From positions 744,001-808,000 of the forward strand of contig NZ_JTDN01000002.1 of assembly GCF_000802385.1 (NCBI RefSeq): DNA of 64,000 bases, in the 5' to 3' direction. Positions 1-64,000 of the stretch are shown piece by piece. Numbering within the stretch: the stretch's first letter is position 1; each line of letters opens with the position of its first letter. The notes beneath the pieces were generated by a model that worked only from the letters and a program-made list of their open reading frames with translations, did no database searches and was not told where the DNA came from. The DNA comes from Croceibacterium mercuriale. Lineage in GTDB: Bacteria > Pseudomonadota > Alphaproteobacteria > Sphingomonadales > Sphingomonadaceae. Position numbers and translations under genes: made by a program.

Positions 1-2
1 GC

Positions 3-245
3 TTCGTATGCGGGTTGCTGGCGCTGGCGCTGCCCATGCTGCCGATCGGCGTGGCGCCGTTCCTGTCGTGGCTGCTGCTGTTCGCCGGCTTCCTGACGGT
101 GCTGCTGTTCGATCCGCCGGCTGCGCGGCAGGGGATGGCGCCGCGATACTTCGCGCGGCTGCGCGGGCCGCAGATGTTCGTGGCGCTGGCCGGGATCGTG
201 CTGCTGGCCGCGGCGGACCTGAGCGCCGCCAGCGTAAGGATGTGA
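3..245 (+). CDS. C-terminal part of a membrane protein, 5' end outside window
   Basis: The reading frame is open from the window edge and ends at a TGA at 243-245, so only the last 80 or so residues are seen. They are strongly hydrophobic: one segment covers roughly the first 35 residues, and a second (MFVALAGIVLLAAADL) lies near the C-terminus. This fits a small integral membrane protein with at least two helices. No family motif is recognisable and no function is offered. It is followed after 32 bp by the 2-oxoadipate dioxygenase gene on the same strand, so the two could be cotranscribed. Confidence 0.5.
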   Translation, partial: FVCGLLALALPMLPIGVAPFLSWLLLFAGFLTVLLFDPPAARQGMAPRYFARLRGPQMFVALAGIVLLAAADLSAASVRM

Positions 246-277
246 CCGGCCCTGCCTGACACGCTAGGATGCGGGGC

Positions 278-1594
278 ATGGACCAGCCTGTCGCACCCGC
301 CGCCATCCGCGCCGCCTTCTCGGCCGCCATGTCCCGCATGTATCGGGCGGAGGTGCCGCTGTATGGCGACCTGCTGGAGATCGTGGCGGCGGTGAACCGG
401 AACGCGTTGGCCGCCGCGCCCGAACTCGCCCGGCAACTGACCGCCAGCGGGGAGGATGCCCGGCTGGGAGAGGAACGGCACGGCGCCATCCGCGTGGGCA
501 CGCCGGCGGAGCTGCGGCTGCTGGCCCGCATCTTTGCGGTGATGGGCATGGCGCCGGTCGGCTATTACGACCTCGCCCCCGCAGGCATCCCGGTCCATTC
601 CACCGCCTTCCGCGCAGCTGATGCGGCGGAGCTGGCCACCAGCCCGTTCCGGGTGTTCACCAGCCTGCTGCGGCTGGAACTGATCGCCGACACGACCTTG
701 CGTGCGCAGGCGCAGGCGATCCTGGCCGGCCGGCAGATCGTGTCCGCCGAATGCCTGGCCCTGGTCGGGCAGGCGGAGCGGGACGGCGGCCTGGGCGCGG
801 CCGATGCCGACCGCTTCGTCGCCGCCACGCTGGAGATCTTCCGCTGGCAGGGCCGGGCGATCGTGGATGCGGCGACCTACCATGCGCTGCTGGCGCAGCA
901 CCGGCTGGTGGCGGACATCGTCGCCTTCCCCGGTCCGCACATCAATCACCTGACCCCGCGCACGCTCGACATTGATGCCGCGCAGGCGGAGATGCAGCGC
1001 CGTGGCATGGCCGCCAAGGCCAGCATCGAAGGGCCGCCACGCCGTGCGGTGCCGATCCTGCTGCGGCAGACCAGCTTCCATGCCCTGTCCGAAGGCTTCG
1101 TGCCGACGGACGGCGCCGACAGCCCGGCCCAGCACACCGCCCGCTTCGGCGAGATCGAGCAGCGCGGCGCCGCGCTGACGCCCGCCGGGCGCGCGCTCTA
1201 CGACCGCTGCCTGGACGCCGCGCAGCAGGGGCAGGATCCGGCTGCGGCCTTTGCCCCGTTCCCCGACGATTTCGCTGCGATGGTGGCTGGCGGGCTGGCC
1301 TATGCGCAATATCTGTCGACCGGCCGGGCCGGTCACGCCGCGAGCATCGCACAGGCGCTGGCCGACGGCCTCGTCATCGCGGCGCCGCTGACCTACGAGG
1401 ATTTCCTGCCGGTCAGCGCCGCGGGTATCTTCCGCTCCAACCTGGGCGCCGGCGACGCGGCGGACAGCTATGCCGCCGGCGGATCGCAGGCCGCGTTCGA
1501 GGATGCGCTGGGCCGGGCGGTGCTCGACCCCTTCGCATTGTATCAGGCGGCGCAGGACCGTTCCGCCGCGCACGCGCTGGCGCAGCTGGCATGA
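278..1594 (+). CDS. hglS: 2-oxoadipate dioxygenase/decarboxylase (DUF1338, HglS-like)
   Basis: This is a 438-residue protein of the DUF1338/VOC family, Fe(II) enzymes that turn 2-oxoadipate into D-2-hydroxyglutarate in lysine catabolism. Expected active-site elements are visible: H68 and R72 in ERHGAIR, H221/H224 in PHINHLTPR, and E292/E294 in FGEIEQRG. These match the known pattern of two His plus one Glu as metal ligands and an Arg binding the keto acid. I chose the ATG at 278 because AGGA lies 7-12 bases upstream; an in-frame ATG at 269 would add three residues. The stop overlaps the next start (ATGA), so the Nramp-like transporter is translationally coupled. Family assignment is firm; the substrate is inferred from the family. 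Confidence 0.85.
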   Translation: MDQPVAPAAIRAAFSAAMSRMYRAEVPLYGDLLEIVAAVNRNALAAAPELARQLTASGEDARLGEERHGAIRVGTPAELRLLARIFAVMGMAPVGYYDLAPAGIPVHSTAFRAADAAELATSPFRVFTSLLRLELIADTTLRAQAQAILAGRQIVSAECLALVGQAERDGGLGAADADRFVAATLEIFRWQGRAIVDAATYHALLAQHRLVADIVAFPGPHINHLTPRTLDIDAAQAEMQRRGMAAKASIEGPPRRAVPILLRQTSFHALSEGFVPTDGADSPAQHTARFGEIEQRGAALTPAGRALYDRCLDAAQQGQDPAAAFAPFPDDFAAMVAGGLAYAQYLSTGRAGHAASIAQALADGLVIAAPLTYEDFLPVSAAGIFRSNLGAGDAADSYAAGGSQAAFEDALGRAVLDPFALYQAAQDRSAAHALAQLA

Positions 1595-2826
1595 CGGTGC
1601 CGCCCACCGGTCTCGGCCGGCTGAAGGCGTTGGGACCGGGGCTGGTGGTCGCCGCCACCGGAGTTGGCGCGGGCGATCTGGTAGCGACGCTGATCGCCGG
1701 ATCGCGCTTCGGATACGACCTGCTGTGGGCGGCGGTGATCGGCTGCCTGGTGAAGATCGCCCTGTCGGAAGGATCGGCCCGCTATCACCTGGCAACCGGA
1801 TCGACGATCCTGGCGGGCTGGCGATCGCTGGGGCGGTGGACCAGCTGGTATTTCGGCATCTACGTGCTGATCTGGGGCTTCATCTATGGCGCCACGGCGA
1901 TGAGCGCCACCGCGCTGCCGCTGGCGGCGATGTTCCCGGTGCTGCCCCTGCGGGCCTGGGCGGTGCTGGCCGGGCTGCTCGGCCTCGCCTTCGTCTGGCT
2001 GAACCGGTACCAGGCGTTCGAGGCGGTGATGAAGGTGCTGGTGGCGACCATGTTCGTCATCATGGTCGGCCTCGCCATCCTGGTGGCACCGAACCTGCCG
2101 GATCTGCTGGGCGGCATGACCGGGCGTCTGCCTGACGGATCGCTGTTCTACACGCTGGGGCTGATCGGCGGGGTTGGCGGCACGATCACCACCGCGGCCT
2201 ACGGCTACTGGGCGCAGGCGAAGGGCTGGCGCGGGCCGGCCTGGTTGCCGATGATGCGGTTCGACAACACGATCGCCTATGCGGTGACCGGCCTGTTCGT
2301 GGTGTCCATGCTGATCGTGGGGGCGGAGCTGCTGCATTCCGCCGGCATCGCGCTGGAGGACAGCGATCGCGGGCTGCTGGGCCTGTCGGACGTGCTGGCC
2401 GCGCGGTTCGGGCCGATGGTGGCGACCCTGTTCCTGGTCGGCTTCCTCGCCACCGCCTTCTCCTCCGTGCTGGGGGTGTGGCAGGGGATGAGCCTGTTCT
2501 TCGCCGATTGGTGGTACCAGCTGCGCGGGGCTGATGCGGGCGGCGATCATGAGGGGAGCGGCGCCTACCGCTTCTACCTGCTGTGGCTGACCTTCCCGCC
2601 CATGCTGCTGCTGTTCGCCGACCGGCCGCTGCTGCTGGTGGTGATCTATGGCGCGTTTGGCGCGCTGTTCATGCCGTTCCTGGCCGTGACGCTGCTGCTG
2701 CTGAACAACTCGCAGCGCCTGCCCGCCGGTGCGCGCAATGGCTGGCTGGCCAACGGCGCACTGGCGGGATCGGCGCTGCTGTTCGCCGTTCTGGCAACGC
2801 AGCAGATTGCCGCGCTGCTCGGCTGA
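1591..2826 (+). CDS. Nramp-related divalent-cation transporter family protein
   Basis: This is a 411-residue inner-membrane protein with about 11 hydrophobic helices. It starts with the Nramp signature GPG (GPGLVVAATGVGAGDL). In proton-coupled Mn/Fe transporters helix 1 carries DPGN; here the matching residues are GAGD. The helix-6 region reads GGTITTAAYGYWAQ and lacks the metal-binding M-P-H motif. It therefore belongs to a divergent Nramp-related clade whose substrate may not be Mn or Fe. Its ATG overlaps the stop of the 2-oxoadipate dioxygenase gene, an iron enzyme. The two are coupled in expression, but a role in feeding iron to that enzyme is only a guess. Confidence 0.75.
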   Translation: MTVPPTGLGRLKALGPGLVVAATGVGAGDLVATLIAGSRFGYDLLWAAVIGCLVKIALSEGSARYHLATGSTILAGWRSLGRWTSWYFGIYVLIWGFIYGATAMSATALPLAAMFPVLPLRAWAVLAGLLGLAFVWLNRYQAFEAVMKVLVATMFVIMVGLAILVAPNLPDLLGGMTGRLPDGSLFYTLGLIGGVGGTITTAAYGYWAQAKGWRGPAWLPMMRFDNTIAYAVTGLFVVSMLIVGAELLHSAGIALEDSDRGLLGLSDVLAARFGPMVATLFLVGFLATAFSSVLGVWQGMSLFFADWWYQLRGADAGGDHEGSGAYRFYLLWLTFPPMLLLFADRPLLLVVIYGAFGALFMPFLAVTLLLLNNSQRLPAGARNGWLANGALAGSALLFAVLATQQIAALLG

Positions 2827-2835
2827 ACGGTCAGG

Positions 2836-4422
2836 TCAGGGGCGCTTCACGCCGGGGTGGATGCCAGCACCGATGGCTTCGGCCAGTTCGTCTTCCCCCA
2901 GCATGGCATGGTCGACGGTCGCCGCATCCTGCAGCGTATCGAGGTGCATCAGCCGCTTGATCAGCGGGGAGACCACCAGCACCACTACGCCGATGCCGAT
3001 CGCGTACCAGCCCACGTTGGAGTAGACGCTCAGCACCAGGTCGCGGCCGGCGCTCTCGCCCTCAAGCCCCTCGCCACCCGCGGCGGCGGAGATCAGGCCG
3101 GCCGCGAAATTGCCGGTGGCCGAGGCGAAGAACCAGGTGCCCATGATCAGCGACGCCATGTGCGCCGGGGCCAGCCGGTTCATCGCCGACAGGCCGACCG
3201 GCGACAGGCACAGCTCACCCGTGGTATGCAGCAGGTAGATCAGGAAGATGAACAGCACGGGCACCGGCACGCCGGCGCCGGTCGCCTGCGCGCCCCACAC
3301 CAGCACCAGGAAGCCCAGGCCGACCTGGATGACGCCGAGGCCGAACTTGAACGGGGCGGAAGGTTCGGCATTGCGCCGCCCCAGTGCCGTCCATGCCCAG
3401 GCGAACAGCGGCGCCAGCAGGAAGATGTAGGCCGCGTTCAGCGACTGGAACATCGATGCCGGCATTTCCCACCCGAAGATCACGCGGTCCACATGGCGAT
3501 CGGTGAACAGGCTGAGCGAATTGCCGGCCTGTTCGAACAGGGCCCAGAACACGATGGAGGTGACGATCAGGAACATGGCCGCGAAGATGCGGTCGCGATC
3601 CTCCGCCGGCAGCTTGATGACGGCGGTGCCCAGCACATACAGCACCAGGATGCCGCCGAACACGCCCAGCAGCGTGCCCACCACGCTCTGGTTCTGGACC
3701 ATCCACCAGCACGCCAGGACCGCCAACAGGCCGACGCCGTACAGCGTCCATTCCAGCCCCTTGCGCAGCACAGCCGGCGGTTCGCCCCGGCCCATCAGCA
3801 GCGGCTTGCCGATCACGAACACCACCAAGCCCAGCAGCATGCCGAAGCCGGCCAGGCCGAAGCCGTAGGACCAGCCGTAGGTTTCCCCGATATAGCCGCA
3901 CAACAGCGAGCCCAGGAAGGCGCCCAGATTGATGCCCATGTAGAAGATCGTGTAGGCCGGATCGCGGCGCTTGTCGGTGCGCGGGTACAGCGAGCCGACG
4001 ATGACGGAGATGTTCGCCTTCAGGAAGCCGGAGCCCACGATGATGAAGGCCAGCGCCAGCCAGAACAGGCTGAGCGCGGCGGGATCCTGCCCGCCATCGC
4101 CTTCGAACCCCATCAAGGCATGGCCGAAGGTGAGCAGTACGGCGCCGTACAGCACGGCCTTGCGCTGCCCCAGATAGCGGTCCGCCAGATAGCCGCCCAG
4201 CACCGGGGTGATGTAGACCAGCGCGGTGTAGGCGCCGTAGATGACCCCGGCTTCTCCATCGGAAAACAGCCAGTGCTTCGTCAGGTACAGGATCAGCAGC
4301 GCTCGCATGCCGTAGTAGGAGAAACGCTCCCACATCTCGGCGAAGAACAGGATGAACAGGCCCTTGGGATGGCCCAGGATCGTGCCGCCTTCGTCCGCCG
4401 ATCGTAGAGGGGCTGATGCCAT
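2836..4422 (-). CDS. POT-family proton-dependent oligopeptide transporter
   Basis: This is a 528-residue major facilitator of the proton-dependent oligopeptide transporter (POT/PTR, DtpA-like) family, which imports di- and tripeptides across the inner membrane with protons. The family signature ExxERFxYY is present near the N-terminus (EMWERFSYYG), followed by about 14 hydrophobic segments. The ATG at 4422 places the first helix at the usual distance; an upstream in-frame ATG at 4539 would add 39 residues, rich in Arg and Gln, that look like non-coding DNA. The gene is divergent from the GntR-type regulator at 4579 across 156 bp, so that regulator is a candidate controller. The 3' end converges on the Nramp-like gene, with stops 9 bp apart. 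Confidence 0.9.
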   Translation of the reverse strand: MASAPLRSADEGGTILGHPKGLFILFFAEMWERFSYYGMRALLILYLTKHWLFSDGEAGVIYGAYTALVYITPVLGGYLADRYLGQRKAVLYGAVLLTFGHALMGFEGDGGQDPAALSLFWLALAFIIVGSGFLKANISVIVGSLYPRTDKRRDPAYTIFYMGINLGAFLGSLLCGYIGETYGWSYGFGLAGFGMLLGLVVFVIGKPLLMGRGEPPAVLRKGLEWTLYGVGLLAVLACWWMVQNQSVVGTLLGVFGGILVLYVLGTAVIKLPAEDRDRIFAAMFLIVTSIVFWALFEQAGNSLSLFTDRHVDRVIFGWEMPASMFQSLNAAYIFLLAPLFAWAWTALGRRNAEPSAPFKFGLGVIQVGLGFLVLVWGAQATGAGVPVPVLFIFLIYLLHTTGELCLSPVGLSAMNRLAPAHMASLIMGTWFFASATGNFAAGLISAAAGGEGLEGESAGRDLVLSVYSNVGWYAIGIGVVVLVVSPLIKRLMHLDTLQDAATVDHAMLGEDELAEAIGAGIHPGVKRP

Positions 4423-4578
4423 GCGCTGCTGTGTCCCTGTTGCGTGCTGCCGTTGCAGCCGGAAACCGCGCACCCTAACGCCGCTGTAGCGAATGCCAAG
4501 ATGTTCGTTGCGGCTGTAACTGCCTGTCCGCAAAGGCACACCTTGCGTGCCGCGCTGTATTATGGCACTGCATCACCC

Positions 4579-4917
4579 ATGCCGGACAGCCGCCCCGTCT
4601 ATCTGCGTCTGCGGGAAGAGATCGCCGCCGCGATCATCGACGGGCGCTATGCCGAAGGGGCCATGCTGCCGTCGGTGCGCGCCTTTGCGGCGCAGCAGGG
4701 CGCCAATCCGCTGACAGTGGCCAAGGCATACCAGCAGTTCCAGGCGGACGGGCTGATTCGCGTGCAGCGCGGCGTCGGCATGTTCGTGCGCGAAGGCGCG
4801 GCACAGGCGCTGCTGGCGGCGGAGCGGGCGGCGTTCCTGCAGGCCGAATGGCCGGCGATCCGCGACCGGATGGACCGGCTGGGCATCCGCCTGGCGGAAC
4901 TGCTGGACCGGGCATGA
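4579..4917 (+). CDS. GntR-family transcriptional regulator, YtrA type
   Basis: This is a 112-residue protein with an N-terminal GntR winged helix (about residues 1-75). It has the typical LREEIAAAIIDGRY start, the recognition region LPSVRAFAAQQGANPLTVAKAYQ and the wing residues GLIRVQRGVGMFV. Only a short helical tail of about 35 residues follows, as in the YtrA subfamily, which has no large ligand-binding domain. YtrA regulators usually control neighbouring transporters. Here the divergent neighbour is the POT peptide transporter, a plausible but unproven target. No clear Shine-Dalgarno sequence precedes the ATG, so the message may be nearly leaderless. Confidence 0.8.
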   Translation: MPDSRPVYLRLREEIAAAIIDGRYAEGAMLPSVRAFAAQQGANPLTVAKAYQQFQADGLIRVQRGVGMFVREGAAQALLAAERAAFLQAEWPAIRDRMDRLGIRLAELLDRA

Positions 4918-5124
4918 TGGCCCGGCCCGATCGTGGGGCAGCCTGATGACATGCCACGATGATGTCCTGCTGCGGGACTTCCTGGTGAAGACGGTTGCCT
5001 GCGCGGTTGATTTTTGGCAGTTTGTTGCACGGCTACGTGGTGGGCTGACGGCGGGGGGCCGGTAGTCCGTGAATCACGCATCATCGCACGGGGGATCGCC
5101 CGCCGATGTGCCAAGGGGAATGCA

Positions 5125-5406
5125 ATGATCCGCTCCGAACTGGTCGAGGCGCTGGCGACTGACAATCCCGAACTGCGGGTGGAGGAGGTCGAGCAGATCG
5201 TCGACATCTTCTTCGAGGAGATCGCCGCCCGTCTGGCCGAAGGCGGCCGGGTGGAACTGCGCGGCTTCGGCACCTTCACCACCCGCGCGCGGGACGCCCG
5301 CACCGGCCGCAATCCCCGCACCGGCGATGCGGTGGACGTGCCGGCCAAGCGCGTCCCCTATTTCAAGCCGGGCAAGGAAATGCGCGAGCGGCTGAACACC
5401 GAATAG
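5125..5406 (+). CDS. ihfB: Integration host factor beta subunit (HU/IHF family)
   Basis: This 93-residue DNA-bending protein begins [10 protein letters not shown] and contains the HU/IHF core [10 protein letters not shown], followed by the DNA-contacting arm [22 protein letters not shown]. The IHF-beta form is favoured by the MIRSELVE start and the RxARxxRNPRTG arm. It pairs with IhfA (not in this window) to bend DNA at specific sites in replication, recombination and transcription. The ATG at 5125 is preceded by AAGGGGAA, a strong ribosome site. The gene stands alone and is followed by tRNA-Leu. Confidence 0.9.
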
Positions 5407-5456
5407 GGCGCACCATCTGGCCAACGACCCTCGCGCGGCTTAAGCGACCGGTCGGC

Positions 5457-5541
5457 GCGGGCGTGGCGGAATGGTAGACGCCGGGGACTTAAAATCCCCT
5501 GATCCTTGATCGTGCGGGTTCGAGTCCCGCCGCCCGCACCA
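5457..5541 (+). tRNA. tRNA-Leu (anticodon UAA)
   Basis: This is an 85-nt class II tRNA. The 7-bp acceptor stem pairs GCGGGCG with CGCCCGC, and discriminator A and CCA are encoded. The anticodon stem GGGGA/UCCCC closes the loop CUUAAAA, giving anticodon UAA. A long variable arm (TGATC..GATCG) and the TTCGAGT T-loop are present. It decodes UUA and UUG. UUA is very rare in such a GC-rich genome, so a single copy is expected. No integrase gene or repeated 3' end nearby suggests use as an attachment site. Confidence 0.95.
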
Positions 5542-5558
5542 TGTTCGTTCGCGCGGGT

Positions 5559-6038
5559 TCAGGCGGCGCGAAACGTCATCGCCACGCCGTTCATGCAGTA
5601 CCGCTTGCCGGTGGGGCGCGGCCCGTCATCGAACACATGGCCCAGATGGCCGCCGCAATCGGCGCAGTGCACTTCGGTGCGCGGCAGGCCCATGCTGTAA
5701 TCGGTGCTGGTCCCCACCGCATTGGTCAGCGGCTGCCAGAAGCTGGGCCAGCCGGTGCCCGATTCGAACTTGGTGCGGCTGGCGAACAGCGGCTTGGCAC
5801 AACCGGCGCAATGATAGGTGCCGGCGCGTTTCTCCCGGTTGAGCGGGGAGGTGCCGGCGCGCTCGGTGCCTTCCCGCCGCAAGACGTTGAACGCCGCCGG
5901 CGACAGGCGCCGGCGCCATTCGGCCTCGCTCAGTTGCACGCGGAACGGGCGGGCCTCTGCTGCAGAGCCACAGCCGGGAAGGACCAGTCCCGCCAGCAGC
6001 ATGGCGACAGCATGGCGGCGATTGATGGTGGGCGTCAT
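5559..6038 (-). CDS. msrB: Peptide-methionine (R)-S-oxide reductase, exported lipoprotein form
   Basis: This 159-residue enzyme reduces the R epimer of methionine sulfoxide in proteins. The zinc site is visible as two CxxC pairs (C77/C80 and C125/C128), and the catalytic cysteine is C148 in RYCMNGVAM. Unlike the cytosolic form it starts with a twin-arginine-like signal (NRRHAVAMLLAG) ending in a lipobox, LPGC (C23). The mature protein should therefore be a membrane-anchored periplasmic lipoprotein that repairs oxidised envelope proteins. The start at 6038 is required for that signal. The partner reductant is not in the window. Confidence 0.92.
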   Translation of the reverse strand: MTPTINRRHAVAMLLAGLVLPGCGSAAEARPFRVQLSEAEWRRRLSPAAFNVLRREGTERAGTSPLNREKRAGTYHCAGCAKPLFASRTKFESGTGWPSFWQPLTNAVGTSTDYSMGLPRTEVHCADCGGHLGHVFDDGPRPTGKRYCMNGVAMTFRAA

Positions 6039-6083
6039 GCCACCTCCGCTACCAATTGCCGGGCGAACGGATGCTGAACGGGT

Positions 6084-7328
6084 TCAGAGCATCGCCTTCA
6101 GCGGCACATCCGTGTCCATCAGCAGTTCGGGCGCGATCACCGCCTGCGCCTCCACCAGCTTGCGCCCTTGCGCGTAATCGCGGGTGGCATTGACGCAATC
6201 CAGCGCCACCACCTGGCCCGCCTGCAGGTAGATCACGGAAAAGCTGCGCGATGCCGGATCGCCGCGCAGCACGGTGGCGTCGGGATCGAAGGCCAGCCCG
6301 ACAGTCTGCAGCTTCAGGTCATACTGGTTGGACCAGAACCATGGCACGGCATCGTGCGGCTGCGGATCGCCGCAGATGTCGCGCGCGGCGGTGTTGGCCA
6401 TCTCGTGCGCGTTGGCCACGCTCTCCAGCCGGATCACCGCATTGCCGGCGTAGCGATTCGCATGCGCCGCGCAGTCGCCGATGGCGTAGATGTCGGGCAG
6501 GCTGGTGCGGCACAGCTCGTCCACGTCCACGCCGTTGGCCCCGGCCGCGCCGGCGGCGATCAGCGGGCCGATCGCCGGCACGATGCCGATGCCGACCACC
6601 GCCAGGTCGCAAGGCAGCACCTCGCCACCGTCCAGCCGCACGGCGGTCACGCGACCGTCGGTGCCCTCGATACAATCCACCGTCCGGCCCAGCCGGAAGC
6701 GGACGCCGTGCGCCTCGTGCTCCGCCTGGTAGAACCGCGCCAGATCCGTGCCCGCTACCCGCGGCAGGACGCGCTCCTGCTGCTCGACCACAGTGACATC
6801 GCAGCCGGCGCCGACCAGCACCGCGGCGCTTTCCAGCCCGATATAGCCGGCGCCGACCACAACCACGCGGCGCGCGCCGCCCGCCAGCTCCGCCAGCAGC
6901 CGGTCGGCATCGGCCCGGTCGCGCATGGCATGCAGCCCGGCAAGATCCGCACCCTTGCAGGACAGCCGCCGGGGATCGCCGCCGGCCGCCCAGATCAGCG
7001 TGCGGTAGGCCAGCGTGCGTCCGCCGCTGATGCCGATCTGCTTTGCCAGCGGATCGACCTTGCCGACATTGGTGCCGGGCAGGAAGGCGATCTGCCGCTC
7101 CGCCCAGAAGGCGGGCGGGCGGATCAGCATCCGTTCGAAGCTTTTCGTTCCGGTCAGGTACTCCTTGGACAGGGGCGGGCGTTCATAGGGCAGGTCGCGG
7201 TCGCGCCCGACCAGCAGGATCGAACCGGCAAAGCCATGCTGACGCAGCGCGATCGCCGCCTGCGCCCCGGCATGTCCGGTGCCGACGATCACCACATCGG
7301 CGCCGGTGATGCCCTCGCTTGCGCTCAT
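6084..7328 (-). CDS. FAD-dependent ferredoxin reductase (putidaredoxin/rhodocoxin reductase-like)
   Basis: This 414-residue pyridine-nucleotide disulfide-oxidoreductase-fold protein passes electrons from NAD(P)H to a ferredoxin. An FAD-binding motif [12 protein letters not shown] lies near residue 12 and an NAD-binding motif [13 protein letters not shown] near residue 146. A second FAD motif, YAIGDCAAH, and the C-terminal reductase domain follow. Enzymes of this type serve 2Fe-2S ferredoxins of P450 or dioxygenase systems; no ferredoxin or P450 gene is nearby. The ATG at 7328 overlaps the stop of the glutamate dehydrogenase gene by four bases, so it is translated downstream of gdhB. The reason for that pairing is not evident. 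Confidence 0.88.
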
Positions 7329-10300
7329 CGCTGCAGCAGGCTGCGCGCCTGCCCGGCCAGGTGCGCCAGCATCGCCGGGGTCAGCGGATTGGCGGCCCGG
7401 GCCCGCGCCGTCATCCGGCGCAGGGCCTGGATCGCGTCGCCATGACCGTCCAGCCAGGTGCGGACTTCCGCCACCGGATCGCGCCTTGCCGCAGAATCCT
7501 GCAGTCGCGCCTGCAGGAAGGAGAAGCGCATCTGCTGGAAATCGCGCGCCAGGCTGGACACCAGCATCCGGTCCCACGGATCGGACGGGTTCATCACCGA
7601 TGCGCGCGCCTGCGCCCAGTCCAGCCCCATCTCCTCGCCCAGCGTGATGAAGGCATTGGCCAGCGCCACCGGCGGCTGTTCGGTCGTACGGGCCAGGCGA
7701 GCCAGCCCGATCGCACCGTCGATGGCGAACAGCCGGGCGACCGCCGCCGCCAGTTCGGCCGGCGCGCCGGTGTCGGTCAGCGCGGTCTCGATCGCGCCGG
7801 CATGGCCGCGCGCCTCGGCCGCCAGCAGATCGTCCACATGATCGACCAGCTCGGCCACCTGTTCGGCCATGTCGGTGATCGCGGCCGAGGGCGCCGCGGT
7901 GCCGCCGGCCCGCAGCAGATCCGCCATGTGTCCGCGCAGGCCCAGCGCGGCCTGGTCGAACAGCAGCAGTCGCGCCGCTTCCGGCATGGCGGCGGCGTCG
8001 ATCGCGTCCCACAGCGCGTCCATGCCCAGCAGGTCACATGCGGCAACGAAGGCGGCGGCGACCTGCGCCAGCTGCGCGCCTTCCTCCGCCGCCAGCATGA
8101 AGGGATGGATCACGCCCATGCGGTTGATCATCCGGTTGGCGATGGATGTCGCCACGATCTCCTTGCGCAGCTGGTGGTTCAGGATCTCCGGCCGGAAGCG
8201 TTCCTGCATGGTGGCCGGGAAATCGGCCAGCAGCAGCGGTTCGACCGCCGGGTCGTTCGCCAGGTCGCTGCCCTCGATCGCGGATTGCAGCGCCAGCTTG
8301 GTGCTGGACAGCAGCACGGCGAGTTCCGGCCGGGTCAGACCCTGTCCGTCCGCCGCACGCCGGCCCAGTTCCTCCGCACCCGCAAGCCCTTCGGTCTTGC
8401 GATCAAGGTCGCCGCGTTCCTCCAGCCCGTCGATCAGGCCGGCCAGCGACGGCACCGCCGCCGCCCCGCCACGCTCGGCGATGGACAGGGCCAGCGCCTG
8501 CAGGCGGTTGTCCTCCAGCACCAGGGCGGCGACCTCGTCCGTCATCTCGCGCAGCACCGCACGGCGGCCATCCTCGTCCAGCCGGCCGGCAGCCTTGGCC
8601 GCGGCGAGCGCGATCTTGATGTTCACCTCGTTGTCGGAACAGTCCACGCCGGCCGAATTGTCGATGAAGTCGGTGTTGGACCGGCCGCCATGCAAGCCGA
8701 ACTCGATCCGCGCCGCCTGGGTGATGCCCAGATTGGCGCCTTCGCCGATCACCGCAACCCGCAGGTCCGCGGCATCGACGCGCAGGGAATCGTTCGTCGG
8801 ATCGCCGACATCGGCATGGCTCTCACCCTGCGCTTTCACATAGGTGCCGATGCCGCCGAACCACAGCAGGTCCGCCGGCGCCCGCAGGATCGCGGCGATC
8901 AGGCTGTCGGGGTCGAGCGCGTCCGCCTCGACGCCCAGCGCCTCGCGCGCCTCGGGCGACAGGAGGATGCGCTTTTCCGTCCGCGGCCATACGCCGCCCC
9001 CGGCAGAGATCAGCGCCTTGTCGTAATCGGCCCAGCTGGACCGGGGCAGGTCGAACAGGCGCTGCCGTTCGGTCCAGCTGGCGGTCGCATCGGGCGCCGG
9101 GTCGATGAAGATGTGGCGATGGTCGAAGGCGGCGACCAGCCGGATCGCCCTGGACAGCAGCATGCCGTTGCCGAACACGTCGCCCGACATGTCGCCGCAG
9201 CCGACCACCCGCACCGGGTCGACCTGCACGTCTACGCCGCGTTCCAGGAAATGCCGCTGGACGGACAGCCACGCGCCGCGCGCGGTGATGCCCATCGCCT
9301 TGTGGTCGTATCCGTTGGAGCCGCCGCTGGCGAAGGCGTCGCCCAGCCAGAAATCATGTTCCTCGGCAATGGCATTGGCGGTGTCGCTGAAGGTGGCGGT
9401 GCCCTTGTCGGCCGCCACGACGAAGTATGGATCCGCTCCGTCGCGTATGACGATGCCGTCCGGATGCACGGTCCGGCCACCCACCAGATTGTCCGTCACC
9501 GACAGCAGCGTGCGGATGAACAGCTTGTAGCTTTCCTTGCCCTCGGTGAACCAGGCATCGCGGTCCACGGCCGGGCTGGGCAGCTGCTTGGGGTAGAAGC
9601 CGCCCTTGGCGCCGGTCGGCACGATGACCGCGTTCTTCACCCGCTGCGCCTTCATCAGGCCGAGCACTTCGGTGCGGAAATCGTCCCGCCGGTCGGACCA
9701 GCGCAGGCCGCCGCGCGCCACAGGGCCGGCGCGCAGGTGGATGCCTTCGACCCGGCGCGAATAGACAAAGATCTCCCGCCACGGCACCGGCCGGGGCAGG
9801 CCGGGCACGCAGGCCGAATCCAGCTTCAGCGCCAGCGCTTCTTCCCCGGCCGGGGCAAAGGCATTGGTGCGCAGCACGGCATTGATGATCGCCCAGTACA
9901 GCCGCAGCAGCCGGTCGTCGTTCAGCGCGCTGACCTGCGCGAGGCCCGCAGTAATCGCATCCGCCTGTTCCTGCGCCGCCGCGTCCCGATCACCGGCGAA
10001 GGCGGGATCGTGCCGCAGGCGGAACAGCTGCACCAGCGCGCGTGTCACATCGGGCGCGCCGCGCAGCGCATCGACCACGGTGTAGATGGTGAAGGACAAG
10101 CCCGTCTGCCGCAGATAGCGGTAGAAGGCGCGCAGCCAGTCGGCTTCCTCCGCCACCAGCCCGGTGCTGGTGACCAGGCGGTTGAACACGTCGTCCTCCG
10201 CCCGGCCATTGATCACGGCAACGATTGCCGCCTCGATCGTGGGCGCGCGCTCCAGCAGCGGTGCGGCATCGCCGCCGCCCGTCAGCTGCAGGCGGAAGTC

Positions 10301-12016
10301 GTGGATCGTGTCGGCATCGTCGCCGGTCAGCTCGGTCGGCAGTTCGGCCAGCACGCGGAAGCCGAAATTTTCCAGCGCCGGCACCGCATCGGACAGCGGC
10401 ATGGCGCCGCCGGCCTGGTACAGCTTCAGCCGCAGCTGGTCCGCCGCGTCGCCATCCACCCGGTACAGCCGGGCATCGCGGCCCAGTGCCGCCTGCATAT
10501 CGCCCACCGCCAGCTGGCGCAGGCGGGCGATGTCCTCGGCCGCCTCCACCGCGCCATACTCGGTGCGATAGGCGGCGGGGAAGCTTTCGGCATACCGGCT
10601 GGCGAGCGCGGCCGCGCGGCCCGGCTCCTCCTGCACGGCCAGCGCCTCCTCCACCGCATCGGTCCAGCCGCGCAGCATCGCCTGCAACTTGGCATCGACC
10701 GCGGCCGGATCCACCACCGTACCCAGGCCGCGCACATCCAGCACGAAGCGCAGGGTGGCCAGCGTGCCGCCCTCCATCTGCATGGACCAGTCCAGCGTCT
10801 CCGCCCCGATGGCGCGTTCCAGCAGGTCCTGCACCTGCGCGCGGATGGAATTGCCCAGCAGGTCGCGCGGCAACCAGACAAAGGCGAAGATATGCCGGTC
10901 CAGCGGCGCCTGCACCAGCACCAGGCGCGGACGCGGGCGGTCGGTCAGGGCCATCATGGTGGTGGCGACGCGCTCCACATCGTCCACCGGGAAGCTGATC
11001 AGCAGGTCATGCGGCAGCGCGGTCAGCGCATGGACCAGCCCCTTGGCGTCGTGGCTGCCATGCGATAGGCCGTGGCGCTGCAGGATGTCGGCCAGCTGCC
11101 GGCGCAGCACGGGCATGTGATCGGGCGGGGTGGCCAGCGCGGCGCTGGTCCAGATCCCGGCATGGATCGACAGCGCGACGACACGGCCTGCGTCGAACAG
11201 CGGCACCAGGAACAGGTCCAGCGGCACGCGGCGATGCACGCGCGCCACCCGGTTGGCCTTCACGATCAGCGGCGCGGCCCCGGCGCGGCCGTTGGCGGCA
11301 TCGAACCAGGCAAAGGCGCGGGCCAGCGTCTCTTCCGCCAGCAGGTCTGGTTCGCCCGCGCGGCAGATGCCCAGCAGGTCCGTCGCGGCACCATCACGCG
11401 GAATGGTCTGGTGACCCAGCAGCGTCAGCCGGTCCGCCGCCAGCCAGCGCAGCAGCGCGGCATGTTCGCTGTCGGCCAGCCCGTCGGCATCCGCCTCCAG
11501 CACCTCCTTCATCCGGCCCCAGTCCGCCACCGCGGCGCGCACATCGGCCAGCGTGACCTGCAGCTGGCCCTCCAGCGCGCGGCGCGCGCGGCCGTCCAGC
11601 CGGGCGGTTTCCAGGTAGATCATCGATTCGCGCTGCTCGCCCACGGCGCCGCTGTCGGGCAGGGCCAGCAACTGCCCGGCCGCATCGCGGCGCACCGGCA
11701 GGATCGGGTGGACCAGCATGTCGATTGCCAGTCCCTGCGCGGCGATCGCCCCGGCAACCGAGTCGACCAGGAACGGCATGTCTTTGTTCACGATGGCGAT
11801 GCGGGTGGCGCGATGCCCCTCCGCCCCGCTGCGCACCAGCAGCGCCGCTTCCGATCGGGGACGCAGGCGGGCCGCCTCCAGCAGGAAGGCGGCGGCTTCC
11901 GCCAGCTGCGCTTCTGTCAGCGTGCCTTCGTTGGGCAGCAGCGATGCCGCCATCTGCGCCTGCAAGGTCCCGATCAGCGTTGCGTCATCCATCGGGCCAG
12001 TCTCCACGGTCGCCAT
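7325..12016 (-). CDS. gdhB: NAD-specific glutamate dehydrogenase, 180-kDa class
   Basis: This 1563-residue protein has the usual length of the large NAD-GDH class. These enzymes deaminate glutamate to 2-oxoglutarate and ammonia and mainly serve catabolism. The N-terminal half carries the ACT-like regulatory domains. The catalytic region starts near residue 765 with [18 protein letters not shown] and [16 protein letters not shown], including the catalytic lysine, and is followed by the Rossmann domain. The ATG at 12016 gives MATVETGP; an upstream in-frame ATG at 12049 would add 11 residues. The gene overlaps the downstream ferredoxin reductase by four bases. A very long open frame on the opposite strand is a composition shadow. 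Confidence 0.95.
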
Positions 12017-12091
12017 CGCCTGTCCTCTCGCACTGTCAGCTGTTCGCACGATTATGTCGCGCCGCTGTTACTTTATCGTACCTGCTTCCTG

Positions 12092-13072
12092 TCAGCCGAG
12101 CGCGGCCTTCGTCAACCGCAGAGACTCCTCGCGCGCGGCCGGGTCGTATGTCGCACCGGCCACGATGATCTCGTCTGCCCCCGTGCGTTCGACGAAGCGG
12201 CCGATCGCCGCGCGCACGGTGGCCGGGCTGCCGACCGCACGGACCTGCATCATGTGTTCCATCATGGCGAGGGCCGCCGGCGGCACCGTGCCACGATAAT
12301 TGGGCACCGGCGGCGGCATCTTGCCCGGATCGCCGCTGCGCAGGCGCACGAAGCTCTGCTCCTGGCTGGTGGCCAGCAACTGTGCGTCCGCATCGGTGTC
12401 GGCGGCGAACACGTTCATGGCCGCGGCGACATAAGGCTGCTCCAGCGCGGCGGACGGGCGGAACTGGCTGCGATAGACGGACAGCGCCTGGTCCAGATGA
12501 TCGGGCGCGAAATGGCTGGCGAAGGCATAGGGCATCCCCAGGCGCGCGGCCAGTTGCGCGCCGAACAGGCTGGAGCCGAGCAGCCACATCTGCACCTGCG
12601 CGCCCAGCCCCGGCGTGGCCACGATGGGCAGGTCGGTATCGCCGGTCAGCAGTGCGCGCAGCTCCAGCACATCCTGCGGGAACGCCTCTGCCGCGCGGTG
12701 CAGATCCTTGCGCAACGCCTGCCCCAGCACCGGTCCGGCGCCCGGTGCACGGCCCAGCCCCAGGTCGACCCGGCCGGGGAACAGCGCATCCAGCGTGCCG
12801 AACTGTTCCGCGATCAGGAACGGGCTGTGATTGGGCAGCATGATCCCGCCCGATCCGATGCGGATGGTGCGGGTGGCATTGCCGATATGTGCCAGCACCA
12901 CCGAGGTGGCGCCGCCGGCGATCCCGTGCATGGTGTGATGTTCCGCCACCCAGAAGCGGTGGTAGCCGGCCTCTTCCGCGACCTGCGCCAGGCGGGTGGT
13001 GGCGGCGAGCGCCTCCGCCGGGCCCTGGCCTTCGCGGATGGGGACGAGATCGAGAACGGACAGGGTGGTCAT
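12092..13072 (-). CDS. LLM-class flavin-dependent oxidoreductase (luciferase-like)
   Basis: This 326-residue TIM-barrel protein belongs to the bacterial luciferase-like monooxygenase family, of the subgroup with the N-terminal motif LSVLDLVPIREG. Other family landmarks are FWVAEHH, GSGGIMLPNHSPFLIAEQFGTL and the glycine-rich R-x-DLGLGRAPG. Members use reduced FMN to oxidise small organic molecules; the substrate cannot be read from sequence. The ATG at 13072 overlaps the stop of the upstream alpha/beta hydrolase by four bases, so the two form a coupled pair. gdhB follows 75 bp downstream on the same strand but probably has its own promoter. Confidence 0.88.
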   Translation of the reverse strand: MTTLSVLDLVPIREGQGPAEALAATTRLAQVAEEAGYHRFWVAEHHTMHGIAGGATSVVLAHIGNATRTIRIGSGGIMLPNHSPFLIAEQFGTLDALFPGRVDLGLGRAPGAGPVLGQALRKDLHRAAEAFPQDVLELRALLTGDTDLPIVATPGLGAQVQMWLLGSSLFGAQLAARLGMPYAFASHFAPDHLDQALSVYRSQFRPSAALEQPYVAAAMNVFAADTDADAQLLATSQEQSFVRLRSGDPGKMPPPVPNYRGTVPPAALAMMEHMMQVRAVGSPATVRAAIGRFVERTGADEIIVAGATYDPAAREESLRLTKAALG

Positions 13073-13818
13073 GGAGTGCTTTCGACAAGAGCCGCGACCG
13101 TGCGCAGCAGGAGGGCGATCTGTTCGGGGGTGGACAGCCGGTGGTCGCCATCCTTCACCAGCGTCACCTGCACGTCCGCACTGGCGAGCCGGTCGGCCAG
13201 TCGCAGCGACAGTGCCGGCGGCACCACATCGTCCGCCTGCCCGTGCAGCAGCCGCATGGGGCAGGTCAGCGGTATGGGGGCACCCAGCAGGCGACTGGCC
13301 TGCCCGTCGGCCCAGAACAGCGGATGGGTGGGGGTCGGTTCGTGGCCATAGTCATTGGGCCGCAGCAGGGTTCCGCCGCTGGCCAGCAGCGCCTGTTCGC
13401 GGGCATCGAAGCCCCAGTCGGTGAAGTCCGGCGCGGGCGCGATGCCGACCAGCGCGGCCACGCGCTGACGCAGCCGCAAGGCCACCAGCAGCATCAGCCA
13501 GCCGCCCATGGAGGAGCCGACCAGCACCAGCGGACCGTCGGTCAGCCCTTCGGCCAGAGTGACCGCTTCATCCGCCCACCGGGTCAGGCTGCCATCCGTG
13601 AACGCGCCATCGCTCTCGCCGCAGCCGCTGTAATCCAGCAGCAGGCAGCCATGGCCCAGGGTCTGCGCCTGGTCGAACAGGGCGGTCGCCTTGCCGCCGC
13701 TCATGTCGGACATGTAGCCGGGCAGGAACAGCACCGTGGCGACCGGGCGGGTGCCGCGGGTCAGCCGGAAGGCGATGCGGCGGCCATCCGGCATGGCGAA
13801 GAATTGGGGTTCGGCCAT
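13069..13818 (-). CDS. Alpha/beta hydrolase, ABHD10-like
   Basis: This 249-residue alpha/beta hydrolase has a complete triad: nucleophile serine in GSSMGG, aspartate in HGQADDVVP and histidine in DGDHRLS. The motif LPGYMSDMSGGKA after the first strand is typical of the ABHD10 group (mitochondrial acyl-thioesterase/acyl-glucuronide esterase) and its alphaproteobacterial relatives. The natural substrate is unknown; depalmitoylation is possible by family analogy. I chose the ATG at 13818. The in-frame ATG at 13932 would add 38 Arg-rich residues without homology. The 3' end overlaps the LLM oxidoreductase start, giving a two-gene unit. Confidence 0.85.
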   Translation of the reverse strand: MAEPQFFAMPDGRRIAFRLTRGTRPVATVLFLPGYMSDMSGGKATALFDQAQTLGHGCLLLDYSGCGESDGAFTDGSLTRWADEAVTLAEGLTDGPLVLVGSSMGGWLMLLVALRLRQRVAALVGIAPAPDFTDWGFDAREQALLASGGTLLRPNDYGHEPTPTHPLFWADGQASRLLGAPIPLTCPMRLLHGQADDVVPPALSLRLADRLASADVQVTLVKDGDHRLSTPEQIALLLRTVAALVESTP

Positions 13819-14037
13819 GACGGGCAGATGGAGGCGGGCAGGTCCATCGGCAAGGGTGCGGGCTGCCCGCCTGATCCTGTGTGCCGCCCGACGGCCGATC
13901 CGCATCAATCGCGGCGCCAAAATAACGGGCAAGTGGCCGCGTCCCGAATTGAAACAGGGGGCATCAGGTTAATTACTTGCGGGCGCACCGCCATTTGCTA
14001 ACCGCATCCCTGATGGTTTTGTAACGGGGGTTTGGCG

Positions 14038-15057
14038 ATGTTTTCTTTCTGGAATAGAGATCTGACGGTCCGCAGCTGCTTCGATTGGCAGATCCTGATC
14101 GGTCTTGGCGGCGATGATCGCCTGATCAGCACGCACAACAATACCTCGCTGTTCGGCAATGGTGGTGACGATACGCTCAGCACCAACATGATCTTCGGCT
14201 ACAACTACACCAGGGACTTGCGCACCTGGCAGTTCGGTGGCGACGGTGACGACAAGATGCGCGTCGATACTGGCGCTGCGTCCAGCTATGCCGGCGTGTT
14301 CATGGATGGCGGTGACGGCAACGACTTCATCGAGGTTTACGGCTACCTGCGTGATTCCACCGGCTGCCGCACCACGAAGTCCGAACAGATCGCCACCGGC
14401 GGCGCCGGCAACGACACGATCTGGCTGTATTCCACGATCGAGAATTCGGACGGCCACATCACCAACAAGGCGTTCGGCGGCTCCGGCAACGACACCATCA
14501 TCCTGTCGGCCGACACGCTGCGCAGCAATGTCGGTTCTACCGGCCTGAACTATGCCGAAGGCGGCACGGGCGACGACAACCTGACCGCCCGCGGCTACGG
14601 CTCCACGCAGGACAGCCTGGTCAACGTGCTGTACGGCGAAAGCGGCAACGACACGCTGACTGCCTACATCCACAACAAGATGGGCGCGAGCCACCTGTTC
14701 GGCGGCGACGGCAACGACACGCTCAGCACCTTCGGCGGTGACGGCAACAAGCTGTATGGCGGCGCCGGCAACGACAAGCTGATCGGCGGCGAGGGCGACG
14801 ACATCCTGTTCGGCGGCACCGGCAACGACACCATGAGCACCGGCGAGGGCATCGACCTGGTCGTGTTCGGCTGCAATTCGGGCCAGGATGTGCTGACCCA
14901 GTTCTGCCTGTATCGCGACACCATCACCTTCGAGGATGGCCAGGGCTTCAAATCGCTCTCCGTTGGCGCGACGGGCACGACCCTGACCTTCAACGATGGC
15001 AGCAGCGTGCTGGTCATGGATGCGTTCACCACCGACCTGACCGCATACTTCGCCTGA
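14038..15057 (+). CDS. RTX (hemolysin-type calcium-binding) secreted protein
   Basis: This 339-residue protein is built almost wholly from glycine/aspartate repeats of the GGxGxDxU type, for example GGDGDDKM, GGAGNDTI, GGSGNDTI, GGDGNDTL and GGAGNDKLIGGEGDDILFGG. Each such run forms a calcium-binding beta roll outside the cell. There is no N-terminal signal. The C-terminus (SVLVMDAFTTDLTAYFA) looks like the uncleaved type I secretion signal. Four cysteines are present, which is unusual for RTX proteins. GGGGG lies 7 bases before the ATG at 14038. No catalytic domain is recognisable, so it may be a surface or matrix protein. It borders the exopolysaccharide locus; no type I exporter is in the window. 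Confidence 0.8.
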   Translation: MFSFWNRDLTVRSCFDWQILIGLGGDDRLISTHNNTSLFGNGGDDTLSTNMIFGYNYTRDLRTWQFGGDGDDKMRVDTGAASSYAGVFMDGGDGNDFIEVYGYLRDSTGCRTTKSEQIATGGAGNDTIWLYSTIENSDGHITNKAFGGSGNDTIILSADTLRSNVGSTGLNYAEGGTGDDNLTARGYGSTQDSLVNVLYGESGNDTLTAYIHNKMGASHLFGGDGNDTLSTFGGDGNKLYGGAGNDKLIGGEGDDILFGGTGNDTMSTGEGIDLVVFGCNSGQDVLTQFCLYRDTITFEDGQGFKSLSVGATGTTLTFNDGSSVLVMDAFTTDLTAYFA

Positions 15058-15077
15058 TCGGTTCGCCGTTCGGAATG

Positions 15078-15112
15078 GGCCGGGGCCGCCGCAAGGCGCG
15101 CCCCGGCCTTTT
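15078..15112 (+). terminator. Rho-independent terminator of the RTX gene
   Basis: A perfect 9-bp stem (GGCCGGGGC at 15078-15086 with GCCCCGGCC at 15100-15108) is followed by TTTT. It lies 20 bp after the RTX stop codon and ahead of the convergent histidine kinase stop. Confidence 0.85.
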
Positions 15113-15128
15113 CATGTCCGCCGCCCGC

Positions 15129-16430
15129 TCAACCTTCGGCAAGCGGTACCTGTAACCGGGCGACCAGCCCGCCGCCGGGCGGTGATTCGAAGGTCAGCGC
15201 ACCGTTGAAGCGCATCATCAGGTGATGGGCCGTGGGGATGCCTAGGCCAAACCCCTTGGTATTGCGCTGCCGGGCGACATCCAGGCGATAGAACGGCTGC
15301 AGGATCGCCTCGAACTCGGCCTGCGGGATACCCGGGCCGAGGTCGGTGATGGTGATGACCCAGCCATCCCCCGTCCGCCCGATCGTGATCGCCGCCGCAC
15401 CGCCATGGCGCGCCGCGTTCTCCACCAGCGCATGCACCGCCAGGCCCAGGGGTTCGGGGTAGGTGACCACCCACGCCGCCGGGCACGGGGCGATCGTGAC
15501 CTGCTCGCCGAACCCGGCCAGCGACTCGCGCAGGAACTCCGCCAGCTCGATCCGTTCGGGCGATGCGGTCAGGTGCTGCGCGCGCAGATAGGTCTGCAGC
15601 GATGTCAGCAGATCATCCATCTCGGTCGCGCTGCCGGTGATGATGCCGGCGATCTCCGCATCCTCCACGAAGGTGGCTGCGATCTTCTGCCGCGCGAGCG
15701 GCGTGCGCAGGTCATGGCTGATCGCCTCGAACGAACGGGCCTGGTCCTGCAGCAGCTGGGCGATCCGTTCCTGCATCACGTTCATGGCATGGGCCAGGTC
15801 GCGCAGGTCGCGAGGGCCGTGGCCCTCGTCGATGGTGACCTCCCGCCCATGGCCGATAGCCCCCGCGGCATCCGCCAGCCGCCGCAGGGGCGCCCCCAAC
15901 CGGTTCAGCAGGGCCAGCCCTGCGCCCAGGATCGCGACCGCCAGCACGAAGGTCAGCACATTGGCCCGCCAGGCGACCGGCCACATGGTGGAGATGTCGT
16001 GCGACCGGAAGTTCAGCCAGGTCCCGTCCGCCAGCTGCAGCGATCCGATCAGGTCGGTGCTGTTGCGGCTGGTGCGGACCAGCCTGAGGTGGAGCGAACG
16101 ATCGGCGAGCGACGGCTCCCACGCGATGATCCGGGCGGCGATGTCGCGCAGCATCTCGTCATGCGGGGCGCGCGTGACCCGCGGTGCCGACGCAATCCGC
16201 GCCACCAGGTGGCTGGTGGTCATGCTGCGCGCGGTCTGTTCCGGGGCGATGGCATGCAGGCGATCGCTCACCACCAGCAGTTCGGCCACACGGCGCGCAT
16301 GGTCGTCGCGCAGGGTCTGCCGGTCGATGATGCCGTAGAACATCAGGCTGCCGGCGAGCTGCACCAGCCCCAGCGTCAGGAACAGGCTCCCGATCAGGAC
16401 AGCGTAACGCGGGTACTGGAACCGTGGCAC
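15129..16430 (-). CDS. Orphan sensor histidine kinase
   Basis: This is a 433-residue membrane kinase. TM1 spans about residues 9-31, a periplasmic sensor of about 125 residues follows, and TM2 spans about 157-175. Then come HAMP, a HisKA domain with phospho-acceptor H239 in ISHDLRTPL, and an HATPase domain with N box HALVENAARHG and ATP-lid glycines in DLGPGIP and GFGLGI. All residues needed for autophosphorylation are present. It reads from a GTG start. No response regulator gene lies next to it, so the partner is elsewhere. Its position between the RTX gene and the wzc operon makes control of the exopolysaccharide genes a reasonable guess only. Confidence 0.88.
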   Translation of the reverse strand: MPRFQYPRYAVLIGSLFLTLGLVQLAGSLMFYGIIDRQTLRDDHARRVAELLVVSDRLHAIAPEQTARSMTTSHLVARIASAPRVTRAPHDEMLRDIAARIIAWEPSLADRSLHLRLVRTSRNSTDLIGSLQLADGTWLNFRSHDISTMWPVAWRANVLTFVLAVAILGAGLALLNRLGAPLRRLADAAGAIGHGREVTIDEGHGPRDLRDLAHAMNVMQERIAQLLQDQARSFEAISHDLRTPLARQKIAATFVEDAEIAGIITGSATEMDDLLTSLQTYLRAQHLTASPERIELAEFLRESLAGFGEQVTIAPCPAAWVVTYPEPLGLAVHALVENAARHGGAAAITIGRTGDGWVITITDLGPGIPQAEFEAILQPFYRLDVARQRNTKGFGLGIPTAHHLMMRFNGALTFESPPGGGLVARLQVPLAEG

Positions 16431-16555
16431 CGCCGGCGCATCCTGTGTTTCAGCTAGCGTGCTGATTGTCTCCTGCGCGCACGTTCCCAGCTAACCGGGG
16501 CAAGGTCAACCGGTCGTGGCGGGGGGATGCCGGCCGTTCCCCCGCGACGATCGTC

Positions 16556-18721
16556 TCAGCCGAAATAGCTGCGGTAGAGCGATCCGGTGAAGTAGCCGCC
16601 GGCCATCACCGGCGCGTCGGGATCGACCATGGTGTAGGCGCCGCCAAGGATGGTGACGCCGTCATTGCGCAGCTGGTCCACCGCCTGCATTGTGGCATGC
16701 GGCTTGGTATGGCCCCAGCGGACCACCACGCAGACGCCATCGGCATGGCGGGCGATGGTGCGGGCGTCGGCCACTGCCAGGACGGGCGGCAGGTCCAGTA
16801 CGACATACTCGTACTCCTGCCGCGCCCGGCTCAGCATTTCCGCCATGGCCGGTCCTTCGAACAGGTCCTGGCTGGTGAAGTGTGCGGTGGCGACGGACAG
16901 GATGGCGAGGCCGGAGGTTTCGTCGACCGATACCGCCTGGTCCAGCGTCACCTCGCCTTCCAGCAGTTCCACCAGCCCCTGTTCGGGCCGGTGCGGCAGG
17001 CGCCGCGACACGCGGCCATTGCGCAGGTCGCAATCGACCAGCAGCACGCGGCTGGAATTGATCGCCAGCAGGCGGGCGTAGGACAGTGCCGTCTCCGTCT
17101 TCCCCTCGCCCGGGATGGCGGAGGTGAAGGCGACCACCTTGCCGCGCCCGCCACCGGCGCGCGAGATGGACGCACGCAGGTTACGGATCGCCTCGATATA
17201 CAGCGTCGCGCGATCAGCCCGGATAGTGTCCGCCGGATCCGGCCCGCGGCGGGGCTTCAGGCGGGACCCTGGCCGACCCGCCAGCGGGATGGAGGCGAGC
17301 AGGCGCAGGCCCAGCTCGTCCTCGAAATCCTCGATCGTGCGCAGGCCGCCGCGCGACATCTCGACCGCCAGCGCACAGCCGATGCCGGATGCACCGGCCA
17401 CCAGCACGGCCAGGACCGCCAGCAGCGCACGGGGCGGGCCGTCGGGGGATACCGGCGGCTCGGCGGCGTCGACCACTTCCACCTGGGTGATCACGGCACC
17501 GGTGGACTGGGTGCTTTCCAGCGACAGTTCGTTCATGCGGTCATATTGCGCGCGAGCACTGGCGGCATCACGCTCCAGCCGCTCGGCCTCGGCCGAGGCG
17601 CGGGTGTTGGTGGCGCGCTGGCCTTCCAGCGATGACATGCGGCCACGCAGGGCGCCCACTTCGGCGGCGGAGGCCCGCGCCTGCGCCTGCAGCGACAGGA
17701 CCACGCGCTGCCCTTCGCCCAGGATCTGCCGGTCGACCTCTGCCAGCTGGTCGCGCACCCGGATCGCTTCCGGGTGGCGGCTATCGTAGCGGGTCTCGAT
17801 CTCGCCCTTCTCGCGCAGGATCTCGGCCCGCTGGTTGCGCAGGTCGCGGATCACGTTGGAGCCCTGCACCGCGGCGACTGCATCGACATTGCCGCTGGCC
17901 AGCTGCGCGCTGGCGACCTGGGCATTGGAGCGGGCCGAAGCCGCCTCGCCCTCGGCGGAGGCCAGCTGGCTGGACAGGGTGGTGATCTGCTGGTCGGCGA
18001 CCGTGCCGGAGCTGCCGGTCTGCGGCAGGCCGGTGCTGGCGCGGTAATTGGCCAGACGGCTTTCGGCCGCGGTCACTTCGCCCGCCAGTTCGCCCAGCCG
18101 CTCCCGGAAGAAGCCGGCCTGCCGTTCGGAGGTGCCGGAGGTGGAGCGGACCCGCAGGTCGATATAGGTCTCGACCAGCGAGTTGGCGATGGTCGCGGCC
18201 TTTTCCGCCTCTTCGGACTTGAAGGACAGCGAGATGATGTAGCTGAGCTGGTCACGCCCGATCGCGGTACGGCGACGCACCGCATTGACCGTGCTGGAGA
18301 TCAGCCCGGGCGTGGGCGCGCCTTCAGCCAGCGCGGCATCGCCGGCGAATTCCGGGTCACGATACAGTTCCAGGTCGCGCACCACGGCCTCGGCCAGCGC
18401 GCGGGAGGACATCAGGCCGGTCTCGGTCTCGATCGCTTCCGCATTCAGCACGCTCTGCGCGCCTTCCTGCTCCATCGGATTGAGCGAGGGATCGACCCGA
18501 ACGCGCGACACCGCCTGGTAACTGGGCGTGATCGTCATGATCGCCGCCAGCGCCAGCGCCAGCACGATGGCGGCGACCAGCGCGGCCAGCTTCCAGCGTC
18601 GGCGCAGCGCGCCACCGATGCCGCCGATCAGGGCGCCGACGGTGCGCGGCCGCCGGCCATTGCCGGTCCGCGGCGTTTCGGCCCTGTCGTTGCCGTCGAA
18701 TGTGTCGGTGGTCGTGGCCAT
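16556..18721 (-). CDS. wzc: Polysaccharide copolymerase/tyrosine autokinase (Wzc/ExoP-like)
   Basis: This 721-residue inner-membrane protein combines a Wzz chain-length domain with a BY-type tyrosine kinase. A basic cytoplasmic N-tail precedes TM1 (about residues 43-65), then comes a long periplasmic coiled-coil region (about 180-420) and TM2 (about 427-450). The kinase shows Walker A (IPGEGKTE, near 538), Walker A' (VLLVDCD, near 560) and Walker B (YVVLDLPP, near 640). A short C-terminal tyrosine tail (YFTGSLYRSYFG) is the expected phosphorylation site. The cycle of tyrosine phosphorylation sets polymer length with Wzy and Wza. It is the last gene of the wza/barrel/wzc unit, 8 bp behind the barrel gene. 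Confidence 0.93.
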   Translation of the reverse strand: MATTTDTFDGNDRAETPRTGNGRRPRTVGALIGGIGGALRRRWKLAALVAAIVLALALAAIMTITPSYQAVSRVRVDPSLNPMEQEGAQSVLNAEAIETETGLMSSRALAEAVVRDLELYRDPEFAGDAALAEGAPTPGLISSTVNAVRRRTAIGRDQLSYIISLSFKSEEAEKAATIANSLVETYIDLRVRSTSGTSERQAGFFRERLGELAGEVTAAESRLANYRASTGLPQTGSSGTVADQQITTLSSQLASAEGEAASARSNAQVASAQLASGNVDAVAAVQGSNVIRDLRNQRAEILREKGEIETRYDSRHPEAIRVRDQLAEVDRQILGEGQRVVLSLQAQARASAAEVGALRGRMSSLEGQRATNTRASAEAERLERDAASARAQYDRMNELSLESTQSTGAVITQVEVVDAAEPPVSPDGPPRALLAVLAVLVAGASGIGCALAVEMSRGGLRTIEDFEDELGLRLLASIPLAGRPGSRLKPRRGPDPADTIRADRATLYIEAIRNLRASISRAGGGRGKVVAFTSAIPGEGKTETALSYARLLAINSSRVLLVDCDLRNGRVSRRLPHRPEQGLVELLEGEVTLDQAVSVDETSGLAILSVATAHFTSQDLFEGPAMAEMLSRARQEYEYVVLDLPPVLAVADARTIARHADGVCVVVRWGHTKPHATMQAVDQLRNDGVTILGGAYTMVDPDAPVMAGGYFTGSLYRSYFG

Positions 18722-18729
18722 GGCCGTCC

Positions 18730-20064
18730 TTATGGATGGATCGTCAGCGTCAGCAACGCGGCGAGTTCGTCGAAATCGGCCACGCCGATCGTGGCGGGGC
18801 TGGCATTGCGCCTGGTATAGGTCAGCCCCAGCCGGAGGTCGTACCAGCGGGGTGCGAAGTATTCGGCGGAGGCACCGGCCTGGCGCACGCGGAAGTCGAG
18901 GGGGGAGCGGACATAGTTGATCTGCCCCGCATATCCGCTGACGCCCAGCAACAGGTTGCGGCGCACCGCCCGCTCCACCGTCAGCCGCGCGCTGTTCTCG
19001 AAAAAGGCATCGCCGCCGATCGGCGCCTCCTGCAGCAGCCGGCGGCCGCGCACGGTGACATTGGTCAGCGGGTCGGCGAACCAGGTCAGTTCCCCCTGCG
19101 CGGACAGGCCGGAGATCGGCTCGTAGGCCGGATCGTCGAAGCCACGGCGGGTATAGCCGGCGGCGATCGTGCCCCGGAAACGGCCGGGCAGGTCGGCATT
19201 GACCCCCGCCAGCAGGCGCCAGCTCTGGCTGTCCCGGGCCGGTTCCAGCGTGGTGCCGGGAAACTGGTAGTCGGTCACCACATAGTTGCCCTGCAGATAG
19301 ACCACCCCGCCGGGCGTGAAGGCGTACTCTGCCTGCGCCGCGCCCGTGAAATCGCGGCGGTCCCGCGCGGCCTGGCTGATCCGCACGCCATCATCCTGCT
19401 CCAGGTCCGCGAAGCTGTAATCCTCCACCGCGGCAGTGGCGCTGAGGCGGGTGCGGCCGGCCTGGCGCGCGGCGCGCAAGGCGCCGAACGCGCGACGGTA
19501 GCGCGACAGGATCGCGGTGGCGGCATCGAGCCCGCTGGTGAAGGGCTCCTCCTGCACGCGCGACACGCGTGCCTCGGCCCCCAGATTGGCATAGTCGCTC
19601 AGGTCCAGCCGCCCGCTGGCCCCCAGGTCCCACTCGTTGCGGTTCAGCCGCTGCTCGCTGGCGAAGCGGGTGAGCACGGCAGAGGCGTTCAGGTCGATGC
19701 GGTGGCGGGCCCAGTCGCTGCGGACATCCACGCCCGGGCTGATCCGTGCATAGATGTCGCCATCGGGGTCGCCGCCGGCCAGGAAGGGGTTGTCCGATGC
19801 GCCGATCCCGGTGCCGACCCGCGGCAGGATCAGCAGCGTGCCGCGCCGGATGCCCAGGGGGCCATATTCCAGCAGGATCTGTTCCCGCAGGGACAGGTTG
19901 CGGTCCTGATCGTAATCCAGCGGCAGCACCGGATCGATGATGATACCGTCCTGCACCAGTGCCTGGCCCTGTGCCTGCATGGCGGGGGTGCAGCACGCGG
20001 CCAGCAGGACGGCGCAGAGCCGCCACGCCCATGCGCGGGACCGGCCAGTCGTTCGGGTGGCCAT
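18730..20064 (-). CDS. Outer-membrane beta-barrel protein of the exopolysaccharide export operon
   Basis: This 444-residue protein has a signal peptide (hydrophobic core AWRLCAVLLAACC, probable cleavage after AMQAQG). It is followed by alternating amphipathic strands rich in aromatic and Arg/Asp pairs that end in a strand with LTLTIHP, as expected of an outer-membrane barrel. Similar barrel proteins sit in sphingan and other alphaproteobacterial exopolysaccharide operons. It lies between wza (17 bp) and wzc (8 bp) on the same strand, which ties it to export, perhaps as a co-porin or assembly factor for the Wza channel. The barrel is inferred from pattern, not from a named catalytic motif. Confidence 0.75.
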   Translation of the reverse strand: MATRTTGRSRAWAWRLCAVLLAACCTPAMQAQGQALVQDGIIIDPVLPLDYDQDRNLSLREQILLEYGPLGIRRGTLLILPRVGTGIGASDNPFLAGGDPDGDIYARISPGVDVRSDWARHRIDLNASAVLTRFASEQRLNRNEWDLGASGRLDLSDYANLGAEARVSRVQEEPFTSGLDAATAILSRYRRAFGALRAARQAGRTRLSATAAVEDYSFADLEQDDGVRISQAARDRRDFTGAAQAEYAFTPGGVVYLQGNYVVTDYQFPGTTLEPARDSQSWRLLAGVNADLPGRFRGTIAAGYTRRGFDDPAYEPISGLSAQGELTWFADPLTNVTVRGRRLLQEAPIGGDAFFENSARLTVERAVRRNLLLGVSGYAGQINYVRSPLDFRVRQAGASAEYFAPRWYDLRLGLTYTRRNASPATIGVADFDELAALLTLTIHP

Positions 20065-20081
20065 GTCGACGGGGCCGGTGC

Positions 20082-20645
20082 CTAGAACAGCCGTTCGCCC
20101 ACGCGCAGCGTGTCACCCGGCCAGATCCGCAGATCGGCCGTGAGGCGGTAGGCGCGCTCGCCGTCGGAGCCGGCCTCGCGGATATACAGCACCCGCTTCT
20201 CCGACCGGGGCGTGAAGCCGCCCGCCGTGGCGATCGCGTTCAGCGCGGTCAGTCCGCTGGCGAATTCGTACCGGCCCGGCTGGTCCACCTCGCCCAGAAT
20301 GAAATACGGACGCAGGGTGATCAGTTCGACGTTGACGCGCGGATCCTTCAGGTACCCGTCCGCCAGCCGGGTGCGGATCGCCTCGGCCACGCTGTCGGCG
20401 GTCTGCTCCGTCACCGGAACCGCGCCGATCAGCGGCACGGAAATCGTGCCGGCGGGCCCGACCGGGAACTCGCCCGACAGGTTCTCTTCCCGATAGACGG
20501 TCACGCGCACGCGGTCGCCCACGCCCAGCAGGTAACCGTCATCGACAACCTGGTCGGAATAACGCGCGCCGCTGGCGATGGTCTCGCCGCCAACTGTGGC
20601 GCAGGCGCTGAGCATCAGCGCCAGGAGGCAGATCAAGAAACGCAC
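20082..20645 (-). CDS. wza: Polysaccharide export lipoprotein (Wza/GumB-like)
   Basis: This outer-membrane polysaccharide export protein of 187 residues begins at a GTG. The signal RFLICLLALMLSAC ends in a lipobox cysteine. Then comes the poly-export domain (YLLGVGDRVRVTVYREENLSG, ISVPLIGAVPV, LKDPRVNVEL) and a SLBB domain (YFILGEVDQPGRYEF, LNAIATAGGFTP). I prefer the GTG at 20645, preceded by TGGGGG, because it puts the signal peptide at the N-terminus. An upstream ATG at 20765 would add 40 Cys/Arg-rich residues. It is shorter than E. coli Wza (379) and like GumB (about 230). It heads the wza/barrel/wzc operon and is divergent from a glycosyltransferase. Confidence 0.88.
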   Translation of the reverse strand: MRFLICLLALMLSACATVGGETIASGARYSDQVVDDGYLLGVGDRVRVTVYREENLSGEFPVGPAGTISVPLIGAVPVTEQTADSVAEAIRTRLADGYLKDPRVNVELITLRPYFILGEVDQPGRYEFASGLTALNAIATAGGFTPRSEKRVLYIREAGSDGERAYRLTADLRIWPGDTLRVGERLF

Positions 20646-20854
20646 CGGAAACCCCCAGGCATGCCGGCAGCAGACGCCGGATCGCTGCAGTTTTTTTACG
20701 CCCGGGCAGCAGGCGTGGCAAGCGGCGCGGCATCGTTCCCGCGGGCTGGCGCGCGCCTGCCCCATTTTGGCTCGCCTGCAATGCCGGCTTGAGGAAGCAT
20801 GCTGCCTGCCGCACAGCGGATCGGCGCCGGTCGGTGCGGCGCTAAGGGGAACAG

Positions 20855-21940
20855 ATGAGCAGCAGCATCCGGCGGATCGTGATGGTCGCCCCGCATTTCG
20901 AGGAATATGCCTTCCTGCTGGCGCGGGCGCTGGCGCGCGAGGCGGCCGTGCTGCTGGTGGTGGACACTGCCCGGCTGGACGCCGACTACCAGGATCGGCC
21001 GCGCCCTGCGGCGGCGGCCGTCACGCTGCGGCACTGCACCTTCGGCGCGACCGAGCTGCCGGGGCTGGCGCTGGCGATCGCCCGCTTCCGCCCTGACGTG
21101 CTGCACTGGCAGGAACCTTCAGGCCTGGTGAAGGCGGTCATGGCGGCGGTGACCGTCACGCTGGCCGGCCCGTTCTGCCGCACCGCGCTGACGATCCACG
21201 ATGCGGTGCCGCATTCCGGGCGGGACGCCACGGTGGCCGCCCGCCTGGCACCGGTCCGCCGGTTTACCCGGGCACGGGTGCAGCGCCTGTTCGTGCATGG
21301 TCCGTCATGCGCCGAACAGTACCTGCAGGAGTACCTGCCCGCCCCGCATCGCGACCCGCGCCTGCGCCTGACGGAGCACGGCACCATCCTGGCCGGACCC
21401 GCTGTGCCCCCGCCGGCCGGGTTCCGCGTGCTGATGTTCGGCCGCATGGAAGCCTACAAGGGGCTGGACGTGCTGCTGGAGGCCTGGCGGCTGCTGGTCG
21501 CGCGCGGCGTGACCGCCGCGCTGGAGCTGGCGGGATCGGGACCGGAACTGGACCAGCTGGGACCAGAATTCGCCGCGCTGCCTGGAGTGACGGTCACGCC
21601 GGGCTACATCTCCTCCGCCCAGGTAATCGCCAAGATCGGCGCGGCGGATGCGCTGGTGCTGCCCTATCATAGCGCCACGCAGAGCGGCGTGCTGGCGGCG
21701 GCGATGGGCAATGGCCGCTTCGCCGTTGCCTCCCGCGTGGGCGGCATTCCCGACACGATCGAACACGGCAATAACGGCCTGCTGGTCGAACCCGGCGATG
21801 CGGCCGGGCTGGCCGATGCGCTGGCGCGGCTGGCCAACGATCCCGCGCTGCGCCGGCACCTGCAATCGGGCGCCGCCCGCACCGCGGCAACCCGGCTGGA
21901 TTGGGAACTGATCGCCCAAGGTATTCTGGCAGACTATTGA
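20855..21940 (+). CDS. Glycosyltransferase family 4
   Basis: This 361-residue GT-B fold enzyme is cytoplasmic and membrane-associated. The C-terminal Rossmann domain has the donor-binding segments LMFGRMEAYKGLDVLLEAW and GGIPDTIEHGNNGLLVEPGD. The EX7E motif of retaining GT4 enzymes is replaced by a run reading HSATQSGVLAAAMG, as in some exopolysaccharide transferases. It should add one sugar of the repeat unit from a nucleotide donor; the sugar cannot be deduced. The ATG at 20855 follows AAGGGGA. Its divergent neighbour is wza and its downstream neighbour is the RTX-GH12 gene. Confidence 0.85.
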   Translation: MSSSIRRIVMVAPHFEEYAFLLARALAREAAVLLVVDTARLDADYQDRPRPAAAAVTLRHCTFGATELPGLALAIARFRPDVLHWQEPSGLVKAVMAAVTVTLAGPFCRTALTIHDAVPHSGRDATVAARLAPVRRFTRARVQRLFVHGPSCAEQYLQEYLPAPHRDPRLRLTEHGTILAGPAVPPPAGFRVLMFGRMEAYKGLDVLLEAWRLLVARGVTAALELAGSGPELDQLGPEFAALPGVTVTPGYISSAQVIAKIGAADALVLPYHSATQSGVLAAAMGNGRFAVASRVGGIPDTIEHGNNGLLVEPGDAAGLADALARLANDPALRRHLQSGAARTAATRLDWELIAQGILADY

Positions 21941-22122
21941 ATTCATTGAGGCTTTGCGTCCCCTGGCGAACATGGATCATTAGCGGAAACCCCCTAGTTA
22001 AATCAGGGCCACGCTAGATGGATCGTCAAGAGGAATGAAACTGGGTTAACCGACAATAGAGACCTGACTCAAACCCCTTGACCCTAAACCCCGAAAAGTG
22101 GCGACTTTCTGGGAGTTTGATA

Positions 22123-24507
22123 ATGACCGAAGTCATTAATGGTTCGGCTGGGAATGATCTGTTTCATGGTGGCGATGACACGCTGCTGATTGGCGGGCTG
22201 GGAAACGATGTCTATTACTTGTGGTCGGCAACGTCACGGGCAGTAGAACAGGACGGCGAAGGCTTCGATACTATCTATGCCGGGTTCTGGGGCGCGGCCA
22301 TCATGCCCGAAGGGTTCGAGGCGCTGTGGCTGACCACGATGGGCAGCATCGCCGGGATCGGCAACAGCACCGCCAACCAGATCCATGGCGGGCCGGTGAT
22401 GGCGACGCTGAACGGCAAGGGCGGCGACGACATCCTGCATGGCGGCACCGGGCCTGACCTGTTCGTGGTGGAGGTCGGCAACGGCAGCGACACGCTGGTC
22501 GGGTTTACCTCCGGCTTCGACACGATCCGGCTGCAGGGCTACGGCTTCACCAGCTTCGCGGCCGTCCGGGGCGCGGCCACGCAGGCCGGCACCGACGTGG
22601 CGATCGCGCTGGGCAATGGGGAGCGGCTCACGCTGGCGGGCATCGACCTGGCCGGGCTGCAGGCCGCCGATTTCGGCTATTCCAACGTGGGCGCGCCTGT
22701 GCCGGACGGGCTGGCGCGGATCAGTGGCGAAGGCACGGTGGCGGCCAACGGCCTGTATGTGCACAACAATGTCTGGGGCGCCCACGGCCTGACGCCAGGC
22801 GTCGATTTCTTCATCGACAGCACCTACAAGCCCGGCGACTTCTCCGCCGCGACCACCTTCAACTGGGACTTTCCCGCCACCACCGATCCCTATGGACCGG
22901 TGCGCGGCTATCCGGAGCTCTTCTTCGGCGCGGCGCCGTTCGGCGATACGGTCAATGCGGCCGACACGACCCGCACCTTCCCGGTGCAGCTGTCGTCCAT
23001 CAGTGCGCTGACCACCACTTTCGACACGAGCATGACGGGCAGCACCGGCAGCTTCAACATCGCCTACGACATCTGGCTGACCAGCGCGCCCAATGGCGGC
23101 CCGGGCGAGATCACGAACGAGATCATGATCTGGACCCATGCGCACGAACACCAGCCATGGGGCGACAAGGTCGGCAGCTTCGAGGTCAGCGGCATCGCCG
23201 CCGAAGTCTGGCATTTCGACACCTACACCGCGGTGATCCTGGCAGACGACATGATGGCCGGCACGATCGACCTGGTGGACCTGTTCGCCAAGCTGGAGCA
23301 GCTGGGCATCGTCAGCCAGAACGAATGGCTTGCCTCCGTGCATTTCGGGGCCGAGATCATCGGCGGCGTCGGCTCGCTGACGATCAGCCAGTTCGACATC
23401 CGGATGACCGCCGAAGGGGCGGACGGCACGCTGACCACCACGCTGGTCGATGGCACCGGCGCGCAGGTGCTGGACGTGCAGGCGCCCACACCCGACGGCG
23501 GCATCCCCGGCCTGACCGCCGTGCATGACGAATATGGCCTGCTGACCGGCTACATCAGCGAGCATCAGGATGCGGTGGGCGATCCGCTGATCCGCCAGTA
23601 CGATACCACCGGCACGCTGACCGGCTGGGACATCATCGTCACCGTGGCCGACGGCCATGTCTTCACCAAGCATTTCGATGCCCGGGGCGTGCAGGTGGGC
23701 TACGATGCGGTGTACCGGCAGGGAGATGCGCTGGGTCTGGCCGCCTATGACAGCAGCGGCGCATTGCTGAGCTTCGCCCGCGAGTACCAGCGTGGTACCG
23801 CCAGCACGGAGACATTGCTGTACGATGCCGCATGGCAGCTGACCGGGCGTGAGCTGAAGGCGGTGTCAGGCAACACCACCACCATCAGCCACTATGCGGC
23901 GGATGGCAGCCTGACCGGCAGCACGGTGACGATCGCCGGCGCGGATGGTGCGGTCACCCGGGTCGAGCAGCGCGGTGCGGACGGCATGATCGACCGCTAC
24001 ACGGTGACGCAGGTCGATGCGGACGGCGTGCTCGCGGCGTTCCAGCATGATGGCGACGACCGCTTCCTGGGGGCCCATCATCGCTGGGTCCGGGATGACG
24101 GCGTGACCGTGCAGGCGGATTACGATGCCGGCTGGTCGCTGACCGGCCACACTTATGTCGGCACGGCAGCGGCCGACACGCTGTACCTGGCGGAAGGCCG
24201 CACGCTGGTTCTGGCTGGCGGCGGGGCCGACCACATTGTCGCCAGTCGCGGGGCCGACACCATCCATATCGGCCTGGGTGGCGCGCCGGTGACCATCGAC
24301 GGGTTCACCGCGGGCGAGGACCGGCTGGTGCTGGAACTGCAGGGCAGCCATTCCACGATCGCGGCGAACATGGCCACGCTGACCTACCACGCGGCGAGCG
24401 GCCAGGTGCTGTTCGATGCTGACGGGGCCGGTGCCGGCGCTGCCGTGGCGGTGGCCCAGTTGGCGGCGAACCTGGGGCTGGGTGGCGGCGATCTGCTGAT
24501 CGCCTGA
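22123..24507 (+). CDS. RTX-secreted glycoside hydrolase family 12 protein with nine 25-residue repeats
   Basis: This 794-residue secreted multidomain protein has no signal peptide. Residues 1-125 hold RTX-type segments (GSAGNDLFHGG, GKGGDDILHGG). Residues about 205-430 match GH12 (endo-beta-1,4-glucanase/xyloglucanase fold): NNVWG near the start, nucleophile E333 in NEIMIW and acid/base E411 in HFGAEIIGG. Residues about 466-677 carry nine tandem copies of a 25-residue unit with core (Y/F)Dxx(G/W)xLTG. Residues about 690-794 form a second RTX-like segment. The ATG at 22123 follows GGGAG at 7 bases; a TTG at 22078 is rejected. It lies inside the exopolysaccharide locus and probably cuts that polymer or a similar beta-glucan. 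Confidence 0.8.
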   Translation: MTEVINGSAGNDLFHGGDDTLLIGGLGNDVYYLWSATSRAVEQDGEGFDTIYAGFWGAAIMPEGFEALWLTTMGSIAGIGNSTANQIHGGPVMATLNGKGGDDILHGGTGPDLFVVEVGNGSDTLVGFTSGFDTIRLQGYGFTSFAAVRGAATQAGTDVAIALGNGERLTLAGIDLAGLQAADFGYSNVGAPVPDGLARISGEGTVAANGLYVHNNVWGAHGLTPGVDFFIDSTYKPGDFSAATTFNWDFPATTDPYGPVRGYPELFFGAAPFGDTVNAADTTRTFPVQLSSISALTTTFDTSMTGSTGSFNIAYDIWLTSAPNGGPGEITNEIMIWTHAHEHQPWGDKVGSFEVSGIAAEVWHFDTYTAVILADDMMAGTIDLVDLFAKLEQLGIVSQNEWLASVHFGAEIIGGVGSLTISQFDIRMTAEGADGTLTTTLVDGTGAQVLDVQAPTPDGGIPGLTAVHDEYGLLTGYISEHQDAVGDPLIRQYDTTGTLTGWDIIVTVADGHVFTKHFDARGVQVGYDAVYRQGDALGLAAYDSSGALLSFAREYQRGTASTETLLYDAAWQLTGRELKAVSGNTTTISHYAADGSLTGSTVTIAGADGAVTRVEQRGADGMIDRYTVTQVDADGVLAAFQHDGDDRFLGAHHRWVRDDGVTVQADYDAGWSLTGHTYVGTAAADTLYLAEGRTLVLAGGGADHIVASRGADTIHIGLGGAPVTIDGFTAGEDRLVLELQGSHSTIAANMATLTYHAASGQVLFDADGAGAGAAVAVAQLAANLGLGGGDLLIA

Positions 24508-24633
24508 CCGTCGCCTGCCGCATGACAGGGTGGGCGGTCCTGCCACAGATCGGGACTGTCCGCCCTGCCGCGCATGATTGCTGCCGCTTCGGCCGGCTGC
24601 TACTTCGCGCAATGTTGTCCGCGCGGAGCCACC

Positions 24634-25986
24634 ATGCAATCCACTGACCTGCGCGGCTGGCGCGGCCTGTCGCTCGACGATCTGCGCCAAGCGCTGGCCG
24701 TGGTCGTGCTGGGCGGTGTCGTCTTCATCAGCTCGACCAGGCTGACGCTGCTGCCGGGCGATTACCTGTTCGCCGGCGATTTCAGCGGCGAGGGCAATGT
24801 GGTGCGCCAGCTGCTCTATGTACTGGGCGCCGGGCTCATGCTGCTCACGGCCGATCCGCTGCGTCAGCCGGGCCGGCTGCTCGCCATGTCGCTGCCGATG
24901 CTGGCGCTGCTGGTCTGGTGCGTGGCCAGCATCGGCTGGTCCGTCGAGCCGGGCGTGGGCCTGCGCCGGCTGGTGCTGGCCATCCTGGTGATCTGGATGT
25001 GTTTCCGCACGATCGACGTGCTGGGTCCGCGCGCTGCGCTGGCGGTGGTGCTGTATGTCTCGTTCGGCCTGCTGATCGCCAACCTGCTGGCGGTGGCGGT
25101 GCACCCGGCGGCGATCCACCGGCTGCGCGGCGCGATCCTGGACGATTCGATCGTCGGCGCGTGGCGCGGCGTGATGCCGGAGAAGAACGGCGCCGGGTTG
25201 CTGACGGCGGTCACCATCATCCTGCTGTGCTTCGGTATCGGCCGCCTGGCCCTGCTGCTGCGCATCGGCCTGATCGCACTGGCGGCCATTTTCCTGCTCG
25301 GCACCCAGTCCAAGACCGCGATCGGCCTGGTCGGCATCGGCGTGATCACGGGCGGGCTGTACCAGCTCTATTCGCCGCGGCTCCGCCTGTTCCTGCTGCC
25401 GCTGCTGGCGATCGTGGGCGCAGGTGCGGTGCTGGCGGCGTGGGTCTACCTGCCGCCGCTCCTGCTGGAACTGGACAGCAGCCTCGACGCCTTTACCGGC
25501 CGGATCCAGATCTGGCGGGTGATGGTCGTCTATATCGCGGACCATCCATGGTTGGGCGCCGGGTTCGGCTCGGTATGGAACGTGGGACCGGCCTCGCCGA
25601 TCTACGATTACAGCAGCTCCCCGTGGATCACGAAGCTGATCGCGGAAGGGCACAATGGCTATCTCGATGTGATCATGCAGCTCGGCATACCGGGTGCCGT
25701 GCTGGCGGTGATCGTGCTGTTCGTGCTGCCGATCGCCAAGCTGCTGACGCTGGCGCCGGCCGCGCGCGATCTGGCGGGCGTGTGCCTGGGTGTGCTGGTC
25801 TTCTCCGTATTCCACAATCTGACCGAATCCAGCATCCTGTCGCCGGACCATTTCGGTCAGGTCATGATCGTGATCGCGGTCGCGGCTACGGATCAGCTGT
25901 GCGGCGGCTGGTGGCGGACGGGCCGTGGCGCCGGATGGCGCGCCGACAGGCCACCCTTGGGCCGCGAGCGGATCGAAGCGGCATGA
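24634..25986 (+). CDS. wzy: O-antigen ligase/polymerase-family protein (Wzy-like)
   Basis: This 450-residue membrane protein has about 11 helices and a large periplasmic loop. The Wzy_C/WaaL motif is seen in the loop: FTGRIQIW, HPWLGAGFGSV and then EGHNGYLDVIMQLG. The loop histidine and arginines are thought to bind the lipid-linked donor. In this locus it should polymerise the repeat units at the periplasmic face. The ATG at 24634 follows CGGAG; an upstream ATG at 24574 would add 20 Cys/Ala-rich residues. The 3' end overlaps the flippase start by ATGA, so wzy and wzx are coupled. Confidence 0.87.
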   Translation: MQSTDLRGWRGLSLDDLRQALAVVVLGGVVFISSTRLTLLPGDYLFAGDFSGEGNVVRQLLYVLGAGLMLLTADPLRQPGRLLAMSLPMLALLVWCVASIGWSVEPGVGLRRLVLAILVIWMCFRTIDVLGPRAALAVVLYVSFGLLIANLLAVAVHPAAIHRLRGAILDDSIVGAWRGVMPEKNGAGLLTAVTIILLCFGIGRLALLLRIGLIALAAIFLLGTQSKTAIGLVGIGVITGGLYQLYSPRLRLFLLPLLAIVGAGAVLAAWVYLPPLLLELDSSLDAFTGRIQIWRVMVVYIADHPWLGAGFGSVWNVGPASPIYDYSSSPWITKLIAEGHNGYLDVIMQLGIPGAVLAVIVLFVLPIAKLLTLAPAARDLAGVCLGVLVFSVFHNLTESSILSPDHFGQVMIVIAVAATDQLCGGWWRTGRGAGWRADRPPLGRERIEAA

Positions 25987-27251
25987 ACCACTGGCTGGTG
26001 GACAAGGCCGGACGCTACCTCGCGGCGGCGGTCGGGCCGATCGGGGTGGCGATCACCCATTTCGGGCTGGCGCTGGTGCTCCTGCGGCTGCTGCCGCCCG
26101 CCGCCTTCGGCACCTTTTCCGTCCTGCTGGTCGCCATCCAGCTGAGCTGGGGCATCTGGAGCGCGCTGCTGTGCGCTCCGCTGCCGGTGTTCCTGTCGCG
26201 CGGCGATGCGGCCGCGCGCGAAGCGGGGGAGGGGACGCTGTTGCGGCTGAACCTGCACGGGGCGATCATCGCGGTGCCGGTGTTCGCCGCACTGGGTCTC
26301 GCGCTGGACCTGCCGCGTTTCAGCGCCGCCTGCTTCGCGCTGTTCGGTGCGGTCGCGCTGCTGCGCTGGTTCGGGCGCGCCTTTGCCTACGTGCATGGCC
26401 GGCAGGCTCGCACGATGATGTCGGACCTGCTGTACAGCGTGGTCGTCATCGCCGTGCTGGCGCTGCTGGTGGCCGGGCTGGGGCGCGATGTCGAGCAATC
26501 CTGCTATCTGGCGCTGCTGGCCGGGGCCACGGCCGGGCTGCTGCCGTTCGGCCGGCACTATCTTGCCCGCATGGGCGGCTGGCGGCCGGCGGTGCTGCGC
26601 GAGTCCCTGCGGGAGTACCGCACGATCTGGCAGGGCCAGTCCCGCTGGGCGCTGCTGGGCGTGATGACGACGGAGGCGACCGCTAACGCCCATGTCTACA
26701 TCGTCACCGCCATCAGCGGTGCCGCCGCCTTTGCACCGATCGCCGCCAGTGCGCTGCTGCTGCGCCCGGTCAACGTGGCGCAGAATGCGCTAGCCGATTT
26801 CGAACGACCGATGCTGGCGCGCGCGATCGGCGCGGGCGAACTGGCGAGCATACCGCGTTCGCTGCTGGTGTTCCGGCTGGCGCTGATCGGCATCTGGCTG
26901 GGTACGATCGCGGTCGGGGCCGGGCTGTTCGTGTGGGCGCCGGATCTGCTGTTCCCGCCGGCCTACGACCTGGATTTCCTGATCGTCGCCGCATTGTTGT
27001 GGGCGGTGTTCGCGCTGCTGCGGCTGCTGCAGACGCCCGAAAGCGCCCTGCTGCAGGCCGCGGGCGAATTCCGTGACCTGGCCATGGCCAGCGTCTGGTC
27101 GGCGCTGGGCAGCGTGATCGCGGTCACCGGGCTGGTGCTGCTGGCCGGCACGCTGTGGTCGATCGGCGGCATCGTCGCCGGTGCGGTCGTCTATCTGTGG
27201 TGGACCTGGCGCTTCGCCCGCCGCTGGCTGCGAGCCGCGCCAACCGCCTGA
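25983..27251 (+). CDS. wzx: Polysaccharide flippase (Wzx-like, MOP superfamily)
   Basis: This 422-residue integral membrane protein has about 12 helices and charged turns (LLRLLPPAAFGTFSVLLVAIQ near the start), in the pattern of polysaccharide flippases. It should move the undecaprenyl-linked repeat unit across the inner membrane. Its ATG at 25983 overlaps the wzy stop, confirming the start. It ends immediately before the convergent acyltransferase stop, with no spacer. Confidence 0.82.
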   Translation: MNHWLVDKAGRYLAAAVGPIGVAITHFGLALVLLRLLPPAAFGTFSVLLVAIQLSWGIWSALLCAPLPVFLSRGDAAAREAGEGTLLRLNLHGAIIAVPVFAALGLALDLPRFSAACFALFGAVALLRWFGRAFAYVHGRQARTMMSDLLYSVVVIAVLALLVAGLGRDVEQSCYLALLAGATAGLLPFGRHYLARMGGWRPAVLRESLREYRTIWQGQSRWALLGVMTTEATANAHVYIVTAISGAAAFAPIAASALLLRPVNVAQNALADFERPMLARAIGAGELASIPRSLLVFRLALIGIWLGTIAVGAGLFVWAPDLLFPPAYDLDFLIVAALLWAVFALLRLLQTPESALLQAAGEFRDLAMASVWSALGSVIAVTGLVLLAGTLWSIGGIVAGAVVYLWWTWRFARRWLRAAPTA

Positions 27252-28358
27252 TCAGGCGACCACTGGCAGCGGCGGTCGCTTGCGCCCGGTCAGCGCCGCC
27301 AGCCGGCGGGTCAGCGGACGTTCCAGCCAGCGGAAGATCAGCCAGCCACCGACATTGCAGGCCACCAGCGCCAGCGCGACGAACAGCGCCGGCCCCGCGC
27401 GCATGGCCGCCAGCGGCGTCCGCTCCCACACGGCATACAGCACCATCAGCATCAGCGGGTGGAACAGATATGTGCTGTAGGATGCATCGCCCGCCGCCTC
27501 CGCCACCAGACCGGCGCGGGGGTAGCGATGGCCTGCATGGCTGGTGCACAGCCACGCCGACAGGCCGCCCGCCACCGCGAACAGCGCCTGCCACCACACC
27601 GGCATGGGAAAGCCGCCGCCAGCCGCCAGGAAGATGGCGATCGCCGCCCCCAGCACCGCGACGGTCCCCGCAACCGGATGGCGCACCTGATGCCACTGCG
27701 TCCGGCGCAGCTGCACCAGCCCGATCACCAGCCCGATGACGAACAGCAGCGTGATCGGATCGGACCAGAACGGCAGCGGGCTGGTGGGATCGCGATACGG
27801 TACCAGTGGCCACACCAGCGATCGCAGCGCGATCACCAGCGGAAAGAAGCCGAGCAGCACCGGCAGGCCGATCCGCCGCGGCAGCAGCAGTGTGGCGGTG
27901 AACAGCACGTAGAACAGCATCTCGTAATTCAGCGTCCAGCCCTGGCCGACGATCGGCCGGGCAGCCTCCATCCCCGTGCCGGCATAGGGGATGAACAACA
28001 GCGAGCGCACGACCATGTCCGCTGTCAGCGCCTCCCCCCGGGCGACCTGCGCCACCGCGAAGGGGATCGTCGCCAGCCAGTAGAGCGGCACCACGCGCAC
28101 CACCCGGCGCAGCGCGAACCGGCGCGCCGCCTCCGCCGACCCGAACTCGCGATCGGCACTGTGGATCATGATCAGCCCGCTGATGACGAAGAACACCGCC
28201 ACCCCCAGCCAGCCCAGCGCCCAGGCCAGCCGGTAGAACTCCTCGGGCAACAGACCGCGCCGGATCGGATATTCCACCGCATGCGTCGCCACCACCGCCG
28301 ATGCGGCGAGCCCGCGCAGGGTCTGCAGGTGAACCAATTTGGGCTTTGCCGGCACCAT
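27252..28358 (-). CDS. Acyltransferase 3 family membrane protein (OafA/ExoZ-like)
   Basis: This 368-residue protein has about 10 helices and the AT3 signature in the first helix: LQTLRGLAASAVVATHAVEY, whose R-x10-H pair is essential in the family. FFVISGLIMIHSADREF follows in the expected place. AT3 enzymes carry acetyl, succinyl or similar groups across the membrane to glycans. I chose the ATG at 28358 because AGGG precedes it. The gene is divergent from a second AT3 gene with only 43 bp between the starts. It probably adds an acyl decoration to the exopolysaccharide. Confidence 0.86.
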   Translation of the reverse strand: MVPAKPKLVHLQTLRGLAASAVVATHAVEYPIRRGLLPEEFYRLAWALGWLGVAVFFVISGLIMIHSADREFGSAEAARRFALRRVVRVVPLYWLATIPFAVAQVARGEALTADMVVRSLLFIPYAGTGMEAARPIVGQGWTLNYEMLFYVLFTATLLLPRRIGLPVLLGFFPLVIALRSLVWPLVPYRDPTSPLPFWSDPITLLFVIGLVIGLVQLRRTQWHQVRHPVAGTVAVLGAAIAIFLAAGGGFPMPVWWQALFAVAGGLSAWLCTSHAGHRYPRAGLVAEAAGDASYSTYLFHPLMLMVLYAVWERTPLAAMRAGPALFVALALVACNVGGWLIFRWLERPLTRRLAALTGRKRPPLPVVA

Positions 28359-28401
28359 ATTTCTACCCTGTCGCATGGCGTGTTGTTGTAGAAGCATCCG
28401 C

Positions 28402-29502
28402 ATGGCCACCGCACCCCGAACGAAGACCACGATCCTGTCCCTGCAGGTGATGCGCGCGCTCGCGGCGCTGGCCGTCGTCGCCTACCACGTCGGCATCATC
28501 ATGGCAGAGCCGAAATATGGCGCCATGGGGCAATTCGAACGGCCGACCGGGCTGGGCTGGCTGGGCGTGAACTTCTTCTTCGTGCTCAGCGGCTTCATCA
28601 TCTGCTTCGCCCATGCCCGCGACATCGGCCAGCCGCGCAAGCTCGGACCGTACCTGTGGCGGCGGTTCGCCCGCGTTTACCCGGCATACTGGGTGTTCCT
28701 GACCCTGTTCGTCGTCGCGGCACTGGCGGGCTTCGGCTATGTCAGCTTCTCCACCGACTGGCGCAACATGCTCACCGCCTACACGCTGGTGCGCTTCACC
28801 GACACGCCCACCCTGCCGCTGAAGGTTGCCTGGACGCTGGTGTTCGAGGTGTTCTTCTACGGGATGTTCGCGCTGCTGATCGTGAACCGCTGGCTGGGCA
28901 TCGCGGCCTTTGCCATCTGGGCGGCGGCGATCGTGTGGACATCCTTCATCGTCGGCACGACCACGATCAACCTGGCCAGCGCCTGGGCGGTGAACTTCCT
29001 GTTCGGTGCGCTCGCCTACTGGCTGTTCGTCCGCACGACCCCGCGATACGGCCTGCCCCTGCTGCTCGGGTCCGGGGCGGCGCTGGCGCTGCTGCTGGCC
29101 AGCCCGCTGTTCAATGCCGACATCGAGGCGCAGCAGGGCGCACCCGGCCCGCTGGTGCTGGTAGGATTGCTGATGATGGGCGTGATGCTGGGGGGCGCAA
29201 TGACCGAACGGCACCGGGGCTATGCCCCGTCGCGCCTGATGCTGCTGCTGGGGGAGGCGTCGTATTCGATCTACCTCGTCCATTCGGCCGTGATCTCTGC
29301 CATCTGCCTGATCCATGCCCGCCTGATGCCAGGCCTGCTGCCGCAACCGGTAATGTTCGGGGTCATCTTCGTGGGCAGCACCTGCGCGGGCGTGGCGGCG
29401 CATCTGCTGGTGGAGCGGCCGCTGGTGCAGCTCGCCCGGCGCCTGCCGGCGGGCCGCTGGGCTCAGCTGCCGCACGAATGGTTGCGGCGGCCGATCGTCT
29501 GA
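28402..29502 (+). CDS. Second acyltransferase 3 family membrane protein
   Basis: This 366-residue AT3 protein has LQVMRALAALAVVAYHVGI (R-x10-H pair) in helix 1, FFFVLSGFIICF in helix 2, and the family's EASYSIYLVHS near the last helices. Helix count is about 10. The ATG at 28402 gives a short basic N-tail. It is divergent from the other AT3 gene, and the two proteins are not close copies. Two acyltransferases suggest two kinds of decoration, or the same group on different sugars. The 153 bp that follow, up to the convergent GT4 gene, hold no feature I could recognise. Confidence 0.86.
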   Translation: MATAPRTKTTILSLQVMRALAALAVVAYHVGIIMAEPKYGAMGQFERPTGLGWLGVNFFFVLSGFIICFAHARDIGQPRKLGPYLWRRFARVYPAYWVFLTLFVVAALAGFGYVSFSTDWRNMLTAYTLVRFTDTPTLPLKVAWTLVFEVFFYGMFALLIVNRWLGIAAFAIWAAAIVWTSFIVGTTTINLASAWAVNFLFGALAYWLFVRTTPRYGLPLLLGSGAALALLLASPLFNADIEAQQGAPGPLVLVGLLMMGVMLGGAMTERHRGYAPSRLMLLLGEASYSIYLVHSAVISAICLIHARLMPGLLPQPVMFGVIFVGSTCAGVAAHLLVERPLVQLARRLPAGRWAQLPHEWLRRPIV

Positions 29503-29656
29503 TCGCCTGGGCTGCAGGTTCACCAGCGCGCAGCCACAAGCGCGACCACGCGCCCCACCCAGATGCCGGAAACGAGGCGGCCTCAGGCTACCGAACAGTC
29601 CGAGCCAAATGACCGGACCGGCTTCTACACCCGCCAAGGCATGATGCCCGACTGAT

Positions 29657-30721
29657 TTACGCGTTCACGGCCTGGTCTGTGGCGGTCTGCTGCAGCGCCT
29701 GCGCCAGTTGCGCCGCCGCCGCCTGCCAGCCCAGCGACTCGCGCACCCTTGCCGACTGTGCCTGGCCGCGCCGGCGCAGATCGTCCGCTTCAGCGGTCGC
29801 CAGGAAGGCCGCAGTCTGCGCGATATCGGCCGCCGGATCGACGATCAGTCCGTCGAACCGGCCCACGATGTTGCGTGCACCGGCGAGGTCCAGCGCGATC
29901 GGGAACATGCCGCAGGCCAGTGCCTCCAGCACGATCAGCGGATACGAATCGATCGTGGACAGATGCACCAGCACGTCGCTCACCCGCAGCCGCTCCATCA
30001 GTGCGGCGGGTTCGATCCAGCCGGTCAGGTGGACATGGGCCGCAAGGTCATGCGCGGCGATCAGCGCGCGCAACGCCACAAAGGTCGCCTCGTCCGCGCC
30101 GCCGGCGATCTCCAGCGTGAACGGCACGCCGCGATCCCGCAGGGCGGCAGCGACCTCGACCACCTTGAAGGTGCCCTTCTCGCGCGAAAGGCGGCTGGCA
30201 TGGAGCAGTCGCAGCGGGCCGGTCTGCGCGGCGCGGGGTACCGGGAGCAGCACTTCGGCCGGCAGGAAGGTGCTGACGGCGCTCTGCGGCACGCGCCCGG
30301 GCAGGGCGACTTCCTCTGCCTGGGTCGGTGCCAACAGCGCAATGCGTTGCGCCCGGCCCAGCAGGCTGCGGCTGAGCGCACGCAGGCGCGGATCGCGCTG
30401 GGAACGCCAGTTGCTACCCAGATGCGGCGTCACCATCACGCGCAGGCCGAGAGCGCGCGCGACAAGGATGTAGGCCAGATCCGGCAGGTTCACATATTGC
30501 AGCCACACCACGCCGTGGCCGCCCAGCCTGAAACGGGCCACACCGGCAATCCCGCCCAGCAGTTGGGACAGCGTGCGCGCCGAGAGATAGGCGGTGTAGG
30601 TGCCGGCATGGCGGACGCTCAGCGCGGGGAAATGGTCGGCCAGCGCCTGCACCGCACGGGTGCAGAACGTCTCCACCCCGCCGAAATGCCGGGGTGAGCC
30701 GCCAAGAACCAGGACTCTCAT
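29657..30721 (-). CDS. Glycosyltransferase family 4
   Basis: This 354-residue GT-B enzyme has GGSPRHFGGVETF at the N-terminus (acceptor domain). The donor domain carries LLHASRLSREKGTFKVVEVAAAL and SYPLIVLEALACGMFPIA, where the family glutamate lies in VLEALACG. It should add a sugar to the lipid-linked exopolysaccharide intermediate. The ATG at 30721 overlaps the stop of the WecG/TagA-type gene (ATGA), so the two transferases are made together and may act one after the other. Confidence 0.85.
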   Translation of the reverse strand: MRVLVLGGSPRHFGGVETFCTRAVQALADHFPALSVRHAGTYTAYLSARTLSQLLGGIAGVARFRLGGHGVVWLQYVNLPDLAYILVARALGLRVMVTPHLGSNWRSQRDPRLRALSRSLLGRAQRIALLAPTQAEEVALPGRVPQSAVSTFLPAEVLLPVPRAAQTGPLRLLHASRLSREKGTFKVVEVAAALRDRGVPFTLEIAGGADEATFVALRALIAAHDLAAHVHLTGWIEPAALMERLRVSDVLVHLSTIDSYPLIVLEALACGMFPIALDLAGARNIVGRFDGLIVDPAADIAQTAAFLATAEADDLRRRGQAQSARVRESLGWQAAAAQLAQALQQTATDQAVNA

Positions 30722-31659
30722 TCGCCGGTCGGTTCGGTCCAGCCGCGCGGGCCCGGCACCGGACCGGCGATCACCTGCCGCGCGCTGCGCTGCCGCAGCA
30801 CCGCCGCCAGGAAGGTGGCATTGCCCAGAAGGTAGCGGCTGGCCAGCCGGCGCGGCTCCTGCAGCAGGCGATAGGCCCATTCCAGCCGGAGATTGCGCAC
30901 CGTCACTGGCGCGCGGCTGACGCGGCCGGCAGCGAAATCGAGGAATGCGCCCACGCACAGGATCGGCGCGGCCAGCGCCTCATGGTTGCGCGCCGCCCAC
31001 AACTCCTGCCACGGATTGCCCATCGCCACGATCACCAGAGCCGCACCGGATGCAGCGATCTGCTGCAGCAGGAGGGGTTCGTCATGTGGCGTGAAATAGC
31101 CATGCTGCGTGCCGACCACCGTGATGCCATGGCGCTGTTCCAGCACCGTTGCCGCATCCTGCGCCACGCCGGGCCGACTGCCCAGCAGAAACACGGGCGT
31201 GCCGGCAGGCAGGGCATCCAGCAGTGCCGGGGTCAGGTCCGTGCCGTTCAGGTTTTCCGGGAAGCTGGCACCGTATAGCAGGCGGCTGGCGAGATCGACG
31301 CCGATGCCGTCATTGAACACGGTGGCGTGGCGCAGCGCCTCGCGCAGGTCGGCACGACTGTTGGCGAGGTTCGCGGTGTGAGCATTGCAGAAGGCGAACA
31401 TGCCCCCTTGCCGCCGGGTGACCTGGTCGACGATCAGCGCAACGGCCTGCGGGCCGGACAGTGCGGCCACGTTCACGCCCAGGATCTGGCGGACATCGGG
31501 CCCGGCACCGACCGGCGCGCGGTTGTCCGACACGGCAAGGGGGTAGGCCTGGGTTCGCCGGGCGCCTGTGTTCGCGCTGCCGCGCGGCGATGGCGGAGCG
31601 AAGTCGATACTTGCACGATGGCTGTGCGCCACGTCGGCAAATGGGATGTCACGGCGCAT
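30718..31659 (-). CDS. WecG/TagA/CpsF-family glycosyltransferase (GT26)
   Basis: This 313-residue enzyme of GT26 shows the conserved runs FCNAHTANLAN, FNDGIGVDLASRLLYG, VFLLGSRPGVAQ and VAMGNPWQELWAARN. Family members move ManNAc, ManNAcA or glucose to a lipid-linked acceptor at the inner membrane; GumM of the xanthan pathway is one example. The first 50 residues are a poorly conserved tail. The start at 31659 is supported by GGAGG five bases upstream. It is first in a two-gene unit with the GT4 at 29657. The 366 bp upstream are unusually rich in inverted repeats (described separately). Confidence 0.86.
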   Translation of the reverse strand: MRRDIPFADVAHSHRASIDFAPPSPRGSANTGARRTQAYPLAVSDNRAPVGAGPDVRQILGVNVAALSGPQAVALIVDQVTRRQGGMFAFCNAHTANLANSRADLREALRHATVFNDGIGVDLASRLLYGASFPENLNGTDLTPALLDALPAGTPVFLLGSRPGVAQDAATVLEQRHGITVVGTQHGYFTPHDEPLLLQQIAASGAALVIVAMGNPWQELWAARNHEALAAPILCVGAFLDFAAGRVSRAPVTVRNLRLEWAYRLLQEPRRLASRYLLGNATFLAAVLRQRSARQVIAGPVPGPRGWTEPTGE

Positions 31660-32025
31660 AGTGCCTCCGGCGACAAGTAAGGGTTAAGATAAAGTATTGC
31701 AGAAAGACTATCAGGTCTTTGAACGGCGATCACGGGGAACGTGATTAGATCGGGTTATGATCGCGTTGCTAGCAGATCATTGCAGCCGAGCAACGGCTCG
31801 GGCGAGCCGTTTCCACGATGTGCCATCACGGCACAAATCCAGACAGCCAGTGTCGAACACAAGACAAAGCGAAAGTGCATCATCGGCGTGGCGCAACTAG
31901 CCCTGCCCGGGCGCATGACCCCGCGGGCTCAAAGCCCGGTGCGTGGTCCCGATGATGAGGAAATTGGTTTCAGGCCAGACCGGATGGAAGGTCGTTGCCG
32001 GCCTGCCGTCCGTTCCGGAACCGGG
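31660..32025. promoter_or_regulatory. Palindrome-dense intergenic control region
   Basis: These 366 bases between the sugar transferase gene and the GT26 gene carry no gene. The half near the GT26 start is AT-rich compared with the flanks. Seven perfect inverted repeats lie in about 235 bp: AAAGAC-6-GTCTTT (31703-31720), ATCACG-5-CGTGAT (31729-31745), ATGATC-12-GATCAT (31757-31780, enclosing TGCTAGCA), CCGAGC-4-GCTCGG (31786-31801), ACGGCTCG-2-CGAGCCGT (31793-31810), GTGCC-5-GGCAC (31820-31834) and CGGGCT-3-AGCCCG (31924-31938). The fourth and fifth overlap and could be alternative hairpins. They may be operators or leader RNA structure for the minus-strand GT26/GT4 unit. Confidence 0.5.
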
Positions 32026-33432
32026 TCAGAATGCCCGGTCGTGCACCACCACCTTGGCGGTGGCGAAGATGATGCGGATGTCGCGCCAGATGCTCCAGCC
32101 CGCCAGATATTCCAAGTCCGCCTGCAGCCGACCCGTCAGATCGCTTTCCTTGTCGGTCGCGCCGCGAAAGCCGCGGATCTGCGCCAGGCCGGTAATGCCT
32201 GGACGCAGGCAGTGGCGCTGCCAGTAGCGGCGGTCCACCTGCCAGAACAGCTTGTTGCCCGCCTGGCTGCCCAGCGCATGGGGACGTGGGCCGACGATGC
32301 TCATGTCGCCCTGCAGCACGTTGATCAGCTGCGGCAGCTCGTCCAGACTGGTCTTGCGCAGGAAGGATCCGATGCGCGTGATGCGGTCGTCATCCTTGCT
32401 GGCCGACCGGTTGCCGTCGGCATCGGACTGCTCGACCTTCATGGATCGCAGCTTGTAGATGCGGAAGAACCGGTTGCCCTGACCCAGCCGCCGCTGGCGG
32501 AAGAACACCGGCCCGCCATCCTCCAGCTTGACCAGCAGCGCCGCCGCCAGCAGCACCGGGGACAACGCCAGCAGCGCCAGGCCCGATACCAGGATGTCGA
32601 ACATCCGCTTGGCCGCCCGGTCGCGCATGCCCAGCGGTCCGGTGGATACCAGGAGGGAGGAAACGTCCGCATTCTCGCGATGGACCACGCCAAGGGCGCC
32701 GATCTCGCGCACGATGCCACTGGTCACCTCGCCATGCACGCCCGAACCCTTCAGCACCATGGCCCAGGCCGCGCGCAGTTCGGGCGGGCAGTTCACCACC
32801 ACCTCGTCCATGTTGCGCAGGTACCGTGCCAGCCGGTCCAGCATGTGCGGGTCGTCCAGCACCGGCGAGAGCCCGTGCTCGTACGCGTCGATGCGATACG
32901 AATGCGGGATGGCGATGGGCGGGCCGCCGGCGTCGATCAGCAGCAGGTTCATGGGGCTGGGACCCCAGTGCTTGCGGATCCAGCGGGTCGTGAAGAAGCG
33001 CGTGGAGGACAGCACCAGCAGTGTGGAGCTCACCCCGCCGAACAGCACCAGACGGGAGAACGAGTCGGAGACCTTCACGAAATAGGCGATGAAGGTCAGC
33101 AGGACGGCGGCGATCAGCACGGCGGATGCCATGCGGCCGGCCGCCTGCTTCCAGTCGGTCAGCGTGATCAGCGAATAGGTGCCGTTGTGCAGCGCGATCG
33201 TCAGGTAGATGGGCAGCAGCAGATTGCCGACCAGCAGTTCCGCCGCATCGGGGACATGCCCGAACCACAGCAACGCCGTGCCGAAAAAGCACAGGACGAG
33301 CAGCGCGGAATCAAGCGCGATCTGCGTGCCGTAGACCTGCAGCCGCTTGCGTTCCAGCGAAGGGGCAAGACCACTTGGCGAAACACGGGGCAGCAGCCGC
33401 TCGCCTTCAATTCTGAATGCCGGTGCGTTCAT
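32026..33432 (-). CDS. Undecaprenyl-phosphate sugar phosphotransferase (initiating enzyme)
   Basis: This 468-residue polyprenyl glycosylphosphotransferase has four to five N-terminal helices (about residues 35-150), a soluble linker domain and a C-terminal bacterial sugar transferase domain. That domain is marked by [33 protein letters not shown] and [12 protein letters not shown]. It loads sugar-1-phosphate, in most relatives glucose-1-phosphate from UDP-glucose, onto undecaprenyl phosphate and so starts each repeat unit. galU at 42.2 kb can supply UDP-glucose. The ATG at 33432 is the only good start. It is the rightmost gene of the exopolysaccharide locus. Confidence 0.92.
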
Positions 33433-33565
33433 GGTGCCGTCCCATGCAGTTTGCTGACTATCGCGTCCCCGTCAGGGTTGCGGGCATAACGCAGGCGCTG
33501 CAACTTGGCCATCCGTTTGTGCGGTTGCGAACGAGCCTGTCCCTTAACGGGGCAGCGCCGCCCGA

Positions 33566-34615
33566 TCACCGCCGCGTGGAGGCAAAGCGGGTGATCTCCG
33601 CCAGATCCTGCGCCAGCAGCAGGGGTGCGGCCGCACTGTTGGCCAGCAGGGTGCGGTGCAGCCCGGCCAGCCGGCTGACCAGCCGGTCCAGCCGGCCCGC
33701 ATCCCAGCGCTGCATCTGCCGTTCCAGGTCGGCCCGGTCGCGCCAGAACACGCGCCGCGCGCGCTGCTCGTTCTCCAGCAGGTCGGCAATCCGCTGTCCG
33801 CCGCCGGCGGCGCGGGCGGTCAGCTGCGCCAGCTGCGCCGCGCGCCGCTCGATCGCCAGCAGCACGCCGACCGGGTTCAGCTCCAGTTCGGCCATGCGCG
33901 CCAGCTCCGCCGGGAGGCGCTGCGTGTCGCCACCCAGCACCGCGTTGACCAGCGGCATGAAGCCGTCCTCCTCCGTCCGCGCGCCGATCGCGTCCAGCGC
34001 CTCGCCATCTGCCAGCCGGGGCGCGAGCGGGGAGGCGTCGAGATAGAGCGCCAGCTTGTCCACTTCGGACTGGCACAGGCGCAGGTCCAGCGCAGCGCCG
34101 CGCGCGATCCGTTCCGCCAGTTCGGGCGACAGCTTCAGCCCGGCACCCGCGGCCATGCGCGCGACCTCCGCCGTCACGCTGCGCAGGTCGGGCGGGTAGA
34201 ACATCACCGCCAGTGCATCCTTGCGGGGGATCAGCAGCTTGGCGGTGCGGCTCTTGTCGCTGGCATTGGTGGCGACGATGATCACCGGGCAGGCGCCGTC
34301 GGCCTCCCCTCCATCGACCAGCGCCAGCAGGTTGGCGACCGCATCATGCGCCTCGTCCCCGCTACAGCGCACGCGGATGTAGCGGTCGGTCCCGAACAGG
34401 GAGGAGGAGCGCGCCTCGTCACCCAGCCGGACGGGATCGCTGCGCAGTTCGCCCCCGCTCAGCTCGACCCGCTCCCCCGCATGGGGCAGCAGCGCCACCA
34501 GCTTGTCGGCCGCGGCGGCGGCGCCGGCCTCGTCCTGGCCGCACAGGAAGCTGACGCGCATCGGGGCGCCGCCACGCTGCGCCAGTTGGAGGTAATCCTT
34601 GCCGGTGGCCTTCAC
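33566..34615 (-). CDS. holA: DNA polymerase III subunit delta
   Basis: This 349-residue protein is the clamp-loader subunit that opens the beta clamp. It shows the expected N-terminal AAA+-like fold without a working Walker A (FLCGQDEAGAAAAADKL) and the conserved SLFGTDRYIRV segment. The C-terminal collar region has LLAIERRAAQLAQL and LLANSAAAPLLLAQDLAEI. Gene order lptE-holA after leuS is common in alphaproteobacteria. It starts 7 bp after the lptE stop and belongs to the leuS-lptE-holA unit. Confidence 0.92.
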   Translation of the reverse strand: MKATGKDYLQLAQRGGAPMRVSFLCGQDEAGAAAAADKLVALLPHAGERVELSGGELRSDPVRLGDEARSSSLFGTDRYIRVRCSGDEAHDAVANLLALVDGGEADGACPVIIVATNASDKSRTAKLLIPRKDALAVMFYPPDLRSVTAEVARMAAGAGLKLSPELAERIARGAALDLRLCQSEVDKLALYLDASPLAPRLADGEALDAIGARTEEDGFMPLVNAVLGGDTQRLPAELARMAELELNPVGVLLAIERRAAQLAQLTARAAGGGQRIADLLENEQRARRVFWRDRADLERQMQRWDAGRLDRLVSRLAGLHRTLLANSAAAPLLLAQDLAEITRFASTRR

Positions 34616-34622
34616 TGGCGCC

Positions 34623-35120
34623 CTATTGGGTTCGGCGCAGGGTCAGCGCCAGCCGGGTGGCGATCTGGTCCGCCAGTTGCAGCGCCAGGCTCTCCTGCGC
34701 GGTCTGTTCGGCGGCGATGGTGGCGTACTCGCTGGACACCACGTCGATTCCGACGTCGGACCCGGCGGTCGCGTCGAGCACGATGGTCCCGCTCGCCAGA
34801 TCGATCAGCTGGTAACGGGCACGCAGGATGTAGCGTTCACGGCCCACCGTCTCGTTGGTGAGGACGCCAAGCCCCTGCAACTGCTCGTCCAGCAGCACGT
34901 CCAGCCGGTAGGCGGCGCCGCTGCCGGCACCCTCGGCGCCCTGGCCCAGCTCCTGCCGCAGCGCGTCGCGCACCAGCCAGCCGGCGCGCCCCTCGATCGG
35001 CGGGACGTCCACGGCGGCCAGACCGCGCGCGATCGCGCCGGAACCGCCGTTGCTGTACAGCGGCTGCAACCCGCAGGACGCGGTGCCGAGCGCGAGCAGC
35101 AGGACCGCGAGCGCCTTCAT
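34623..35120 (-). CDS. lptE: LPS-assembly lipoprotein LptE
   Basis: This 165-residue outer-membrane lipoprotein has the signal MKALAVLLLALGTASC ending in a lipobox cysteine. GLQPLYSNG directly after the cysteine is the hallmark of alphaproteobacterial LptE. It plugs the LptD barrel that inserts lipopolysaccharide. I chose the ATG at 35120, 10 bp after the leuS stop; an upstream in-frame ATG at 35138 would overlap leuS. Later segments VPPIEGRAGWLVRDALRQEL and AEQTAQESLALQLADQIATRL fit the family fold. Confidence 0.9.
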   Translation of the reverse strand: MKALAVLLLALGTASCGLQPLYSNGGSGAIARGLAAVDVPPIEGRAGWLVRDALRQELGQGAEGAGSGAAYRLDVLLDEQLQGLGVLTNETVGRERYILRARYQLIDLASGTIVLDATAGSDVGIDVVSSEYATIAAEQTAQESLALQLADQIATRLALTLRRTQ

Positions 35121-35130
35121 GCCGGCCCGG

Positions 35131-37653
35131 TCAGGCAACGATGTTCACCAGCCGGTCGGGCACTACGATGACCTTGCGCACCGTTGCCCCGTCCAGCGCA
35201 CGGGCGACCTTCTCGCTCGCCAGCGCCAGTGCCTCCAGTTCGGGATTGGGCAGGCCCTTGGGCACGATCAGCGTGTCCCGCAGCTTGCCCTTGACCTGCA
35301 CCGCCACCGTCACCTCGTCCTCCACCAGCAGGGCCGGATCGACGGACGGCCAGGCGGCCTGCGCCACCAGGCCCGGCTGGCCGGTCGCGGCCCAGGCCTC
35401 TTCCGCCAGGTGCGGCATCATCGGCGAAACCAGCAGCAGCAGCGTGCGGATCGCTTCCGACCGGCTGGCGGACGGCGCCGCCTTGTCGACCGCGCCCGCC
35501 AGTTCGTAGATGCGGGCGACCGCCTTGTTGAAGGCCAGCGCGTCGATGTCGGCGGTCACCGCCGCCACCGTCTGGTGCGTCTTGCGGGCCAGCGCCTTGT
35601 CCTCGCCCGTGGCGCCGCCGTCGAACTGGCCGAACAGCCGCCACAGCCGCTGCACGAAGCGCGCGCAGCCCTCGATCCCGCTTTCCGACCAGGGCAGGTC
35701 GCGTTCCGGCGGCGAGTCGGAGAGCATGAACCAGCGCACGGCGTCGGCGCCATGCCGATCGACGATCACGTCGGGATCGACCACGTTCTTCTTGCTCTTG
35801 GACATCTTGACCACGCGGCCGATCTCCACCGCGCCGCCATCGGCGGTCAGCAGCGCGCCTTCGGCGGAGCGGCTGATCTCGTTGGGTGCGTAATAGGTCG
35901 TGCGGCCGCCATCGTCGCGGCTGTAGGTTTCGTGCGTGACCATACCTTGCGTGAACAGCGCCGCGAACGGCTCCGCCACGTCCAGCTTGCCGACATGCGC
36001 CAGCGCGCGGGTCCAGAACCGGGCATACAGCAGGTGCAGGATCGCGTGCTCGATCCCGCCGATATATTGCGCCACCGGCATCCACGCGGCGACCTCCGCC
36101 GGGTCGAACGCCCTGTCCGCCGGCTGGCTGGCGAAGCGCAGGAAATACCAGGAGGAATTGACAAAGGTGTCGAGCGTGTCGGTTTCCCGCCGCGCCTGTC
36201 CGCCGCAGGTGGGGCAGGGCACGTGCTTCCACGTGGCATGGCGTTCCAGCGGATTGCCGGGCGTGGCGAAATCCACATCCTCCGGCAGCACCACCGGCAA
36301 CTGCTCGCGCGGGACCGGCACCACGCCGCAGGCATCGCAATGGATGAAGGGGATCGGCGTGCCCCAGTAACGCTGGCGGCTGACGCCCCAGTCGCGCAGG
36401 CGCCACACGGTCTTGCCTTCGCCCCAGCCTTCCGACTCGGCGCGGGCGATGACCGCTGCCTTGGCATCCGCCACACTCATGCCGTCCAGGAAGCCTGAAT
36501 TGACCAGCACGCCGTCGCCGGTCTCGGCCTGCGTCGGCACAGTGTCAGATGTGTCAGCTACGCCTGCCGGCGCGACCACGCGCAGGATCGGCAGGTCGTA
36601 CTTGGTGGCGAATTCGAAATCGCGCTGGTCGTGTCCCGGCACGGCCATGACCGCCCCGGTGCCATATTCCATCAGCACGAAGTTCGCGATGAACACGGGC
36701 AGCTCGGCGCCGGTGAAGGGGTGGCGCGCGGTGATCCCGGTGTCGAAGCCCAGCTTGTCCGCCGTTTCCAGCTCCGCCGCAGTGGTGCCGCCCTGCTTGC
36801 ACAATTCGACGAAGGCCTGCGCCTCGGGCGATCCGGCCGCCACGCCCTGCGCAATCGGGTGATCGGCAGCGACCGCGATGAAGCTGGCGCCGAAGATCGT
36901 GTCAGGACGGGTGGAGTAGACCTCCACGCTGCCGCCGTCGGACGTCGCGAAACTGAACTGCAGCCCCTGCGACTTGCCGATCCAGTTCTCCTGCATCAGC
37001 CGCACCTTCTCGGGCCAGCCTTCCAGCTGACCCAGGCCGGCGAGCAGATCGTCGGCAAAGGCGGTGATCTTCAGGAACCACTGGTTCAGCTTGCGCTTCT
37101 CGACCACCGCGCCGGAGCGCCAGCCGCGCCCGTCCACCACCTGTTCGTTGGCCAGCACGGTCATGTCGACCGGGTCCCAGTTCACCGCCGATTCGCGGCG
37201 ATAGACCAGCCCGGAATCATACAGGTCCAGGAACAGCGCCTGTTCGTGGCCATAATAATCGGGCTCGCACGTCGCGATCTCGCGGCTCCAGTCCAGCGCG
37301 AAGCCCAGCCGTTGCAACTGCGCCTTCATCGTGGCGATGTTGTCGCGCGTCCAGCCGCCGGGATGGACGCCCTTCTCCATGGCGGCGTTCTCGGCCGGCA
37401 TGCCGAACGCATCCCACCCCATCGGATGCAGCACCTCGTGGCCCTGCATCCGGCGCGCACGGGCCAGCACGTCGCCCATCGTGTAGTTGCGCACGTGACC
37501 GATATGGATGCGCCCCGAGGGATAGGGGAACATCTCCAGCACGTAGCTCTTGGGCCGGTCGCTGGTGCTGTCGGCGCGGAAGCACTGGGCCTGGTCCCAC
37601 GCGCGCTGCCAGCGGCTGTCGGCCCGCGCCGGATCAAACCTGGTATCGGTCAT
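35131..37653 (-). CDS. leuS: Leucyl-tRNA synthetase
   Basis: This 840-residue class I synthetase has the HIGH motif in [16 protein letters not shown] (about residues 44-58) and KMSKS in [11 protein letters not shown] (about 616). The large editing domain lies between them, carrying the threonine-rich region and a [16 protein letters not shown] segment. It charges the leucine tRNAs, including the tRNA-Leu(UAA) at 5.5 kb. It is followed by lptE and holA on the same strand, with gaps of 7-10 bp. Confidence 0.97.
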
Positions 37654-37666
37654 GCGTGGCCGCCGG

Positions 37667-38122
37667 TCAGAGCGCCGAGCGGCGGCGCAGGTCGCGCGCC
37701 TTGGTCAGGATGATGTCTTCCAGCTTCTGCACGGTGGCGGCCTGCACCGGTGCCTCCACCCAGGTGCCGTTCTGCAGAACCTGGCGGCTGGCGGCGACGC
37801 GCAGGGCATCGGCACGCAGATCCTGGTCCAGGATGGTGACGGACACCTTCATCCGCTCGTTCGTGGCATCGGGATTGGCGTACCAGTCGGTCACGATCAC
37901 GCCACCGGCGCTGTCGGTCTGGGTCAGCGGCATGAAGGACAAGGTTTCCAGCGCGCCGCGCCACAGATAGGAGTTCACCCCGATGGAGGTCACCCGCGCC
38001 GCGGCGACATCCGCCTCCGGCCGTTCGCGCCCGCCACATGCGGCCGTGCCCAGCAGCAATGCGGCACCGACGGCAAAGGGGACAAGGCGGCGGGGGGAGG
38101 AATTTGGGATCAGCAAGGGCAT
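37667..38122 (-). CDS. DUF3576 family lipoprotein
   Basis: This 151-residue exported protein has a signal with lipobox LGTAAC near residue 29. The DUF3576 core follows: [35 protein letters not shown], ending in [13 protein letters not shown] and a C-terminal basic helix. The family is restricted mainly to alphaproteobacteria and often precedes leuS, as here (13 bp). The function is unknown; the gene neighbourhood with leuS and lptE hints at an envelope role. Confidence 0.85.
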
Positions 38123-38531
38123 GGTCGTTCCTGTACGGTGGGGACGCTATACTGGTCGCGCATGACGCGGGCGAAAGCACAGATCCGCCCGTGCCTCTAT
38201 TCGACCCGTGCACGCGCGGCAAGCGGCGGCGCACTCCCGCCCTCCGACCGGTGAACCGCCACTGAACTGGTGGCGGCCGCCCGCCTGCCGCCCGCCTGCC
38301 GCAATGTCATATTGTTGAAGGTTTGCCACAGGCAGATAAAAGTTTCGGGGCGTCATGTGCCATGCTGGCGCACGCAACGTTAATGTCATACAAGGTCATC
38401 AATTGACACGGAATCACCGTGACGGCGTGCCGGGTTCCCCTGGGAACCGTCAGGCGTGATCGGCGTCTGCAGTGGCGACGTGTTTTGGGGGAATGGGTTA
38501 AAAAGTGGGCAAGCAGGCAGGATCAGGCAGG
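38123..38531. other. Intergenic region with a perfect inverted repeat
   Basis: This region of about 409 bp separates the divergent DUF3576 and hypothetical-protein genes. It contains AT-rich patches near 38305-38350 and 38380-38410. A perfect repeat GGTTCCC-CT-GGGAACC lies at 38433-38448, and CACGG-5-CCGTG at about 38407-38421. TTGACA at 38403 has no convincing -10 partner. The first repeat looks like an operator or a leader hairpin for the plus-strand gene. I see no RNA gene or conserved small ORF. Confidence 0.4.
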
Positions 38532-39281
38532 ATGCGCAAGGTGGTGACGGGCCTCGTCGCCACGGCATTGCTGGTTGGCGCGCCGACGGCGGGCTGGGCG
38601 TTGGGCGGGTTCAGTCCGGCTGCCGCCTCGCTGCCGCGAATCGGTTCGCTGGAACTTGGCGGGGCGGTGTTCACTCCGTCGGATGTCGATCCCGCGGTCG
38701 CCAGTCTGGTGGCACTGCGTGGCCAGGGTATCGGGCTGGACCGCTTCACCCCTGCCGGGGCCAATCCGCGCACCGGCCGCACGGTCACCGTTGCTGTTCG
38801 TGTCGATGATGGTGCCGCCCGCTTCGCCACCGTCCGTTCCGCTCGCGGCGGCGCGCTTGCGGTTGCCGGGTCCGAGGATGGCGGGGGGCTGCGCATCACG
38901 CCGACCCGTTACAATCTGGGCGTGGCCCGCGGGCTGCAATCCTTCGCCAAGGCGGCGCCGGTCCTGTCGCGCACGCTGTCGGATGCGGCGATCCCCAACT
39001 TGGCCGATTTCCGCCCGACCCCTGCCGCGCAGGAGCCGGAAAGCCGCTTCGCCGCACGCATCGCCGTGGAAGAGGAAGCCCGTCCCGCGCTTGCCGCGCG
39101 CCCGGCCGATCCGCGTGGCGACCAGACGGTCAATGTGGCGGGCAGCTATCGCCTGACCCGCAACCTCGATGTGACCGCAGGCGTACGCTATTCGCAGCAG
39201 CAGCACCGCATCACGCCCGCACAGGACGTGTCGCACAAGGAAGGGCAGGCCGTGTATATCGGCACGCAGTTCCGCTTCTGA
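38532..39281 (+). CDS. Exported protein of unknown function, possible outer-membrane C-terminus
   Basis: This 249-residue protein has a clear signal peptide (MRKVVTGLVATALLVGAPTAGWA). The middle is rich in Ala, Arg and Pro without recognisable motifs. The last 50 residues alternate in a strand-like pattern (YRLTRNLDVTAGVRYS, AVYIGTQFRF) and end in phenylalanine, the usual signature of an outer-membrane strand. One or a few strands cannot make a barrel alone, so it may be a periplasmic protein with a membrane-docking end. I prefer the ATG at 38532; a GTG at 38505 would add nine residues. It is followed by a strong terminator. Confidence 0.6.
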   Translation: MRKVVTGLVATALLVGAPTAGWALGGFSPAAASLPRIGSLELGGAVFTPSDVDPAVASLVALRGQGIGLDRFTPAGANPRTGRTVTVAVRVDDGAARFATVRSARGGALAVAGSEDGGGLRITPTRYNLGVARGLQSFAKAAPVLSRTLSDAAIPNLADFRPTPAAQEPESRFAARIAVEEEARPALAARPADPRGDQTVNVAGSYRLTRNLDVTAGVRYSQQQHRITPAQDVSHKEGQAVYIGTQFRF

Positions 39282-39335
39282 CGACAGCGCATCTGCAGCA
39301 TTGAATGACGCAGTTGCAGCAACGAATTGTTGCAG

Positions 39336-39364
39336 AAAACCCCGCCATTGTGCGGGGTTTTTCT
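39336..39364 (+). terminator. Rho-independent terminator
   Basis: A 10-bp stem (AAAACCCCGC at 39336-39345 with GCGGGGTTTT at 39352-39361) has a 6-nt loop and a T run. It ends transcription of the exported protein gene 55 bp after its stop and insulates phaB. Confidence 0.9.
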
Positions 39365-39425
39365 TTGCGCTGTCTGCACGGTTGCGCCTAGGAATGTTGC
39401 TCAATTCAAATGTCTGGAGAGATAC

Positions 39426-40148
39426 ATGGCGCGCGTAGCAATCGTCACCGGCGGAACCCGGGGCATCGGTCGAGCCATCTGCGAGGCGCTGGCGGCTGAC
39501 GGGTTCACCGTGGTGGCCAATTATGCCGGCAACGAGGAAAAGGCCCGCGCCTTCACCGAAGAGACCGGCATTCCCGCATACCGCTGGGATGTTGGCGACC
39601 ACCAGGCCGTAATGGACGGCATCGCCAGGGTGGAGGCGGAGGTCGGCCCGATCGAGGTGCTGGTCAACAATGCCGGTATCACCCGTGACGGCACGCTGCT
39701 GAAGATGTCGTTCGAGGACTGGAACGAGGTCATGCGGATCAATCTGGGCGGATGCTTCAACATGGCCAAGGCCGTGTTCCCCGGCATGAAGAGCCGTGGC
39801 TGGGGCCGGATCGTCAGCATCGGATCCATCAACGGGCAGGCGGGCCAGTACGGCCAGGTGAACTATGCCGCCGCCAAGAGCGGCATCCATGGCTTCACCA
39901 AGGCGCTGGCACAGGAAGGCGCGCGCTTCGGCATCACCGTCAACGCCATCGCACCCGGCTACATCGATACGGAGATGGTTGCCGCGGTGCCGGAAGCGGT
40001 GCTGGAGAAGATCGTCGCCAAGATCCCCGTCGGCCGGCTGGGCCAGGCAAGCGAGATCGCCCGCGGTGTCGCCTTCCTCTCGTCGGAGCAAGGCGGCTTC
40101 GTCACCGGCTCGACGCTGTCGATCAATGGCGGCCAGCATATGTATTGA
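39426..40148 (+). CDS. phaB: Acetoacetyl-CoA reductase
   Basis: This 240-residue short-chain dehydrogenase reduces acetoacetyl-CoA to (R)-3-hydroxybutyryl-CoA with NADPH for polyhydroxybutyrate synthesis. The cofactor motif VTGGTRGIGRAI, NNAG at about 83, the catalytic serine in SIGSINGQAG and the YxxxK pair in VNYAAAKSG are present. INGQAGQYGQ and the C-terminal INGGQHMY are typical of PhaB rather than FabG. The ATG at 39426 follows GGAGAG. No phaA or phaC gene is nearby. The CoA-transferase pair at 43.6-45 kb acts on acetoacetate, a linked pool. Confidence 0.9.
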   Translation: MARVAIVTGGTRGIGRAICEALAADGFTVVANYAGNEEKARAFTEETGIPAYRWDVGDHQAVMDGIARVEAEVGPIEVLVNNAGITRDGTLLKMSFEDWNEVMRINLGGCFNMAKAVFPGMKSRGWGRIVSIGSINGQAGQYGQVNYAAAKSGIHGFTKALAQEGARFGITVNAIAPGYIDTEMVAAVPEAVLEKIVAKIPVGRLGQASEIARGVAFLSSEQGGFVTGSTLSINGGQHMY

Positions 40149-40250
40149 GTTACGCCCGTGCGGCAGGCAAAGGGGCGCGCATACGGCCCTTTGCCCGCCC
40201 CGGGGCAGGTGGCCATCCTGTCAGCGCCGGGGCATGAAGGACTTGCACCA

Positions 40251-41645
40251 ATGGCCGAGACGCGCACCGAAAGCGACACGATGGGCACCATCGAGGTTCC
40301 CGCCGACCGCCTGTGGGGTGCGCAGACGCAGCGCAGCCGCCAGAACTTCCGCATCGGTGGCGAGCGCATCCCCCTCCCGATCGTCCATGCGCTGGGCACC
40401 ATCAAGCGCGCTGCCGCGCTGACCAACGCGAAGCTGGGTCTGCTGGACCAGGGCCTGGCAGACGCCATTGCCGCCGCTGCGGCCGAAGTCGCTGCGGGCA
40501 CGCTGGACGACCACTTCCCGCTGGTGGTGTGGCAGACCGGCTCCGGCACGCAGAGCAACATGAATGCCAACGAGGTGATCGCCAACCGCGCCTCCGTTGC
40601 GCTGGGCGGCGAGGTCGGGACCAAGAAGCCGGTCCATCCCAACGATCACGTCAACATGTCGCAGTCGTCCAACGACACCTTCCCCAGCGCGATCCACATC
40701 GCCGCCGCGCGTGAAGTGGCCGAGACGCTGCTGCCGTCGCTGAAGGCGCTGCATGCGGAACTGGCGGCCAAGGCGGCAGGCTGGAACGGCATCATCAAGA
40801 TCGGTCGCACCCACACGCAGGACGCGACCCCGCTGACCCTGGGACAGGAATTCTCCGGCTATGCCCGCCAGGTCGAGGCCGGGATCGCCCGGATCGAGGC
40901 GACCATGGGCGGTCTGTACGAGCTGGCGCAGGGCGGCACCGCCGTTGGCACCGGCCTGAATGCGCCCAAGGGGTTTGCCGAAGGCGTGGCGGAGCAGATC
41001 GCCGCCGATACCGGCCTGCCCTTCGTCACCGCCCCCAACAAGTTCGAGGCGCTAGGAGCCGAGGACGGACTGGTCTTCGCCCATGGCGCGATCGTCACCC
41101 TGGCATCGGCGTTGTACAAGATCGCCAACGACATCCGCTTCCTCGGCTCCGGCCCGCGGTCGGGTCTGGGCGAGCTGGCCCTGCCGGAGAACGAGCCCGG
41201 ATCCTCCATCATGCCGGGCAAGGTCAACCCGACGCAATGCGAGGCAATGACGCAGGTCTGCGCGCAGATCATGGGCAATCACACCACCATGACCTTTGCC
41301 GGCAGCCAGGGGCATTTCGAGCTGAACGTCTATCGTCCGGTGCTGGGCTTCAACTTCCTGCAGTCGGTCAAGCTGATGGCCGATGCGTCCGACAGCTTCG
41401 TCGAGAACCTGCTGAAGGGGCTGAAGCCGCGCGAGGACAACATCGCCCGGGGTCTCGGCAACTCGCTGATGCTGGTGACCGCGCTGGCGCCGTCGATCGG
41501 CTACGACAAGGCGGCGGCCATTGCCAAGAACGCGCACAAGAGCGGCGCCACTCTGCGCGAGGCGGCGATCGAGAGCGGCGATGTGACGGGTGAGGAGTTC
41601 GATCGCGTGGTGCGGCCGGAAACCATGCTGGGTCCGGACGCCTGA
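40251..41645 (+). CDS. fumC: Class II fumarate hydratase
   Basis: This 464-residue oxygen-stable fumarase of the TCA cycle is a homotetramer of the aspartase/fumarase superfamily. The superfamily signature [17 protein letters not shown], with the active-site loop serine, is intact. [29 protein letters not shown] and [16 protein letters not shown] form the other active-site regions. The ATG at 40251 has AAGGA at 40237-40241; upstream in-frame residues look non-coding. It is followed by a small ribbon-helix-helix gene that may overlap it. Confidence 0.95.
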
Positions 41646-41680
41646 CCGGGGAAGTCTATCATCCGCCGATCAAGCGGTCG

Positions 41681-41890
41681 GTGGAGATAGAGGGCCACCG
41701 CACCTCCATCAGTCTGGAGCCTCTTTTCTGGGACTGGCTGAAGGAGGCGGCGGCGGCCGAGGGCGTGCCGTTGTCACGGCTGGTGGCGCGGATCGATGCG
41801 GAACGCATCGCCGCGCCCACGCCGCCGGGCCTGGCCGGCGCGATCCGCCTGTGGCTGGCGGCGCGCCGGGCGCAAGGGACCGGTCAGTAG
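41681..41890 (+). CDS. Ribbon-helix-helix domain protein (RHH_4 type)
   Basis: This small DNA-binding protein has at least 69 residues. The core HRTSISLEPLFWDWLKEAAAAEG, VPLSRLVARIDAER and LAGAIRLWLAARR match the alphaproteobacterial RHH_4 family. The first standard start is the GTG at 41681. However, the frame stays open upstream and encodes YHPPIKRSVEIEGHR, which resembles the usual family N-terminus. The true start may be the CTG at 41642, which overlaps the fumC stop as CTGA. Targets are unknown. The last seven bases overlap the convergent gene at 41884-42123. Confidence 0.75.
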   Translation: MEIEGHRTSISLEPLFWDWLKEAAAAEGVPLSRLVARIDAERIAAPTPPGLAGAIRLWLAARRAQGTGQ

Positions 41891-42123
41891 GTGGAGGGGG
41901 GATCGCTGGCCGGGAAGCTCTGGTCCGAGCTTTCGTCGGTCGCGTCCCACTCGGCATTCTTGCCGCCGGCCATGGCGGCCGGCCCGCTGCTGCGGAACTG
42001 GGCGAAGTTGTCGTCGGTGTTTTCACCCTTGGCGAACGCGGCATGGTTGCGCTTCTCGCCGGTCATGTACTTGTAGAGACCATATCCCGCCGCGCCCAGG
42101 GCGGCCATTCGCAGCAATGCCAT
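41884..42123 (-). CDS. Small membrane-anchored protein with FPASDPPS tail
   Basis: This 79-residue protein has a short hydrophobic N-terminus (LLRMAALGAAGYGLYKYM), which may anchor it in the inner membrane. A polar middle follows, and the C-terminal tail SDQSFPASDPPSTY matches the D-x-x-FPASDPPS motif seen at the ends of many small alphaproteobacterial proteins of unknown role. Its last seven bases overlap the end of the ribbon-helix-helix gene on the other strand. No function can be given. Confidence 0.65.
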   Translation of the reverse strand: MALLRMAALGAAGYGLYKYMTGEKRNHAAFAKGENTDDNFAQFRSSGPAAMAGGKNAEWDATDESSDQSFPASDPPSTY

Positions 42124-42242
42124 CGTTCACTACCTTTTTCTTGTCTGTGGCCGCATCAACGCGCCGCAGAAAGAAAGGTTCAGCGTATCTGTCCTCGCTT
42201 AGCGATTGCAGGCAGGCAGGGTGATCTATATTGCACTGCGGC

Positions 42243-43118
42243 ATGAGCGACCGCAAACCGATCCGCAAAGCCGTGTTCCCCGTCGCCGGGCTGGGCACGC
42301 GCTTCCTTCCCGCCACGAAGGCCATTCCGAAGGAATTGCTGCCGATCGTCGATCGCCCGCTGATCCAGTACGCGGTGGACGAGGCGCGCGAGGCGGGGAT
42401 CGAGCAGATGATCTTCGTCACCGGACGCGGCAAGACCGCCCTGGTCGAGAATTTCGACATCGCCTACGAGCTGGAAGCCACGATGGCGGCGCGAGGCAAG
42501 GACCTGTCCGTGCTGGAAGCGACCCGCTTTACCCCCGGCAACCTCATCACCGTGCGCCAGCAGGAGCCGATGGGGCTGGGCCATGCGATCTGGTGCGCGC
42601 GCGCGATCGTGGGGGACGAGCCCTTCGCCATCCTGCTGCCGGACGAGCTGATGGTGGGCCAGCCCGGCTGCATCAAGCAGATGGTGGAAGCCTATAACGA
42701 GGTCGGCGGCAACCTGGTGTCCGTGCTGGAAGTGCCGGAGGAGGAAGTCTCCTCCTACGGCGTCATCGCGCCCGGCGCGGTCAACGGCGCGCTGACCGAG
42801 GTGAAGGGCCTGGTCGAGAAGCCGAAAATGGCCGAGGCCCCGTCGAACAAGATCGTGTCCGGTCGTTACATCCTGCAGCCCGAGGTCATGCGCATCCTGA
42901 AAACGCAGGGCAAGGGTGCCGGCGGCGAGATCCAGCTGACCGATGCAATGGCGCAGATGATCGGCCAGCAGCCGTTCCACGCTGTCACCTTCGCCGGTCG
43001 CCGCTTCGATTGCGGCAGCAAGACCGGCTTCGTGGAAGCAACCCTGGCGCTGGCGCTGGAACGCCCGGATATGGGCGACGAAGTCCGAAAGATCGCGACG
43101 CGCCTGCTGGCGCAGTAA
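42243..43118 (+). CDS. galU: UTP-glucose-1-phosphate uridylyltransferase
   Basis: This 291-residue nucleotidyltransferase makes UDP-glucose from UTP and glucose-1-phosphate. The motifs FPVAGLGTRFLPATKAIPKELLPIVDRPLIQYAV, FAILLPDELM and FDCGSKTGFVEA mark the nucleotide-, metal- and sugar-binding parts. UDP-glucose feeds the exopolysaccharide and lipopolysaccharide pathways, so it links to the locus at 16-33 kb. I chose the ATG at 42243; a TTG at 42231 is less likely. Confidence 0.95.
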   Translation: MSDRKPIRKAVFPVAGLGTRFLPATKAIPKELLPIVDRPLIQYAVDEAREAGIEQMIFVTGRGKTALVENFDIAYELEATMAARGKDLSVLEATRFTPGNLITVRQQEPMGLGHAIWCARAIVGDEPFAILLPDELMVGQPGCIKQMVEAYNEVGGNLVSVLEVPEEEVSSYGVIAPGAVNGALTEVKGLVEKPKMAEAPSNKIVSGRYILQPEVMRILKTQGKGAGGEIQLTDAMAQMIGQQPFHAVTFAGRRFDCGSKTGFVEATLALALERPDMGDEVRKIATRLLAQ

Positions 43119-43121
43119 GGT

Positions 43122-43163
43122 CCGGACAAGGCGGGCTGCGCCGGTGGGGCAGCCCTGTTCCGG
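43122..43163. terminator. Hairpin between convergent galU and acetyltransferase genes
   Basis: An inner stem GGGCTGC (43133-43139)/GCAGCCC (43149-43155) and an outer CCGGA/TCCGG pairing form one long hairpin over the acetyltransferase stop. There is no long T run, so it may act as a weak or Rho-assisted terminator for both genes. Confidence 0.4.
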
Positions 43164-43601
43164 TCAGGCCGTGCGCCGCAGGTGGACCAGCGGGTAGGGG
43201 CGATCCTGCCCGTCGACCGGCGAACGGCCGGTGGGCGCAAAGCCGAGATAGCGATAGAAGCCCATTGCCCGGACGTTCTGTTCGTTCACGTCGGTCGTCA
43301 GCACGCCGCAGGACGCGATGGCGTGATCCACCAGCGCCCGACCGACGCCGCGGCCGGCATGCAGCGGGTCCACGAACAGCGCCTCCATGTGCGCCCCGTC
43401 CAGCAGCATGAACCCCATTGCCCGGTCTTCTGCATCGACGCTGATCCATAGCGGTGCCGAGGGGAGGGATCCGACCACCTCCCGCTCGATTGCCAGCCGG
43501 TCCGCCGGTTGCAGGAAATCGTGCGTAGCATCCACGGCGTTGCGCCAGATCTCCAGCACGCGCTCACCGTCAAGCGGCGTGGACCGACGGATTGACACCA
43601 C
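43164..43601 (-). CDS. GNAT-family N-acetyltransferase
   Basis: This 145-residue single-domain acetyltransferase has IRRSTPLDGERVLEIWRNAVDATHDF at the start. The acetyl-CoA pyrophosphate loop appears as ALFVDPLHAGRGVGRALVDHA (R-G-x-G-x-A). NVRAMGFYRYLGF is motif B. It resembles YjaB-type enzymes, whose substrates are mostly unknown. It starts at a GTG (43601), 9 bp after the scoB stop, and so may be cotranscribed with the CoA-transferase genes. Confidence 0.85.
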   Translation of the reverse strand: MVSIRRSTPLDGERVLEIWRNAVDATHDFLQPADRLAIEREVVGSLPSAPLWISVDAEDRAMGFMLLDGAHMEALFVDPLHAGRGVGRALVDHAIASCGVLTTDVNEQNVRAMGFYRYLGFAPTGRSPVDGQDRPYPLVHLRRTA

Positions 43602-43610
43602 GCCCGCCCC

Positions 43611-44264
43611 TCACGCTTCCAGGTAATGCCCGGTCGTCTTGCCCGCGATCTCCTCCGCGGTGACGCCGGGCGCCAGTTCCACCAGCCGGAAGGGGCTCGC
43701 ATGATCCGGCCGGGCGAACACCGCCAGGTCGGTAACGATCATGTCGACCACGTCGCGGCCGGTCAGCGGCAGGGTACATTCGGGGATGAACTTGGGCGTG
43801 CCGTCCTTGGCATTGTGGTCCATCACCACGATGATCTTCTTGACCCCGGCCACCAGGTCCATGGCGCCGCCCATGCCCTTGATCATCTTGCCCGGGATCA
43901 TCCAGTTGGCAATATCGCCCCGCTCGCTGACCTCCATCGCGCCCAGCACCGCCACGTCGACATGCCCGCCGCGGATCATGGCGAAGCTCTGCGCGCTGTC
44001 GAAATAGGCCGAGTGCGGCAGCTGGCTGATGGTCTGCTTGCCGGCATTGATCAGGTCGGCATCGACCTGGTCCGGATAGGGGAACGGACCGATGCCCAGC
44101 ATCCCGTTCTCCGACTGCAGCGTGACCTCCACCCCCGCGGGGATGTGGTTGGCCACCAGCGTCGGTATGCCGATGCCAAGATTGACGTAGAAGCCATCCT
44201 CCAGCTCGGCCGCGGCACGGGCGGCCATCTGGTCGCGGGTCCAGCCCTTCAACTGCGTGGCCAT
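43611..44264 (-). CDS. scoB: 3-oxoacid CoA-transferase subunit B
   Basis: This 217-residue beta subunit moves CoA from succinyl-CoA to acetoacetate. The active-site glutamate is E52 in [27 protein letters not shown] precedes it, and [20 protein letters not shown] follows. It pairs with ScoA. Its ATG overlaps the scoA stop by one base. Acetoacetyl-CoA formed here is the substrate of the phaB product 3.5 kb away. Confidence 0.93.
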
Positions 44265-44971
44265 CAGGCACTCTCCCTTTCGCGCACGGTCGTGAACTCG
44301 ATCTTCTTGTCGTAGGGTGCGCCCACGATCAGCCGCTGGACGTAGATGCCCGGCAGGTGGATCTGGTCAGGGTCGAGCGTGCCCACCGGCACCAGCTCCT
44401 CCACCTCCACCACGCATACCTTGCCGCAGGTGGCGGCCGGAGCGTTGAAGTTGCGAGCGGTCTTGCGGAATACGCAATTGCCCGCCTCGTCGGCCCGCCA
44501 GGCCTTCACGATCGCCAGGTCGGCGAAGATGCCGCGTTCCAGGATATAATCCTGGCCGTCGAAGCTCTTCACCTCCTTGCCCTCGGCTACCTGCGTGCCG
44601 ACGCCGGTCTTGGTGTAGAAGCCGGGAATGCCCGCGCCGCCCGCGCGCATCCGTTCGGCCAGCGTGCCTTGCGGGCAGAACTCCACCTCCAGCTCGCCAG
44701 ACAGGAATTGCCGCTCGAACTCCTTGTTCTCGCCGACATAGCTGGCGATCATCTTCCTGACTTGCCGGGTGCGCAGCAGCTTGCCGATGCCTTCATTGTC
44801 GATCCCTGCATTGTTGCTGGCGAAGGTCAGATCGGTGACGCCGCTGTCGCGAATCGCGTCCAGCAGGCGTTCGGGCAGGCCGCACAGGCCGAAGCCGCCG
44901 GCCGCGATCAGCATCCCGTCACGCAGGACGCCGTCCAGCGCGGCCCCTGCATCGGGATAGAGTTTGCGCAT
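44264..44971 (-). CDS. scoA: 3-oxoacid CoA-transferase subunit A
   Basis: This 235-residue alpha subunit has the signature [13 protein letters not shown] near residue 30, followed by [13 protein letters not shown] and a glycine-rich CoA-binding region ([15 protein letters not shown]). It forms the enzyme with ScoB, directly downstream with a one-base overlap. The gene starts a scoA-scoB(-acetyltransferase) unit facing away from the CDC48-type gene. Confidence 0.94.
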
Positions 44972-45099
44972 CGTCAGGCCCCTCTCAACAGTGCAATTTG
45001 CAGGCAGGTGCTACGCAATCGGGCAGCACCTGTCACGGGGTGTCATGTATGGGTGTAACTCTTGCTGCACCGCACAATATTCGGGCATGACCCAGCAAC

Positions 45100-45291
45100 A
45101 TCCTTGCGCAACGCGACAGATGCCTTCAGATTTTTCATGCACTTAGCTTCCTCGCAGTTGCGCAATACGCAATCTTCCGTGCGCCTTTCGCACTTGCGAA
45201 CAGGCAGGTCGGCGAGCATAAGGAACGGGCCTTTCAGGCATCCTCTCCCAAACTTTCAAGCCCGGCTGGCAACGGCCGGGCTTTTCTTTTT
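45100..45291 (+). ncRNA. Candidate small RNA or attenuating leader
   Basis: A strong plus-strand terminator at 45258-45291 has no plus-strand gene upstream: galU ends 2.1 kb earlier and everything between is on the minus strand. A short transcript must therefore start in the intergenic region. It is either an independent small RNA or a leader that can stop before the CDC48-type gene 90 bp further on. The 5' end is not determined; 45100 is a rough guess. I could not match it to 6S, SRP, tmRNA or RNase P RNA. Confidence 0.35.
45258..45291 (+). terminator. Rho-independent terminator with no upstream gene
   Basis: A 9-bp stem (AAGCCCGGC at 45258-45266 with GCCGGGCTT at 45275-45283) has an 8-nt loop and the run TTTTCTTTTT. 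On the minus strand the stem is not followed by a T run, so it works in the plus direction. Confidence 0.85.
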
Positions 45292-45380
45292 GGTCAAGCC
45301 CGCCTTGCCATGCGGACCCTTTCCATCGCCCTGCGCGCTTCCTAGCTGAACGGCAGGAACTGAGCGAAGGGACATGGCGG

Positions 45381-47687
45381 ATGGCGGACGGGGAAGCGAC
45401 AGTGGCAGCGGATCAGGCCGTGCGCCTGCAGGTGGCCGCCGCCCGGCAGGAAGAAAGCGGCCGCGGCATCGCCCGGATGCCACGGTCCGCCTTTCAGGCG
45501 CTGGGCATCACCGAAGGTGACCCGATCGAGATCGAGGGTAAGCGGATCACCGCCGCGCTGGCCTTTCCGGCCTATGACGAGGATCAGTCGCTATCCGTGG
45601 TCCGGCTGGACGGCTTGCAGCGCGCCAATGCGGAAACCGCCGGCGGGGAGCATGTGCAGGTGCGCCGCGCACAGACCCGCGTCGCCAGCCGGGTGGTGTT
45701 CGCCCCCGCGCAGCGGCAGATGCGGCTGCAAGGCCCGCCGGAGGCGCTGAAGCGTGTGTTTGCCGGCAAGCCGCTGGTACAAGGCGATTTGGTGGCAACC
45801 CATGGCCAGCAGCCGGTGCAGAACGTGCCCCCTGAAGTGCGGCGGATGTTCAACACCCCGGCCTATGCGTTGACGCAGATCCGCCTGCAGGTGATCTCCA
45901 CCGTGCCACGCGGCATCGTCACCATCGGACCGGAGACCGAAGTCGAACTGCGCGCTGAGTATGCCGAGCCGCGCGACGGGCGCGGTACCGTCAATTATGA
46001 CGATGTCGGCGGCATGGACGACACCATCAAGCAGCTGCGCGAAATGGTGGAACTGCCGCTGCGCTATCCCGAACTGTTCACCCGGCTGGGCGTGGATCCG
46101 CCAAAGGGCGTGCTGCTGCACGGGCCGCCGGGGACCGGCAAGACCCGGCTGGCGCAGGCGGTGGCGAACGAGAGCGAGGCCGAGTTCTTCATCATCAACG
46201 GGCCGGAAATCATGGGCAGCGCCTATGGCGAGTCCGAGAAGCGGCTGCGCGAGGTGTTCGAGCAGGCGGAGCGGGCGCAGCCGTCCATCGTCTTCATCGA
46301 CGAGATCGATTCCATCGCGCCCAAGCGGCAGAACGTGCAGGGCGAGGCGGAGAAGCGGCTGGTCGCCCAGTTGCTGACGCTGATGGACGGGCTGCAGGCG
46401 CGCGCGAATCTGGTGGTGATCGCCGCCACGAACCGGCCCGACGCAATCGACGAGGCCCTGCGCCGCCCGGGCCGCTTCGATCGGGAGATCATCGTCGGCG
46501 TGCCGGACGAGAAGGGCCGACGCGAGATCCTGGGCATCCATACCCGCGGCATGCCGCTGGGCGAGGGCGTGGACCTGCGCGAGCTGTCCCGTTCCACCCA
46601 CGGCTTCGTGGGGGCCGACCTGGCCGCGCTGGCGCGGGAGGCCGCGATCGAGGCGGTGCGACGGATCATGCCCAAGCTGGACCTCGATGCGCGCACCGTC
46701 CCGCCCGAGGTGTTGGAAACACTGCAGGTCGAGAAGAACGACTTCCGGGAGGCGCTAAAGCGCGTGCAGCCGAGCGCCATGCGCGAGGTGATGGTGCAGG
46801 CGCCCACCGTCGGATGGTCCGACATTGGCGGTCTGGGCACTGCGCAGGAGAAGCTGCGCGAAGGGGTGGAGCTGCCGCTGCGCAACCCGCAGGCGTTCGA
46901 CCGGCTGGGGATCCGCCCGGCTAAGGGGTTCCTGCTCTACGGCCCGCCGGGCACCGGCAAGACGCTGCTGGCCAAGGCGGTCGCGCGGGAGGCGGAGGCG
47001 AACTTCATTTCCATGAAATCATCCGACCTGCTGTCCAAATGGTATGGCGAGAGCGAACAGCAGATCAGCAAGCTGTTCGCCCGCGCCCGGCAGGTGGCGC
47101 CCTGCGTGGTGTTCATCGACGAGATCGACAGCCTGGTGCCCGCGCGCGGCAGCGGTGCGGGCGAGCCGCAGGTGACCGCGCGGGTGGTGAACACCATCCT
47201 GGCGGAGATGGACGGGATGGAGGAGCTGAACTCCATCGTGGTGATCGGCGCCACCAACCGCCCCACGCTGGTCGACCCTGCGCTGCTCCGGCCGGGCCGG
47301 TTCGACGAACTGGTCTATGTCGGTCCGCCGGACGAAGCGGGCCGGGCGCATATCCTGTCGATCCACACCCGCAACATGCCGCTGGCCGCTGACGTGGACC
47401 TGGCGCCCATCGCCGCGCAGACCGACCGCTATACCGGCGCCGATCTGGAGGACGTGGTCCGCCGCGCCGGCCTGCTTGCCATCCGGCGCGACGGCGAGAA
47501 TGCGCAGGCGGTGACGGCCGCCGACTTCCGCGCCGCGCTGGAGGAGAGCCGGGCCTCCGTCAGCGAGGCAATGGAGCGCGAATATGAGGCGATGCAGGGC
47601 GAGCTGAAGCGCCGGGCGATGGAAGTGCGACCGATCGGCTTCCTGACCGAAGGCATGGTTGAAAGCACCCGCAGCTCCAAGCACTGA
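45381..47687 (+). CDS. CDC48/p97-type AAA+ ATPase
   Basis: This 768-residue double-ring AAA+ ATPase has the p97/VAT layout. An N-domain (about residues 1-205) has the double-psi barrel RMPRSAFQALGITEGDPIEI. D1 has Walker A GPPGTGKT near 248 and Walker B IVFIDEIDS. D2 has GPPGTGKT near 521 and VVFIDEIDS. Both arginine-finger regions (RRPGRFD, LRPGRFDE) are present, so both rings should hydrolyse ATP. In archaea and eukaryotes it pulls apart ubiquitin-like-tagged or misfolded complexes. It is found in some bacteria, including sphingomonads, where its substrates are unknown. The ATG at 45381 follows GAAGGGA. Confidence 0.92.
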   Translation: MADGEATVAADQAVRLQVAAARQEESGRGIARMPRSAFQALGITEGDPIEIEGKRITAALAFPAYDEDQSLSVVRLDGLQRANAETAGGEHVQVRRAQTRVASRVVFAPAQRQMRLQGPPEALKRVFAGKPLVQGDLVATHGQQPVQNVPPEVRRMFNTPAYALTQIRLQVISTVPRGIVTIGPETEVELRAEYAEPRDGRGTVNYDDVGGMDDTIKQLREMVELPLRYPELFTRLGVDPPKGVLLHGPPGTGKTRLAQAVANESEAEFFIINGPEIMGSAYGESEKRLREVFEQAERAQPSIVFIDEIDSIAPKRQNVQGEAEKRLVAQLLTLMDGLQARANLVVIAATNRPDAIDEALRRPGRFDREIIVGVPDEKGRREILGIHTRGMPLGEGVDLRELSRSTHGFVGADLAALAREAAIEAVRRIMPKLDLDARTVPPEVLETLQVEKNDFREALKRVQPSAMREVMVQAPTVGWSDIGGLGTAQEKLREGVELPLRNPQAFDRLGIRPAKGFLLYGPPGTGKTLLAKAVAREAEANFISMKSSDLLSKWYGESEQQISKLFARARQVAPCVVFIDEIDSLVPARGSGAGEPQVTARVVNTILAEMDGMEELNSIVVIGATNRPTLVDPALLRPGRFDELVYVGPPDEAGRAHILSIHTRNMPLAADVDLAPIAAQTDRYTGADLEDVVRRAGLLAIRRDGENAQAVTAADFRAALEESRASVSEAMEREYEAMQGELKRRAMEVRPIGFLTEGMVESTRSSKH

Positions 47688-47695
47688 CGCTGCCG

Positions 47696-47738
47696 CCATC
47701 CGGGGACGCATGCCGGCAGGCGTAGCGTTCCCGGATGG
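47696..47738. repeat. Long inverted repeat between convergent genes
   Basis: Two 14-base arms (47696-47709 and 47725-47738; core CCATCCGGG/CCCGGATGG) pair with a single G-T wobble around a 15-nt loop. It lies 9 bp after the CDC48-type stop and before the convergent ROK kinase stop. With no T run it may be a Rho-type or RNA-protecting hairpin. Confidence 0.6.
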
Positions 47739-47765
47739 ACGGGCAGAGAGCGCAAGGGGCGTTCG

Positions 47766-48719
47766 TCAGCCTGCCGCCTGATGCTCCGCCGTGCCCGCGG
47801 CGGGCCACAGCCGCGCCGCGCCGCGCACGCCGGACGCATCGCCCCAGCGGGCCGGGACGATGCGCCCGTCCCACAGGTCCGAGAACGCATGATGCCGCAC
47901 GATCGCCGGCAATGCCGGATACAGCTCGGCCACGTTGGACATGCCGCCGCCCAGCACCATTACGTCCGGATCGAGCAGGTTGGCGACCTGCGCCAGTACC
48001 CGGCCCAGCCGGTCGGTATAGTCCGTCAGGGCCTGCTTCGCAGCGGGATCACCGTTGCGTGCCGCCGCCACGATCTCTGGCGCGGTCAGCGTCTGGCCAT
48101 GCTCCGCATGGAAGGCGCGGGCGAAGCCCTTACCCGACACCCAGGTTTCGCAGCAGCCGGCAAGCCCGCACCAGCAGGGTGGCGGGTCGAGTTCCGCCCC
48201 TTGCGGCCATGGCACCGGCAGGTGGCCGATCTCCCCGGCGATGCCGTGCGCGCCGTCCAGCAACGCGCCGTCCAGTACCAGCCCGCCACCGACGCCGGTG
48301 CCGATGATCAGGCCGAAGACCGATCCGACACCCGCTGCGGCACCGTCGAACGCTTCGGACAAGGCCAGGCAATTGGCGTCGTTTGCCAGCCGCACCGGGC
48401 GATCCAGTGCCGCCTCCAGGTCGCTGCCGAACGGCTTGCCGTTCAGATACTGCGAATTGGAATTGCGCATGATGCCCGTCCGCGGCGAAGGCGAGCCGGG
48501 CGTACCGACGCCGATCGTGCAGCGCGCGCCCAGTGCCTGCTCCGCCGCGCCGACCAGATCGCCGATGGCGGCAACCGCCTTGGGATAGGTGCCGGGATTG
48601 GGCACCCGGTCGCGCCACAGCACGCTGCCGGCCGGATCAAGCACGTTCGCCTCGATCTTGGTGCCGCCGAAATCGATACCAAGCGAGAGCGGCGCTGCAC
48701 TTGTGGTCGGCTGGTGCAA
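47766..48719 (-). CDS. ROK-family sugar kinase (fructokinase/N-acetylglucosamine kinase-like)
   Basis: This sugar kinase of about 317 residues has the phosphate-binding motif LGIDFGGTKIEA at the N-terminus and the catalytic aspartate in ANDANC. ROK signature IIGTGVGGGLV is present. A full zinc site is seen: the histidine in GEIGHLPV plus CWCGLAGCCE. I prefer a TTG start at 48719, which has GGGGGAGA just upstream. ATG at 48761 and TTG at 48779 would add Arg-rich residues. It lies 81 bp after the ROK regulator gene, suggesting one sugar regulon. The exact sugar is undetermined; the zinc motif is like that of Mak fructokinase and NagK. Confidence 0.85.
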   Translation of the reverse strand: MHQPTTSAAPLSLGIDFGGTKIEANVLDPAGSVLWRDRVPNPGTYPKAVAAIGDLVGAAEQALGARCTIGVGTPGSPSPRTGIMRNSNSQYLNGKPFGSDLEAALDRPVRLANDANCLALSEAFDGAAAGVGSVFGLIIGTGVGGGLVLDGALLDGAHGIAGEIGHLPVPWPQGAELDPPPCWCGLAGCCETWVSGKGFARAFHAEHGQTLTAPEIVAAARNGDPAAKQALTDYTDRLGRVLAQVANLLDPDVMVLGGGMSNVAELYPALPAIVRHHAFSDLWDGRIVPARWGDASGVRGAARLWPAAGTAEHQAAG

Positions 48720-48785
48720 AAGACGGTCTCCCCCGGGCACTCTGCGATGCGCGCGAACCATCCCTGCCACATCCGACAATAAACG

Positions 48786-48799
48786 AAAACGGTTGTTTT
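48786..48799. promoter_or_regulatory. AT-rich palindrome, possible ROK repressor operator
   Basis: A perfect palindrome AAAAC-GGTT-GTTTT is embedded in a run of about 25 A/T-rich bases in otherwise very GC-rich DNA. It lies just past the regulator stop and about 70 bp upstream of the kinase start. Known ROK repressors (NagC, Mlc, XylR) bind AT-rich palindromes, so this is a candidate site. Binding is inferred. Confidence 0.4.
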
Positions 48800-48800
48800 A

Positions 48801-50063
48801 TTAGCGCGGCCGGCCGGCCTGCATCAGGATCGCGTCGGATGGCAGCAGGTGATCCAGGAAGGGCAGCATGGCCGCACCGATCGCCGGCGCGTCCTCCGCC
48901 ATCGACGCCGCCAGTATCGGGGCACGGGCGGGCAGAGGGATATCCGCCAGCACGGCCGTCAGCGCCTCCGCCAGCCGGTGCATCAGCGGCATCGGCAGGC
49001 GCCCGCCCAGCAGCACAGCATCTGGATCGACCAAGCACTGCACCGCCACCAGCGGCGCGGTGAGCGCGCGGGCGGCATCGGCGATCCACCGGTCCACCAC
49101 TGCACGGATCGCCGGGTCGTCACCGGTCATCCCGGCCCGGGGCAGGTCGGGGAAGCCGGCCTCCGCCAGCCGCAGGCTGAGCGCTGACAGCGACACGGTG
49201 TCCTGCACCAGCGCGCCGGGACGGCTGGCGGTCGGATCGGGCATCAGGCCCAGTTCCCCGCTGCGAGCATGGGCGCCGCGATGATAGGTCCGGTCGATCA
49301 CCGGCCCGCCGCCCAGCCCGGCCGCGATCAGCAGGTAGAAGAAGGTCGGCGTGGCAAAGGCGGCGCCGTTCTGCGCCTCGCCCAGCGCGGCGGCGGCGGC
49401 ATCGTTGTCGACGTGGATGTCCCACGGCAGGTCATCCGCCAGCAGGGCTGGCAGGTCGACATCGCTCCATGCGGCATAATCGGCCGGCTGGCCCGGCAGG
49501 GCGATACGCCCCAGGTCGTCCGGCATGGCAACGCCCACGCCCAGTACGGCGGCAGGGTCGAAGCCAGCTTCCGCGCGCAGTTCGGCCATGTGCTCGCGCA
49601 CGAAGGCGACCACGTCCGCCGGCATGGGGAAGGCCACGTCGCGGGTGCGGCGGGCGCGCACCTCGCCCGTCAGGTCCAGCACCGCCAGCGTCAGGTGATC
49701 ACGGTCGATGTTCAGGCCGATGCCGAAGGCGCCGTCCGGATCGACCTGCAGGCGCAGCGGCGGCTGCCCGCGCCCGCCCTGCAAGCGGCCCATCGTGCGC
49801 ACCAGCCCGGCATCGATCAGCCGGTTGGTGATGTTGGCGATGGTCGCCGGGGTCAGTCCGGTCTCGGCCGCGATGGCGACGCGGGTGGTTTCCGCCTTCA
49901 GCCGGATGGCCTGCAGCACGGTGCGCTGGTTGTAGTCGCCCGCCCGCACCAGGTTGGTGCCGGACAGGCCACGCGCCAGTCGCGCATTGCGGGCGGGGGC
50001 ATCGCGGCCCTCCTCTGTCGCCTGTTGCTCGGCAGCGTTCGGCCCGGTGGCTGGTCGTTCCAT
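48801..50063 (-). CDS. ROK-family transcriptional regulator
   Basis: This 420-residue protein has an N-terminal winged helix (about residues 45-100: NQRTVLQAIRLKAETTRVAIAAETGLTPATIANITNRL and a glycine-rich wing) joined to a ROK fold (GIGLNIDRDHLTLAVLDL). The ROK part has no intact zinc cluster and no clear phosphate loop, so it senses a sugar rather than phosphorylating one. I chose the ATG at 50063; the frame is open further but the extra residues are unlike any family. It sits directly upstream of the ROK kinase gene, which it probably controls through the palindrome at 48786-48799. Confidence 0.85.
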   Translation of the reverse strand: MERPATGPNAAEQQATEEGRDAPARNARLARGLSGTNLVRAGDYNQRTVLQAIRLKAETTRVAIAAETGLTPATIANITNRLIDAGLVRTMGRLQGGRGQPPLRLQVDPDGAFGIGLNIDRDHLTLAVLDLTGEVRARRTRDVAFPMPADVVAFVREHMAELRAEAGFDPAAVLGVGVAMPDDLGRIALPGQPADYAAWSDVDLPALLADDLPWDIHVDNDAAAAALGEAQNGAAFATPTFFYLLIAAGLGGGPVIDRTYHRGAHARSGELGLMPDPTASRPGALVQDTVSLSALSLRLAEAGFPDLPRAGMTGDDPAIRAVVDRWIADAARALTAPLVAVQCLVDPDAVLLGGRLPMPLMHRLAEALTAVLADIPLPARAPILAASMAEDAPAIGAAMLPFLDHLLPSDAILMQAGRPR

Positions 50064-50347
50064 GCCCCGCCTCACGCCCCAGGACCGTCCGCAGCGCCTG
50101 GCGGCGTGCCATGAGCCCGGCCTGCCGGCGACAGGGGCAGAAGCGGTGAGGAGAAGGCCATGCGCGTTTATGTATCCCGATCCGTTCGCGGCGTATGTGG
50201 ACCATGCGACGGCAGGGGCACTTGGGCAATGGTGCCACTGCCGACCGCGACGCCTTTTCACCTATCCCGCCCGCGGCTCCGCTGGTCAGGCGGGCGGTTG
50301 CATCATTGCCCGCGCCCGCTCACCTGTTCATTGCAAAGGAGCAGCCA

Positions 50348-50515
50348 ATGCAGTGGGAATACCGGACGGTGGACGGCGCGCTGGATGCGCCCGCGCTGGA
50401 GCAACGCCTGAACAGCCTGGGGGCCGAGGGGTGGGAGCTCGTGGCCTGCGCCTCGCCCGGCCATTACGTGATCCACTATGTGCTGAAGCGCGCCGTCCCG
50501 CCCGACCCGGGCTGA
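50348..50515 (+). CDS. DUF4177-like small protein
   Basis: This 55-residue protein begins MQWEYRTVDG and contains LEQRLNSLGAEGWELVACASPGHYVIHYVLKR. That is the common pattern of the DUF4177 family (W-E-Y at the start, LNxLGxEGWELV in the middle). The function is unknown. AAAGGAG lies seven bases before the ATG, which fixes the start. It is convergent with the zinc-ribbon gene; the stops are 4 bp apart. The 284 bp between it and the ROK regulator hold nothing I recognise. Confidence 0.75.
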   Translation: MQWEYRTVDGALDAPALEQRLNSLGAEGWELVACASPGHYVIHYVLKRAVPPDPG

Positions 50516-50519
50516 GCCG

Positions 50520-50885
50520 TCAGTCGAACAGCTCTTCGATGAAGCTCTTCCTGCGCTTGGGCTTGCCATGGCGCTGGTCGTAGCCGCCCTGATGATGTGC
50601 GCCGCGATCATCATGCCGGTGATCGCGCTGCTGCTGCCCCTGACCCCACGGGCTGGCAGCCTGGGGCGGATAGGGGGCCGAGGCGGGCGCGGGGGCAGCC
50701 TGCGGGGCCTGCGCCACCTCGGCCGCGACGTTCCGCTCGATGATCTTGTCGAGTTCTCCGCGATCCAGCCACACGCCGCGGCATTGCGGGCAGTAATCGA
50801 TCTCGATGCCCTGCCGATCTGACATGGCCAGGCTCACCTGGCAGACCGGGCACAGCATACCGGCAACGGCTTCGGGGGTACGCAT
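50520..50885 (-). CDS. TFIIB-type zinc-ribbon protein
   Basis: This 121-residue protein has an N-terminal zf-TFIIB ribbon: CPVC at residues 12-15 and CPQC at 32-35, followed by the family signature RGVWLDRGELDKIIER. The rest is a low-complexity tail rich in Pro, Ala, Gln and His (a histidine/aspartate run near 85-105), ending in a basic patch KPKRRKSFIEELFD. The histidine tail could bind metal. The family occurs across bacteria with no known role. It lies 54 bp downstream of polA on the same strand. Confidence 0.82.
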   Translation of the reverse strand: MRTPEAVAGMLCPVCQVSLAMSDRQGIEIDYCPQCRGVWLDRGELDKIIERNVAAEVAQAPQAAPAPASAPYPPQAASPWGQGQQQRDHRHDDRGAHHQGGYDQRHGKPKRRKSFIEELFD

Positions 50886-50938
50886 GATGCTCTCCTGTGG
50901 TGTCCAGCACCCGATCTGGGGACGCTGTTGCACCTGCG

Positions 50939-53794
50939 CTAGTGCGCGGCATCCCAGCTGAGACCATGGCCGATATCGATCGCCAGTGGCACGCTCAGCT
51001 CCACCGCCGGCCGGGCCGCTTGCGCCATCACCCGTTCGATCACCGGCCGCGCCGCATCGACATCACCTTCGGGCATCTCGAACACCAGTTCGTCGTGCAC
51101 CTGCAGCAGCATCCGTGCATGGCCCAGGCCGGCCTCCGCCAGCGCCGGCCCCATGCGGACCATCGCCCGCTTGATGATGTCGGCGCTGGTGCCCTGGATC
51201 GGCGCGTTGATCGCGGCGCGCTCGCTGCCCTGGCGTTCGTTGATCGCCTTGGAATTGATCCGCGGGAACCACGTCTTGCGGCCGAACAGGGTCTCGGAAT
51301 AGCCGCGCTCCCGCACGCTCTCCAGCGTCTGCACGATGTAGCGCTGGATGCCGGGGAAGCGTTCGAAGTAGCGGTCGATCATGGCCTGCGCCTCGTCCGC
51401 CTCGATCTCCAGCCGGCCGGCCAGACCCCAGCGGCTGATGCCGTACAGGATGGCGAAGTTGATCGTCTTGGCCCGCGCGCGGGTGTCGCGGTCGACCGTG
51501 CCGAACATCTCTTCCGCAGTGCGGCTGTGGATGTCCTGCCCTTCGGCAAAGGCTTCCTTCAGCGGCGGCACGTCGGCCATGTGCGCGGCCAGCCGCAGCT
51601 CGATCTGCGAATAGTCGGCGGCCACCAGCACATTGCCCGGCTCCGCCACGAAGGCTTCGCGGATCTGCCGGCCGATGGCGGTGCGGATCGGGATGTTCTG
51701 CAGGTTGGGATCGGTGGAGGACAGCCGCCCGGTCTGCGCACCTACCAGGCTGTAGCTGGTGTGGACGCGGCCGGTCCCGGGATCGATCGCGGCCTGCAGT
51801 GCATCGGTATAGGTGGTCTTCAGCTTTGACAGCTGCCGCCATTCCAGGATCATCCGCGGCAGGGTCGCGCCATCCGCGGCCAGCTTCTCCAGCACGGCCT
51901 GATCGGTGGAATATTGCCCGCTCTTGCCCTTGCGTCCGCCCTTGTAGCCCAGCTTGTCGAACAGGATGTCGCCCAGCTGCTTGGGGCTGCCGATGGTAAA
52001 GCTCTGCCCGGCATTGTCGAAGATCTCGCCCTCGATCCGGGCAATCTCGCCAGCGAACTTCTCGGACAGGCCAGCCAGCGCCTGCCGGTCCACGCGGATG
52101 CCGTGCCGTTCCATGGCGGCGACCACCGGAATCAGCGGGCGGTCCACCGTCTGGTAGATGCGTGTGCCACCTTCGATCGCCAGGCGTGGCTTCAGATGGC
52201 GGTGCAGACGCCAGGTGACGTCCGCATCCTCCGCCGCATATTCCGTCGCGCGATCCAGCGGTACCTGGCCGAACGGAATGGTCTTCTTGCCGGTGCCGCA
52301 GATGTCCTTGAAGGTCAGGGTGGCGTGACTGAGGTGCCGCTGTGCCAGCTCGTCCATGCCGTGCCCGCCGCCGATCCCGTCCAGCGAGCGGCCGGCATCC
52401 AGCGCGAAGCTGATGATCATGGTGTCGTCGACCGGTCCCACGGCGATGTTGGCGCAGCGGGACAGGATGTTGATGTCGTACTTGATGTTCTGCCCGACCT
52501 TCAGCACCGCATCGTTTTCCAGCAGCGGGCGGAGCAGGTCATAGGCGACGTGCCGGTCCACCTGCGGCGGCACCTCGGCGAACATGTCGCTGCCACCATG
52601 GCCCAGCGGGATGTAGCAGGCATCGTTGGGACCGATCGCCAGCGAGATGCCCGACAGCTCCGCCTGCATGGCATCGAGCGCGCTCGTCTCCGTATCGATC
52701 GCCACCAGCCGCGCGGCGAAGGCCCGGTCCACCCAGTGCTGCAACCGTTCGGCGGTCTGCACGCACTCATAGGCGCTGCGATCGACCGGCGGCAGGTCCG
52801 GCAGGGCCTGGATGTTGCCCTGCGGTGCGGCCGGGCTTGTCGTCGTCAGCTTGGCGGGATTGAGGTTGGTGGCCCGATCGGGCGATCCGCGCCCGCCATC
52901 CAGCCGCTTCAGCAGGCTGGTGAAGCCATGTTCGGTCAGGAACGCCGCCAGCGGTTCCGGCGGCACGCCGTCCAGCCTGAAGGAGTCCAGCTCCATGGGG
53001 AGGTCGCAATCCTCCTTCAGCTGCACCAGCACGCGGCTGAGCTCCGCCATCGGGCGTCCTTCGATCAGCCGCTCGCGCAGCTTGCCCGCCTTCATCCCGG
53101 GCGCGGCGTCCAGCGCGGCGGTCAGCGATCCATGATCCTGGATCAGCTTGCTGGCGGTCTTGGGCCCGACGCCGAAGATGCCGGGCACATTGTCGACCGA
53201 ATCGCCCATCAGTGCCAGCACGTCGCCGACCAGTTCCGGCGGCACGCCGAACTTCTCGACCACCTCAGGTACGTCGATCCGCTGGTTCTTCATCGTGTCC
53301 AGCATGTCGATGCAGCCGCCTTCGCAGCCATCGTCGGGCGCCCCGCACTGGCCGACCAGCTGCATCAGATCCTTGTCGCTGGACACGATGGTCACATCCC
53401 ATCCGCGGCGGGTGGCCGCGCGGGCATAGGACGCGATCAGATCGTCCGCCTCCAACCCGGCTTCCTCGATACACGGGATGGAAAAGGCCCGGGTCGCGTC
53501 ACGGATCAGCGGGAATTGCGGGCGCAGGTCCTCCGGCGGTTCGGGCCGGTTGGCCTTGTACTCGGCATACAGGTCGTTGCGGAAGGAGTGGCTGGCCTTG
53601 TCCAGGATCACCGCCAGGTGCGTGGGACCGTCCGCCTTGTCCAGGTCCTCCGCCAGCTTCCACAGCATGGTGGTGTAGCCATAGACCGCGCCCACCGGCG
53701 TGCCGGCCGGGTTGGTCAGCGGCGGCAGCCGATGATAGGCCCGGAAGATGTAGGCCGACCCGTCGACCAGATAGAGATGCTGCTTGTCCGCCAT
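50939..53794 (-). CDS. polA: DNA polymerase I
   Basis: This 951-residue protein has three active domains. The 5' nuclease occupies residues 1-300. The 3'-5' exonuclease (about 350-560) has its catalytic residues intact: DTETS, NIKYDINIL and YAAEDADVTW. The polymerase has DYSQIELRLAAHM (motif A), the O helix in ARAKTINFAILYG, and QVHDELVFE (motif C). It fills gaps and removes Okazaki primers. It is likely monocistronic or reads into the zinc-ribbon gene. Confidence 0.97.
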   Translation of the reverse strand: MADKQHLYLVDGSAYIFRAYHRLPPLTNPAGTPVGAVYGYTTMLWKLAEDLDKADGPTHLAVILDKASHSFRNDLYAEYKANRPEPPEDLRPQFPLIRDATRAFSIPCIEEAGLEADDLIASYARAATRRGWDVTIVSSDKDLMQLVGQCGAPDDGCEGGCIDMLDTMKNQRIDVPEVVEKFGVPPELVGDVLALMGDSVDNVPGIFGVGPKTASKLIQDHGSLTAALDAAPGMKAGKLRERLIEGRPMAELSRVLVQLKEDCDLPMELDSFRLDGVPPEPLAAFLTEHGFTSLLKRLDGGRGSPDRATNLNPAKLTTTSPAAPQGNIQALPDLPPVDRSAYECVQTAERLQHWVDRAFAARLVAIDTETSALDAMQAELSGISLAIGPNDACYIPLGHGGSDMFAEVPPQVDRHVAYDLLRPLLENDAVLKVGQNIKYDINILSRCANIAVGPVDDTMIISFALDAGRSLDGIGGGHGMDELAQRHLSHATLTFKDICGTGKKTIPFGQVPLDRATEYAAEDADVTWRLHRHLKPRLAIEGGTRIYQTVDRPLIPVVAAMERHGIRVDRQALAGLSEKFAGEIARIEGEIFDNAGQSFTIGSPKQLGDILFDKLGYKGGRKGKSGQYSTDQAVLEKLAADGATLPRMILEWRQLSKLKTTYTDALQAAIDPGTGRVHTSYSLVGAQTGRLSSTDPNLQNIPIRTAIGRQIREAFVAEPGNVLVAADYSQIELRLAAHMADVPPLKEAFAEGQDIHSRTAEEMFGTVDRDTRARAKTINFAILYGISRWGLAGRLEIEADEAQAMIDRYFERFPGIQRYIVQTLESVRERGYSETLFGRKTWFPRINSKAINERQGSERAAINAPIQGTSADIIKRAMVRMGPALAEAGLGHARMLLQVHDELVFEMPEGDVDAARPVIERVMAQAARPAVELSVPLAIDIGHGLSWDAAH

Positions 53795-54060
53795 GGCCGC
53801 CTGTTAGCAAGGCCGGGGCAGGGGGTCAGCCGGTTTGTGGCAGACAGCCGGTAGCGCGAGCCCGGATGACGGCGATTGCGGCAACGGTCCCGCCGCAATT
53901 GTGGCCACTATTCGGCTGCCCGCCACTTTTCTGCCACATTCCGGTTGTGCTGCCCGCCCGGGCCGATTATCTTTTGTGATGAAGTTCGCCGCCGATTGGC
54001 GGATTTCGTGCGCCGCCGGGTGGCGGCGCGCTGTTATTCGCAGATCAAGGATGTCTGACC

Positions 54061-54345
54061 ATGCGCAAGATCATTCTCGCCGCCGCCATTGCCGGTTCCG
54101 CCCTGTCGCTCGCCGCTTGCTCGGAAAGCACTGAAGACGCCGCCGGCGCTGCCGTCGAAGGCGCTGCCAACGACGTAGAAGCGAATGCCGAGGAAGTTGG
54201 CCAGACCGTCGAGACCGGCCTGAACGACGCCGGCGCCGCCGTTAGCGGTGCGGTCGATTCCGCCGGCCGCGCGACCGACGAAGCGGGTGACCGCATCGAG
54301 GCCGACGTGCAGGACGAGTCGGTCGCAGAAGCCAGCCGCGACTGA
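54061..54345 (+). CDS. Small lipoprotein, Ala/Glu/Asp-rich helix
   Basis: This 94-residue lipoprotein has the signal MRKIILAAAIAGSALSLAAC with a lipobox (LAAC, Cys 20). The mature part is acidic and helical with repeated small-residue heptads (AVEGAANDVEANAEEV, AVSGAVDSAGRATDEAGD). It resembles entericidin-like or YtxH-like small envelope proteins. No enzyme motif is present. AAGGA precedes the ATG. A strong terminator follows the stop. A similar small helical lipoprotein is at 61579-61875. Confidence 0.75.
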   Translation: MRKIILAAAIAGSALSLAACSESTEDAAGAAVEGAANDVEANAEEVGQTVETGLNDAGAAVSGAVDSAGRATDEAGDRIEADVQDESVAEASRD

Positions 54346-54370
54346 TCTTTCGCTCAGCGAAAACGGGAAG

Positions 54371-54403
54371 GGGCGCCTGGCATCGGCCAGGCGCCCCTTT
54401 TTC
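54371..54403 (+). terminator. Rho-independent terminator
   Basis: A perfect 12-bp GC stem (54371-54382 with 54387-54398), a 4-nt loop ATCG and TTTTT follow the small lipoprotein gene. It also separates it from the convergent beta-lactamase-like gene. Confidence 0.92.
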
Positions 54404-54425
54404 GTGACCCGACGGCGGTCACCGA

Positions 54426-55466
54426 TCAGTAGTTGGCGTTGACCATCTGGCGCGCGGCCAGGGTGCCCTGCTGGGCATAGCCGTCATAGATGGCGCGGGC
54501 GAGATTGGCGATCTTGGCATCACGCCCCGGGCGGCCACCCTGCCCGGTGACGTAGATCGCGACGGCGATGGTCCGGCCGTCAGGCGCGTGGATGAAGCCG
54601 ATGTCGCTGGCCGTGTTGTTCAGCGTGCCCGTCTTGTGCGACACCGTCACGCCGGCAGGCATCAGGGCGCGTATGCGCCGGGTGCCGGTGCGGCAGCGTT
54701 CCATCGCACCCAGGATCACCCGGCGGCTGGAATCCGACAGGAAGCGGCCCTGATGCAGGCCGCTGAGCAGTTGCACCATGGCACGTGGCGTGGCGCTGTC
54801 GCGCGTGTCGATGCTGGTGGCAGGGTCGACCTCGCCATCGTCGCGCACCAGTGTAGCGATGTCGCGCGACAGGTTGAATTCGCTGATGCCGTTGCGACGC
54901 ACCCAGTCGTTCACCGCCGCCGGGCCGCCGACTGCCTTCAGCAGCGCATCGGTCGCAGGGTTGGAACTGCGGGTGATCATCAGCTCTATCAGCTGGCGCG
55001 CACTCAGATGCTCGCCCGCCCGCACCGGTGCCACGGCGGTGGAGAACGGCCGGCTGGCCACCGGCACCATCAGCGGGAACTCGCTCGACAAGCTCCAGCG
55101 CCCGCGCTCCACGCCTTCCATAAAGGTGGCGGCGATGGCGATCTTGCTGGTGGAGGCCATGGGGAAGCGCTGGTCGCCCAACACTGCGATCTCCTCGCCC
55201 GTGGCCAGGTCGACCGCGAACAGGCCAATCCGACCCTGCCCGCCATCGGCCAGCCGGGCGATCTGCTGCTGCAGGATGCCTTCATAGCTGGCGGAATAAT
55301 CCCGCGGGCTGCGGATGTCCGTGCCGAAGGCAGTGTCGAACGCCGCCTCCAGCTGGACGGCGCCCTGCGGGGGCGCCGCGTCGCGTGCGATCGCCGTGCC
55401 GCCAGCCAGCCCGCCAAAGGCGAGGGCGGCGGCAAGGGCGGTGCGTGCAAGAGTCCCGATCTGCAT
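54426..55466 (-). CDS. Class A beta-lactamase-like serine hydrolase
   Basis: This 346-residue exported protein has a signal peptide ending near residue 28. The three serine-hydrolase motifs are present: S105-T-S-K108, S167-S-N169 (replacing SDN) and K278-T-G280. The omega loop lacks a clear ExxLN (Glu166) motif; the region reads DDGEVDPATSIDTRDSATPRAM. Class A enzymes need that glutamate for deacylation, so this may be a weak beta-lactamase, a penicillin-binding-type hydrolase or an enzyme with another substrate. It is about 50 residues longer than typical class A enzymes because of an N-terminal extension. No regulator gene is next to it. Confidence 0.82.
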   Translation of the reverse strand: MQIGTLARTALAAALAFGGLAGGTAIARDAAPPQGAVQLEAAFDTAFGTDIRSPRDYSASYEGILQQQIARLADGGQGRIGLFAVDLATGEEIAVLGDQRFPMASTSKIAIAATFMEGVERGRWSLSSEFPLMVPVASRPFSTAVAPVRAGEHLSARQLIELMITRSSNPATDALLKAVGGPAAVNDWVRRNGISEFNLSRDIATLVRDDGEVDPATSIDTRDSATPRAMVQLLSGLHQGRFLSDSSRRVILGAMERCRTGTRRIRALMPAGVTVSHKTGTLNNTASDIGFIHAPDGRTIAVAIYVTGQGGRPGRDAKIANLARAIYDGYAQQGTLAARQMVNANY

Positions 55467-55595
55467 GGATCCCCCAATAAAGCCTGCCAGATTGCTGAAA
55501 GCCTAACCATACCAGCCGATTCGCGCAAATCGGACCGCGATGGTCAGGCTGACAGCTGCGACAACCGGGGGAACCAGGCAGCGGGACGAGCGTGA

Positions 55596-56003
55596 TCAGG
55601 CTGCGGCGAGCACCTTCTCGATCGACGGAATTGGCTCCCCGGTCAGGGACTTGGCCAGTTCTCCCGCCAGACGATCCTTCAGCTCCACATGGTAATGCCG
55701 ACGCATCTCGCCCAGCGTCTTGGGGTCGGCGACCACCACCAGATGCTCGATCTCGCCGGCCTTGGCCTTGCTGTTCAGCCATTCGGCGGCAGCGGCGCCA
55801 TGAGCCAGCTCGTTCAGATTGGTCGAGGCGCCACCGGGGGCCGACGGTTCCTGATTACGAATGCCGGCGCTGAAGTTGGTCGGGTCCAGGTCGGGTTCGG
55901 CCACCAGTTGCAGGCTAGGCTCGAACGGCTGGCCACTGTTGCGCAGCACCAGGAAACGAGTGCCATCGACGAGTGCGACATGGGCGTTGTGCGGGATCTT
56001 CAT
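55596..56003 (-). CDS. Host_attach (baeRF-type) family protein
   Basis: This 135-residue protein begins MKIPHNAHVALVDGTRFLVLRN and contains HLVVVADPKTLGEMRRHYH. Both runs are typical of the family labelled as required for attachment to host cells, a name taken from early work in Agrobacterium. The fold is related to eRF1-like/baeRF domains. The true role is unknown and may involve ribosomes. I chose the ATG at 56003; the frame is open further upstream but that part is not family-like. Confidence 0.82.
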   Translation of the reverse strand: MKIPHNAHVALVDGTRFLVLRNSGQPFEPSLQLVAEPDLDPTNFSAGIRNQEPSAPGGASTNLNELAHGAAAAEWLNSKAKAGEIEHLVVVADPKTLGEMRRHYHVELKDRLAGELAKSLTGEPIPSIEKVLAAA

Positions 56004-56121
56004 GGGGGCGTTCTCTCCTTTATGTCGCTGATGTCGACCTAACGGCCCGCCCGCCTGCCAGTGCCAGACAATGCGACGACAAGGCGCCATTCGTCGCCAG
56101 CCGGTATCTTGCGGACGCACG

Positions 56122-56152
56122 AAAAAGGGCCGGAGGATCGCTCCCCCGGCCC
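56122..56152 (-). terminator. Rho-independent terminator of groESL
   Basis: In the minus direction a 7-bp GGGCCGG/CCGGCCC stem (outer arms 56127-56133 and 56146-56152) is followed by TTTTT. It lies 32 bp after the groEL stop codon. Confidence 0.85.
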
Positions 56153-56183
56153 CTTCCCGTAGCATGACGCGAGTGGCGCGGAC

Positions 56184-57839
<1,656 letters not shown>

Positions 57840-57877
57840 CTATATGGGTGAACGGAAAGATCAGAGGCGGTGGCTGT

Positions 57878-58165
57878 TCAGCCGACCACGCCCATGATGT
57901 CGCTTTCCTTCATGATCAGCAGGTCTTCGCCATCCAGCTTGACCTCGGTGCCGCCCCACTTGCCGAACAGCACGCGATCGCCGACCTGGACATCCAGCGG
58001 GGTGACGGTGCCGTTCTCGGCGCGGGTGCCGGTGCCGACAGCGACGATCTCGCCTTCGCTCGGCTTTTCCTTGGCGCTGTCGGGGATGATGATGCCGCCG
58101 GCCGTCTTTTCCTCGGCCTCGATACGGCGGACCAGAACACGGTCGTGCAGCGGACGGAATGCCAT
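57878..58165 (-). CDS. groES: Co-chaperonin GroES
   Basis: This 95-residue lid of the chaperonin begins [29 protein letters not shown] and contains the mobile loop (KTAGGIIIP) that binds Gro[31 protein letters not shown] marks the second half. The start at 58165 is confirmed by length. It is first in the groES-groEL operon, with a heat-shock CIRCE operator upstream. Confidence 0.97.
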
Positions 58166-58200
58166 GATTATGACCTCTTCCTCATGATGTGATTTCGGTG

Positions 58201-58227
58201 CTGGCACTCTCCGATCGAGAGTGCCAG
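58201..58227 (-). promoter_or_regulatory. CIRCE operator (HrcA binding site)
   Basis: A perfect inverted repeat CTGGCACTC-9-GAGTGCCAG matches the CIRCE consensus (TTAGCACTC-N9-GAGTGCTAA) in the nine-base spacing and the core GCACTC/GAGTGC. It lies 36 bp upstream of groES and next to the likely transcription start. HrcA should repress groESL here at normal temperature. Confidence 0.93.
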
Positions 58228-58234
58228 CGGCCCG

Positions 58235-58263
58235 CATATGTGCAGGCGGAAGGTCCGCGTCAA
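58235..58263 (-). promoter_or_regulatory. Probable groESL promoter
   Basis: On the minus strand TTGACG (58263-58258) and CATATG (58240-58235) are spaced by 17 bp. The predicted start near 58228 falls at the edge of the CIRCE element, so HrcA binding would block initiation. The -35 box is a good match and the -10 box is weak. Confidence 0.5.
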
Positions 58264-58305
58264 CCGGCATGTGCGCACAAAATCTTGCACGACGATGACG
58301 CGTGC

Positions 58306-59676
58306 TCAGGCGGCGATCAGTCCCAGCCGGACCCGGCGGCGCCAGCGGACCAGCAGCAGCACCGCCACGATCAGCAGCCCGATGGCAAGGCCCAGCCAGA
58401 CGCCCGTGCCCCGTAGCGGGGTGTTGAAGCCCAGTCCGATGGCGAGGCCAAAACCGACCAGCCAGTAGCCGCCAATGGCGTAGGCCATCGGTGTGCGGGT
58501 GTCCTGCAGGCCGCGCAACGCGCCCAGCACCACGGCCTGCAGCCCGTCCGCCAGCTGGAACGCCGCCCCCACCAGCAGATAGGCGACGGCCAGTTCGACC
58601 AGCGGCGCGTTGGCGGCGTTGCCGGTGTCGATCCATGGGGTCAGCACCAGCAACGGCGCCCCCACCATCAGCGCGGCGCTGCCCAGCGCGAAGACCTGGC
58701 TCAGCACCATGCCGACCAGGCCGGCTCGCCCCACGCCCGCTGCATCGCCGGCGCCGAAGTGATAGCCGACGAGGATCGTCGCCGCCTGGCCGATGCCGAA
58801 CGGCACCTGGAAGGCGAGCGAGGCGATGGACAGGGCCAGCGTGTGCGCCGCCAGTTCCAGTGCTCCGATCCGCCCCATCAGGAAGGCGGCCGCGCCGAAC
58901 AGCCCGGCCTCCGCCACGATGGTGATGGATACGGGCAGTCCCACGGCCATCAGCCGGCGGATCTGCGGCCAGTCGGGCCGCCAGAAATTGCCGAACAGGT
59001 AATAGCGCCGCAACCGCCGGTCGTTGTGGATGGCGGTGACATACATCAGCAGGCCGATCAGCGCGGTAGCGACGCTGGCGATGGCAGCGCCCCGCAGGCC
59101 AAGCGCGGGCGCGCCCCACGCGCCGAACACCAGCAGGTAATTGCCCAGCGCGTTCAACGGCAGCGACAGCAGCGCGACGACCGTGGCGAAGACGGGGCGG
59201 CCCAGCGTGGAGACAAAGGCGCGCAGCACGTTGCTGAGCAACAGGGGAATGGCCGACCAGAGCATGATGCCGAGGTAATCGCCGCTCATCGCGGCAATCC
59301 GTTGATCCTGCCCCGTCAGCAGCATCAGGCGTTCGCCGCCGGCGCAGATCGCCATGGCCAGCAATCCGCTCGCCACCGCCAGCCACAGGCCCATGCGGGT
59401 GATCCGCCGCACCTCCCGCACAGCCGGACCGCGCGCGCCGATCGCTGCTGCCGCCAGTGCGCCGACCTGACCGGACAGGCCGCTCAGCGCCCAAACCGTG
59501 ACGCTGAACAGCGCGACGGCCAAGCTGGCCGCGGCCAGCGGTTCCGGGCCGAGCCGGGCGATAAAGGCGATGTCCGTAGCGCCAAGCGCCATCTGCAGCA
59601 GCCCGGCAATCACCAGCGGACCGGCGAGGTGCAGCGTGGCGCGGATCTCTGCGCGAAGGGCTGGGGAGAAACGCAT
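58306..59676 (-). CDS. MATE-family multidrug efflux transporter
   Basis: This 456-residue inner-membrane protein has about 12 helices in two repeated halves. Family landmarks include [27 protein letters not shown] in helix 1 and [26 protein letters not shown] at the start of the second half. It should export cationic drugs or metabolites with Na+ or H+. The start at 59676 lies 71 bp from the divergent cytochrome gene. Its 3' end faces the groESL promoter, separated by 42 bp. Confidence 0.88.
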
Positions 59677-59747
59677 GGCCGTGCGGTAGGGGGCAGCGGC
59701 GATGGTGGAAAGCCCGGATCGTCAGGACAGGAGGCTTTCGCCGGCCT

Positions 59748-60176
59748 ATGGCGCGGGTGATGATTATCAACCGGACCCTCGCCCTGATCGCCGGCCTGTC
59801 TGCGCTGGCGGGCTGCGAGCAGGCGCCGCAGCCCGCGCCGGCCTCGAGTGCGACATCCCGGGCCGAGGCTCTCGCTCGTGCCGGGCCCCCGCCGCCAAGG
59901 GCCTTCATCGTCTGCAGTGCCTGCCATGCGACAGGCGAGGGCCAGCACGGCATCGGCCCGTCACTGGCAGGTGTCTCCGGCAAGTCCGCCGGCGCCGCTG
60001 CGGGGTTTAACTACACGCCCGCGCTGCAGCAATCGGGGCTGGTGTGGGACGAGGCGACCTTGCACCGCTTCCTGGCCGATCCGCGATCGACGGTGCCCGG
60101 CACCACCATGACCTATGCCGGGCTGCACGACGCAACGGGGCGGCAAGAAATCATCGACTGGCTCAAGACGATCTGA
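59748..60176 (+). CDS. Membrane-anchored c-type cytochrome
   Basis: This 142-residue protein has a signal with lipobox LAGC near residue 23. A single haem-binding CxxCH motif (CSACH) is followed by [15 protein letters not shown] and a distal methionine in TTMTYAGL, the usual arrangement of a class I cytochrome c. It is probably a periplasmic electron carrier anchored by lipid. The start could also be the ATG at 59760. It shares a short divergent promoter region with the MATE gene. Confidence 0.83.
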
Positions 60177-60206
60177 TTTCGCGCCCGTGAAACTTTCACG
60201 GACATG

Positions 60207-60243
60207 AAAAAGGCGGCTGCCCGCATGCGGGAGCCGCCCTTTC
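60207..60243. terminator. Bidirectional terminator between cytochrome c and rplL
   Basis: A stem GGCGGCT-CCCGC with its complement, closed by an ATGC loop (about 60212-60238), is flanked by AAAAA on the left and TTT on the right. It gives a T run in both directions but a better one for the minus-strand rplJ-rplL unit. Confidence 0.75.
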
Positions 60244-60282
60244 CTGTGCAGTGCCGGCCCGCGAAGGGACCGGCCCGGCCGA

Positions 60283-60654
60283 TTACTTCAGCTCGATCGT
60301 GCCGCCAGCGGCTTCGATCTTGGCCTTGATGTCCTCGGCCTCGGCCTTGTTCACGCCTTCCTTGACGGCCTTGGGCGCGCCCTCGACCAGAGCCTTGGCT
60401 TCGGTCAGGCCCAGGCCGGTGATGGCGCGGACTTCCTTGATGACCTGGATCTTCTTCCCGCCGTCGCCGGTCAGGATGACGTCGAACTCGGTCTTCTCTT
60501 CTTCAGCCGGAGCAGCAGCGGCGGCCGGGCCGGCAACGGCAACGGCGGCAGCGGCGGACACGCCCCATGCTTCTTCCAGCGCCTTGGCGAGCTCGGCGGC
60601 TTCCAGCACGGTCAGCTGCGACAGGTCTTCGACGATCTTGGCGATATCGGCCAT
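60283..60654 (-). CDS. rplL: 50S ribosomal protein L7/L12
   Basis: This 123-residue stalk protein starts [28 protein letters not shown]. It has an Ala-rich hinge ([16 protein letters not shown]) and ends in the factor-binding domain [28 protein letters not shown]. Several copies bind L10 and recruit elongation factors. It is 83 bp behind rplJ on the minus strand and is not followed by rpoB, which is unusual. Confidence 0.97.
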
Positions 60655-60737
60655 GATTATTCACTCCGTTCGATAAGGTTGCCCGTGCCCGGCATCAGCG
60701 CCGATCCAGCGGGTATTCGCATTCACACTGGCTCGGC

Positions 60738-61253
60738 TTACGCGGCTTCCTTGTCGCCATAGGCGGCAAAGACGCGGGCAAGCTTGGCGGCGGGCGCGGT
60801 GGTCAGCTGGGCGATCTTGGTCGCCGGCGCCTGCACCAGGCCGATGATCGTACCACGCAGCTCGTCCAGCGACGGCATCGCGGCAAGTGCCTTGATCCCG
60901 TCGGCGTCGAGCACCCGCGCACCCATGGAACCGCCCACGATCTCAATCTTGTCGGTGCCCTTGGCAAAATCGACGACGGCCTTGGCCGCGGCGATGGGGT
61001 CAACCGAATAGGCGATCGCGGTCGGGCCGGTCAGAAAACTGTCCAGACCCGTGTAATCGGTATCCTTGATGGCGAGCTTGGCGAGGCGGTTCTTCGCCAC
61101 CTGATAGGTCGCGCCAACATCACGCATCTTCGAGCGCAGTACAGTCGACTGCGCGACCGACAGGCCGAGGTTGCGGGTGATCACCACCACGCCGGCCTCG
61201 CCGAAGACTTCGCTGAGCTGGGCGACCGCGTCGGCTTTCTGCGAACGATCCAT
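60738..61253 (-). CDS. rplJ: 50S ribosomal protein L10
   Basis: This 171-residue protein holds the L7/L12 stalk on the ribosome. It begins MDRSQKADAVAQLSEVFGEAGVVVITRNLGL and ends in the Ala-rich helix that binds L7/L12 dimers. The 1-kb stretch normally held by rplK-rplA upstream is not in this window; the upstream neighbour is a lipoprotein gene. L10 usually represses its own message through a leader, and a likely leader precedes this gene. Confidence 0.97.
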   Translation of the reverse strand: MDRSQKADAVAQLSEVFGEAGVVVITRNLGLSVAQSTVLRSKMRDVGATYQVAKNRLAKLAIKDTDYTGLDSFLTGPTAIAYSVDPIAAAKAVVDFAKGTDKIEIVGGSMGARVLDADGIKALAAMPSLDELRGTIIGLVQAPATKIAQLTTAPAAKLARVFAAYGDKEAA

Positions 61254-61491
61254 GCCTTACTCCTTCACTTATGGCCGAGACCCGGGGCCGAAACCCCGCG
61301 CACGACCGGCTGCGTTGTCCTGCATCGCGGACGATGCAGGGCGGGTCCGTTGCGACAAGGGAAGGAGGTACGCTCCGGACAGGCCGGCGGCGCGAACGGG
61401 TGCGAAGACCCGAAAAACTCTGTCCCCGCCTAGGCTGGAGATTAAGGGGAAGCCCCACCAGCTGTCTTGGACGGATGATTCGGCGTGCACG
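61254..61491 (-). promoter_or_regulatory. Probable L10 leader and rplJ promoter region
   Basis: This non-coding stretch of about 240 bp lies before rplJ. On the minus strand it can form a perfect 9-bp hairpin, CCTGCATCG/CGATGCAGG (61319-61340), and a GGGG-CTT-CCCC hairpin near 61450. L10 leaders that bind the L10-L12 complex are known in many bacteria; whether these hairpins are that structure is not proven. GAAGGAG gives the rplJ ribosome site. Confidence 0.45.
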
Positions 61492-61521
61492 AAAAGGCCC
61501 GCCGGATCGCGGCGGGCCTTT
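61492..61521 (-). terminator. Rho-independent terminator of the small lipoprotein gene
   Basis: A 10-bp stem (AAGGCCCGCC at 61494-61503 with GGCGGGCCTT at 61511-61520) and a T run on the minus strand lie 58 bp after the lipoprotein stop. It separates that gene from rplJ. Confidence 0.88.
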
Positions 61522-61578
61522 AACGAACCGGCGGCAAAGGTCAACCCGCCGCCGGTCCTTGCGGGGCGCTCCGCGCCG

Positions 61579-61875
61579 TCAGATCTTGTCGGCGCGATCC
61601 TCCAGCACCTCGGCCGTGCTGTCCAGCTGCTGCGCCCGGGTCGGGTCGGTGTCCTCCAGCTGGTCGGCGCGCTCGTCCATCTGGTCGGCCGCCTCGTCGA
61701 TCGTGTCGCCCTGCGCTTCGCGCATGGAATCGATCTGCTCGCCCTGGGCTTCGGCCTGGCCGTTGACGTTGTTGATGTTGTCGATCTCCTCGCCCGCCTG
61801 TTCGGCCGGGCCGTCACAGGCGGCGAGGCCCAGGCCAAGGGCGAGGGGCAGAGCGGCGAGTGCGAGCTTGTTCAT
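61579..61875 (-). CDS. Small acidic coiled-coil lipoprotein
   Basis: This 98-residue lipoprotein has the signal MNKLALAALPLALGLGLAAC with a lipobox (LAAC). The mature part is almost all charged helix in heptads (EQAGEEIDNINNVNGQAEAQGEQIDSM, ADQMDERADQLEDTDP), a likely coiled coil. It resembles the small lipoprotein at 54061. I chose the ATG at 61875; the frame extends upstream without a good start. It may be an envelope spacer or stress protein. Confidence 0.7.
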   Translation of the reverse strand: MNKLALAALPLALGLGLAACDGPAEQAGEEIDNINNVNGQAEAQGEQIDSMREAQGDTIDEAADQMDERADQLEDTDPTRAQQLDSTAEVLEDRADKI

Positions 61876-61932
61876 GTGATGGTTCCCTGTTTGCTTCAGG
61901 CCGACCAACCGTCCGGCCCATGGCAAGGTTCC

Positions 61933-62169
61933 TTATTCCACGCTGTAGCCCAGCAGGTCGCCCGGCTGGCAGCCCAGTTCCCGGCAGATCGCCTCCAGCG
62001 TGGAGAAGCGGATCGCCTTGGCCTTGCCGGTCTTCAGGATCGACAGGTTGGCGAGTGTCAGGCCGACCCGTTCGGACAGTTCGGTCAGGGTCATGCGGCG
62101 CTGGTGCAGCAGTTCGTCCAGCTTGACCACGATGCGGGTGCTGTCGTCGGGCTCGATGGCGGGGGGCAT
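61933..62169 (-). CDS. Xre-family helix-turn-helix regulator (YozG-like)
   Basis: This 78-residue regulator has the helix-turn-helix LTELSERVGLTLANLSILKTGKAKAIRFSTLEAICRELGCQPGDLL. The KxGKAKAIRFxTLxAIC signature is typical of the small Xre proteins found beside DUF2975 membrane proteins. Its ATG overlaps the last base of the DUF2975 stop, so the two are coupled. It probably binds the TATCG palindrome at 62874-62885 and controls its own operon. Confidence 0.88.
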   Translation of the reverse strand: MPPAIEPDDSTRIVVKLDELLHQRRMTLTELSERVGLTLANLSILKTGKAKAIRFSTLEAICRELGCQPGDLLGYSVE

Positions 62170-62708
62170 CAGACGGTACCTTCCAGATCGTCGCGCATCG
62201 CGGCACCCTGCCGGAAAACGCGGGCGAGGATGAACAGGGTGACGACCATGATGATGCCGCTGAGGTCCACGTCCGTGCTCTCGCTGGCCAGGGTCTCCTC
62301 GGCCATCAGGCTGCCGATCCGGTAGGCGAGCGGGGCCAGCGCCAGCGTCAGCATCTCCACCGCCAGCATGATCCACGCCATATGGGTCAGGCGCTGCGCA
62401 TTGGCCGGCACGAAGGGATCGCCTTCGCTCACGGTGCGGACGATCCGCAGCAGGTTGCGGAAGAACAGGAACATCAGTGCGACAATCGCCAGGCAGATGC
62501 CCATGGACGGCAGGATCATTGGCAGCGGCAGGGCAAGGGCGGCATTGCCGGTCTCCAGCCGCATCGCAGCGGTGATCTGGTCGGCGAAGATGGCGGCCAG
62601 CGGCAGGGCGATCAGCAGGGTGATGCCGGCGATCGCCATCAGCCACTGGCCGATGATGACGATGGCCTTGCCGGTGACGAGCAGCGGGTCGAGAGTGCGT
62701 ACGGACAT
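62169..62708 (-). CDS. DUF2975 family membrane protein
   Basis: This 179-residue protein has four hydrophobic segments (about residues 14-38, 58-82, 105-127, 143-163) and the family's GDPFVPANAQRLTHMAWIML region. DUF2975 proteins occur with small Xre regulators and may act as membrane sensors that hold or release them. The ATG at 62708 is used; the frame upstream is open but off-pattern. It is coupled to the regulator gene by a one-base overlap. Confidence 0.85.
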   Translation of the reverse strand: MSVRTLDPLLVTGKAIVIIGQWLMAIAGITLLIALPLAAIFADQITAAMRLETGNAALALPLPMILPSMGICLAIVALMFLFFRNLLRIVRTVSEGDPFVPANAQRLTHMAWIMLAVEMLTLALAPLAYRIGSLMAEETLASESTDVDLSGIIMVVTLFILARVFRQGAAMRDDLEGTV

Positions 62709-62730
62709 GATGGTGTTTCCCCTCTTCGGA

Positions 62731-62847
62731 TCAGGCGAGAACAGGAACGTCGCGGTATGCCGGGCCCGGGCTGACCGGTACCAGTGCGGCAAGCGCGATC
62801 AGCAGCGCGGCGAGCGCGGCGGCGGTGCGACGGAACAGCAAAGGCAT
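62731..62847 (-). CDS. 38-residue membrane peptide, first gene of the Xre/DUF2975 operon
   Basis: A 38-codon frame from ATG at 62847 to TGA at 62731 encodes a basic N-end (MPLLFRRT), a strongly hydrophobic Ala/Leu segment and a short polar end. It looks like a single-span peptide or an uncleaved signal sequence. GGAGAT stands 4 bases before the ATG, a good ribosome site. The stop is 22 bp ahead of the DUF2975 start, on the same strand and downstream of the likely promoter. It has no family that I know. Confidence 0.55.
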   Translation of the reverse strand: MPLLFRRTAAALAALLIALAALVPVSPGPAYRDVPVLA

Positions 62848-62873
62848 ATCGATCTCCAGCAATGAACTTGTTG

Positions 62874-62930
62874 CTTATCGATAAGCTGTGAGTTGCATAT
62901 CGTCAATCAATAATATCGCTTTCCGATAAG
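62874..62930 (-). promoter_or_regulatory. Promoter and TATCG operator repeats of the Xre/DUF2975 operon
   Basis: On the minus strand TTGACG (62906-62901) is followed after 17 bp by TATCGA (62883-62878). The perfect 12-bp palindrome CTTATCGATAAG (62874-62885) covers this -10 region. CGATAAG recurs at 62924-62930, 45 bp (about four helical turns) from its first copy, and two more TATCG cores lie between. A dimeric Xre protein bound here would block the promoter and could loop. Confidence 0.45.
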
Positions 62931-62953
62931 GATGATCGGAATTCGCGGTGCGG

Positions 62954-62982
62954 TTGACCCGTAGCGGCACTGCTCCTATATC
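62954..62982 (+). promoter_or_regulatory. Probable rpoB promoter
   Basis: TTGACC (62954-62959) and TATATC (62977-62982) have the ideal 17-bp spacing and are good sigma-70-type matches. The transcript would start near 62989 and have a leader of about 215 nt. A private promoter is needed because rplJ and rplL are on the other strand. Confidence 0.6.
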
Positions 62983-63203
62983 CGCCCTCTGCCAGATAGA
63001 TTCGAGAAAGCCGGGCCTGCGCGGGGGCCTGTGCGATGGATGAGATGTCCGGCACGTTCCGCAAGATCTGCCAATGCTGCCACGACCGTCCACCAAGGGG
63101 CGAGTCGCCAGGCGGCGTTCCGCGTGTCTTGCGAACATTCCCCGTCAGCGAGATTTATCCGCCGGCGTGCATGTGCCGGCTCATCTGAAGAGGCACATCC
63201 TTC

Positions 63204-64000
63204 ATGGCCACTGACTTCTCCGAAGTGACCGGCACCTCCACCGGCGCCAAGATCGGCAGCAAGAAGAAGCGCATCCGCAAGATCTTCGGCAACATCCACG
63301 AAGTGGTGGAGATGCCGAACCTGATCGAGGTGCAGCGCGAAAGCTACGAGCAGTTCCTGCGTTCCGACCGTGAGACGGGCTACGTCTCCGGCCTGGAGAA
63401 GACGCTGCGCTCGGTGTTCCCGATCCGCGACTTCGCCGGCACGGCCGAGCTGGACTTTGTCCACTACGAGCTGGAAGATCCGAAGTACGACACGACCGAA
63501 TGCCGCCAGCGCGGCATCACCTACGCCGCGCCGATGAAGGTGACGCTGCGTCTGATCGTGTTCGAGGTGGATGCCGAGACCGAGACCCGCTCCGTGCTCG
63601 ATATCAAGGAGCAGGACGTCTATATGGGCGACATGCCGCTGATGACGGAGAACGGCACGTTCATCGTCAACGGTACCGAGCGCGTGATCGTCAGCCAGAT
63701 GCACCGTTCGCCGGGCGTGCTGTTCGACCATGACCGCGGCAAGACCCACAGCAGCGGCAAGTTCCTGTTCGCCGCGCGCGTGATCCCGTATCGCGGTTCC
63801 TGGCTGGATTTCGAGTTCGACGCCAAGGACATCGTCAACGTCCGCATCGACCGCAAGCGCAAGCTGCCGGTGACCTCCCTGCTGTTCTCGCTGGGCATGG
63901 ACGGGGAGCAGATCCTCAACCACTTCTACCAGACCGTCACCTGGAAGCGCAGCGGCGCCGGCTGGGAAATCCCCTTCACGCCGGAGGCATGGCGCGGCCA
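63204..64000 (+). CDS. rpoB: DNA-directed RNA polymerase subunit beta, 5' part
   Basis: The first 265 residues are present; the gene runs off the window. [30 protein letters not shown] is the usual alphaproteobacterial start. [40 protein letters not shown] and [30 protein letters not shown] are highly conserved beta-subunit segments. The rifampicin region is beyond the window. It is divergent from rplJ-rplL, 1.95 kb away, instead of following rplL. Confidence 0.97.

Follow-up and report, generated by a model that had tools for sequence, protein, structure and literature searches.

Do the inverted repeats crowded into the spacer ahead of a wecG-type gene of Croceibacterium mercuriale serve the expression of that gene, or are they a by-product of mutation? 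The spacer lies between a gene for a polyprenyl-phosphate sugar transferase and a pair of overlapping glycosyltransferase genes (Table 1); all positions refer to the window, as we call the whole stretch of 64,000 nt that was analysed. The initial annotation of this DNA had proposed a multi-operator region, a structured leader RNA or a trace of recombination. The genome has 3.48 Mb, and the genus is small; five of its genomes, this one included, were available.

Positions 15129–33432 of the window make up a promonan-like EPS locus. The genes around the spacer encode Wzz/AAA, BBP2_2 outer-membrane barrel, Poly_export (Wza-type) and Wzy_C proteins, glycosyltransferases, two acyltransferases and a GH12 protein; a histidine kinase, the GT4-type enzyme, WecG and the sugar-phosphate transferase are further parts of the locus. 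The promonan locus of Sphingomonas sp. LM7, in the sections of its description used here (PMC11340318), likewise brings together an initiating sugar transferase, an outer-membrane barrel, Wza and Wzz with a WecG-type glycosyltransferase, Wzy, an acyltransferase and a glycosyl hydrolase. The two loci are likened by gene content, not by sequence: gene order and strands differ, a GH12 gene is found here and GH10/GH16 genes there, and among the annotated genes those present here are of the GT4 type rather than GT2. Deletion of the WecG-type gene in LM7 gave an EPS-minus phenotype according to the same sections, which make no mention of a hairpin-rich spacer (PMC11340318); among the entries listed by our literature search, none dealt with the present spacer.

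The segment between the genes is most likely a non-coding 5′ regulatory spacer of the wecG–GT4 genes in the EPS locus. The 220 bp adjoining wecG have no coding pattern in any of six frames when compared with Croceibacterium ferulae (26, 29 and 36 changes at the three codon positions). Neither strand of 31400–32200 contains an intrinsic terminator (a stem followed by a T run) or a match to a sigma-70 promoter, and no −35/−10 pair was found at shared columns of both species at the thresholds applied. None of the 4227 Rfam covariance models reached its gathering score in 31400–32300; there were six weak matches, all well under that score, for example BjrC80 (21.4 versus 80 bits) and Peptidase-S11 RNA (18.9 versus 34.8). 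Plasmids gave no DNA match to the spacer at E 1e-5.

Table 1. Genes, sequence blocks and hairpins around the wecG spacer. Negative positions are counted from the wecG start; pairs are Watson–Crick pairs.
Feature	Position	Strand	Evidence or remark
GT4-type glycosyltransferase gene, overlaps wecG end	29657..30736	-	PF00534
WecG/TagA/CpsF (GT26) gene, downstream of hairpin chain	30718..31659	-	PF03808, E 1.3e-53
Non-coding spacer, 366 bp, sugar-transferase gene to wecG	31660..32025	-	ORFs, Pfam
Ribosome-binding block, GGAGG, before wecG ATG at 31659	31660..31681	-	22/22 bases identical in C. ferulae
Chain of hairpins, predicted to fold strongly	31700..31838		z -4.6 (plus strand), -3.0 (minus strand)
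Hairpin 1, AAAGAC-6-GTCTTT	31703..31720		C. ferulae: 4/6 pairs kept, 2 by double change
Hairpin 2, ATCACG-5-CGTGAT	31729..31745		C. ferulae: 4/6 pairs kept
Hairpin 3, ATGATC-12-GATCAT	31757..31780		C. ferulae: 4/6 pairs kept, 1 by double change
Hairpin 4, AACGGCTC-4-GAGCCGTT (31792-31811)	31784..31811		C. ferulae: 3/8 pairs kept, not conserved
Hairpin 4, overlapping alternatives	31784-31798, 31786-31801		Perfect inverted repeats
Hairpin 5, TGTGCC-5-GGCACA, best-conserved dyad	31819..31835		C. ferulae: 11/12 arm bases, 5/6 pairs kept
Best-conserved upstream block (TCGCTTTGTCT ... TGGCACATCG), -213 to -157, contains hairpin 5	31816..31872	-	Candidate promoter/regulator region
9-bp inverted repeat CATCATCGG/CCGATGATG enclosing 62 bases, including weaker repeats 31905-31938	31878..31957		
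Polyprenyl-phosphate sugar transferase gene, upstream of spacer	32026..33432	-	PF02397; TIGR03025 above cut-off

The packing of inverted repeats in 31703–31938 is real and had been placed correctly, except that there are nine perfect repeats (arms 5–8, loops 3–15), not just the seven first counted. Two of them had been described as overlapping alternatives; they do overlap, and the alternatives in 31784–31811 number three. The repeated ATCACGG is present as well, at 31729 and 31825, and looks incidental because C. ferulae does not have either copy in exact form. With arms of at least six and loops of at most eight, the stretch has six repeats against a mean of 0.36 in dinucleotide shuffles (none of 400 reached six), and the maximum of the window falls within it. 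The region had also been called far denser than the other intergenic regions. This is correct for arms of at least six, with six repeats here and zero to two in each of the 23 other spacers longer than 100 bp (as defined by a rough gene caller), but is poorly borne out for arms of at least five: seven repeats are found here, the window has 7–9 per 236 bp in several other places and another, longer spacer holds seven in 606 bp. Sampling 400 kb of the genome gave five clusters with at least five repeats per 236 bp, one of them with six, so that density by itself makes the region only a mild outlier.

The distinctive feature is instead a chain of five consecutive, non-overlapping perfect hairpins, which takes up 133 bp (31703–31835) with gaps of 7–11 bases. 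Under criteria set post hoc (arm 6+, loop 3–12, gap up to 12), by which significance is somewhat inflated, 20,000 shuffles of the spacer yielded no chain of at least four hairpins, and no other such chain was found in the rest of the window and the 400-kb sample (5,000 bases masked); on these two counts a chance origin of the chain is unlikely and was rejected. Inverted repeats are generally abundant near bacterial regulatory regions, as stated in the part of the literature on them that we drew on (PMC10434271), so that the setting is ordinary while the arrangement is not. The long 9-bp repeat farther upstream has no clear counterpart in C. ferulae, where this part of the spacer aligns poorly, and the fold of the element (31879–31959) is unremarkable (z −1.8/−1.5). 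Elsewhere in the window, the cluster at 41735–42066, with five perfect inverted repeats (arms of at least six, loops of at most eight), is the second densest.

The chain is also exceptional in its predicted fold. Repeat runs on nearly the same 139-nt stretch gave z values of −3.9 to −4.5 on the plus strand and −2.8 to −3.0 on the minus strand. The controls were 240 windows placed at random (two strands at each of 120 places, 50 shuffles per window), with a lowest z of −3.3 and five values at or below −2.8, and 54 other intergenic tiles, with a lowest z of −3.45 and one value at or below −2.8. The plus-strand value of the chain lies beyond every control, and the minus-strand value is among their lowest few per cent. 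The spacer folded whole does no better than its shuffles (z −1.2 and −1.3). Among the intergenic tiles, the one at 61414–61552 of the window has a strong plus-strand fold (z −3.45).

Among relatives a homologous spacer was found only in C. ferulae, both by a DNA search of 397 family genomes and by a covariance model run against 249. Gene order on both sides of the spacer is that of C. ferulae, except for the acyltransferase gene at 28402–29502; the C. ferulae assembly breaks inside the sugar-transferase gene, and adjacency there relies on the split gene. The acyltransferase gene, encoded on the plus strand, has no counterpart at the corresponding position, and its best match (31%) within the 59 kb of C. 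ferulae that were searched sits between the Wza-type gene and the glycosyltransferase gene after it. The two spacers align without gaps over the stretch that runs from about −220 to the wecG start, with 129 of 220 positions identical (about 58%); above about −220 similarity is near background (4–9 of 20 positions per ungapped block). At 53% overall, identity is the lowest among 12 aligned spacers, the other 11 ranging from 63 to 90%; for this comparison 14 of the 24 spacers longer than 100 bp were tried and two of these skipped for inserts, the rest being without a fetched counterpart or unchosen. The other 11 spacers have 24 gap events per 416 substitutions, and the complete absence of gaps among about 90 substitutions here is, by simple arithmetic, unusual; a gapless run is also found in spacer 13819–14037 (145 columns, 55% identity). 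Spacer 5407–5558 of the window, 152 bp long here, measures 1646 bp in C. ferulae, which points to an insertion or a loss.

The excess of perfect repeats is not found in the C. ferulae spacer (one repeat versus 0.57 expected). In that species 20 of the 32 Watson–Crick pairs of the chain are kept, four of them via double change, as against 13.3 with identities permuted among arm positions (P 0.002). Nine pairs are changed on both sides, and the four that re-pair are at chance level (P 0.34 when the positions that changed are held constant). Both positions of a pair are kept, or both are changed, in 25 of 32 cases, compared with 16.1 ± 2.9 under random placement (P 0.0024; P 0.0013 under a base-specific null) and with 10–21 at the other 24 slid positions. 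This pattern would fit a symmetric constraint, imposed by a protein or by RNA, and falls short of proving the pairing itself; the available data do not support helices that are conserved as a set.

C. ferulae has a strong predicted fold of its own, formed through an unrelated long hairpin. In a window chosen after a prior fold scan (−162 to −62), its minus strand has a z of −3.7, and none of 120 randomly drawn 100-nt windows of its contig is as low as −2.2. Over the same positions C. mercuriale reaches only −1.9 on the minus and −1.7 on the plus strand, and C. ferulae over the full chain (−179 to −41) only −1.9 and −1.7. The strong predicted folds of the two species thus share part of their location but occupy different windows.

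The reading to which we give a slight preference, at a probability of about 0.38, is that the hairpin chain is a putative leader, structured and non-coding, at the 5′ end of a wecG transcript read from the minus strand of an EPS operon. RNA polymerase would initiate within the conserved block (−213 to −157) or above it, or else read through from the sugar-transferase gene. The RNA would then fold into a row of hairpins that stops 43 nt short of the start codon and leaves the GGAGG ribosome site outside, and selection would keep the fold and not the sequence. Such a leader may protect the 5′ end, or tune the read-through or expression of wecG. Among known systems, the EAR of Bacillus eps is a structured 5′ leader of an EPS/capsule operon.

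The leader is preferred because the segment folds exceptionally in both species, while the ribosome site is conserved and the length has stayed the same. Its observed basis comprises the hairpin excess, the predicted fold, the gapless homology with C. ferulae, the conserved ribosome site and the different strong fold of C. ferulae in an overlapping window; from these we infer transcription, its strand, the position of the promoter and an effect on wecG expression. Low conservation, the differing windows and the restriction to two species hold the probability back, as does the better fold of the plus strand, which is a point against a leader on the minus strand. The structured leader RNA of the initial annotation is in this way partly borne out, with an exceptional fold here and a different one in C. 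ferulae, but without conserved helices. As to conservation among close relatives, which had been named as the point on which the repeats might fail, it is missing for the hairpins and present for the length next to wecG, the ribosome-binding block and the upstream block. That the strong folds lie in different windows makes the leader slightly less likely and the mutational origin discussed below slightly more so. A stricter version of the leader is also made slightly less likely: an EPS leader RNA in the most diverged spacer, whose dense fold is conserved with its helices wholly replaced between sister species and with no change of length by the gene, appears improbable.

What competes best with the leader is a possible origin by mutation, to which we assign a slightly lower likelihood: the spacer diverges fast, and template switching at quasipalindromes would have left a lineage-specific chain without a role. 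The lowest identity among the aligned spacers, the absence of the chain hairpins from C. ferulae, the double changes in the arms, which are not compensatory, and the position of the strong folds in different windows all argue for this. A single template switch can give rise to perfect stems, as described in the portion of the source used here (PMC8794818), and the present hairpins are alike in having short perfect stems that could arise at one stroke. However, both arms differ from C. ferulae in four of the five hairpins, where a single recent switch would leave one arm changed, and two species do not allow an ancestor to be reconstructed. Five hairpins in a row are, moreover, far from chance, and paired positions co-vary in conservation. 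Template switching is possible as a real alternative origin, and function would not thereby be excluded. Of the trace of recombination proposed earlier, small-scale template-switch mutation is the possible part; no repeated element was found in the own genome, and gene order agrees with C. ferulae but for the one acyltransferase gene. If the fold is unused, the chain would neatly illustrate how mutation can build hairpins in a spacer, and would caution against taking hairpin density by itself as a sign of function. If it is used, it would add a regulatory layer to the wecG-type EPS step in Sphingomonadales and provide a natural case of structure kept with both sequence and helices replaced.

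The mirror-symmetric conservation of the arms leaves room for operators, and each inverted repeat might then be a putative site for a dimeric regulator controlling wecG, which we consider unlikely. Besides this symmetry, hairpin 5 retains nearly all its arm bases in C. ferulae, and the dyad centres, 25–33 bp apart, have equal spacing there. The hairpin 5 motif, allowing one mismatch, occurs at about double the frequency of its reversed control in C. ferulae (12+13 versus 7+3) and in another member of the genus, G004 (11+12 versus 6+7); in the own genome, though, the counts match the control (15+17 versus 14+14). Also against operators, the five dyads have no motif in common, and hairpin 4 is not conserved. 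The exact motif TGTRCCnnnnnGGCACA occurs once in the own genome and once in C. ferulae, both times at the wecG spacer, and once in G004. The multi-operator region of the initial annotation is not supported, as the five dyads differ and the best-conserved of them is exact only here in the own genome and in C. ferulae. A repeated operator array in the sense of a shared motif or regulon finds no support either, the dyads being different and the motif counts in the own genome being those of the control.

A small RNA encoded on the plus strand, opposite the wecG leader, is improbable, even though the chain folds better on that strand (z −4.6 versus −3.0). A two-species consensus fold is significant there in five of nine windows (p 0.010–0.045) and in none of nine on the minus strand (p 0.30–0.84). 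Counting G–U, C. ferulae keeps 25 of the 32 pairs on the plus strand and 21 on the minus strand, and hairpin 5 alone has 6/6 pairs on the plus strand with one G–U. The strand bias of the pairs is, however, within chance (P 0.17–0.23), neither strand has a terminator or promoter match, and at −162 to −62 the better fold of C. ferulae is that of the minus strand. An RNA covariance model (R1) matched three of 249 family genomes: the own genome, C. ferulae and, weakly, a third (G066, E 0.04). The third match was set aside as chance, since it lies inside a long open frame and aligns poorly.

Two further known classes find no support. REP/BIME repeats are intergenic palindromes present in many copies per genome; the chain too is made of intergenic palindromes, but it is single copy with each hairpin different, and a search of the own genome gave a single full match, besides 37 short ones with E 0.0075 or worse. 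The leaders of the RfaH–ops and UpxY systems, in the excerpted account used here (PMC7819879), are alike as non-coding leaders ahead of polysaccharide genes in which hairpins are possible; an RfaH/ops-type leader, which would call for a specialised NusG paralog, is not supported, as each of three genomes has one PF02357 (NusG family) match and no second.

The DNA search of the family matched six of the 397 genomes. Beyond the own genome and C. ferulae these were four short matches, all over hairpin 4, which were discarded: two lie inside long reading frames and two are coding-like by eye. Upstream regions were compared for the closest wecG homologs, which are 54–61% identical in three relatives (G004, G017 and G097), distant homologs (38 of 199 genomes matched, 79 loci) being left out; no similar spacer lies upstream of the homolog in G004 (aligned) or in G017 and G097 (by eye). 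In G004, which belongs to the same genus, another gene is found 30–70 bp past the sugar-transferase gene. The wecG homolog of that genome follows, instead of the sugar-transferase gene, an RNase P RNA gene (RF00010, 252.8 bits; L154 5171–5579).
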